A DNA stretch of 36,238 nucleotides from Acidobacteriota bacterium. GTDB taxonomy: Bacteria; Acidobacteriota; Terriglobia; Acidiferrales; UBA7541. The translations under genes and the position numbers were made by a program. The notes beneath the pieces are model-generated. The model was not told the DNA's origin and searched no databases. It worked only from the letters and a program-made list of their open reading frames with translations. Shown one piece after another: positions 1 through 36,238 of this stretch (its first letter is position 1; each line of letters opens with the position of its first letter). Location: the NCBI GenBank assembly GCA_003224085.1, contig QHYK01000097.1, forward strand, positions 1 to 36,238, written 5' to 3'.

Positions 1-893
1 TTCGGGCATCAGGCATGGCGGGACTATAATCACCGCACCATGAAGGCGGAGGAAAACTGTCAGCTCAATTTTCGAGGGAGTGGATCAGTTCTGGCGAACG
101 AGGGTGGGTAACTTTTGAAAAGCGCCGAAGGGAAACTTATCCAGACAAGCTGACATGTCAAGTTTTTCTTCATACATATCCGTGCTTTAGATGAATCTTC
201 TTGAGCAAGAGCCTCAAACAATCATTCACGTCGGAATCGGCGGTGCGAATACCAAAGGAAGCCGGGCGAAGTGTCGCAAGTTCCGGGATCAACGCTCTTT
301 TCGGCCGTTCTGATTCGCCGCCAACTTACTCCATGGGATAGAAAGCTAGCCAGTGACTGTCAGCGTGAACAAAATTAATCTCGTGCGCGTTTTGCGCATC
401 GAAGTGATATGCACGAGATCGTAGTCTTGTTGAGTTTAGGACTTTTGGTGGTTTGGACTATCGGTCCATTCGTGGTTTTTATCGTTTATCACGTTCCACC
501 ACTCCGCAGATTTCTTGGACTCGATGATCCCATTAAGTGACCCTTGGATCTTGGCATCCCAGAATGAATGGGACCCGCGAATTTTGACCGCAGATAGTTG
601 AAAAGATTGTTTGCCCCCCGGAATTCGAACCCCGATATGCTGATCCAAAGTTACAGCCTCCATTTCCTTGTTGCCATTCGAGTCACCTCAACACCTTCGA
701 CAGTTTCAACAGTTTCAACATCGCTTAGCTTCGACAGTTTCGACTTCCGCTCAATCTTCTCCTGAAAATTCAGCGACTTACGGTTTTGTAGGTTTGGCGC
801 GGGTCTTGCCTTTATTCCGGATGTAGCGGAAAGGCAGCGTTCAAGATTCTGGGCTCGCCTTTCGCTGGCACATAGCTGATCGGGAGGTTCGCT
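1..893. other. Gene-poor region upstream of sigma-factor operon
   Basis: I see no convincing gene here. A 75-codon minus-strand frame (436-663) has no good ribosome binding site and no recognisable domain. The region holds an inverted repeat at 378-419 (listed separately) and a low-complexity patch around 690-745 made of repeated TTCGACAGTTTC/TTCAACAGTTTC units. The promoter of the following operon should lie in the last 200 bases, but I cannot point to convincing -35/-10 boxes. Confidence 0.5.
378..419. repeat. Inverted repeat with 9-bp perfect arms
   Basis: ATCTCGTGC at 378-386 is the exact reverse complement of GCACGAGAT at 411-419, with a 24-nt spacer that itself contains GCG-TTTTG-CGC. 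No T-tract follows, so it is not an obvious terminator. It could be an operator, an RNA hairpin or the remnant of an element end; nothing adjacent decides. Confidence 0.35.
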
Positions 894-1589
894 ATGAACC
901 ACAACGCAGAACCAACTATTGCTTGCCTGACAGATACCGCACCGGAACAAATGCTCGTCGTTGCCGCCAAGAACGGAGACGAACAGGCATTTGAAACTCT
1001 CTTCAAACGTCACAGGCAAAAGATCCTTCGGATTGTGCTGCGATACGCACATGTCAGGGAAGATGCGGAAGACATTGTCCAGCAAAGCTTCCAAAAGGCT
1101 TTCGTCCATTTGCACAAGTTCGAAGGGAAATCCGCCTTCTCCACCTGGTTAACGCGGATCGCTATCAACGAATCCCTGATGTTACTGCGCCGTGGCCGCG
1201 CGCTGCGCGAGGTGTCGGTCGACGATCACAGTGAGGCCGAAGGAAATGCAGCCAGTTTGGAAATGTCCGATTCAAGTCCCGACCCCGAAGCCAGCTACCT
1301 GCGGCGGGAGAGAGCGCAAATTCTGTCCGAGACGATTGGGAATTTGCGTCCGGGAATGCGGAAAGCCATCGAGTTGCGGGAACTCGCAGAGTTATCGACT
1401 GAGGAAACTGCCCAGCGTATGGGTGTTTCGGTCGAGGCCGTCAAAGGACGGCTCTTCCATGCGAGAAAGAAGTTACAAGAAAAATTGAGCTGTTATCTGA
1501 AGTCCAATTCGACGCATAGAAAAAACACTACAGGCGATACCACGGGGCACATTTCGCAAAATCGCCTTTGCAATGCGTCTGGTTTGTGA
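894..1589 (+). CDS. RNA polymerase ECF-type sigma factor
   Basis: Extracytoplasmic-function sigma-70 factor of 231 residues that would direct RNA polymerase to a small promoter set. Region 2 is visible at about residues 35-100 (LFKRHRQKILRIVLRY, then AEDIVQQSFQKAFVHLHKF and FSTWLTRIAINESLMLLRR). Region 4 is at about 145-200 (LRPGMRKAIELRELAELS, then TEETAQRMGVSVEAVKGRLF, the helix-turn-helix). The ATG at 894 is preceded by GGGAGG at 882-887. The C-terminal 30 residues beyond region 4 are polar and family-atypical. Its stop overlaps the reading frame of the next gene, so it appears co-transcribed with the efflux genes. No anti-sigma gene is adjacent; the STAS domain of the next protein is the only candidate partner (inference). 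Confidence 0.9.
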   Translation: MNHNAEPTIACLTDTAPEQMLVVAAKNGDEQAFETLFKRHRQKILRIVLRYAHVREDAEDIVQQSFQKAFVHLHKFEGKSAFSTWLTRIAINESLMLLRRGRALREVSVDDHSEAEGNAASLEMSDSSPDPEASYLRRERAQILSETIGNLRPGMRKAIELRELAELSTEETAQRMGVSVEAVKGRLFHARKKLQEKLSCYLKSNSTHRKNTTGDTTGHISQNRLCNASGL

Positions 1590-1599
1590 GGAAAAGAGC

Positions 1600-3417
1600 A
1601 TGTTGAAGATCAGCTTTAGTGAAACGCCTTCAGAAGAGAGATGGATTCTCCGTGGACAGCTCACTGCTCCATGGGTTCGGGAGCTCAGGACATGTTGGAA
1701 AAAGAATCATGCCAGAGATAAACAGAGAGCCTGCATCGTCGACCTGAACGAAATCAAGTTCATCGACAAGAGCGGCGAGCGGCTTCTGCGAGCCATGGTG
1801 AAGGAAAGGACGCAATTCATCGCCAGCGGGATCTACATCAAACATGTTCTTGAGAAATTGACCAGCAAAGGCAAAGGCTCGGTCCTCAACCGGTTTGGCG
1901 GATTCTTCCTTGCGGCTGTGGTAGCAGCATTCGCCGTACGCTTTGGAGCGGAGTGCATTGCCACTGGTGTTTACATCAAACACGGTCTTGAGCAATTAAC
2001 CAGCAAAGGCAAAGGCTCGGTCTTCAACCGGCTCACCGGATTTTTCTTTGCGGCTGTGGTAGCAGTATTCGCCGTCCTCATTGGCGGCTCAACCGCCAAA
2101 GCGCAGAACACTGCGGTCACCGGAAGCGTGCCGAGCGGCCCAGCCAGCTCTGAACTTGTCCAGCTGACTCTCCGGGACGCCGTCAACATGTCTTTGCGAT
2201 ACAACCTCGGAGCGATCGAAAGTGGACAAAACGCTCAGATTGCCCGCGGTCAGCGGCTACTCGCGCTTAGCAATCTGCTGCCACAAGTCAGCGCCGGCGC
2301 TTCGGAGAACGTCCAGCAAGTGAACCTCGCGACGTTCGGGCTCAACGGGCTAAAAACAGGAATTCCCACTGTTGTTGGACCGTTCAGCTACAGCTCTGTA
2401 GACGCAAGCGTCAGCCAAACACTGTTCAGCTATGAATCCATCCAGCGGTTTCGCGCAGCCCGCACTGCTGAACAGGCCGCGCAGCTCACTTATCAGGACA
2501 TCCTGGATGTGGTCACGCTCACGGTAGGCAACGCCTATTTGCAGATTATCGAGGCCAGCTCACGCATCCGGGCGCAAGAAGCGCAGGTGCAGAATGCGAG
2601 AGCTCTTTACGATCGCGCGGCCGATCAAGTGCAGGCCGGTACGGCCCCACGAATCGACGCAACACGCACCGAAGTTCAGTTGCACACGGAGGAATACAAC
2701 CTAAGCATCGCGCGCAACAATTTTGAAGTTGCAAAACTAGCCCTTGGGCGTGCGATCGGATTGTCGCTCGGGCAACAGTTTGAGCTTGCCAACACACTCC
2801 CATATTCCGACATCGCTCCACTCACTACCGTCGAAGCGCTAGACATCGCGTATAAAGCACGGAGCGATTTCCGTTCAGCTCTCGATTCTCAAAAATCCGC
2901 CGCGCAGACGCTTTCGGCTACTAAAGGCGAACGGTATCCGACCGTGGCTGTCAATGGCGACTACGGCGACATCGGGCCAACGTTCGGCCACTCGCACGGA
3001 GATTTCACGTTTCAGGCTGGGATCAGGGTTCCGCTCTTCACCGGCGGTCGGATCAAAGGTGATATCACGCAGGCCGAGGCCGAATTGCGCCAGCGTAAGG
3101 CTGAAGCGGAAAACATTCGCGGGCAGATTGACTATGACGTGCGAACGGCCTTTCTCAATCTCAATGCGGCCAAAGAACAAGTCGCGGTTGCGAAGCAGAA
3201 CGTCGAGCTTGCCAATGAGAGCTTGGCTCGGTCGAAAGACCGCTTCACTTCGGGAGTGACCGACAGCGTAGAAGTGGTCCAGGCCGAGCAGGCTCTCGCC
3301 AGCGCCAACGATCAATACATAACCAGCCTCTACAACCACAACTTCTCAAAACTCTCGCTGGCTCGTGCACTCGGAGTAGCACGCACGAATTACGAACAAT
3401 ACCTAGGAGCAAAGTAA
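1600..3417 (+). CDS. STAS domain-TolC family outer-membrane efflux protein fusion
   Basis: About 605 residues. The N-terminal ~90 residues read as a STAS/MlaB-like domain (ILRGQLTAPWVRELR, then CIVDLNEIKFIDKSGERLLRAM). Next come two tandem 46-residue copies, each a 'YIKHxLExLTSKGKGSVxNR' segment plus a hydrophobic stretch. The second copy ends like a signal peptide (FFFAAVVAVFAVLIGGSTAKAQ). The remaining ~420 residues are a standard outer-membrane efflux protein with its two repeats (LRDAVNMSLRYN; AQTLSATKGERYPTV). The start at 1600 is preferred over ATG 1573 because GAGGA sits 8 nt upstream. TAATG overlap couples it to the adaptor gene. A signal peptide at about residue 140-170 behind a cytosolic domain is odd: either an internal start exists or the protein is processed. 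TolC assignment is firm; the meaning of the fusion is not. Confidence 0.85.
   Translation: MLKISFSETPSEERWILRGQLTAPWVRELRTCWKKNHARDKQRACIVDLNEIKFIDKSGERLLRAMVKERTQFIASGIYIKHVLEKLTSKGKGSVLNRFGGFFLAAVVAAFAVRFGAECIATGVYIKHGLEQLTSKGKGSVFNRLTGFFFAAVVAVFAVLIGGSTAKAQNTAVTGSVPSGPASSELVQLTLRDAVNMSLRYNLGAIESGQNAQIARGQRLLALSNLLPQVSAGASENVQQVNLATFGLNGLKTGIPTVVGPFSYSSVDASVSQTLFSYESIQRFRAARTAEQAAQLTYQDILDVVTLTVGNAYLQIIEASSRIRAQEAQVQNARALYDRAADQVQAGTAPRIDATRTEVQLHTEEYNLSIARNNFEVAKLALGRAIGLSLGQQFELANTLPYSDIAPLTTVEALDIAYKARSDFRSALDSQKSAAQTLSATKGERYPTVAVNGDYGDIGPTFGHSHGDFTFQAGIRVPLFTGGRIKGDITQAEAELRQRKAEAENIRGQIDYDVRTAFLNLNAAKEQVAVAKQNVELANESLARSKDRFTSGVTDSVEVVQAEQALASANDQYITSLYNHNFSKLSLARALGVARTNYEQYLGAK
1819..2094 (+). 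repeat. Tandem 138-bp in-frame duplication inside the STAS-TolC gene
   Basis: Copy 1 spans 1819-1956 and copy 2 spans 1957-2094, in the same frame, each encoding 46 residues. Shared protein words include YIKH, LTSKGKGSV and AAVVA. DNA identity is high in the middle (TTGACCAGCAAAGGCAAAGG versus TTAACCAGCAAAGGCAAAGG) and lower at the ends, so the duplication is not brand new. Each copy encodes a basic amphipathic stretch followed by a hydrophobic segment. Confidence 0.9.
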
Positions 3418-4700
3418 TGCCGAACAAGAATGGTACCCAAACCATGGAACCTGATGAAAAGCTAACAATTAATCTTGCGGACGATAAAGCCGGTTCACCG
3501 TCGAAAGAGAGAGCCGACAAACCCTCAACAATCCGGCGCAAGAAAGCCCTCGTGATTTCGGCTGTAATCGTGGTTGCCATCGTAGCCGCCTATTTCACGT
3601 GGAGTGCTTTTCGCTACGAAGACACCGACGATGCGCAGATAGACGGGCACATCATGCCCTTGAGCGCGCGCATCAACGGCCAAGTTCTCAAAGTGAATTT
3701 CGTCGAGGGCCAGTTGGTTCATGAGGGCGACGTGCTTGTGATCATCGATCCCGAAGATTACAAGATTGCCGTGATTCAGGCCCAGGCAGCGCTGGAGGAC
3801 GCGAGAGCCAGCGCCACGAGCTCCCACTGGTACGTGCCCATCACCTCGGTGACGACCCAAAGCAATCTCGATTCGGCGCAGACTGCCGTGGTCAACGCAG
3901 AGGCGGGGCTCCGGGCAGCCGAGCAAAACCATGAGTCGGCTAAGGCGTCGCTGACGCAAGCCGAGGCAAATGCCACCAAGAGTGATGCAGACCTCGAACG
4001 CGCCAAACAACTCGTGGCGAAAGAAGATATCTCCCGCCAGCAATATGATCAGGCGGTCGCGACAGCAACGGCAAACCGCGCCGGAGTCACTTCAGCGGCC
4101 GCCGCACTGCTGGCCGCCGAGCAGGCCGTGCGTCAGGCGGAAGGGAAACTCTTGCAGTCCAAGGCCGATCTGCGCAGCGCGCAAACCGCGCCGCAACAGG
4201 TATCCCTGAGGCGCGCCCAGGCAGACGCCGCGGATGCGCAGGTCGACCAACGCCGCGCTCAATTGGCCCAAGCGCAGCTGAATTTCAGCTACACCATCAT
4301 TCGCTCGCCGGTGACGGGAATCATTGGAAAGAAGAGCGCTGAAGTCGGTCAGAACGTCAGTGTCGGCCAAGAGATGCTGGAAGTTGTGCCGCTCGATGAC
4401 ATCTGGGTTACCGCCAATTTCAAGGAAACGCAGCTCGAGCATATGCGACCTGGGCAGCGCGTGAAAATCAAGGTGGATGCCTACGGGCGTACGTGGTACG
4501 GACACGTGTCCAACATGGGCGGCGGCACTGGGTCTGTTTTTAGTCTGCTGCCTCCGGAGAACGCGACAGGCAATTACGTGAAGGTCGTGCAGCGGGTGCC
4601 GGTGCGGATCGATTTCGACCACACGGATGGACAGCATTTCAATGCAGAGGGACTGTTGAAGCCGGGATTGTCCGTCGTGCCAGACGTGAGGGTGCGATGA
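3417..4700 (+). CDS. HlyD/EmrA-family periplasmic adaptor of a tripartite efflux pump
   Basis: Membrane fusion protein of 427 residues linking the inner-membrane transporter to the TolC-like channel. A short cytoplasmic N-terminus is followed by one membrane anchor at about 44-62 (ALVISAVIVVAIVAAYF). The family signature TDDAQIDGHIMPLSARINGQV lies at about 70-90, then the lipoyl half (VEGQLVHEGDVLVIIDP), a long Ala/Gln-rich alpha-hairpin (about 105-290), the second lipoyl half (SPVTGIIGKKSAEVGQNVSVGQ) and the beta-barrel. The start codon overlaps the upstream stop (TAATG) and its own stop overlaps the next start (ATGA), so stoichiometric translation of channel, adaptor and pump is likely. EmrA/FarA/VceA-type; substrate unknown. 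Confidence 0.92.
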   Translation: MPNKNGTQTMEPDEKLTINLADDKAGSPSKERADKPSTIRRKKALVISAVIVVAIVAAYFTWSAFRYEDTDDAQIDGHIMPLSARINGQVLKVNFVEGQLVHEGDVLVIIDPEDYKIAVIQAQAALEDARASATSSHWYVPITSVTTQSNLDSAQTAVVNAEAGLRAAEQNHESAKASLTQAEANATKSDADLERAKQLVAKEDISRQQYDQAVATATANRAGVTSAAAALLAAEQAVRQAEGKLLQSKADLRSAQTAPQQVSLRRAQADAADAQVDQRRAQLAQAQLNFSYTIIRSPVTGIIGKKSAEVGQNVSVGQEMLEVVPLDDIWVTANFKETQLEHMRPGQRVKIKVDAYGRTWYGHVSNMGGGTGSVFSLLPPENATGNYVKVVQRVPVRIDFDHTDGQHFNAEGLLKPGLSVVPDVRVR

Positions 4701-6289
4701 GCACAGCGGGCGCTCTGACGACTGAGCAAGCCACGTCGCAGCCAAAGGTCAACCCATGGATCATCGGTGTCGCGGTTTCGTTGGCTGCGTTCATGGAGGC
4801 GCTCGATACCAGCATTGCCAACGTGGCTCTTCCGCATATCGCGGGCAGCATGGGGGCGAGCAATGATGAGAGCACGTGGGTCTTGACCAGTTACCTGGTG
4901 TCGAACGCTGTCGTGCTTCCGATCAGCGGCTTCCTCGTTGGCTGGCTCGGACGCAAGCGTTTCTTTATAATGTGCGTCGCCTTTTTTACCGTTAGCTCGT
5001 TCTTGTGCGGCATCGCGCCGAGCCTCGGCATGCTGCTTCTTTTCCGTGTGCTGCAAGGCGCCTTCGGTGGCGGACTGCAGCCAATGACGCAGGCAATCCT
5101 GGCGGATACTTTCCCTCCGGAGAAACGCGGGTTGGCCTTCGCACTGTATGGAATCACGGTCATCTGCGGCCCCGCTATTGGGCCTACGCTGGGCGGCTGG
5201 ATTACCGATAACTATTCCTGGCGCTGGATTTTTTATATCAACGTTCCCGTGGGAATTCTGGCTGTCTTGCTGGTTTCTCAGCTAATCGAAGATCCACCCT
5301 ACTTGTCCCGTCTGAAAGCTACCATCGCGAAATTCGACTACATTGGATTTGGCCTACTCGCCGTCGGCGTAGGCGCTCTCCAAGTGGCGTTGGACAAAGG
5401 ACAAGAAGACGATTGGTTCGGGTCGCGGTTCATTACCACACTGATCATTCTTGCCAGCGTGGGTTTGGTTTCCCTCGTGATCTGGGAATGGCGCCACAAG
5501 GAACCCATCGTGGATGTCCATTTGTTCAAACAGTTTAATTTTGCGAGCTGCAATCTCATGATGTTCGTGCTTGGCGCCGTTCTCTTCAGTTCAACCGTCC
5601 TTCTTCCCCAGTTTTTGCAAACGCTCATGGGTTACACGGCGCAGAATGCTGGCATGGTCATCTCGATGGCGGCTATTCTTCTGGTCTTTCTTTTACCGTT
5701 CGTCGGGCGCCTCGCCGGACACTTTCAGGCGAGGCACCTTCTCGCTTTCGGCTGGATCGCACTCGCTGTGGGCATGTATTTCTCATGCCAGCACATCGAT
5801 CTACTCATCAGCTTTCGTGCTGCTGCGTGGATGCGCATTTGGCAGTACCTGCCGGTTGGATTTTTATTCGTTCCGCTTACGATGGCTGCCTATGTCGGCC
5901 TGCCGGAGTCAAAAAGTAACGCTGCGGCCGGTTTGATCAACTTCACGCGCAATATCGGGCAGAGCGTAGGAACCTCGGCTGTGACTACGTTGCTTGCACG
6001 CCGAGGTCAATACCATCAGTCCGTTCTCGCCGAGTACACACGCTCTCATCGGTTCGAGGCGGCCGTCGCAGGCTTGGCGAACCGTCTAACCCATGTTGGT
6101 CTAAGCATGCACTCCGCTCAGCAACAGGCGCTTGCCAGAATGTACAGCTTCGTAATGGCACAGGCTCAAGCTCTCTCCTACGTCGAGATCTACTGGCTGC
6201 TCGCTGCGACTTCCGCGGTGATGTTTTTGTTGTGCTTCCTGCTTGCCAAGAACGAGCCCGGCAAGGGCGGCGACGTTCCCGTTCATTGA
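4697..6289 (+). CDS. DHA2-family MFS multidrug transporter (EmrB-like)
   Basis: Proton-driven inner-membrane exporter of 530 residues, the size of 14-helix DHA2 permeases. Near the N-terminus it has the DHA2 hallmark FMEALDTSIANVALPHIAG (about 31-49) and STWVLTSYLVSNAVVLPISG, followed by the motif-A-like loop GWLGRKRFF. Motif C appears as GITVICGPAIGPTLGGWI, and WRWIFYINVPVG is typical of the family. Start ATG overlaps the adaptor stop by 4 nt. Last gene of the sigma-TolC-EmrA-EmrB operon. Hydrophobic drug or solvent export is the family role; the actual substrate is not shown by sequence. Confidence 0.93.
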   Translation: MSTAGALTTEQATSQPKVNPWIIGVAVSLAAFMEALDTSIANVALPHIAGSMGASNDESTWVLTSYLVSNAVVLPISGFLVGWLGRKRFFIMCVAFFTVSSFLCGIAPSLGMLLLFRVLQGAFGGGLQPMTQAILADTFPPEKRGLAFALYGITVICGPAIGPTLGGWITDNYSWRWIFYINVPVGILAVLLVSQLIEDPPYLSRLKATIAKFDYIGFGLLAVGVGALQVALDKGQEDDWFGSRFITTLIILASVGLVSLVIWEWRHKEPIVDVHLFKQFNFASCNLMMFVLGAVLFSSTVLLPQFLQTLMGYTAQNAGMVISMAAILLVFLLPFVGRLAGHFQARHLLAFGWIALAVGMYFSCQHIDLLISFRAAAWMRIWQYLPVGFLFVPLTMAAYVGLPESKSNAAAGLINFTRNIGQSVGTSAVTTLLARRGQYHQSVLAEYTRSHRFEAAVAGLANRLTHVGLSMHSAQQQALARMYSFVMAQAQALSYVEIYWLLAATSAVMFLLCFLLAKNEPGKGGDVPVH

Positions 6290-6518
6290 GAGAGCCAGCC
6301 CCAAGATCATCGAAGAAACCCGGCAGTACATCCGCGATTTTGACCGCGCAGGCGCAACAACGCCGACCGCGCGAGGACTCTACAACAAGATGCTGGAGTT
6401 CTATCGGGATCGGGTCAATCCGGGGGGAGAGCTCTGGCTTTGGCGCGCGGCGTCAAACCGTGATTTAACCAGAGCGAACAACCAGACGGTCTGTCGGATT
6501 AGTACCGCTAAACGCTAG
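6288..6518 (+). pseudogene. Relic: C-terminal fragment of a metallo-beta-lactamase-fold hydrolase
   Basis: The frame reads IERASPKIIEETRQYIRDFD, then ARGLYNKMLEFYRDRVNPGGELW. I recognise this as the C-terminal helix region of MBL-fold metallohydrolases, which commonly end in '...YPDRVNPGALW..AR'. The catalytic HxHxDH part is absent; the sequence joins directly to the end of the efflux transporter gene. The family resemblance is from memory of the motif, so confidence is moderate. It is probably what remains after a deletion or rearrangement at this boundary. Confidence 0.5.
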
Positions 6519-6519
6519 T
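6502..6519 (+). repeat. 18-bp direct repeat, copy 1
   Basis: GTACCGCTAAACGCTAGT here recurs with one mismatch (GTACCGCCAAACGCTAGT) in the same orientation at 10499-10516. The two copies flank the Oar-like receptor gene. Between 6519 and the receptor's stop (6729) I see nothing else. Confidence 0.45.
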
Positions 6520-6728
6520 AGTGACCGCTGTATTGCTGGCGAGATGCCGACTTTTACCGGGACCTAGCACGAGTTGTCCGTCGATTTGGCCGCTGCCAGA
6601 ACCGATCGATCCCAGGTTACGGACTCCCTGGGGTAAAGTTACATGCCGCCTTGGGGTCCAGGACTATAGTAAGCTCCTGGCGTGCTCTACGCGTACTCCT
6701 CGGATCGACAGTCTCGATTCGGGATACG

Positions 6729-9700
6729 TCAGAACGAATACTTCAAAGAGAACTGGATGAAGCGCGGATTACCAATCGTCGAGTTGATCTTCGCCAGCGA
6801 ACTTGGGTTTTCGACGTCCGTGGCTGGCGGATTGGCGAACGAAGGATGGTTGGCCACGTTGAGAAACTCGGTGCGGAACAGAACGCTTTGGGTTTCGCCG
6901 ATGCGAAAAGTCTTGCCAATAGACAAGTCCATGTTGGCCTGATATGGCCCAATAAAGCAATTGCGAGGAACGTCGCCAAAACCCGTCGAGCCATCCAGCC
7001 CGACTACTGGCGCCTTCACGAAGGCGTTGGGGTTCACGAAGTTATTTAGCCGTGACTCATCGCTCCCAGGGGTAACCGCGTTGCGGCAACTGAATCCGGG
7101 GGCGAAACCGGCGGAAAATGACGAGCCGCCGTCCAGTTGTAAGGCGGTGCCGCCGCCGGAATCCAGAACCGAGAAGGGCGCACCCGATTGCACCGTGAGC
7201 ACGCCGCTGGTTTGCCAGCCACCCAGCGCCGGCCCCTTGATCCCGCCCAAGTTCTTGTAGAAAGGCAGTTCATAGACGAAGCTGGTGATGGAGCGATGCC
7301 GGTGATCGAAATCCGAGAGGCCGCGGGAGCCGCGCGGATTGTTCTGATCGTTGAAAAAGCTGACAAACGCCACACTGACCGTTGAGTCGTTGTCGATCGA
7401 TCTGGAATAGGTGTAGGCGCTCTGGAGATACAGGCCCCCGGCGAAGTGATGCGCAACTGTGAGCTGCATGGAATGGTAGATGGAGTTGGCAATGGGAGAG
7501 AAAGCTTCAAAGCCGGAAGGCCCAAGGGGTTGGAAAGGCGCCCTTGCCGCGGCGTTGGCGATGGTATTTTGGGTAATGGTGAATTTCTGTCCGTTTTGCG
7601 CGGTCAATGTAATTGGATTCTGAGGACTAACCAGGTTGGCTTGGTCGGGATCGTAGGTCACGCGCAAGTGCGTGCCCTTGGTTCCTACGTAGCCGACCGA
7701 GACGAACCAGTTTTTCCCCAGGTCCCGCTCCACGGACAGATTCCACTGCTGGGTCGTTGCCGAGATCCAGTGGAGGGGCACCGCCAGGCCACCGAAGGAG
7801 TTGACGTTGCCCGAAAATATCGGCGACGCGGTTGTGTCGCCGCCGGGAAAACCCTGAAAGAAGGAAGGAGTCGGCACGAAGTTGGCGCTCACCACGCCCG
7901 GACCCGGGATCAACGCCGGTCCGCTGCAATTCTGGTTTACAAAAAAGAGGCAGGACAAACTTCCCGCCGGCAGCACGGAGGGAACGCTGACAACCAAAAA
8001 GGGAGGGTTAAAGGACAGGTTGTCCACGGCGCCTATGTCCTCACGATTGGCATAAATGCCGTAGCCGCCACGGACCACCGTTTTGTGATTTCCAAAGAGG
8101 TCGTAAGCGAATCCGATGCGCGGCTCCGGGACGGTGGCGTAATTGTTGCGCAGGAGCGTACGGTTAAGGTTTCCAGTGAAACCGGGAATCTTGAACCGGC
8201 TGACGCAGGAGCCATAGACGAAAGGCTGCCCGGTTGACGCCGCCGTCGTATCCACATTCGCGATTTGGCAGAGCTTGTCATAGGGCGCGCCGACGAACTC
8301 CAGGCGAAGGCCGAGGTTCAGCGTCAAGCGCCCGGTCACTTTATAGTCGTCCTGGGCAAAGACGCCATAAGCAGGGAAGCGGTAGTCGTGGTTGGCCGCG
8401 CCACCACTGCCCAAAGCCACTACGGGGGAGCCCAGCAGGAAGTTTTGAAAATCCGTCACTGGGAAAGGGGCGCCGGGAACGAAGAACACCAGAGGATTGC
8501 CGATAACGTTAAGGACTCGGCGCATGCTGGTGTGGTCCAACTCGCCGCCGAACCGGAGGGTGTGTGACCCACGTGTCCAGCTCATGGTGTCTTCCACAAT
8601 GAAGGAATCCGAGAGCTCGAATTGACCGCTGCCGGGAAACGGGCCAAACGCAAAACTCCCCAACTGGAACCGGTCGATTCCCAGGCTGCCGCCGGGCTGG
8701 ACAATGCCCAGTTGCGCAGCGGTAGCTGTGTTTTGGCCAAGCAGGTCGTCGCGGATGATGTTGACCCCAAAGCGGAACTCGTTGGCCAGGCGATTGTTGA
8801 AGATGTGGGTCTCGGTGATGCTGCCGAAACGTCCGCGCAGCGGAATGTCGAGCGGAAAATTCAGGTTGTTTTCGGCCGCCGGGCCGCCGGTTTGCACCTG
8901 GAAGGAATCCGCGCCGAAAGGCTGAAACCTCTCGGAGTCAGACCAGAAGAAGCGCCACGCCAGACTGTCCTTATCGCCGCGGAAATGGCGGTCCCAGTTG
9001 ACCAAGAACTGGTCCTCGGTGTATCTGCCGACAGAGGAGATCGTCAGCAGGCCGGTATTCAAATTACCGGCATTGTCGAACCCTGGAGTGCCCGGCACTT
9101 TGGGGAAAAGGAAGGGGCCACCGAACTGGTTGCTCTGGGCGTTCAGAAGCTTGACCGCCGCCGGATCGAGATTAGTCACCCCTGCGGGAAGGCCATTCGG
9201 GAAAAAGGTCTTGATCAAAGTGGCCTCGTCGCGGGTGTCCGGGAGCACCGGGATGGTGGCGTTGATCAGCGTTCCAGGCGAGCCGCCAGCGCGCTGGCGC
9301 GAGCCCTGATAATTCAAGTAGAGGTACCCAAGCTGCGCCTTCCGGCCAACTGGTCCGCCTGCGTCTGCCCCGAAGATGTTTTGCTGTATCCGGGGCCTGG
9401 GTTTTCCGGCCTCGTTGAGGAAGAAGTCATTCGCATCCAGTGCGGTGTTGCGAAAAAACTCCCACGCGTCGACATGGTAGTTCTTTGCCCCAGTTTTCAA
9501 CACGGCGTTGATGTTGCCGCCGCCATTGCGGCCTTGGGTGGCGTCGTAGAGGCTGGTGGAGACCTTGAATTCCTCGATGGCATGGGCATTCGGAATGGGG
9601 GTGAAGGTCAACTCTCCACTGGCGAAATCGGCGGAAGAGATTCCTTCGATCAGGTAGTTGTTATTGGTCTCTCGCTGACCATTCACGTCGATCCGTGCAG

Positions 9701-10229
9701 TGCCGCGGCCCAAGTCCCCGGCATTGTTGAGATCCGAAGACGCGCCCGTCGAAAGCGAGAGCAATTGCTGAAAATTTTGAGTGGGGAGAGGCAGGGTGGA
9801 AACTGCTGCAGCACCGAGGGCTTCCCCCGTCGTGGCATCGGCCGTATTGATCGTGGTGACCTCCGCCGAAACCGTCATCACCTCGGTGGCTTGGGTCACT
9901 TTCAGTACCGCTGTCATCCGGGTGGTTTCCGTCACGCGCACCAGGGCGCCGGAGAATTTCGTCTTGGCAAAGCCGGTCGCGCTCACCTCGACGGAGTAAG
10001 AACCCACCGGTAGAAGAGTGGCGGTGAAGGAGCCCGAAGAATCCGTTGTCAAGTCCCGTACCACCTGGCTGGTCGCTTCGTTTACAATCTCGACTTTAGC
10101 GCCCGCGATGATCCCTCCGGACGGATCCTGTACCGTACCGGTGATCGCGCCCGTAGCGCCGCCTTGTGCCAAGACCAGTGCAGCGGAACATGCCAAGAAA
10201 CTAGCGAGCATCAGAAGTCTGGTTAACAT
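6729..10229 (-). CDS. Oar-like TonB-dependent receptor with carboxypeptidase-regulatory domain
   Basis: Outer-membrane beta-barrel protein of 1166 residues. A signal peptide (about 1-22, ending LVLAQG) is followed by a carboxypeptidase-regulatory-like beta-sandwich (GAITGTVQDPSGGIIAGAKVEIVNEAT, about 25-105), then a plug (RIDVNGQRETNNNYLIEGI) and a long barrel typical of the Oar-like proteins that are strongly expanded in Acidobacteriota. It ends in an aromatic residue (SLKYSF), as barrel proteins recognised by BAM do. AAAGGAGGG stands about 8 nt before the ATG. No adjacent TonB/ExbBD or binding-protein gene suggests the ligand; large polymer, oligosaccharide or peptide uptake is the family guess. 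A long open plus-strand frame inside it is a shadow. Confidence 0.9.
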   Translation of the reverse strand: MLTRLLMLASFLACSAALVLAQGGATGAITGTVQDPSGGIIAGAKVEIVNEATSQVVRDLTTDSSGSFTATLLPVGSYSVEVSATGFAKTKFSGALVRVTETTRMTAVLKVTQATEVMTVSAEVTTINTADATTGEALGAAAVSTLPLPTQNFQQLLSLSTGASSDLNNAGDLGRGTARIDVNGQRETNNNYLIEGISSADFASGELTFTPIPNAHAIEEFKVSTSLYDATQGRNGGGNINAVLKTGAKNYHVDAWEFFRNTALDANDFFLNEAGKPRPRIQQNIFGADAGGPVGRKAQLGYLYLNYQGSRQRAGGSPGTLINATIPVLPDTRDEATLIKTFFPNGLPAGVTNLDPAAVKLLNAQSNQFGGPFLFPKVPGTPGFDNAGNLNTGLLTISSVGRYTEDQFLVNWDRHFRGDKDSLAWRFFWSDSERFQPFGADSFQVQTGGPAAENNLNFPLDIPLRGRFGSITETHIFNNRLANEFRFGVNIIRDDLLGQNTATAAQLGIVQPGGSLGIDRFQLGSFAFGPFPGSGQFELSDSFIVEDTMSWTRGSHTLRFGGELDHTSMRRVLNVIGNPLVFFVPGAPFPVTDFQNFLLGSPVVALGSGGAANHDYRFPAYGVFAQDDYKVTGRLTLNLGLRLEFVGAPYDKLCQIANVDTTAASTGQPFVYGSCVSRFKIPGFTGNLNRTLLRNNYATVPEPRIGFAYDLFGNHKTVVRGGYGIYANREDIGAVDNLSFNPPFLVVSVPSVLPAGSLSCLFFVNQNCSGPALIPGPGVVSANFVPTPSFFQGFPGGDTTASPIFSGNVNSFGGLAVPLHWISATTQQWNLSVERDLGKNWFVSVGYVGTKGTHLRVTYDPDQANLVSPQNPITLTAQNGQKFTITQNTIANAAARAPFQPLGPSGFEAFSPIANSIYHSMQLTVAHHFAGGLYLQSAYTYSRSIDNDSTVSVAFVSFFNDQNNPRGSRGLSDFDHRHRSITSFVYELPFYKNLGGIKGPALGGWQTSGVLTVQSGAPFSVLDSGGGTALQLDGGSSFSAGFAPGFSCRNAVTPGSDESRLNNFVNPNAFVKAPVVGLDGSTGFGDVPRNCFIGPYQANMDLSIGKTFRIGETQSVLFRTEFLNVANHPSFANPPATDVENPSSLAKINSTIGNPRFIQFSLKYSF

Positions 10230-10498
10230 GGATACTTACCCTCCTTTGTCCATATGATTTGAGATCTCGATGCACTACGCCGTGTTCGTGAGCCGCAACC
10301 AGTCCTTTGACAGATTGTGTTACCCAGGCGAAATACAGCTCCGTCGGCAAGTTGTCCTTGTTTGAGGCTTTCGCGAATGAGCGCGATATTAGGCCGGACG
10401 CCGAAGCAAGTCAACGTGGGCGTGTTCTGCGCATTTCCTGCCTAATTCGATTTCTTCTAATTGTCGGCGCTGAAGTTATCAGCTCACCGGTCCAGTTG

Positions 10499-10516
10499 GT
10501 ACCGCCAAACGCTAGT
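10499..10516 (+). repeat. 18-bp direct repeat, copy 2
   Basis: GTACCGCCAAACGCTAGT matches 6502-6519 at 17 of 18 positions in the same orientation. It lies 270 bp upstream of the receptor's start codon. Confidence 0.45.
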
Positions 10517-10736
10517 GCTTTACGAATATCACGTCAACTCCCGAAGTAGCCGGCGACACTGAAGCTATCGTTAGCTGCCACGTGGATGAATGGTCGGCTT
10601 TGCGTAGAAGTGGTGCTCGGTTGCTACTGAAATGGCATCGCGATTACGTCGGCAAGACTACTGCTAGAAAAAGCCGTCGGCACGGATCCGAACGACGCTG
10701 GGGGACATCAGGGGGACAAGAAAAGGGTCTTTGGGG

Positions 10737-10787
10737 ATGGCCCGGAAGCTGTTAACTGACGCCAGAGAAACGAGTTATTGGATTTGA
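10737..10787 (+). pseudogene. Possible N-terminal relic of a P4-type tyrosine integrase
   Basis: A 16-codon frame reads MARKLLTDAR then ETSYWI and stops. The first ten residues resemble the start of P4-family (DUF4102) integrases, which often open M-x-K-x-LTD-x-x-(V/I)R. The upstream AAAAGGG could be a ribosome binding site. The match is short and could be chance, but its position 10 bp from a broken tRNA gene is what one expects of an integrated-element scar. Confidence 0.25.
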
Positions 10788-10803
10788 AGTTCTCTGTTAA
10801 CAG
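10749..10803. repeat. Nested inverted repeats abutting the tRNA-Asn break
   Basis: CTGTTAAC (10749-10756) pairs with GTTAACAG (10796-10803), and CAGAGAA (10763-10769) pairs with TTCTCTG (10790-10796). The outer right arm is the anticodon-loop sequence of the tRNA relic. The arrangement could be an integrase core site with an inverted copy, or a folded RNA; it is not a standard terminator. Confidence 0.5.
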
Positions 10804-10833
10804 CCGAATGCTCTACCGTTGAGCTACCGGGGA
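10796..10833 (-). tRNA. 5' half of tRNA-Asn (GTT), truncated at the anticodon loop
   Basis: Read on the minus strand: acceptor strand TCCCCGG (10833-10827), TA, D-stem GCTC, D-loop AACGGTA, GAGC, A, anticodon 5' stem TTCGG and loop CTGTTAA with anticodon GTT (10801-10799). This agrees with bacterial tRNA-Asn to the end of the loop. The next bases should be CCGAA to close the anticodon stem but are CAGAGAA, so the 3' half (variable loop, T-arm, acceptor, CCA) is missing. I did not find the 3' half anywhere in the window. Non-functional as tRNA; best read as one side of an integration or excision site. Confidence 0.8.
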
Positions 10834-11004
10834 ACGGCGCAACATATTTGTTTTCATTCTAGTACAGCCGTCCAAATGATGCCAGTTCTGCGTTGGTTCC
10901 AACTTCGGTCCAACGGCGTGATTTGTCGGACTTCTTTGGTGAAATCCAAAAATCGGATGACTGATTTTCAAAGACTTAGACGTAATGTTCTGCGAGAAAT
11001 TCAC

Positions 11005-11035
11005 GAGCATTCGGCACCACACCGAATGCTCTTTT
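11005..11035 (+). terminator. Hairpin with 10-bp perfect stem and T4 tail
   Basis: GAGCATTCGG (11005-11014), loop CACCACA, CCGAATGCTC (11022-11031), then TTTT. On the plus strand this has the form of an intrinsic terminator. Curiously, the stem arm is identical to ten bases of the tRNA-Asn relic 190 bp away (GAGC-A-TTCGG, minus strand 10813-10804), so it may also be a tRNA-derived fragment. Confidence 0.45.
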
Positions 11036-11465
11036 CCTATGAAAAAATGGAGTTGAGCGCGACTGAGATATGGGATCCAGTGAAGCGTAAATCGGTGGTC
11101 TGGAAGTTGAGGGGAATGTTCTTTTGGACAACCGTGTCCAGAGTCAACGAGCGCTGCAATATTCCGGGCTGCGGTATCGTTGTTAGTGCCTACAGAGCGA
11201 CCGTTCTGGCTTCGACCTTTGATGGACCATTCGCTCAGCAGCCCAATACTGGCTATGGTCGTTAGTTCAAATCATGCCCGTCCACTCAAAACCTCTAGAG
11301 TAGTTAGATCCAGCTAACTGAGGCCCGACGAGCCGCAGCCTGAAGCTGTCCAGGTTCGCAAGCTCGTCGAGGAGCAGCTCGAGGTGTGCTGCGCGAGGGA
11401 TTCGAGCCCTGTCCGAAGCGCTGATGGAAACGGAAGTGTGTGCGCCGCTCTTCACTCCGACTGAT

Positions 11466-11490
11466 ACGAAGGTATCGTCGATACCTTCGT
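11466..11490. promoter_or_regulatory. 25-bp palindromic operator, copy A
   Basis: ACGAAGGTATCG - T - CGATACCTTCGT: two perfect 12-bp arms around one base, 95 bp upstream of the Ohr start. The surrounding 11461-11532 aligns without gaps to 24000-24071 at about 57 of 72 positions by hand count. Symmetry, position and duplication upstream of a second cluster argue for a transcription-factor binding site. The regulator is not identifiable from the site alone; TetR-, MarR- and LysR-type proteins use sites of this size. Confidence 0.75.
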
Positions 11491-11584
11491 CCAATTGTTT
11501 TGCCTCCAGCGTCCTGGCTTAATCGCAAGTGTTTATCGCGTCCGCATTTTCAACGGAAGCATGTATATCAGAGAAGAAAACAAG

Positions 11585-12047
11585 ATGACTACTAATCAAA
11601 AAATCAACGAGGTAGCTGGTTCAACACAGGAAGTCATGAACGTGCGGTACACCGCCAAGACCCATACTTCGGGCGGGCGGCGCGGCGGCGTCTCCCACAG
11701 TGATGATGGCCGCTTAGACGTCAATTTCTCGGCTCCCGGAGTCCCCGGAACTGGCACCAATCCGGAGCAGCTGTTTGCCGCTGGTTGGTCGGCCTGTTTC
11801 ATTAGCGCGATGGGGATTGTGGCCAACAGGATGAAAGTCAAACTTCCATCCGACGTAGCCATCGATGCCGAGATAGACCTCTGCAATTCGGGCGACGTTT
11901 ACTTCCTCCGAGCACGGCTTAACGTCAGCCTGCCGGGCTTGGACCGCGAAGTCGCTCAGGCCATTGTGGACGCCCACGCACGGCGAGACATGTGCATATT
12001 CCAACGCTACACGGGGCAACATCGACGTTGCGGTCAACGTGGTGTAG
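11585..12047 (+). pseudogene. ohr: Organic hydroperoxide resistance protein (Ohr/OsmC family), frameshifted
   Basis: Ohr enzymes reduce organic hydroperoxides with two cysteines and lipoylated partners. Visible here: VMNVRYTAKTHTSGGRRGGVSHSDDGRLDV, the peroxidatic-Cys motif NPEQLFAAGWSACF, and SLPGLDREVAQAIVDA. The expected second-Cys segment (HGETCAYSNATRGNIDVAVNVV, then TAG at 12045) is intact, but in another frame: after GTG GAC GCC there is one base too many near 11970-11976. In the frame as given, translation instead runs on into the downstream hydrolase gene as one 486-codon frame. Either a real frameshift or an assembly indel. ATG 11585 gives the usual N-terminus; ATG 11561 is an alternative. 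First gene behind the palindromic operator. Confidence 0.85.
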
Positions 12048-12160
12048 GCCGTACCTGTAGCAGACCGTTTTACAAGACTGCGTCGGCTCTCGCGGGCTGT
12101 GATTGCCGCAAGAGCGTGACGAACTATGACTTCAATCTCGATGCAACGAAGGAGAAAAAT

Positions 12161-12955
12161 ATGAAACTCTCGCAAGCGTACCGAACTGCTTTGATTGTAA
12201 TTGCAGGATTTCTACTGACAGCGGTGTTTCACACGGGAGCGGTCGCCCAGACGAAATCCCCTCAAGGGATTAGAAATATTGTCATTGTTCACGGTGCGTG
12301 GGCCGATGGATCAAGCTGGTCCAAAGTGATTCCACTGCTTCAAGCCAAGGGATTTCATGTGGTCGCCGTGCAGAACCCACTGGCCTCGCTGGCTGACGAC
12401 GTTGCCGCCACCAAGCGCGCCATCGCATTGCAGGATGGCCCCGTACTGTTGGTGGGCCATTCCTATGGGGGAGTGGTTATCACGGAGGCAGGAAACGATC
12501 CAAAGGTAGTCGGGTTGGTTTATGTGGCTGCGCTCGCGCCGTCGGATGGTGAGTCCGTTGCTTCAGTCACCAAACCGTTTCCGCCGGCTCCGTTAGGCGG
12601 CGAAGTCCGGGCGGATGCTGAAGGCTTTCTGACGGTGACCCCAAAGGGAATCGCTGAAGACTTTGCGCAGGACCTGTCAGACGAAGAGAAGCAGGTGTTG
12701 ACGGCAACACAGACTCCGACAGCAGCGGCTGTATTTGGGGCCACGATCACGACCGCCGCGTGGAAGACCAAGCCATCTTGGTGCGTGATTGCCAGCAACG
12801 ATCGCGCTGTTTCTCCGGACCTTGAAAAGACCGAAGCCGCGGCAATGAAAGCAACGTCGATCACTGTTCCCTCCAGTCACGTGCCAATGCTTTCTCATCC
12901 GAAAGAAGTCGCAGATTTGATCGAGCAAGCTGCAGCGAAAGCCGGAAGCCAATGA
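12161..12955 (+). CDS. Secreted alpha/beta hydrolase (serine esterase type)
   Basis: 264 residues. A signal peptide (about 1-30, ending HTGAVAQ) precedes an alpha/beta-hydrolase domain with oxyanion segment VHGAWADGSSW (about 43-53), nucleophile elbow GHSYGG (Ser101) and a C-terminal His in SSHVPMLSHP. This resembles the small pimeloyl-ester-esterase-like or salicylate-esterase-like hydrolases often annotated only as alpha/beta hydrolase. GGAGAAAAAT precedes the ATG. The coding frame is continuous with the frameshifted Ohr gene upstream, so automated calls may fuse them; the signal peptide and ribosome binding site argue for a separate start here. Substrate unknown. Confidence 0.88.
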   Translation: MKLSQAYRTALIVIAGFLLTAVFHTGAVAQTKSPQGIRNIVIVHGAWADGSSWSKVIPLLQAKGFHVVAVQNPLASLADDVAATKRAIALQDGPVLLVGHSYGGVVITEAGNDPKVVGLVYVAALAPSDGESVASVTKPFPPAPLGGEVRADAEGFLTVTPKGIAEDFAQDLSDEEKQVLTATQTPTAAAVFGATITTAAWKTKPSWCVIASNDRAVSPDLEKTEAAAMKATSITVPSSHVPMLSHPKEVADLIEQAAAKAGSQ

Positions 12956-12977
12956 TCGGATCGCAAAAGGAGAACTC

Positions 12978-13379
12978 GTGACCGCAGTGAAATTAGAAGA
13001 TGCCCGCCGCGTTATCAGCGCTGCGGAAAAGAAAGCCAAGGAAATTGGCCAGCCAATGAATATCGCGGTGGCTGACGAAGGCGGAAATATCGTATCGCAC
13101 GTTCGTATGGATAGCGCGTGGATTGGCAGCATTGATATTTCTATGAAGAAGGCTTACACGTCGAGCGCATTTGAAATTGAAACGAAGGAATTGGCAAAGC
13201 ACGCTCAATCTGGAGGCCAATTCTTCGGAGTTCACGTTTCAAACGACGGCAAAATCATGATTTTTGCTGGCGGTATTCCGCTGAAGCGGGATGGCAAGGT
13301 CGTAGGGGCGATTGGTGTCAGCGGTGGTTCCGGCGATCAGGATCATGCCGTCGCTGCGGCCGGCGCCGGGGCGTTCTAA
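12978..13379 (+). CDS. GlcG/HbpS family protein (DUF336)
   Basis: 133 residues matching the GlcG/HbpS fold along its full length: LEDARRVISAAEKKAKEIGQPMNIAVADEGGNIVSHVRMD at the N-terminus and GGIPLKRDGKVVGAIGVSGGSGDQDHAVA at the C-terminus. Members bind heme or cobalamin-like ligands, or accompany glycolate, diol and redox enzymes; the exact role here is unknown. Start is GTG 12978 with AAAGGAG 6 nt upstream. No signal peptide is visible, so cytoplasmic. It sits among peroxide-defence and hydrolase genes and, by HbpS precedent, might have an oxidative-stress role (inference). Confidence 0.88.
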   Translation: MTAVKLEDARRVISAAEKKAKEIGQPMNIAVADEGGNIVSHVRMDSAWIGSIDISMKKAYTSSAFEIETKELAKHAQSGGQFFGVHVSNDGKIMIFAGGIPLKRDGKVVGAIGVSGGSGDQDHAVAAAGAGAF

Positions 13380-13420
13380 CACGGGCGGACGAGCAGCTTG
13401 CAATAGAGGAGGACTGATCC

Positions 13421-14443
13421 ATGTCGCATCACTATTCTGGCCCTGACTTCCGTTTCCCCCAAGGAGACGCCCGACTTGACTTCACGGATCTGTATGCCTT
13501 TCCCAAGCCGGGAGACGCTGAGAAATCCATCCTGATTATGAACGTGCATCCGTCCGCAGGCGAAAACCCTCCTGGGCCTACTACGACCGAGCCTTTCGCA
13601 CCCGAAGCATTGTACGAGCTCAAGATTGATACCGATGGTGATGTGGTTGCCGATATCGCGTACCGCGTGCGCTTCTCAGCATTCGAGCGCGGCGCACAAG
13701 CCGCGATCGTCCGCCGCATTGATGGCTTGGAAGCAAACGGTACTGGCGATTGGGGGCGCGTGATTGTCGACGGAGCGCCAGTTTCCATGGGACATGAGGT
13801 GAAGATCACAGAGGCAAGCGAGATTCGCTTCTTTGCCGGCTGGCGCAGCGACCCTTTCTTCTGCGACGTGGAAGGCGCGAAGAACAATTTGCAGTTCACG
13901 GGCGACGATTTCTTCGCTGACAAAGATGTGTGCGGCATCGTTCTTGAAGTGCCTAACTCTGCTCTGGGAACAGGAGAAGTGGGGTTGTGGGCGCGCACGC
14001 TTGTGCCAGATGATGGCGGCGGCTGGATCCAAGTCGAGCGCGGAGCCCGTCCTGCGCAAGCGGTCATACTTGTCGAAGAGAGAGATGCCTACCTCGCGGG
14101 CGAACCGGCGAACGATGAGCGTTTCCTTGCTGCCTTCGCGCACGCTCTGGAGCACACAGGTGGATATAAGCCGGCCGAGGCAAAGCGCGTGGCGGGGACA
14201 TTGCTCCCGGATGTTCTGCCTTATGACCCTACGCGCCCGGCATCTTTTCCCGATAACGGCCGGACACTCACCGACGATGCGTTCGATTCCTTTATTCGCA
14301 TCCTCACAAATGGAAGGGTTACAGAAGACAACGTAGGACCTCACAGCGATCTGTTACTCGAGTTTCCCTATGTGGGACCACCTCACCAAAGCCGCGTGAC
14401 GAAAGCGCCCCATAGGACGACCGCAACGCAAAGTCAAAAATGA
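13421..14443 (+). CDS. DUF4331 domain-containing protein
   Basis: 340 residues. The opening SHHYSGPDFRFPQGDARLDFTDLYAFPKPGD and the later FAGWRSDPFF, DFFADKDVCGIVLEVPNSALG are the hallmarks of DUF4331 proteins, whose biochemical function is unknown. No signal peptide is apparent, although many relatives are exported. GAGGAGG at 13407-13413 precedes the ATG. The gene overlaps the next open frame by 4 nt. DUF4331 genes are often found near oxidative-stress or signalling genes; nothing here shows a catalytic residue. Confidence 0.85.
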   Translation: MSHHYSGPDFRFPQGDARLDFTDLYAFPKPGDAEKSILIMNVHPSAGENPPGPTTTEPFAPEALYELKIDTDGDVVADIAYRVRFSAFERGAQAAIVRRIDGLEANGTGDWGRVIVDGAPVSMGHEVKITEASEIRFFAGWRSDPFFCDVEGAKNNLQFTGDDFFADKDVCGIVLEVPNSALGTGEVGLWARTLVPDDGGGWIQVERGARPAQAVILVEERDAYLAGEPANDERFLAAFAHALEHTGGYKPAEAKRVAGTLLPDVLPYDPTRPASFPDNGRTLTDDAFDSFIRILTNGRVTEDNVGPHSDLLLEFPYVGPPHQSRVTKAPHRTTATQSQK

Positions 14444-14469
14444 AACCGAATGATGAGCAGAGAACAAAC

Positions 14470-15375
14470 ATGAAAGATCAGAATTACCCAGCGATGAGCG
14501 AGCATGCCCACGTAGATGGGGTTTATCCCTTCCCGGCTGTGATGCAGACGCGGACAATCGAAACCAACGGTACATCCATCCATGTGCGGGTCGGCGGTCA
14601 TGGTCCAGCGGTCGTCATGCTGCACGGCTTCGGCACAACGGGCGACATGTGGGGTCATCTGGCGAGCGCACTCATCGAAGACCACATGATTGTCGCGCCC
14701 GACCTGCGTGGGTCGGGCCTCTCGTCGAAGCCTGATGGCGGCTATGACAAGAAGAATCAGGCGGCGGACATGGTCGGCGTCCTAGACGCCCTGGGTGTGC
14801 GTACGGCCGAATTGGTGACGCACGACATCGGCATCATGGTCGGCTTCGCAGTTGCCGCCACCCACCCCGAGCGCGTGAGCCGATGGGTGGCGATCGATGC
14901 GCCGCTGCCCGGCGTCGGACCCTGGGATCAGATCACACAGGATCCGGCCATGTGGCACTTTGGCTTCGGTGGTCAGGACATGGAGCGCCTGGTCGCCGGC
15001 CGCGAGCGCATCTATCTCGACCGCTTCTGGAACGAACTTTCCCGGCACCGGAAGCGGTTTGATGAAGCGAAGCGCCAGCATTATGCGGCGCTCTATGCGC
15101 AACCCGGCGCAATGCGAGCCGGCTTTGCCCAGTTCCTGGCATTCAGCCAGGATGCGACCGACAACAGGACGTTCCTTGCGCAGGGCAAGCTTCAGATGCC
15201 GGTCTTGGCCTTGGGTGGCGAAGTTACATTCGGCCCTAGGATGGGCGCGGTGATGCGGTGTGTTGCCGATAATGTCGAAGATGTGATCATCCCGGATTGC
15301 GGGCACTGGATCACGGAAGAACAGCCGGCCGCGACGACAAAACTTGTCGTCGACTTCCTGCATCGCCGTTCGTGA
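14470..15375 (+). CDS. Alpha/beta hydrolase, Asp-nucleophile (epoxide hydrolase/haloacetate dehalogenase-like)
   Basis: Cytoplasmic alpha/beta hydrolase of about 301 residues. Oxyanion segment LHGFGTTGDMW (about 51-61), DLRGSGLSSKP, nucleophile elbow THDIG with Asp119 in place of Ser, a cap domain, and C-terminal catalytic His in DCGHWITEEQP. Asp nucleophiles are characteristic of epoxide hydrolases and haloalkane or haloacetate dehalogenases. The start at 14470 (MKDQNY) is preferred over ATG 14440, because the same leader plus MKDQNY occurs before the next gene, where the purine-rich GAGGAG just upstream acts as ribosome binding site. ATG 14440, which overlaps the DUF4331 stop, remains possible. 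Substrate not determinable. Confidence 0.88.
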   Translation: MKDQNYPAMSEHAHVDGVYPFPAVMQTRTIETNGTSIHVRVGGHGPAVVMLHGFGTTGDMWGHLASALIEDHMIVAPDLRGSGLSSKPDGGYDKKNQAADMVGVLDALGVRTAELVTHDIGIMVGFAVAATHPERVSRWVAIDAPLPGVGPWDQITQDPAMWHFGFGGQDMERLVAGRERIYLDRFWNELSRHRKRFDEAKRQHYAALYAQPGAMRAGFAQFLAFSQDATDNRTFLAQGKLQMPVLALGGEVTFGPRMGAVMRCVADNVEDVIIPDCGHWITEEQPAATTKLVVDFLHRRS

Positions 15376-15423
15376 GTTAGCTAGCGTTACGCCGTGAAAC
15401 CAGATGATGAGGAGACAACAGCC

Positions 15424-16269
15424 ATGAAAGATCAGAATTACGCAGCAACAACAAAGACCGCTGAGATACGTCTGGCCAAGCGCTCGCCCGAGTATTGGAG
15501 AGTTACGTTTGACCACCCGCCGCTCAACATCTTCGGTCCGGAGATGCTTCCGCAAGTAAACGAGATCATCACGGCAATCGAAACTGACGAGCAGGTTAAG
15601 GTGGTGGTCTTTGACAGTGCAGTCGAAGGATTCTTTCTGATTCACTTAGATTTTCTTGCAAGACTTGACGATTTGGCGCATCTCCCTCCTGGACCTACAG
15701 GCTTGCATCCATGGCCCGAGATGCTGGTGCGCCTGAGTCGTGCACCTGTCGTATCGATAGCGTCGATTCGCGGGCGAGCGACCGGTATGGGAAGTGAGCT
15801 TGCGCTTGCCTGCGACATGCGTTTTGCCAGTCGCGAGAAAGCCATCTTGTCGCAGTTTGAGGTTGGCGCCGGTCTGGTGCCTGGCGGTGGCCCCATGGCG
15901 CGACTGTCGCGCCTCATGGGAAGAGGACGCGCTCTGGAAGTAGTTTTAAGCGCAAACGACGTCCCAGGTGACTTGGCAGAGCGCTACGGCTATGTGAATC
16001 GGTCGTTGCCGGATGCCGACCTTGAGGGATTTGTGGATGCGCTTGCCAACCGCATCGTCACCTTCGACAAACAGACAATCGTGGATACGAAGCGCCTGGT
16101 CAACGTTGCCAGCTTGCCGCCTGATATCGAAATCGAATCCGGGTGGAACGCCTGCGTTGCTTCGATGGCACGACCGGCCACGCAGCAGAGAATCAAAACT
16201 CTGATAGAGCGAGGCTTTTGCAAACCCGGTGATGCAGAAAATCGCTTGGGAGACTTCGTGGGACGCTGA
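15424..16269 (+). CDS. Enoyl-CoA hydratase/isomerase (crotonase) family protein
   Basis: 281 residues of crotonase fold: VTFDHPPLNIFGPEML near the N-terminus, VKVVVFDSAVEGFFLIHLD (first oxyanion strand), and SIRGRATGMGSELALACDMRFAS around residues 114-136, the CoA-binding and oxyanion motif, then FEVGAGLVPGGGPMARLSRLMGR. It is closer to the divergent crotonases found in accessory clusters than to housekeeping FadB-type enzymes, so the CoA substrate is uncertain. GAGGAG lies 10 nt upstream of ATG 15424; the in-frame GTG 15394 is less likely. The leader and first six codons (MKDQNY) copy those of the preceding hydrolase gene. Confidence 0.87.
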   Translation: MKDQNYAATTKTAEIRLAKRSPEYWRVTFDHPPLNIFGPEMLPQVNEIITAIETDEQVKVVVFDSAVEGFFLIHLDFLARLDDLAHLPPGPTGLHPWPEMLVRLSRAPVVSIASIRGRATGMGSELALACDMRFASREKAILSQFEVGAGLVPGGGPMARLSRLMGRGRALEVVLSANDVPGDLAERYGYVNRSLPDADLEGFVDALANRIVTFDKQTIVDTKRLVNVASLPPDIEIESGWNACVASMARPATQQRIKTLIERGFCKPGDAENRLGDFVGR

Positions 16270-16354
16270 GCATCCATAAGGGCGCAGCCTTCTATGGGAC
16301 CCTGTAAAAAATCAGAATGTGGACGATTAAACCGAAGCCGCTGGAGCGAGATCA

Positions 16355-16867
16355 ATGAATACAGATTCGAAAGACAAAATCTTAAGCGGGGATGGCTCTC
16401 GTCTTGCCACTGCCGAGCAGCGGTTAAGACAACTCGGCATCAAGCTTCCAGCGCCGCCTGAGCCGTTCGGCATATACGCGGAAGCGGTGCAGACGGGCAA
16501 CCTGCTCTTCCTCACCGGAATGCTTCCCACTGTAGGCCGCGAAGCGAAATTCATCGGGCGCCTCGGCGCGGAACTCGACGTGCAAACGGGACGCAAGGCC
16601 GCTTACCTAGCAGCGCTCAACGCCCTCGCTGTCGCGCGGGAGCATTTGGGATCGCTCGACAAATTGACGCGGATCGTCCGGCTCGGCGTCGCTGTGGCCA
16701 CTTCGGGAGATGTCCGCGAACAGCCAAAGGTGGCTGATGGCGCTTCAGAGTTGCTGCAGGACGTTTTCGGAAAAGACAAAAATCCCAGCCGACTGGTGTA
16801 CGGCGTAGCCAGCCTTCCGCTCGGCGTGCCGGTCGAGCTGGAGTTGATTTTTGAGGTATCCGCGTAA
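16355..16867 (+). CDS. RidA/YjgF/UK114 family protein
   Basis: 170 residues. The Rid domain is clear: AVQTGNLLFLTGMLPTVG, then GRKAAYLAALNALAVAREHLGSLDKLTRIVRL, and SRLVYGVASLPLGVPVELELIFEV. Arg146 and Glu161 align with the Arg and Glu that enamine/imine deaminating RidA enzymes need, so hydrolysis of reactive enamines or imines is plausible. It carries a ~25-residue N-terminal extension relative to classic RidA. Its stop overlaps the next start (TAATG), pairing it translationally with the nitronate monooxygenase-like flavoenzyme, whose products could include imine- or carbonyl-type reactive intermediates (inference). Confidence 0.88.
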   Translation: MNTDSKDKILSGDGSRLATAEQRLRQLGIKLPAPPEPFGIYAEAVQTGNLLFLTGMLPTVGREAKFIGRLGAELDVQTGRKAAYLAALNALAVAREHLGSLDKLTRIVRLGVAVATSGDVREQPKVADGASELLQDVFGKDKNPSRLVYGVASLPLGVPVELELIFEVSA

Positions 16868-18021
16868 TGCCGCCCCGCTGGAATGAGAACCGGCTCACAG
16901 CGAAACTCGGGATCGACTATCCCGTCATTCAAGGTCCGCTGGGCGGATTGTCATCACAAAAATTGACGGCCGCGGTCTCCAACTTTGGCGGACTCGGATC
17001 GTTTGGTGCGCACGGCTTGGCTCCGGAGGCGATCAAGGACGTGATCGGAGAGATTCGCTCCCTTACTTCGAAACCGTTCGCAATGAACTTGTGGGTCTCG
17101 ATGGAAGACGAAGGCGCCCGAACATCGGACGAAAACGCCTTCAATAGGAGCCTTGCCCCGCTTGCCGTCCATCTCGCCGCCTTGGGGGCGCCTCGTCCGA
17201 CATACAAACCGTATTCGCCGATCCGATTTGAAGATCAGGCTCGCGTGTTGCTGGACGCGAACGTCCCGGTATTCAGCTTCATCGTAGGAATCCCGCCAAG
17301 AGGAATTTTAGAGGAGTGCCGGACGAAAGGTATCGTCACGATTGGCGCGGCGACAACACCCGATGAGGCAGCAGCACTTCAGGAGGCAGGCGTGGATGTG
17401 ATCGTCGCTTCCGGGTTCGAAGCCGGAGGACATCGCGGTTCATTCCTCCGGTCCGCAGAGGATTCGCTTACGGGCACGCTCTCGCTCGTCCCTCAGATCG
17501 TCGACATCGTCGATGTGCCGGTGATCGCCGCCGGTGGCATCGCAGATGCGCGCGGCGTAATCGCCGCCATGGCTCTTGGCGCAGAGGCCGTGCAAATGGG
17601 AACGGTATTCCTGGCGTGCGAGGAGTCCGGCGCCAGCCTCCTTCATCGCCAGGCTTTACGAGGGAAAAAAGCCGGGCACACCGCTCTGACAAAGGGCTTC
17701 ACCGGAAGGCTCGCGCGGGGAATCCACAACCGCTTGCTGGAGGAGTTGAACCAAGAGGGAACGGCGATTCTACCTTATCCGTTGCAACGAAGACTCGTCA
17801 GAAACCTGTCGATAGCAGCCGAGGCGGCGGGTCGAGCGGATCTCTTGCCTCTATGGGCGGGGCAAAGCGCCAATCTTTCGGCTTGCAGCGACACATCGGC
17901 TTTCTTGCGCTCATTGGTCGAGGAAGTTTCCGAAATCGCAGGACCCATCATTCAGTGGAGCGCAGCCCGCCGTGAGGTGGTCGTCCGGCCCACGGCGCAG
18001 GGACTTCTAACACGGGGGTAA
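16867..18021 (+). CDS. Nitronate monooxygenase-like FMN flavoprotein
   Basis: 384 residues of the 2-nitropropane dioxygenase/nitronate monooxygenase TIM-barrel family. Motifs: YPVIQGPLGGLSSQKLTAAVSNFGGLGSFG (FMN loop), VFSFIVGIPP, VDVIVASGFEAGGHRG with the conserved His of the active-site loop, DVPVIAAGGIADARGVIAAMALGAEAVQMGT (phosphate binding), and TKGFTGRLARGI. Family members oxidise nitronates or reduce quinones and related enoyl substrates with FMN; which applies here cannot be read off. Start coupled to the RidA-like gene by TAATG; cytoplasmic. Confidence 0.9.
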   Translation: MPPRWNENRLTAKLGIDYPVIQGPLGGLSSQKLTAAVSNFGGLGSFGAHGLAPEAIKDVIGEIRSLTSKPFAMNLWVSMEDEGARTSDENAFNRSLAPLAVHLAALGAPRPTYKPYSPIRFEDQARVLLDANVPVFSFIVGIPPRGILEECRTKGIVTIGAATTPDEAAALQEAGVDVIVASGFEAGGHRGSFLRSAEDSLTGTLSLVPQIVDIVDVPVIAAGGIADARGVIAAMALGAEAVQMGTVFLACEESGASLLHRQALRGKKAGHTALTKGFTGRLARGIHNRLLEELNQEGTAILPYPLQRRLVRNLSIAAEAAGRADLLPLWAGQSANLSACSDTSAFLRSLVEEVSEIAGPIIQWSAARREVVVRPTAQGLLTRG

Positions 18022-18024
18022 AGT

Positions 18025-19011
18025 ATGCACCCTTTCTATTCGTCCCGTTGGGCCCGATTCTTGCAGGTTTCTCGTATGGTGCTGGTGGTTTCTATGATGC
18101 TCGCAATATTTCAACTGCCGGCCCACGCCCAGGGAAAGGAACGTCCCGTGAAACACACGACTTTTTATCGCACCATACAGGTAGATGGACTCTCCATCTT
18201 TTACAGAGAGGTCGGGCCAAAAGACGCGCCAACGCTTTTGCTGTTGCACGGACTCCCCTCTTCCTCGCGGATGTTCGAGCCTCTCTTCACCCAGCTTTCC
18301 GACCGCTATCACCTTATCGCGCCCGACTACCCCGGCTTCGGACACAGTGACTGGCCAGACCCGAAAAAATTCGCGTACACGTTCGATCACATCGCCGAAA
18401 CCATGAATCACTTCACCGAAGCTCTTGGGCTCTCGCGCTACACGCTTTACATGCAGGATTACGGGGGCCCCGTCGGCTTTCGCATGGCCTTGGCTTATCC
18501 GGACCGAATCGAGGCGCTCATTGTTCAGAACGCCGTTGCGCACAACGATGGTCTGGGAGCGGTTTGGAAAACACGCCGGGCCTTTTGGGCAGATCGCGCC
18601 GTTAACGAGAGTGCGCTACGCGCAAACCTCCTGTCACTCGCGACTACGCGGACGCGCCATGTAGGGATCGATCCTAACGTGGAGCGCTATGCCCCGGATC
18701 TCTGGACCGATGAATTTGCCTTTCTGAGCCAGCCTCGCCAGGTGGATATTCAAAGCGACCTCTTCTACGACTACCGCACGAACGTCGACTCCTACCCCAA
18801 GTGGCAGACATGGATGCGCGAAAGGCAGCCGCGGCTGCTGGTGATTTGGGGTAAGTATGACCCCTCATTTGACATTTCGGAGCCGGAAGCCTATCGCCGG
18901 GATGTGCCGAACGCTGAGGTTCACGTTCTCGACGCAGGACACTTCGCTCTTGATACCAACGCAGATGAAATTGCGGCGCTTATAGGTCAGTTCATGAAGA
19001 GGCAGAAATGA
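18025..19011 (+). CDS. Secreted alpha/beta hydrolase, Asp-nucleophile (haloalkane dehalogenase-like)
   Basis: 328 residues. An N-terminal signal sequence (VLVVSMMLAIFQLPAHAQG, about 19-37) precedes a hydrolase domain with LLHGLPSSSRMF, DYPGFGHSDWPDP, nucleophile elbow MQDYGGPVG (Asp145), acid candidate in GKYDPSF and His in LDAGHFALDTNADEIA. This is the haloalkane dehalogenase/epoxide hydrolase branch. GGGGGT precedes ATG 18025, 3 nt after the preceding stop. Fragments of two close paralogues remain in the window: a C-terminus at 19540-19656 and an N-terminus at 25894-25989. The paralogue N-terminal match begins just after the signal peptide. Dehalogenation is a family possibility, not shown. 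Confidence 0.88.
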   Translation: MHPFYSSRWARFLQVSRMVLVVSMMLAIFQLPAHAQGKERPVKHTTFYRTIQVDGLSIFYREVGPKDAPTLLLLHGLPSSSRMFEPLFTQLSDRYHLIAPDYPGFGHSDWPDPKKFAYTFDHIAETMNHFTEALGLSRYTLYMQDYGGPVGFRMALAYPDRIEALIVQNAVAHNDGLGAVWKTRRAFWADRAVNESALRANLLSLATTRTRHVGIDPNVERYAPDLWTDEFAFLSQPRQVDIQSDLFYDYRTNVDSYPKWQTWMRERQPRLLVIWGKYDPSFDISEPEAYRRDVPNAEVHVLDAGHFALDTNADEIAALIGQFMKRQK

Positions 19012-19067
19012 GTACTATCATTCGCGAAGCATTGGCCGGTTCGAGGTGGTCAAGGGGGCAAGATTTT

Positions 19068-19496
19068 ATGGGTAAAAGACTCGCACTACTGGCAATTCGC
19101 CTGATGGTGTCCATGAACCTTCTGTATGCCGCCATCTTTCTCAAGTTTGCAGCGGTGCCAGATTCGGTGACCCTGTTCACGCAGATGTCGCAAGCGGTCC
19201 ACGGCTGGGTATCTCAGCCGGTATTCCGGTTAGGGTCAGGGGCGTTTGAGACGGTGGTGGCGGTTCTGCTCCTGATCCCGAAAACAGCCAGATTGGGAGC
19301 CGGATTGATTGTTGTGTGGATGACTGCCGTAATTCTCAGTCACATTTTCGTGTTGGGTTATGGCTGGTTCTTTGTCGATGCTCTCATGGTCATGCTGCTG
19401 GCTGTCATTTATCTCTTGCTGACACGCAGGTGGTCCCATTGGGGCAAACCGGAAAATGTGGGGATGACGGCTGCCTTACAAGCGCACAAAAAATAG
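19068..19496 (+). CDS. DoxX-like small integral membrane protein
   Basis: About 142 residues with four hydrophobic segments, the DoxX/DoxD-like pattern: LALLAIRLMVSMNLLYAAIF, VFRLGSGAFETVVAVLLLIP, GAGLIVVWMTAVILSHIFVL and DALMVMLLAVIYLLL. DoxX relatives act in quinone-linked or thiol-oxidant stress membrane complexes. AAGGGGG (19052-19058) 9 nt before ATG 19068 and the immediate start of the first membrane helix favour this start; ATG 19008, overlapping the hydrolase stop by 4 nt, would add 20 residues. Confidence 0.8.
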   Translation: MGKRLALLAIRLMVSMNLLYAAIFLKFAAVPDSVTLFTQMSQAVHGWVSQPVFRLGSGAFETVVAVLLLIPKTARLGAGLIVVWMTAVILSHIFVLGYGWFFVDALMVMLLAVIYLLLTRRWSHWGKPENVGMTAALQAHKK

Positions 19497-19539
19497 TCGG
19501 GCGAACAGATGGAAGCGGAGCCACAACGTTCTGATATGA

Positions 19540-19656
19540 GTGCCCTCAGCGCAGGTTCACATTGTCGATGGCGGCCATTTCTCCCTCGACACGGCAGCCT
19601 ACGAGATCGCCACGCGAGTGCGTGGGTTTATGGATATGCCGAACGAATCAGTCTAA
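19540..19656 (+). pseudogene. Relic: C-terminal end of a third dehalogenase-like alpha/beta hydrolase
   Basis: The frame reads VPSAQVHIVDGGHFSLDT then AAYEIATRVRGFM and ends with TAA at 19654. This aligns residue by residue with the end of the intact hydrolase at 18025 (VPNAEVHVLDAGHFALDTNADEIAALIGQFM), including the catalytic His. An in-frame TGA precedes it and no start is available. The rest of the gene is gone, so an ancestral hydrolase-DoxX-hydrolase array lost most of its last member. Confidence 0.8.
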
Positions 19657-19668
19657 GGAGAAGAAATC

Positions 19669-20151
19669 ATGGCAACTACAACGATGACAACCCGCCCCCC
19701 TTTGCCTCCGTTTACACATGAAAGCGCGATTCAAAAGGTGCGTCTCGCCGAAGATGGCTGGAACACTCGCGACCCGGCGAAAGTAGCTCTGGCCTACGCG
19801 ATCGATTCAAGATGGAGGAACCGATCGGAGTTTATCAACGGACGAAACGAAATCGTTGCATTCCTCACTCGCAAGTGGGTCAAGGAGTTGGACTACAGGC
19901 TCATCAAAGAACTCTGGGCGTTCGGCGACAACCGGATCGCGGTACGCTTCGCTTACGAGTGGCACGACGACTCGGGTCACTGGTATCGCTCTTATGGAAA
20001 TGAGAACTGGGAGTTCGATGGCGACGGGCTCATGAAATTGCGATTTGCGTCAATCAACGACCTTCCCATTTTGGAATCAGATCGCAAATACCACTGGCTG
20101 CTCGGGCGCCGCCCCGAAGATCACCCAGGATTGAGTGATCTAGGCCTCTAG
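19669..20151 (+). CDS. DUF1348/NTF2-like (SnoaL-fold) protein
   Basis: 160 residues, full length for the DUF1348 branch of the nuclear-transport-factor-2-like superfamily: [36 protein letters not shown], then [48 protein letters not shown]. The fold forms a cone-shaped pocket used by many small-molecule isomerases and hydrolases; no specific activity is known for this branch. AAGGAG lies 9 nt upstream of the ATG. Last gene of the plus-strand cluster, converging on the signalling operon. Confidence 0.88.
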
Positions 20152-20172
20152 TTCCCTCACGCCGGCGGGATA

Positions 20173-20191
20173 TCACCATCAAGGATGGTGA
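20173..20191. terminator. Short perfect hairpin between convergent genes
   Basis: TCACCATC-AAG-GATGGTGA: 8-bp stem, 3-nt loop, between the DUF1348 stop and the stop of the minus-strand regulator. No T-tract on either side, so termination is only suggested by position. Confidence 0.3.
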
Positions 20192-20195
20192 AGTA

Positions 20196-20867
20196 TCAGC
20201 TTTTCGGCGCAGATGCGAGGCCGAGTCTCGCAGCCATTTTCACCAAATCGGCGAGCGAGTCGGCCTTCATTTTCTGCATCGCCTGGCCTCGATGTGCCTT
20301 GACCGTGATCTCGCTAATGCCGAGCTCCCCACCGACTTGTTTATTTAACAAACCGGAGGCCACCAACGCCATGACTTCCCGTTCGCGACGCGTGAGTGAC
20401 GCGTAGCAGTCGCGAAGCCCCCGCATCTCCGCCTCATGCGACAGAGCAGTCTGACTGCGGTCGATGGCGGTACGGATCGCGCTCAACAGCACATCATCAC
20501 TGAATGGTTTCGTCAAGAACTCTACGGCGCCCGCCTTCATGGCCTGAACAGTCATAGGCACGTCGCCCTGACCTGTGATGAATATGATCGGCATGTCAAT
20601 CCGTTCGACAGCGACGCGCTTCTGCAGATCGAGACCGTTAAGGCCTGGAAGAGAAACGTCCAATACGAGGCAGCTCGGAGCAAGCTTGCGTGGATTGGCA
20701 AGGAATTCCTGTGCGGAGGCGAATGTCTCAGGCTGCCAACCCTCGGACTGAATCAGCAACTCCAGCGATTCGCGGACCGAGATGTCATCGTCAACAACGA
20801 ACACTATGGGTGTGGCGTGCAACTTGGGTGATGCCTTTGATTGGCTAGGTCCGCTCGTTGAACTCAT
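20196..20867 (-). CDS. FixJ/NarL-type response regulator (REC-LuxR HTH)
   Basis: 223 residues. Receiver domain about 20-140: acidic pocket DDD at 26-28, phospho-acceptor Asp70 (LVLDVSLPG), Thr98 (FITGQGD) and Lys120 (FLTKPF). The DNA-binding C-terminus is LuxR-type: LTRREREVMALVASGLLNKQVGGELGISEITVKAHRGQAMQKM. FixJ-like by the short linker and motif pattern. Last gene of the operon, 25 nt after the single-domain receiver. It is the only obvious DNA-binding output of this pathway, and so a candidate regulator of the flanking clusters (inference; its sites need not be the 25-bp palindrome). Confidence 0.93.
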   Translation of the reverse strand: MSSTSGPSQSKASPKLHATPIVFVVDDDISVRESLELLIQSEGWQPETFASAQEFLANPRKLAPSCLVLDVSLPGLNGLDLQKRVAVERIDMPIIFITGQGDVPMTVQAMKAGAVEFLTKPFSDDVLLSAIRTAIDRSQTALSHEAEMRGLRDCYASLTRREREVMALVASGLLNKQVGGELGISEITVKAHRGQAMQKMKADSLADLVKMAARLGLASAPKS

Positions 20868-20892
20868 GTTGATCTCTCAGCTCGGTCGAATC

Positions 20893-21267
20893 TCAGCTCC
20901 TCCGAAGCGCGGCGTTGAGCGCCTCAACCAGGGCCCGCTCGCTGAAAGGTTTGAACAGACACTCCACGGCGCCTTGTTCGAGCACTCGCGGGCGGACGGC
21001 GTCATCTCTGTAAGCGGTGATGAAGACGATCGGAATCTCTTGCCGGCGAAGCTTCAATTCCCGTTGGAGATCGTGTCCCGTCATGCCAGGCATGGCGATG
21101 TCCAGGATCAGACAATTAGTCTGGGCGACGTAATCAGACGTGAGGAACTCTTCCGCCGATGAGAATGCATGGGCCGCAAAGCCCAACTCCCACAGCAAGT
21201 CGGGTAGCGACTCGCGGACGGACTCGTCGTCATCAACCACAGATACTAGTGAGCGTCCGGTCAGCAC
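20893..21267 (-). CDS. Single-domain response regulator (CheY/FixJ-receiver type)
   Basis: 124 residues, receiver only: DDD at 12-14, phospho-acceptor Asp56 (CLILDIAMPGMTG), Thr84 (VFITAY) and Lys106 (CLFKPF). No output domain, so it may relay or sink phosphate from the kinase to the FixJ-type protein. Start is GTG at 21267 with GGGGGA 3 nt upstream; it overlaps the kinase stop by 7 nt, which suggests translational coupling. Confidence 0.92.
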   Translation of the reverse strand: MLTGRSLVSVVDDDESVRESLPDLLWELGFAAHAFSSAEEFLTSDYVAQTNCLILDIAMPGMTGHDLQRELKLRRQEIPIVFITAYRDDAVRPRVLEQGAVECLFKPFSERALVEALNAALRRS

Positions 21268-23066
21268 GGATCCCCCATAGCACGCTCTGAGTCCTCCGCG
21301 GCAGGCATTCGAATGGTGCCAAGACTGCGGGCTCCCGTCACACCCTCTGGACCGCGAGGAATAGAAAATGAAAACGTGGCTCCGGGGCCATCATTCGGCG
21401 CTGCCCATAGACGGCCATGATGATTCTCGATAATGGAGCGACTGACTGATAGTCCCATTCCCATACTCTCGTTCTTAGTTGTATAGAATGCTTCGAAGAG
21501 TCTCTCTGCAGCTTGAGGGTCGAAACCGACTCCCGCATCTTGCACGGTGAGTCGCACACGATCCCCTTCGTCTCGTTCGGTACTGATCAGCAACTGCCTC
21601 GGACGATCGTCGACGGCACTCAATGCTTCTGAGGCGTTCCGGAGCAGGTTGAGAATGACCTGCTGAATCTGCACTCGATCGCCCTTCACAACCGGGAGGT
21701 CACTGGCAAGTTCAGTCCGCAGAATCACCCGGTTTCTCTGAAGTTCACTCAACGACAAGGCAATCACCTCTCGCGTAGCCTCATTCAGGTCCACCGATTC
21801 AATCGTGGCCTCTTTCTTACTGAAAAGCGCGCGCAATCGCGTGATCACCTCAGAGGCACGGTTGCCATCGCGAATAGTGCGCCGCACGGTTTCGCGCGCA
21901 CCGTCGACGTTTGGAGGATCCGCGGCCAGCATCCGCAGACAGGTGCAGGCGTTGGTGATAATGCCCGACAGCGGCTGGCTGACTTCGTGGGCGATCGACG
22001 CCGCCAACGCTCCAAGGCTCGTGACCCTTGCCACGTGCGCGAGTTCCGAACTTACCTTGGCGAGCGCCTCTTCCGAAAGCCGGTGTTCCGTCGCGTCTTG
22101 AATCGCGCCGACATGTTCCAGCCGCCCGTCTCGGTCGCGGATCCCGTAAGACTTCGTACGCAAGTACTTGACCCGGCCGTCTGGCATCCGTAGCCGGATT
22201 GCGTAATCGTGGTCGTTAATGTTCCTTCGTGCCAAATCCATCTTCTCAGACAACAAGGGGATGTCTTCCGGGTGGACTCGAGCAACAATCTGCTCAAGCA
22301 TCACAGGCGCATCGTAGTCAAACTCGAAGATGCGATAGAGCTCCTCCGAAAACGTGATTTCGTCCGTGTCCAGTCGCCAGGAAAAGCTGCCGGTTAAGCT
22401 GAGGCGTTGGCCTTCGGCTAGAAACGCTTCACTGCGCTTGAGTGCTTCCTCCGCGCGCCTGCGTTCGGCGACTTCCATTCTCAGCCCTTCGTTGGCTGCA
22501 GCAAGTTCTGCGGTCCGTTGCCCGACGCGTTGATCGAGTTCGTCGGCAACGCGCTTCTGTTCGGTCAACAGTCGTCCCTGCTGTAGTCCGATCAACGCCT
22601 GGTTAGCCGCTATCCCCAGAAGAAGTGCCTCGGTATCCCGCGGGAAATCTGCTCGACGAGACCCCGCTACGATTACCCCGATTTCACGCTGAACCCCGAG
22701 AGGCCAGGACGCGAGTGAAACCTCTTCGTCTCCAATGTGACTGCGTTCCTGGAGATAACGTTTTTGTGGGTCATCTCCCAACCAGCGATTGAGGAACGTA
22801 CAGAGCTCTCGCGGTCGGAACAGCTGTTCTTGCGATTGAGGGACCCTGACCGTCTCGGAGGGCGCCGCGTCGACTGGGTTTGTCAAGCTCACATACACGA
22901 AGTCCAGATCGAGCAAGCGAAGGAGTGAGTCGAGCAAGGTATGAACGATGTCATAGGGTTTGCTGCCACTCCACATGGCAGGAAGAGCGAGGAGGCTGAC
23001 CAGATCATTAATGCAACGTTGAAGGCGCTTGATTTCCTCCGCGGGATGTTCGAGTGACACTTCCAT
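21261..23066 (-). CDS. PAS-domain sensor histidine kinase (soluble, FixL/TodS-like layout)
   Basis: About 601 residues when started at ATG 23066, 1 nt after the MEDS gene's stop; the longer open frame to 23282 overlaps that gene and is unlikely. No membrane segments are apparent, so it is probably cytoplasmic. Order: GAF-like region (about 25-165), a coiled coil (LTEQKRVADELDQRVGQRTAELAAANEGLRMEVAERRRAEEAL), a PAS_3 domain (FSWRLDTDEITFSEELYRIF ... VHPEDIPLLSEKMDLA ... YLRTKSYGIRD), then HisKA with phospho-acceptor His in ASIAHEVSQPLSGI. The ATPase domain has its N box (LNLLRNASEAL), G1 (DAGVGFD) and G2 (MGMGLSVS). Phosphate would pass to the two receivers downstream. Confidence 0.9.
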   Translation of the reverse strand: MEVSLEHPAEEIKRLQRCINDLVSLLALPAMWSGSKPYDIVHTLLDSLLRLLDLDFVYVSLTNPVDAAPSETVRVPQSQEQLFRPRELCTFLNRWLGDDPQKRYLQERSHIGDEEVSLASWPLGVQREIGVIVAGSRRADFPRDTEALLLGIAANQALIGLQQGRLLTEQKRVADELDQRVGQRTAELAAANEGLRMEVAERRRAEEALKRSEAFLAEGQRLSLTGSFSWRLDTDEITFSEELYRIFEFDYDAPVMLEQIVARVHPEDIPLLSEKMDLARRNINDHDYAIRLRMPDGRVKYLRTKSYGIRDRDGRLEHVGAIQDATEHRLSEEALAKVSSELAHVARVTSLGALAASIAHEVSQPLSGIITNACTCLRMLAADPPNVDGARETVRRTIRDGNRASEVITRLRALFSKKEATIESVDLNEATREVIALSLSELQRNRVILRTELASDLPVVKGDRVQIQQVILNLLRNASEALSAVDDRPRQLLISTERDEGDRVRLTVQDAGVGFDPQAAERLFEAFYTTKNESMGMGLSVSRSIIENHHGRLWAAPNDGPGATFSFSIPRGPEGVTGARSLGTIRMPAAEDSERAMGDPC

Positions 23067-23067
23067 G

Positions 23068-23721
23068 TTAGACCGCCATCGAGCGTGCCGTAGTCTGCCT
23101 AGCTCTCCGTTCGCGAAGTTCACGCAGAAACTCCTCCGGTGGTACAAAGAATGGATTCTGCTGGAGGATGCCGCCGATGATGACCATCGGATGCGTCCGC
23201 ATAATGTCAATGACAGTATCTCCCCCAAATTTCCCAAGATGGTACGTGCAGATGACGGCGTCGTCGTGGCGGCGCCATACATCGTTTACACGCGATTCGA
23301 ACTCGACGAGAGTGTCCTGCGACCGACCTTCAGCTGCCCAGTCCATGCGGCATACAATCCGGCTCAGTGGAAAACCTCCCTTGGCGTTGCCGCTAGCCAA
23401 TTGCTCGAACACTTCTAGCATTCGGTCCGGATTGAAACGGCCTTCTCGAAGGTATACTTCGGTGCTGGTCCGAACCTCGAGTTGCCCATTCTGCTCGGCA
23501 GCCGCAGGGTCGATCCCCGCCGCAGTCAACCTTTGCAGATGGTCGCGCTGTTGATCCGGACTTACGACGTGAACGGCCTTGTCGCCGCACTCGAGCCCAT
23601 CCTTAATGAAGGGAAGTAGCACGCGATATTCTTCGTCGTCGCTGTTGAAGAACGCGCAGACATGACGTGCTTCGCCGAGCTGGGAGCCGGCAAAGCGAAT
23701 GGAGGCCGCACTCTTCTTCAT
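23068..23721 (-). CDS. MEDS-domain (DcmR-type sensory) protein
   Basis: 217 residues. The body matches the MEDS domain (methanogen/methylotroph DcmR sensory domain): HVCAFFNSDDEEYRVLLPFIKDGLECGDKAVHVVSPDQQRDHLQRLTAAGID, then YLREGRFNPDRML, a conserved RIVCRMDWAAEG, and VICTYHLGKFGGDTVIDIMRTHPMVIIGG near the end. MEDS domains were defined in DcmR, the dichloromethane-responsive repressor, and also occur beside histidine kinases. There is no DNA-binding domain here, so it likely senses a ligand and acts through the kinase. GGGAGGAA before ATG 23721 fixes the start; the open frame upstream to 23883 lacks one. First gene of the signalling operon. Confidence 0.85.
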   Translation of the reverse strand: MKKSAASIRFAGSQLGEARHVCAFFNSDDEEYRVLLPFIKDGLECGDKAVHVVSPDQQRDHLQRLTAAGIDPAAAEQNGQLEVRTSTEVYLREGRFNPDRMLEVFEQLASGNAKGGFPLSRIVCRMDWAAEGRSQDTLVEFESRVNDVWRRHDDAVICTYHLGKFGGDTVIDIMRTHPMVIIGGILQQNPFFVPPEEFLRELRERRARQTTARSMAV

Positions 23722-24098
23722 GCTGTATTCCTCCCATGAAGAGTGTCCTGCAAGGCGCGTCACTAGGCAACCGTGATTTACGGCCGGACCTGGTCTATTG
23801 ATGGTCTTGCCGCAGCCAGGATGAGGGTGGCGACCTCTTACCTTGAGGCACTCCATGACACGAGGGTGCGCCACCCTGCGCATCGCTGTCCATAATACTT
23901 TGGTATCGGTTCTCCCGCTGGATCGACAACAACACGATAAACATCAAAGGGGAAAAAGCTTAAAGAGGAAAGACGGACAGAGGGTCTCACTCCCGCCGGC
24001 TGATACGAAGGTATGGTCGATACCATCGTCTAATTGTTTCTCCTCTACGGATCTGGTGTGATCGCACCTGTGCAGGCCATCTTTAAAGAGGAGTTTAC
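23722..24098. other. Divergent intergenic region
   Basis: About 375 bp between the minus-strand signalling operon and the plus-strand SDR/ADH cluster. It should hold promoters for both. The only structured element I can support is the palindromic operator copy B at 24005-24029. Confidence 0.5.
24005..24029. promoter_or_regulatory. 25-bp palindromic operator, copy B
   Basis: ACGAAGGTATGG - T - CGATACCATCGT, with two arm mismatches in symmetry, 70 bp upstream of the SDR start. It matches copy A (11466-11490) at 23 of 25 positions, and the similarity extends to 24071 including a shared AATTGTTT block. This makes the two plus-strand clusters members of the same predicted regulon. Confidence 0.72.
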
Positions 24099-24765
24099 AT
24101 GCCGGACCACAACACCGCAATCATTACAGGAGCATCGCGCGGAATCGGAGCCGGTTTAGTCGGGGCCTTCCTGAAACAGGGTTATAACGTCGTTGCGACG
24201 TCTCGCAATGTAAGTCAACAGTTGACTGCCTCGACCGCCCTGGTTCTCATCGATGGCGATATTGGGGAGCCGGAGACTGCTGCCAAGGTCGTCGAAGCAG
24301 CAATAAAAAACTTCGGAAGTATCGATGTTCTGGTGAATAACGCCGGAATCTTTTTCACGAAGCCTTTCACGGAATTTTCTACCGCGGACTTCAACGCCTT
24401 GGTCTCAACGAACCTGCTGGGATTTTTCTACATCACTCAGCTTACTGTGAAACAGATGCTGAAGCAGAAATCAGGGAGCGTCGTAAGCATCACTGCGGCG
24501 CTTGCCGATCAGCCGATCCTTGGCATAAATGGCTCGGATTGAGTATGCAAAACAGGGTATCCGCTTCAACGCTGTAGCCCCTGGCGTGGTGGATACGCCA
24601 ATGCACAAGGATAGTCCCAAGGAGTTCCTTAAACAGTTGCAGCCAATGGGGGGAATCGCAGACATACAGGACGTTGTGGACGCTGTCCTCTACCTGGCAC
24701 AGGCAGGTCAAGTAACAGGAGAGGTCCTCCACGTGGACGGCGGCGTTCACGCTGGCCGTTGGTAG
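24099..24765 (+). pseudogene. Short-chain dehydrogenase/reductase with internal deletion
   Basis: Rossmann-fold SDR. The first part (24099-24542) has the cofactor motif TGASRGIG (10-17), NNAGI and the SVVSITAALADQPI segment with the catalytic-Ser strand, then hits a stop. The second part (from about 24526 in another frame) resumes with ARIEYAKQGIRFNAVAPGVVDTPMH and the C-terminal VTGEVLHVDGGVHAGRW. About 15-17 codons that should join them, including the YxxxK region or its equivalent, are missing and the frame is shifted. Joined, the protein would be the usual ~240 residues. As read it cannot make an active enzyme. AAAGAGGAG precedes ATG 24099. First gene behind operator copy B. Confidence 0.82.
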
Positions 24766-24827
24766 CTGTACGAAAAAAGGAGCTGTTTGGAATCGATATC
24801 TCTAAAGTTTTCGCAAAAGGAGGATTT

Positions 24828-25862
24828 ATGGCAAGTACAAAATTAGCAATTGCACCAATGAAGGCGGCACAGATTCCTAGGGCAGGAGGTGACTTCGAGA
24901 TCGTCGAGCGCGAGATTCCTAACCCGGATGTGGGACAGGTGCGCATCAAGGTCCAAGCCTGCGGCATCTGTCACAGTGACGCATTTACGAAAGATGGTAG
25001 TTGGCCTGGGATTCAATATCCCCGTATCCCGGGGCACGAAGTCGTGGGCCTCGTCGACGAACTGGGTGACCGTGTGACCGAGTGGAAGAAGGGACAACGC
25101 GTCGGCGTCGGTTGGCACGGAGGACACGATGGGACGTGCCGAGCGTGCCAACGAGGAGATTTTCGCAACTGCCAAAACCTGAAAGTTCCGGGGATCAGCT
25201 ACGACGGAGGATACCAGCAATATATGGTGGCTCCGGTGGAGGCTGTGGTGGCTATACCCGAAAGTCTAAGCGAGACGGAGGCGGCGCCGCTGCTCTGCGC
25301 CGGCATCACTATGTTCAACTCGCTGCGCCACAGCGGTGCATTCCCCGGCGACCTCGTTGCCATCCAGGGTATTGGCGGCCTTGGTCACTTGGGCATTCAA
25401 TTTGCGCAAAAGTTCGGTTATCAGGTCGCCGCGATTGGGCGCGGGGCTGAGAACGAGCCGCTCGCAAAGAAGCTGGGAGCGAGCGTCTACATCGACAGCA
25501 AATCGACGAATGCAGCGGCAGTGTTGCAAAAACTGGGCGGCGCACGAGTGGTGGTGGCTACAGCCCCGAGTTCAAAAGCAATGTCAGAGCTGATCGGCGG
25601 GCTGGGACCAAATGGGAAGCTCATGGTGATCGGTGCGGCTTTCGATCCCATTGAGGTAACACCGGTACAACTCATTATTGGCAGCCGATCCATTCAGGGC
25701 TGGGCGTCGGGCACGACAGCGGATGAGGATGAGACTCTGCGTTTCGCCGAGCTGACCGGCGTGCGCCCGATGATTGAGACCTACCCGCTCGAAAAGGCGG
25801 CCGAAGCTTACGCACGAATGCTGAGCGGCAAGGCACAGTTCCGCGTCGTTCTGACGATGTGA
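24828..25862 (+). CDS. Zinc-dependent alcohol dehydrogenase (MDR family)
   Basis: 344 residues oxidising alcohols or reducing aldehydes with NAD(P). Catalytic zinc ligands: Cys45 (ACGICHSD), His70-Glu71 (PGHE) and Cys157 (LLCAG). Nucleotide-binding motif GIGGLGHLGIQFA. The structural-zinc loop reads GGHDGTCRACQRGDFRNC: three Cys (104, 107, 115), with Asp101 where the first Cys normally lies, so structural zinc binding may be altered. Start ATG 24828 has AAAAGGAGG upstream; the longer frame from 24759 is less likely. Follows the broken SDR in the operator-B cluster. Confidence 0.92.
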   Translation: MASTKLAIAPMKAAQIPRAGGDFEIVEREIPNPDVGQVRIKVQACGICHSDAFTKDGSWPGIQYPRIPGHEVVGLVDELGDRVTEWKKGQRVGVGWHGGHDGTCRACQRGDFRNCQNLKVPGISYDGGYQQYMVAPVEAVVAIPESLSETEAAPLLCAGITMFNSLRHSGAFPGDLVAIQGIGGLGHLGIQFAQKFGYQVAAIGRGAENEPLAKKLGASVYIDSKSTNAAAVLQKLGGARVVVATAPSSKAMSELIGGLGPNGKLMVIGAAFDPIEVTPVQLIIGSRSIQGWASGTTADEDETLRFAELTGVRPMIETYPLEKAAEAYARMLSGKAQFRVVLTM

Positions 25863-25893
25863 AGTTGCCCAAGACGAAGAAAAGGAGAGTCCC

Positions 25894-25989
25894 ATCGAAC
25901 ACGCGACTTTTTGTCGCACGACGCAGATCGATGGGCTCTCCGTCTTTTACGGAGAGGCCTGCCCGAAAGACGCGCCGACGCTCCCGTGT
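25894..25989 (+). pseudogene. Relic: N-terminal fragment of a dehalogenase-like alpha/beta hydrolase
   Basis: The frame reads IEHATFCRTTQIDGLSVFYG then EACPKDAPTLPC, aligning with residues of the intact hydrolase at 18025 just after its signal peptide (VKHTTFYRTIQVDGLSIFYREVGPKDAPTLLLLHG). It has AAAAGGAG upstream, but ATC where the start codon should be. The match ends just before the HG oxyanion motif, where unrelated sequence leading into the transposase relic begins. Confidence 0.8.
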
Positions 25990-26127
25990 GGTCAAAAAAC
26001 TCGAACGGCTTGAAATGGCGTGGCTTAGGATTTTGCACGGGCTCCCTTTTCGAATGGGGTTCTCCGACCCAGAAACAGCGCCTACAATCTTGCCTTCACG
26101 AAGTTATAGATTACCGGGGAATCCAAA

Positions 26128-26825
26128 ATGCTTTGGGCGCGCTTGCTTGCCTATGTCACCGGAACAGTGAATCAAGAACTCCGGGTCGAATGGCTCTGGA
26201 GGACGTGGCGGCAACGGCCAAGCCCGAAACGATTCTGGGTGGTATCGAAAGCTCATCGCAAACAAATTTGATGGGTCGAAATTGCGTCGAAGTATAGGGC
26301 GCCCAAAAATAGATCAGGAAACAGAACGCCTGGTCTTGCAGATGGCGAGGGAAAACCCGAGCTGGGGGCTACGATCGGATCGTAGGTGCCTTGGCAAATC
26401 TAGGCCATCGTCTATCGGATCAGACAGTGGGCAACGTCCTCCGTCGCCACGGCATTTCTCCCGCGCCGAAGCGAAAACAATTGATCTCATGGAGGAACTT
26501 TATCCGCGCACACCGGGACGTCTTGGTGGTCATGGACTTCTTCACGACGGAAGTCCTAACGCTCAAAGGGTTGACGACCTACTATGTGCTGTTCTTCATC
26601 CACTTGGAGACTCGCCGGGTGAACTTGGTAGGATTCACGCCGTACCCGGATCAGGAGTGGATGGAGCAGCAGGCGCGAAACATGACTATGGAGGAGTGGG
26701 GATGCCTGAGAGGCTGTCGCTATCTGCTGCATGACCGAGATGCGATGTTCTGCCAATCATTTCGAGAACTGATCAAGACGGGAAGCGTGAATCCGCTTCG
26801 ATTGCCAGCAAGAAGCCCGCATTAG
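26128..26825 (+). pseudogene. Degraded DDE (rve integrase-core) transposase
   Basis: Pieces in several frames: [18 protein letters not shown] at 26128 (N-terminus), then, after an internal deletion, [42 protein letters not shown], and from about 26370 a longer frame with [70 protein letters not shown] (first Asp of the DDE triad) and [11 protein letters not shown] (second Asp). It ends at LRLPARSPH, before the NAYAERW segment that carries the final Glu. At least two frameshifts, one deletion and a 3' truncation. I could not find terminal inverted repeats or target duplications. Confidence 0.82.
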
Positions 26826-26830
26826 AACGC

Positions 26831-29095
<2,265 letters not shown>

Positions 29096-29224
29096 TTAGT
29101 CAAAATTGAATCAAAAGAACTGTGGCGCATTGCCAGCCCATCTTGGCTTTCTACTCGGACAATCACTGGTGGCCGCGGTCGGTGACGCGCGCGCCGTTCA
29201 TCCGGTTTTTACCGCCTTCGAAAC

Positions 29225-29650
29225 CTAACGGGAAGCGCGCCGCGGAGCGCACTTCGTGCAGAGCCCCCTGAAGATGAGTTCGCATTCGCGAAGAATCCGC
29301 TTGCCGAGGGTGCGCGAAGCAGGCCTGGGGACGTCGTACCACGCCAGATCCTCGACATTGCCACAACGGTCGCAGATGAAGTGGTGGTGCCGGACACCTT
29401 TCGCATCGAACCGCGCAGCGCGGCCCTCCACGGCCACTTCCCGCACCAATCCCGCCAGCACCAGGTCCCGCAGATTGTTATAAGTCGTGGCCCTTGAAGA
29501 GGGCGGATCCACGCGATTCACGGCTTTGAAGATTTCCGCGGCCGTGGGATGCCCGTTGCATTCCATCAAGAATGCCATCACGGCGTAGCGCTGAGGAGTG
29601 CACCGCAACCCGCTGTCGTCGAAGGACCGTTTAATCACCTCGGCGTCCAT
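29225..29650 (-). CDS. perR: PerR-like peroxide-sensing Fur-family repressor
   Basis: 141 residues. Winged-helix N-terminus (GLRCTPQRYAVMAFL, RATTYNNLRDLVLAGLV) and metal-binding C-terminus. All five ligands of the PerR regulatory metal site are present with one constant offset from Bacillus subtilis PerR: His34, Asp82, His88, His90, Asp101. The structural zinc cysteines are Cys93/Cys96 and Cys131/Cys134. Metal-catalysed oxidation of these His residues would release DNA on peroxide exposure. It precedes katG, its expected target. A Fur/PerR-type inverted repeat overlaps its own promoter, so autoregulation is likely. The start at 29650 gives the standard N-terminus but has no ribosome binding site. 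Confidence 0.9.
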   Translation of the reverse strand: MDAEVIKRSFDDSGLRCTPQRYAVMAFLMECNGHPTAAEIFKAVNRVDPPSSRATTYNNLRDLVLAGLVREVAVEGRAARFDAKGVRHHHFICDRCGNVEDLAWYDVPRPASRTLGKRILRECELIFRGLCTKCAPRRASR

Positions 29651-29656
29651 AACTGG

Positions 29657-29673
29657 ATTAGATTATGTCTAAT
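29657..29673. promoter_or_regulatory. Putative PerR/Fur box
   Basis: ATTAGA-N5-TCTAAT, 6-bp perfect arms, AT-rich like known PerR boxes. It overlaps the predicted -10 element of the perR promoter and lies 7 bp from the start codon, where a bound repressor would block transcription. Confidence 0.55.
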
Positions 29674-29688
29674 ATGAGATTTTGTCAA
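29660..29688 (-). promoter_or_regulatory. Sigma-70-type promoter of perR (near-leaderless)
   Basis: On the minus strand: -35 TTGACA (29688-29683), 17-nt spacer, -10 TAATCT (29665-29660). The expected transcription start, 7 nt after the -10 box, is about 29653, only 3 nt before the ATG at 29650. That explains the missing ribosome binding site. Confidence 0.6.
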
Positions 29689-29789
29689 GACTTATGCGTT
29701 TGGTTGTGCGAGCAGCAGACTCCTTGTGGCTAGTCCCGGGCAGCGAGTCTGGTGATGAGCAATACCAGCTGAATCGGCAAACACTCGTT

Positions 29790-29806
29790 TTGTCAAATAT
29801 TGACAA
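29790..29806. promoter_or_regulatory. Palindromic operator upstream of the parDE locus
   Basis: TTGTCAA-ATA-TTGACAA: 7-bp perfect arms, 53 bp upstream of the antitoxin start. Its right arm contains a consensus -35 hexamer (TTGACA). ParD-type antitoxins repress their own operon at such palindromes. Confidence 0.45.
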
Positions 29807-29859
29807 GCTTTGCCAATAGCGCCATTCTTTAATTGACCAAAGTTCCGAGGTTTCCTGCT

Positions 29860-30123
29860 ATGCCCATGAATATCAGCCTTACCCCCCACCTTGAGGAGAT
29901 GATCCGTGAGAAGATCGCCTCCGGGTCTTATAACTCTGCCAGCGAGGTCGTCCGTGAAGCGTTGCGCCTCTTGGAGCAAGCAGATCAATTTCGAGCCCTG
30001 AAAATGCAAAAGCTGCGCGAGGATATGCGCGAAGGCTTGGACAGCGGACCTTCCACGGTGTTTGACCCCCAAGAAATCAAACGTGTTGCCCGCCAGAAGA
30101 AATCGGCAAAGAATACGAAATAG
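29860..30123 (+). CDS. parD: ParD-family ribbon-helix-helix antitoxin
   Basis: About 87 residues. N-terminal ribbon-helix-helix DNA-binding domain (MNISLTPHLEEMIREKIASGSYNSASEVVREALRLLEQAD, about 3-42), followed by a charged helical tail (LKMQKLREDMREGL) that would wrap the toxin. ATG 29860 (or 29866) is preferred to ATG 29833, because ParD proteins start just before the beta-strand. It ends directly at the toxin gene's GTG start (TAG GTG), the usual tight coupling of parDE pairs. The partner toxin is frameshifted, so the antitoxin is an orphan in this sequence. Confidence 0.85.
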   Translation: MPMNISLTPHLEEMIREKIASGSYNSASEVVREALRLLEQADQFRALKMQKLREDMREGLDSGPSTVFDPQEIKRVARQKKSAKNTK

Positions 30124-30445
30124 GTGTCCCAACTCCGCATCAGCCCCCACGCAAGCGCGGATTTAATCGAGATTTGGAGCTACACTGCGGATGATAGCGT
30201 GGCGAATGCCGACGCGTTTATCGACAGACTTTACGAAACGCTTCAAGTGCTGGACCGCCAGCCCGGCTCGGGGCGCCGCCGCGAAGAGGTAGCTCCAGGA
30301 TTGCAAAGGGTTTCCCTTTGGCCGCTACGTCATTTTCTATCATGCTTTGGCGGACGCGATCGAAATTGTCCGTGTCTTGCACGGCGCTCGTGACATCGAG
30401 AGTATTTTTGAAGCCCACGCAAGGGATTTCGATCCGAACCGGTAA
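30124..30445 (+). pseudogene. parE: ParE-family toxin, frameshifted
   Basis: RelE/ParE-fold toxin that, when intact, poisons DNA gyrase or the ribosome. The first frame gives RISPHASADLIEIWSYTADDSVANADAFIDRLYETLQVLDRQPGSGRRREEVAPGLQR. After one extra base in AAAGGGTTTCCC (about 30306-30318) the family sequence continues in another frame: FPFGRYVIFYHALADAIEIVRVLHGARDIESIF, ending at TAA 30443. Joined, it has the normal ~107 residues. A homopolymer-rich site makes a sequencing indel possible, but toxin inactivation is also common. Start GTG 30124. Confidence 0.82.
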
Positions 30446-30878
30446 GCGTATTGCCTGGAACCTGAAACTCTGGAGAAAGCCGGAGGCCAACCCTTGTGCG
30501 CATACGTCAGCAACCCCAAGACAAACTGTGGGTCGCACTTTACAAACAGGTCCTGAAAAGTGGGGGTCGCGGTAGGGACGCGAGTTGACCGGACGCCCCC
30601 CACAGTCGGGTAGGACGGTGGGGCGTAGCGGGCTTCGAATGGTCCCTATCGAAAATGCTATCCGGCGTTAACGTCCTTGAAATCAGCGACATTCAAGATC
30701 AAGAAGATGAAACTGAGGCGCCGGCCGTTCCGAATGTAACGATGTTACATTCCGTAGAAAACAGCGGAATAGAGTTTTTGCGCACCACACAGGCAACCGT
30801 AGTTCTTCACTTCCTTCTCGAAGGATTGACGCTTCATTTTGGCGAATGGCATGATGACAGTCCGAAAACAGCAACGAG
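30446..30878. other. Intergenic region upstream of the CRTAC1 gene
   Basis: About 430 bp without a gene I can support. A 75-codon plus frame (30655-30882) has no recognisable domain and overlaps the 21-bp palindrome at 30732-30752. The region presumably holds the promoter of the downstream gene. Confidence 0.45.
30732..30752. promoter_or_regulatory. 21-bp perfect palindrome, likely operator
   Basis: GAATGTAAC-GAT-GTTACATTC: 9-bp perfect arms, 126 bp upstream of the CRTAC1 start. No T-tract follows. The TGTAAC/GTTACA half-sites could suit a BlaI-, GntR- or CRP-like dimer; the regulator is unknown. Confidence 0.5.
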
Positions 30879-32576
30879 ATGAAGCTCAAAGACAAGACCA
30901 GCCGCAGGCAGTTTCTTGCCTCCGGCCTCGGGGCTTTTTTGCCTCTGGACCAGAGGCACAACGCCGTCCCAAGTAGCGTTGCCTCTCTGAGCCCCATTCG
31001 CTTCCGGAATGTGGCCGACAGCGCCGGGTTGCACTTCGTTCTCGAGAATCACGCCACTCCCCAAAAGCACCTCATCGAAAGCATGGCTGGCGGAGTGGCG
31101 GCCTTTGATTACAACAACGACGGCTTGACGGACGTCTTTTTTACCAACGGCGCGAGCATTCCGTCCCTCCAAAAGGACTCCCCCAAGTACTTTAATCGCC
31201 TCTTTCGCAACGAAGGCGGTATGCGCTTCACGGACGTCACCGAAGAGGCCGGCGTGGCGGGGATCGGCTACTCGATGGGCGCGGCCGCCGGAGATTACGA
31301 CAACGACGGCCACGTGGACCTTTTCGTGGCTGGCGTTTTCCGAAACACCTTGTATCACAACCGCGGCGACGGACACTTCGTGGATGTCACGGAAAAGGCG
31401 GGAATCAAAAGCGACAAGTGGGCCGTAGCCGCGGGGTGGTTTGACTACAACAATGACGGGCTGCTGGACCTGTTCGTCGTGAATTACGCTTCCTGGTCAC
31501 CGAGCTACAATCGTTTCTGCGGCGACGCTTCGCGCAACCTGCGAGTTTATTGCCACCCGACGTACTTCGAGGGCCTCACCAACACGCTTTACCGCAACCG
31601 GGGAGATGGGACGTTTGAAGATGTCTCCGAGCGCGCCGGGATCGCCCAGCACCACGGCCGGGGCATGAGCCTGGCCTTCGCCGATTATGACAACGACGGC
31701 TTTATGGATATCTTCGTGACCAACGACAACCAGGAGAATTTCCTGTTTCATAACCGCGGCGACGGGACCTTTGAGGAAGTCGGAGTAATGGCGGGCGTGG
31801 CTTTGCTGAACAGTGGCAAGCCCGTCTCCAGCATGGGGACGGATTTTCGGGATTACGACAACGACGGCCGTCCGGACATCACCGTCGTAGATCTGGCGAA
31901 CGAGACGTTCCCGCTTTTTCATAACCTCGGGGGCGGCCTGTTCGAAGACGCGACTTACCGCACACGCCTCTCGGTCCTCACGCTCGAGCGCAGCGGCTGG
32001 AGCACGGGCTTCTTCGACCTCAACAATGACGGATGGAAAGACCTGTTCACCACCTGCTCGCACGTTGACGACAACGTGGAGATGTTCCAAGCCACGCGAT
32101 ATAAGCAGCCAAACAGCATTTTTGCGAATCTCGGAGACGGGACCTTCTGGGACGTATCGGCTCAGGCAGGCGAGGATTTTCAGGTGCCGCGCCCGCATCG
32201 CGGCTGCGCTTTCGCGGACTTCAATAACGATGGCAAAATCGACGTTGTTGTGGTTTCTCTTCAGGATCGGGCGGAGCTCTGGGAGAACGTCAGCCCGCGT
32301 CCAAACCATTGGATCATCCTCAAGCTCACCGGAACCAAGAGCAATCGCGACGGGATTGGCGCGCGTGTGCGCATCGACAAACAGTGTAACCACATGAGCA
32401 GCTCCTGCGGATACGCCTCCTCGAGTCATTTTGGAGTACATTTCGGGCTGGGGAAGCTTGAAAAGATTCCCAGCGTCGAAATCCGATGGCCGAGCGGCAC
32501 GGTCCAGGTCCTCCGAGACGTACAAGCCAACCAAATTCTTGAGGTTCGGGAACCAAGAAGCTCAGAGCGGATTTAG
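30879..32576 (+). CDS. Tat-exported CRTAC1 family protein (FG-GAP/VCBS repeats, ASPIC/UnbV C-terminus)
   Basis: 565 residues. A twin-arginine signal (SRRQFLASGLGAFLPL, about 8-23) directs it across the inner membrane. The body is a beta-propeller of FG-GAP/VCBS-like repeats, each with a calcium-binding loop such as DYNNDGLTDVFF, DYDNDGHVDLFV, DYNNDGLLDLFV, DYDNDGFMDIFV, DYDNDGRPDITV, DLNNDGWKDLFT and DFNNDGKIDVVV. The C-terminus is an ASPIC/UnbV domain (GIGARVRIDK ... SSHFGVHFGLGKLEKIPSVEIRWPSG). Function in bacteria is unknown; carbohydrate or matrix binding is often suggested. It converges on a TPR gene; such pairs are common in Acidobacteriota genomes. Confidence 0.92.
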   Translation: MKLKDKTSRRQFLASGLGAFLPLDQRHNAVPSSVASLSPIRFRNVADSAGLHFVLENHATPQKHLIESMAGGVAAFDYNNDGLTDVFFTNGASIPSLQKDSPKYFNRLFRNEGGMRFTDVTEEAGVAGIGYSMGAAAGDYDNDGHVDLFVAGVFRNTLYHNRGDGHFVDVTEKAGIKSDKWAVAAGWFDYNNDGLLDLFVVNYASWSPSYNRFCGDASRNLRVYCHPTYFEGLTNTLYRNRGDGTFEDVSERAGIAQHHGRGMSLAFADYDNDGFMDIFVTNDNQENFLFHNRGDGTFEEVGVMAGVALLNSGKPVSSMGTDFRDYDNDGRPDITVVDLANETFPLFHNLGGGLFEDATYRTRLSVLTLERSGWSTGFFDLNNDGWKDLFTTCSHVDDNVEMFQATRYKQPNSIFANLGDGTFWDVSAQAGEDFQVPRPHRGCAFADFNNDGKIDVVVVSLQDRAELWENVSPRPNHWIILKLTGTKSNRDGIGARVRIDKQCNHMSSSCGYASSSHFGVHFGLGKLEKIPSVEIRWPSGTVQVLRDVQANQILEVREPRSSERI

Positions 32577-32626
32577 GATGCAGCAAGTCTAGGGGCGTGG
32601 AAAACCGACTGACTGTCGGACTCACC

Positions 32627-34120
32627 TCAAGGTGGTGTGATCCGCATCTCCTGATTGAGGGACTGCTTTTCCGCTTCTTGCTTGCTGTGGATTTCCTGGT
32701 ACTGCTTGAGCGTTTGCCGCGCCAACGCGAGCTGACCATGCGCTTGATAGGCGCGCCCTAACTCGTAATGCAAGCTGCCGTCTTCGTCGACCGATAGGGC
32801 GGCCTTCAAATGAGGGATGGCCTTGTCCGCCTGGCCAAGCGCCAAGTACGTGCGCGCCAGAGAGGCATGCGCCGGCAGCAGCCCCGGATCGTGGTGTACC
32901 GCCTTATGCAAGAAGGGCAGGGCTTCGGCCGGCTTCTGCGATTTCAAGAGGATATCACCGAGATAGTAATTTAGCTCGGAAGATTGCGGTTGAGACTCGA
33001 GCAACTCCTGGAACAGCTCGCGGGCGCGGACGAGGTCGGTCGTTTCGAGAAGCGAAATGGCCAGTTGTTCTTTGATGTAAGTGTCGGCGGGCGAGAACTT
33101 GAGGGCCTCTTGCCAGTGTTTTACTGCCTCCACATATTGCCGGCGCTTAAACTCAATCTTCGCGATCAGCTCTTCGGCGGGCGCGGACGACGGCAGCTCT
33201 GCGAGGTGCGCGTACGCGTCGTGAGCCAGCCGATTGTAGGCGTGCGTGAGCCAAAAAAAGGATTCCGGTGTAGTTTGCCGCTCGGCCGCAGATATTAATT
33301 CAGTGTATTCTCCCGATCGATAATCGCATTCAAGCTCTTCTTGAGCGCAATTCGGAGGGGGCATGTGCCGCTCCCGGTCGTCCTCGAGCGCTGCCCAGTC
33401 CTGGTGCCCGGTTTTTCGGTAGATCTCCGCCACCGCGCCATGAGTGCCGCGCAGGGAGGGCATTTTTTCCTGTGTCTGCCGGTACAGATAGAAGGCGCTA
33501 AACAGCTGCTGGGTATCCAAACGCGACTCGGCTACGAGATCCAACCAATAGGCAGAGCCCGGAGCGAGGTCCGCGAGCTTGTCAAAACTCTTCTGCGCCA
33601 AGCCATCGTAAGCCAGCCCGAGCCCGTACCAGACTTTCGGGTTCCCGGGATCGTAGCGGGAAAGTTTTTCGAAGCTGTCTCGAGCAGGCGCGAATCTCTT
33701 GAGCGCCAAGCGCCCCTCCGCGAGCGCCTCCTGAGCTTCGCGATTCTCAGGTTCGGCCTTGGCTAGCTTCTCCAACGGGGGGAGTGCTCTGGCAGCTTCA
33801 CCCAGATCCAGATAAGTGGTCCCCAGAAAGAGCAAGGCAAGGCCGCTGCTCGGATCAAGCTTCAGAACCTTCTCGAATTCGCCTAGCGCCTCGCGCTTGT
33901 GCCCGGAATAAACCAGTGCCAAACCAAGGTTCATCACGATGCCAGGATTGCCGGGAAGGGCACGAACGAGCTCGCGGTAAATCGGGACCGCTTGTTCGAA
34001 TTGCTGCGCGGCCATCAAGTCTTTGGCGTGGTGCGACTTTTCGGCCAGATCCGGTGACTGCGCAAACAGGGAAGATGCCAGCAAAACAACGGTGCAAGCC
34101 GCGATTAAACAGAATCTCAT
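32627..34120 (-). CDS. Secreted tetratricopeptide-repeat protein
   Basis: 497 residues. A signal peptide (MRFCLIAACTVVLLASSLFAQ) is followed by TPR helices throughout: AKDLMAAQQFEQAVPIYRELVRALPGNPGIVMNLGLALVYSGHKREALGEFEKVLKLDP, and again near the end LGDILLKSQKPAEALPFLHKAVHHDPGLLPAHASLARTYLALGQADKAIPHLKAAL. TPRs mediate protein contacts; no enzymatic domain is seen. No Cys lipobox follows the signal, so a periplasmic rather than lipidated protein is likelier. It ends 50 bp from the convergent CRTAC1 gene; the two are probably functionally linked (inference from common co-occurrence). Confidence 0.9.
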   Translation of the reverse strand: MRFCLIAACTVVLLASSLFAQSPDLAEKSHHAKDLMAAQQFEQAVPIYRELVRALPGNPGIVMNLGLALVYSGHKREALGEFEKVLKLDPSSGLALLFLGTTYLDLGEAARALPPLEKLAKAEPENREAQEALAEGRLALKRFAPARDSFEKLSRYDPGNPKVWYGLGLAYDGLAQKSFDKLADLAPGSAYWLDLVAESRLDTQQLFSAFYLYRQTQEKMPSLRGTHGAVAEIYRKTGHQDWAALEDDRERHMPPPNCAQEELECDYRSGEYTELISAAERQTTPESFFWLTHAYNRLAHDAYAHLAELPSSAPAEELIAKIEFKRRQYVEAVKHWQEALKFSPADTYIKEQLAISLLETTDLVRARELFQELLESQPQSSELNYYLGDILLKSQKPAEALPFLHKAVHHDPGLLPAHASLARTYLALGQADKAIPHLKAALSVDEDGSLHYELGRAYQAHGQLALARQTLKQYQEIHSKQEAEKQSLNQEMRITPP

Positions 34121-34234
34121 GCTGCTTCAATTTGTAGCACGCGGTGTGTGTACCGCACAACCCGCGCTTTTCCCTTTCTGACAGCCGCGGATGGCGCCCG
34201 AGACGGTGACGGGTCGTCTGACCTGCTTGGATCG

Positions 34235-34264
34235 AAAAAAAAGCGGGCACCTTAGGGTGCCCGC
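34235..34264 (-). terminator. Intrinsic terminator of the Oar-like receptor gene
   Basis: On the minus strand: GCGGGCACC, loop CTAA, GGTGCCCGC, then eight T (34242-34235). A 9-bp GC-rich perfect stem with a T8 tract, 57 bp beyond the receptor's stop: textbook form. Confidence 0.92.
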
Positions 34265-34321
34265 TGGCCTGGATTCCCATTTTCTGTGGTCGGAACGCGA
34301 TTGAGCCTTCGCGGCGACGTC

Positions 34322-36238
34322 CTAGAACCGCACGAACGCGCCAATTTGCACGACGCGTTGACCATAAGTAGAAGTGATTTCACCAAATGTCCCACCGCAC
34401 GCCCCACCGATGTTTTGGCAGGTCGTCCCTCCACTGCCGGCAAAACCCGGGTCGTTGAAATGCGGCTTATTGAAGAGGTTTTCCGCTTCGCCACGAATCT
34501 CAAAGGAGAAGCGCTCGGTGAGCTTGAAGACTCGAGCGAGGCTGGTGTCCAACTGCCAGAGCCCGGGGCCTCTCAGCCAGGATTGCAACCGATGGATATT
34601 GCCGATGCTGGTTGTGGAAGTGTTGGGAGCAAAAGCCGAGGGATTGAACCACATCGGGAAGCCCGCGGCATTATTGGCGCCTCCGAGGTATTGAACCGGA
34701 GCGACGTGGTTTGGTTCTTGGGGCGTGGAAAAAGTGGCGAGATTGTTGATGTTCTGCTTGATCAGCAACGGATCACCCGTGAAGGCCGTGAAAACACCGT
34801 TCAATTTCCATCCTCCGACGATCTGATTGACGGCGTTGTTGCTGCTCGCCAGTTTCTTCCCGGAACCAAAAGGCAGGTCATAAACGTACGCCAACCTGAA
34901 GTTATGAGTATGGTCGAAGCTCAAGGGACCGTAATTGAGGCGCAGGCACCCTTGGGGCATCGTTGGTAAAGGAGGACAATTAAACCTCAAGCCATTCTCC
35001 CAGGTGTTGTCGTCCACGTAGCCCATCGCCCGAGAATAGGTGTAGGCACCCTGAACGAAAAGTCCGTGGGAGACCCGGCGGTTTACCGAAACCTGCAGCG
35101 AGTTATAGTGCGAGTCCAAGTAACCCTGGAATTGATAAAGCCCACCGGTATACTGAACACCGCCGTAGGATGGCTCAACACCGCCGAGCGGGGCTGCGGC
35201 GAGGTCCCTTCCGTTGAATTCGTGAACATAGTGATTGCCTACGTATCCGACGCTGACAAGAAAGTTGGACGGCAGTTGGCGTTCCAAAAACAGATTCCAG
35301 GACTCCACATAGCCACGGTGGAATTCGCCCGGTCCCAGCGTACCAATTGTATTCGCTGCGGGAACGAGAAGGCTGCCCGACGAAATATTGGGTGGGATGA
35401 TCACCGGCACACCCTGCGCAAACGTTCCATGCCCGGCGGGGCTGCCAAAACAGCTCGCCCCGGCCGTTTGGTTTGCACATGCCGCAGCCTCAGCCGGGCT
35501 GGAGGTGTCGAAGACATCCGCGCCAATTGCCAGGGGATAAAAGCCGCGCAACGGCCGTTCCAAAGGAGTGGTGTCGTTGGACATCCCGAATCCCGCGCGC
35601 GCCACAGTCTTTGCGTTGAGCTGGTAGGCCAGACCGAGACGCGGCATGAATAGCCGCTTGCTCGTGGTTATCCCCAGATGAGTGGGATTGCCTCCGATTC
35701 CGCCGAAGAGCAATAGGCCGGTCGAAGTGTCAAATCTTTCGAGTTTGTCCATGCCATCGCGAGTAATCAGTGGGAAATATTCCCAGCGCAAACCCAGATC
35801 GGTGGTCAGCTTCGGGGTGACTCTCCAGCGATCACCAAAGTATAGAGCGAACTGCGTGTCCTTTCCCGTAGACTTGATAAACTGGGCATCGTTTTGCGCT
35901 TCTGAAAGCAACCCGAGATCCCACATCGCAAAAGAGTTCTGCACGAACGGCGTCAAGTTCGCCGTGTTGAGCGCTGAGCCTCCATAATCCTCAAGCACGT
36001 TGCCGCGCGGGCAGCAGAAGATTTCCGGCTGGAAAGCGTTGAGGTGATTGTGGGCGATGTCCACACCCATGCGGAACTCGTGCGCTTTTTTGATCCACGA
36101 CAGGTTATGGGAAGTCGTAAGGGTCCAGTCATTGCGGTTGTCGGGCTCCCAGGAATTCAAGCTGCCCATCCCGCTGAAACCCTGAATCGTGATCCCGGGA
36201 AGACCCGTGTAGCGTTTGTCTCCAGCGGGCGTGTTGGT
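34322..36238 (-). CDS. Oar-like TonB-dependent receptor, C-terminal part (runs off the window)
   Basis: 638 residues visible; the frame stays open to the window edge, so the N-terminal signal, carboxypeptidase-regulatory and plug domains lie beyond 36238 (the first in-window ATG at 36169 is internal). Barrel features: SHNLSWIKKAHEFRMGVDIAHNHL, FGDRWRVTPKLTTDLGLRWEYFP, GLAYQLNAKTVARAGFGMSND, SVGYVGNHYVHEFNGRDLAA, GAYTYSRAMGYVDDNTW and the aromatic C-terminus IGAFVRF. It shares the same barrel vocabulary (RAGFGMSND/VRGGYGIYAN, NFLVSVGYVGNHYVH/NWFVSVGYVGTKGTH) with the receptor at 6729-10229. Ligand unknown. Followed by a strong terminator. Confidence 0.9.
   Translation of the reverse strand, partial: TNTPAGDKRYTGLPGITIQGFSGMGSLNSWEPDNRNDWTLTTSHNLSWIKKAHEFRMGVDIAHNHLNAFQPEIFCCPRGNVLEDYGGSALNTANLTPFVQNSFAMWDLGLLSEAQNDAQFIKSTGKDTQFALYFGDRWRVTPKLTTDLGLRWEYFPLITRDGMDKLERFDTSTGLLLFGGIGGNPTHLGITTSKRLFMPRLGLAYQLNAKTVARAGFGMSNDTTPLERPLRGFYPLAIGADVFDTSSPAEAAACANQTAGASCFGSPAGHGTFAQGVPVIIPPNISSGSLLVPAANTIGTLGPGEFHRGYVESWNLFLERQLPSNFLVSVGYVGNHYVHEFNGRDLAAAPLGGVEPSYGGVQYTGGLYQFQGYLDSHYNSLQVSVNRRVSHGLFVQGAYTYSRAMGYVDDNTWENGLRFNCPPLPTMPQGCLRLNYGPLSFDHTHNFRLAYVYDLPFGSGKKLASSNNAVNQIVGGWKLNGVFTAFTGDPLLIKQNINNLATFSTPQEPNHVAPVQYLGGANNAAGFPMWFNPSAFAPNTSTTSIGNIHRLQSWLRGPGLWQLDTSLARVFKLTERFSFEIRGEAENLFNKPHFNDPGFAGSGGTTCQNIGGACGGTFGEITSTYGQRVVQIGAFVRF

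Follow-up and report, generated by a model that had tools for sequence, protein, structure and literature searches.

Gene content of the locus and the repeated segment

The window analysed here is the whole stretch of 36,238 nucleotides, a contig of an Acidobacteriota genome, and it holds two gene clusters that are each preceded by a copy of the same short segment. The first-pass annotation described both clusters as rich in redox and hydrolase genes, which agrees with the Pfam matches. Cluster A starts after copy A with an OsmC-like gene (11585-12047, plus strand; Pfam), whose reading frame breaks close to the end in this assembly; the end coordinate given here is in the second frame. The cluster continues on the plus strand (12161-20151) with genes for an alpha/beta hydrolase, an HbpS-like protein, a DUF4331 protein, another alpha/beta hydrolase, an enoyl-CoA hydratase-like protein, a RidA-like protein, a nitronate monooxygenase, a dehalogenase-like alpha/beta hydrolase, a small membrane protein and a DUF1348 protein. 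The small membrane protein gave no Pfam match and is DoxX-like by eye. The 5' ends of an alpha/beta hydrolase gene and of the enoyl-CoA hydratase-like gene (14441-14492 and 15395-15446) are 87% identical along 52 bp and thus represent a locally duplicated gene start.

Cluster B starts after copy B with a short-chain dehydrogenase/reductase (SDR) gene (24099-24765, plus strand), which falls into two frames and lacks a segment that is present in the intact gene of a relative, and is likely to be a pseudogene. It is followed by a gene for a zinc-dependent alcohol dehydrogenase family protein (24759-25862, plus strand; Pfam). The last elements of the cluster are remnants, one of a hydrolase gene and others integrase-like. 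In the interval 25859-26825, a remnant resembling the hydrolase gene at 18025-19011 (78% over 116 nt, 18121-18236 against 25867-25982) precedes ORFs with an integrase-like appearance by eye, two of which were given to Pfam and had no match. The broken SDR gene and the terminal remnants suggest that cluster B may be decaying. Since the first genes of both clusters are frame-disrupted, the window's copy as a whole may be decaying too, an assembly error being a possible alternative explanation of the OsmC frame break. Beyond cluster B lie katG and a Fur-family gene on the minus strand (26831-29650), and a scan with the profile described below gave no site before either of them.

The repeated segment spans 11461-11532 (copy A) and 24000-24071 (copy B). 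The gapless alignment of these positions reported earlier was reproduced, with exactly 57 of 72 bases identical, and outside about 11452-11540 the similarity drops to background. The 25-bp core is a perfect inverted repeat in copy A (11466-11490) and differs from it by two mismatches in copy B (24005-24029). From the end of the core it is 95 bp to the ATG at 11585 and 70 bp to the ATG at 24099, as had been described. Allowing up to three mismatches, the 25-mer was found at these two places only in the window, compared with none in 100 dinucleotide shuffles. The whole-genome scan proposed with the original observation gave the same two sites in the 6.8-Mb assembly (97% complete, 159 contigs).

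The statement that no other pair of promoters in the window is alike also held. Ungapped 72-base comparisons on both strands of the entire window, with a cut-off of at least 48 matches, revealed three other diagonals. These were 1856/1994 (64 matches, inside the ORF at 1573-3417), 18158/25904 (59 matches, the hydrolase gene against its remnant) and 14439/15393 (52 matches, the starts of two genes).

A two-component operon between the two copies

The first-pass annotation saw no obvious regulator gene adjacent to either copy. Between the two, however, lies a complete two-component operon, at 20196-23721 on the minus strand. It encodes a response regulator with a receiver domain and a GerE/LuxR helix-turn-helix (20196-20867), a stand-alone receiver domain (20893-21267), a sensor histidine kinase with GAF, PAS_3, HisKA and HATPase_c domains (21261-23066) and a MEDS-domain protein (23068-23721; PF14417, E 5.5e-45), all by Pfam. 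The MEDS gene is divergent from copy B. The start of the kinase gene at 23066 is inferred within a listed ORF of 21261-23282, and the start of the MEDS gene at 23721 is deduced from a ribosome-binding-site-like stretch within a listed ORF of 23068-23883. The four genes nearly abut and probably form one operon.

The response regulator is of the NarL/FixJ type, with an N-terminal Response_reg match (E 1e-26) and a C-terminal GerE match (E 1.3e-20) in Pfam, and the sequence of its recognition helix is TVKAHRG. The nearest solved structure is StyR (1yio, E 2.4e-54, over 195 residues). We propose this protein as the DNA-binding activator, and judging from its sequence and its association with the sites across genomes it is the most likely regulator to read both copies.

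Promoter architecture of the shared element

A profile was built from 99 full-flank sites out of the 102 distinct sites found in this and other genomes. Many of the sites come from related genomes, and the 84 sites used for scanning weigh as 30.6 independent ones. The conserved columns read GATAC-SAAR-GTATC, GNC, RATAC-CWTC-GTCC and AATTG, followed by a weaker T-rich stretch, T43-G44 and T48-R-A50-T51. The element thus consists of two AC-N4-GT boxes 17 bp apart, of which the inner one adjoins a -35 sequence, TTGTTT, followed by a 17-bp spacer and an extended -10; the spacer and the extended -10 TG follow from reading TTGTTT as the -35 and profile positions 46-51 as the -10.

In copy A, all on the plus strand, the distal box (11463-11476) is GATAC-GAAG-GTATC and the proximal box (11480-11493), which adjoins the -35, is GATAC-CTTC-GTCCA. 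The core promoter spans 11495-11523, with TTGTTT at 11495-11500, the 17-bp spacer, the TG of the extended -10 at 11515-11516 and the -10 CTTAAT at 11518-11523. Copy B, on the same strand, has GATAC-GAAG-GTATG as the distal box (24002-24015), GATAC-CATC-GTCTA as the proximal box (24019-24032) and a core promoter at 24034-24062, with TTGTTT at 24034-24039, the 17-bp spacer, TG at 24054-24055 and the -10 TGTGAT at 24057-24062. Compared with the E. coli consensus, TTGTTT matches at 3 of 6 bases and the -10 sequences at 4 of 6. The centre of the inner box would be located approximately 43 bp before the transcription start, which is predicted to lie some 7 bp past the -10. In its geometry, the element corresponds to a class II activator-dependent sigma-70 promoter, with a box next to the -35, a 17-bp spacer and a -10 in the columns of the 99 sites.

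The spacing of the boxes was examined at 175 flanked sites identified by the inner box. Of these, 104 have the distal box at a distance of 17 bp, 29 at 18 bp and 2 at some other distance; the other 40 have none that is recognisable. The preference for 17 bp is inflated by a distal-box profile trained at that distance; the 18-bp class is unbiased. The score threshold for the inner box plus -10 was set at 18; shuffled sequence, 4.07 Mb with both strands counted, scored at most 13.0. A second class of sites has the 18-bp spacing and often CCAATAG or CCAATGG instead of CCAATTG (L153, L159, L162, L164, L033, L037, L048 and L075), and both classes co-exist in some genomes.

These results modify the original description of the core as a 25-bp palindrome. 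The inverted repeat is real, but the functional unit appears larger, comprising two boxes locked to the -35 and -10 at a spacing of 17 or 18 bp. A single rigid palindrome was abandoned as a model, all 12 arm pairs being present in only 2 of the 104 sites with 17-bp spacing. In nine hand-picked sites of the 29 with 18-bp spacing, the centre comprises 2 bases and 8-11 of the 12 arm pairs are kept, so that two inverted 12-mers separated by 1-2 bp would be a fair description too.

A relaxed search of the own genome with the inner box and promoter returned the same two sites with no mismatches and two poor matches with three mismatches, while the reversed control gave one match. Of the poor matches, the one in contig C84 was dropped, as it lies inside an ORF and has neither a -10 nor a distal box; the one in C137 fits the relaxed inner-box pattern with three mismatches. 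Since both sites in this genome flank the two-component operon, they were counted as support for a local regulon.

Distribution of the motif among genomes

With up to three mismatches, the 25-mer matched 14 of 151 genomes (the own genome and relatives) at 21 places. Fourteen of these places, spread over nine genomes, have CCAATTG, CTAATTG or TCAATTG after the palindrome, and in most of them a CTGG..TAATCGC-like block stands about 17 bp further on. The seven places without CAATTG after the palindrome were set aside (L004, L007, L009, L011, L006, G017:C259 and G034:C158); the first four have one coding context in common. With up to two mismatches, 24 of 399 genomes of the class were matched, compared with none for a reversed control pattern. 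The spread is patchy, the carriers being a small, scattered part of the class. The motif also accompanies related clusters in other genomes, so that the regulon prediction withstood the comparison with relatives as well.

Within the GTDB-based collection scanned, the motif is nearly restricted to acidobacterial records. An exact scan with GTATNGNCNATACYWTNGTCYAATTG gave 55 stretches, a number that differs from a genome count since there are several records per genome and records of the own genome may be missing. Acidobacterial titles account for 53 of the stretches, and the other two are titled Betaproteobacteria and Nevskia soli (loci L061 and L080). The Betaproteobacteria title of a motif-bearing bin is probably wrong, a mislabelled record. 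Among the open-access papers searched, none was recognised as dealing with this motif or regulon.

Association with one clade of response regulators

The motif, with its promoter-like geometry, is linked to one clade of response regulators. Seven candidates were scored per genome, and a regulator was regarded as close at an identity of at least 63% to the one in the window. Close regulators were present in 23 of 399 genomes, and the motif was found in 14 of these 23 as compared to 10 of the 376 others (Fisher, 5.4e-14). In those 14 genomes, 30 of the 46 sites listed lie within 20 kb of a close regulator, where uniformly placed sites would give 0.57; such sites occur in 12 of the 14 genomes, and they cluster and are hence not independent. 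In a tree with 56 rows, the 31 rows with the recognition motif KAHRG and the four with KTHRG form one clade (99/99), and the KIHRG, KIQRG, KVQRS, KLHRG, QVHRG and KFHRG rows lie outside it. A kinase homologue was found in 20 and a MEDS homologue in nine of the 29 regions with a KAHRG or KTHRG regulator (the window included). Kinases (41-52% identity) are encoded in paralogue regions as well, one of which also has a MEDS protein.

Nine genomes have a close regulator and no strict motif, seven of the KAHRG type and two of the KTHRG type (G284 and G288). In six of the seven KAHRG regions (7-20 kb), diverged sites above the threshold were found, as compared to none in 16 regions around paralogous regulators (KIHRG, KIQRG, KLHRG and QVHRG; Fisher near 7e-5, calculated by hand). 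The training set of the scanning profile excluded those seven genomes but included their relatives. The single site of the G270 region is barely above the threshold (18.3), and the remaining region, on a 7-kb contig of G003, gave no site. All four KTHRG regions contain a variant site. Beside these regulators (G264, G284, G288 and G250; L184-L187) most sites read CCCATAG or CTCATAG. The pairing of KTHRG regulators with variant sites suggests co-divergence of regulator and operator.

Ten of the 24 motif genomes lack a regulator with at least 63% identity, and five of these ten are at least 94% complete. Among genomes with weaker homologues only (about 50-61% identity, E up to 1e-60), the motif was found in 4 of 37 compared with 6 of 362 (p 0.009), the 23 genomes with a close regulator being kept in the denominator. 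Thus, weaker homologues also go with the motif, and at the genome level the close clade is not its exclusive partner.

Genes downstream of the sites

A downstream gene could be called at 147 of 180 sites; the other 33 had none or were cut by the end of the locus. Genes were called as the longest ORF, and families were named from one representative each or from similarity to a gene in the window. The most frequent family is cytochrome P460, with 26 downstream proteins, 19 of them encoded by the first gene, followed by enoyl-CoA hydratase-like proteins (17, of which 16 first), SDR proteins (16), alpha/beta hydrolases (14), DUF4331 proteins (12), epoxide hydrolases with an EHN domain (11), aldo/keto reductases (8) and a family without a Pfam match (8). 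Smaller families comprise glyoxalases, zinc alcohol dehydrogenases or quinone reductases, MOSC-reductases, sigma-70-type factors and carbonic anhydrases, as well as DJ-1/PfpI, metallo-beta-lactamase fold, AhpC-TSA and FUSC proteins.

Some of the operons behind motif sites combine a histidine methyltransferase (PF10017) with an FGE/DinB protein and correspond to egtD and egtB by domain make-up. Such egtB-egtD-like operons follow motif sites at L020:2039-4443 and L159:15716-18168. The pair presumably represents ergothioneine synthesis, which would tie that pathway to this promoter class. Judging from gene content, the theme common to the targets would be the handling of electrophiles, peroxides and related reactive compounds.

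Comparison with known two-component systems

StyR-like regulators are reported to recognise ATAAAC-N4-GTTTAT, an operator that, like the StyR recognition residues, is common to the TodS/TodT, TmoT and TutB group (PMC5874301). As described in PMC2442086, phosphorylated StyR activates from a site at about -40 together with a second, cooperative upstream site. The boxes described here resemble this operator of StyS/StyR, which governs styrene catabolism in Pseudomonas fluorescens, in the AC-N4-GT core with its 4-base spacer, and their layout resembles the StyR promoter as given in PMC2442086, with an inner box near -40 and an upstream site. StyR is also the best solved-structure match, although StyR and FixJ are on long branches of the tree, where their placement is unsure.

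In contrast, the half-site is GATAC instead of ATAAAC, and GATAC-N4-GTATC and RATAC-N4-GTCCA share only AC-N4-GT with the published operator. Two of the three DNA-contact residues that PMC5874301 reports for StyR (Lys175, Val176 and His179, numbered by eye from our alignment) differ, V to A and H to G, as seen from the helices TVKVHRH in StyR and TVKAHRG here. Operator half-sites and recognition helix differ likewise from those that the same paper gives for the TodS/TodT, TmoT and TutB group. Unlike the double-kinase hybrid StyS, the sensor is one HisKA/HATPase_c kinase with a separate receiver and a separate MEDS protein. The targets are not a styrene or toluene operon, and no aromatic dioxygenase was found among the target families annotated here. 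By operator, recognition residues and sensor layout, the predicted system is outside the StyR/TodT group, and by analogy it appears to work like members of that group.

The regulator also has the REC-GerE organisation of FixL/FixJ systems, and FixJ is the top named NCBIfam model. However, its score of 205.9 bits is below the cut-off of 255 for the FixJ equivalog (NF006900), and no nitrogen-fixation genes were found among the 20 window ORFs given to Pfam. The PF14417 domain is common to the MEDS proteins DcmR and EtnR2, and MEDS proteins are described as sensing hydrocarbon derivatives (PMC8784404). Unlike DcmR and EtnR2, the MEDS domain forms a separate small protein beside the kinase here, and many related regions showed no homologue of it.

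Proposed mechanism and alternative explanations

We interpret the shared segment as the activator-dependent promoter of a local two-component regulon for the detoxification of electrophiles or oxidants, controlled by a FixJ/StyR-type response regulator, with a probability of roughly 0.8. The regulon predicted from the first reading of the sequence is strongly supported; what changes is the location of the common regulator, most likely encoded next to the copies. As a comparative-genomic object the regulon is real, whereas physical binding, activation in preference to repression, phosphorylation and the nature of the signal are inferred.

In the proposed mechanism, a signal would reach the histidine kinase, perhaps via the MEDS protein, and phosphate would be passed to the response regulator (20196-20867), either directly or through the stand-alone receiver. 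Dimers of the phosphorylated regulator would then bind the two AC-N4-GT boxes 17 bp apart. Because the inner box touches the -35, at a distance of approximately 43 bp from the expected start, the regulator is predicted to be a class II activator that recruits RNA polymerase. Copy A would switch on the cluster from the OsmC-like gene to the DUF1348 gene, and copy B the SDR-alcohol dehydrogenase cluster, with a possible additional influence of copy B on the divergent regulator operon. Judging from the targets, the response would serve to detoxify reactive electrophiles or oxidants.

It is unlikely that the motif is read by another regulator encoded elsewhere, such as a second FixJ-type response regulator, a TetR-type repressor or the Fur/PerR-like protein at 29225-29650, with the nearby two-component operon as a co-travelling target. 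A regulator gene that often adjoins a site would fit a target equally, the Fur-family gene is 5 kb from copy B, and the ten motif genomes without a close regulator and the association with weaker homologues are in line with such a reader. Against this, the clade and the sites co-occur across genomes, the regions of the 16 paralogues are devoid of sites, and the StyR-like helix fits an AC-N4-GT box.

That the response regulator binds the element as a repressor is also improbable. The -35 and -10 agree only in part with the E. coli consensus, as is common in activated promoters. Phosphorylated StyR does repress from other positions, according to PMC2442086, but the proximal box ends at the -35, leaves the -10 uncovered and resembles the StyR activator site near -40 described there.

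The original note left open whether the segment was duplicated with the clusters or kept by selection, and duplication is not needed, the same promoter being found before many unrelated genes elsewhere. A segment merely copied along with a duplicated cluster, with no regulatory role of its own, is a very unlikely explanation. The window does contain other duplications, namely the hydrolase stretch and the gene starts described above, but the sequence around the two copies is unrelated beyond the promoter. The same promoter is present in 24 of 399 genomes of the class and has a fixed geometry in front of many unrelated gene families, and the conserved -35/-10 spacing across these families already contradicts this explanation. 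The end of a mobile element or a dispersed palindromic repeat, which the inverted repeat and the integrase-like remnants seen by eye at 26282-26825 might suggest, can practically be dismissed, since the genome has two copies, only 28 of 155 sites are located within called ORFs compared with 119.9 expected from random placement (all fetched loci of at least 5 kb), the orientation to the -35/-10 is fixed one way, and of the 87 aligned columns none outside the promoter is conserved.

Acidobacteriota are abundant in soil, and little appears to be known about their gene regulation. Candidate regulator, operator, promoter geometry and target list together form one testable package, and the regulon would place poorly characterised genes, such as those for cytochrome P460, DUF4331 and, in this window, DUF1348, under common control. 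Tentatively, and with more doubt than confidence, we suggest a stress regulon of Acidobacteriota whose duplicated response regulators diverged together with their operators, with 17-bp sites carrying CCAATTG, 18-bp sites often carrying CCAATAG or CCAATGG, and CCCATAG beside KTHRG regulators, perhaps one paralogue for each. The kinase, with a MEDS partner in some genomes, might respond to a small organic electrophile, or to a precursor of one, and induce cytochrome P460, epoxide hydrolases, DJ-1, glyoxalase and ergothioneine synthesis. The regulator-operator pairs would also provide a natural series for studying how FixJ-type recognition changes. One of the places set aside above, L025:9978 (G034:C158), has a well-fitting pair of boxes without CCAATTG and -10, and is either a degraded site or a site of another kind.
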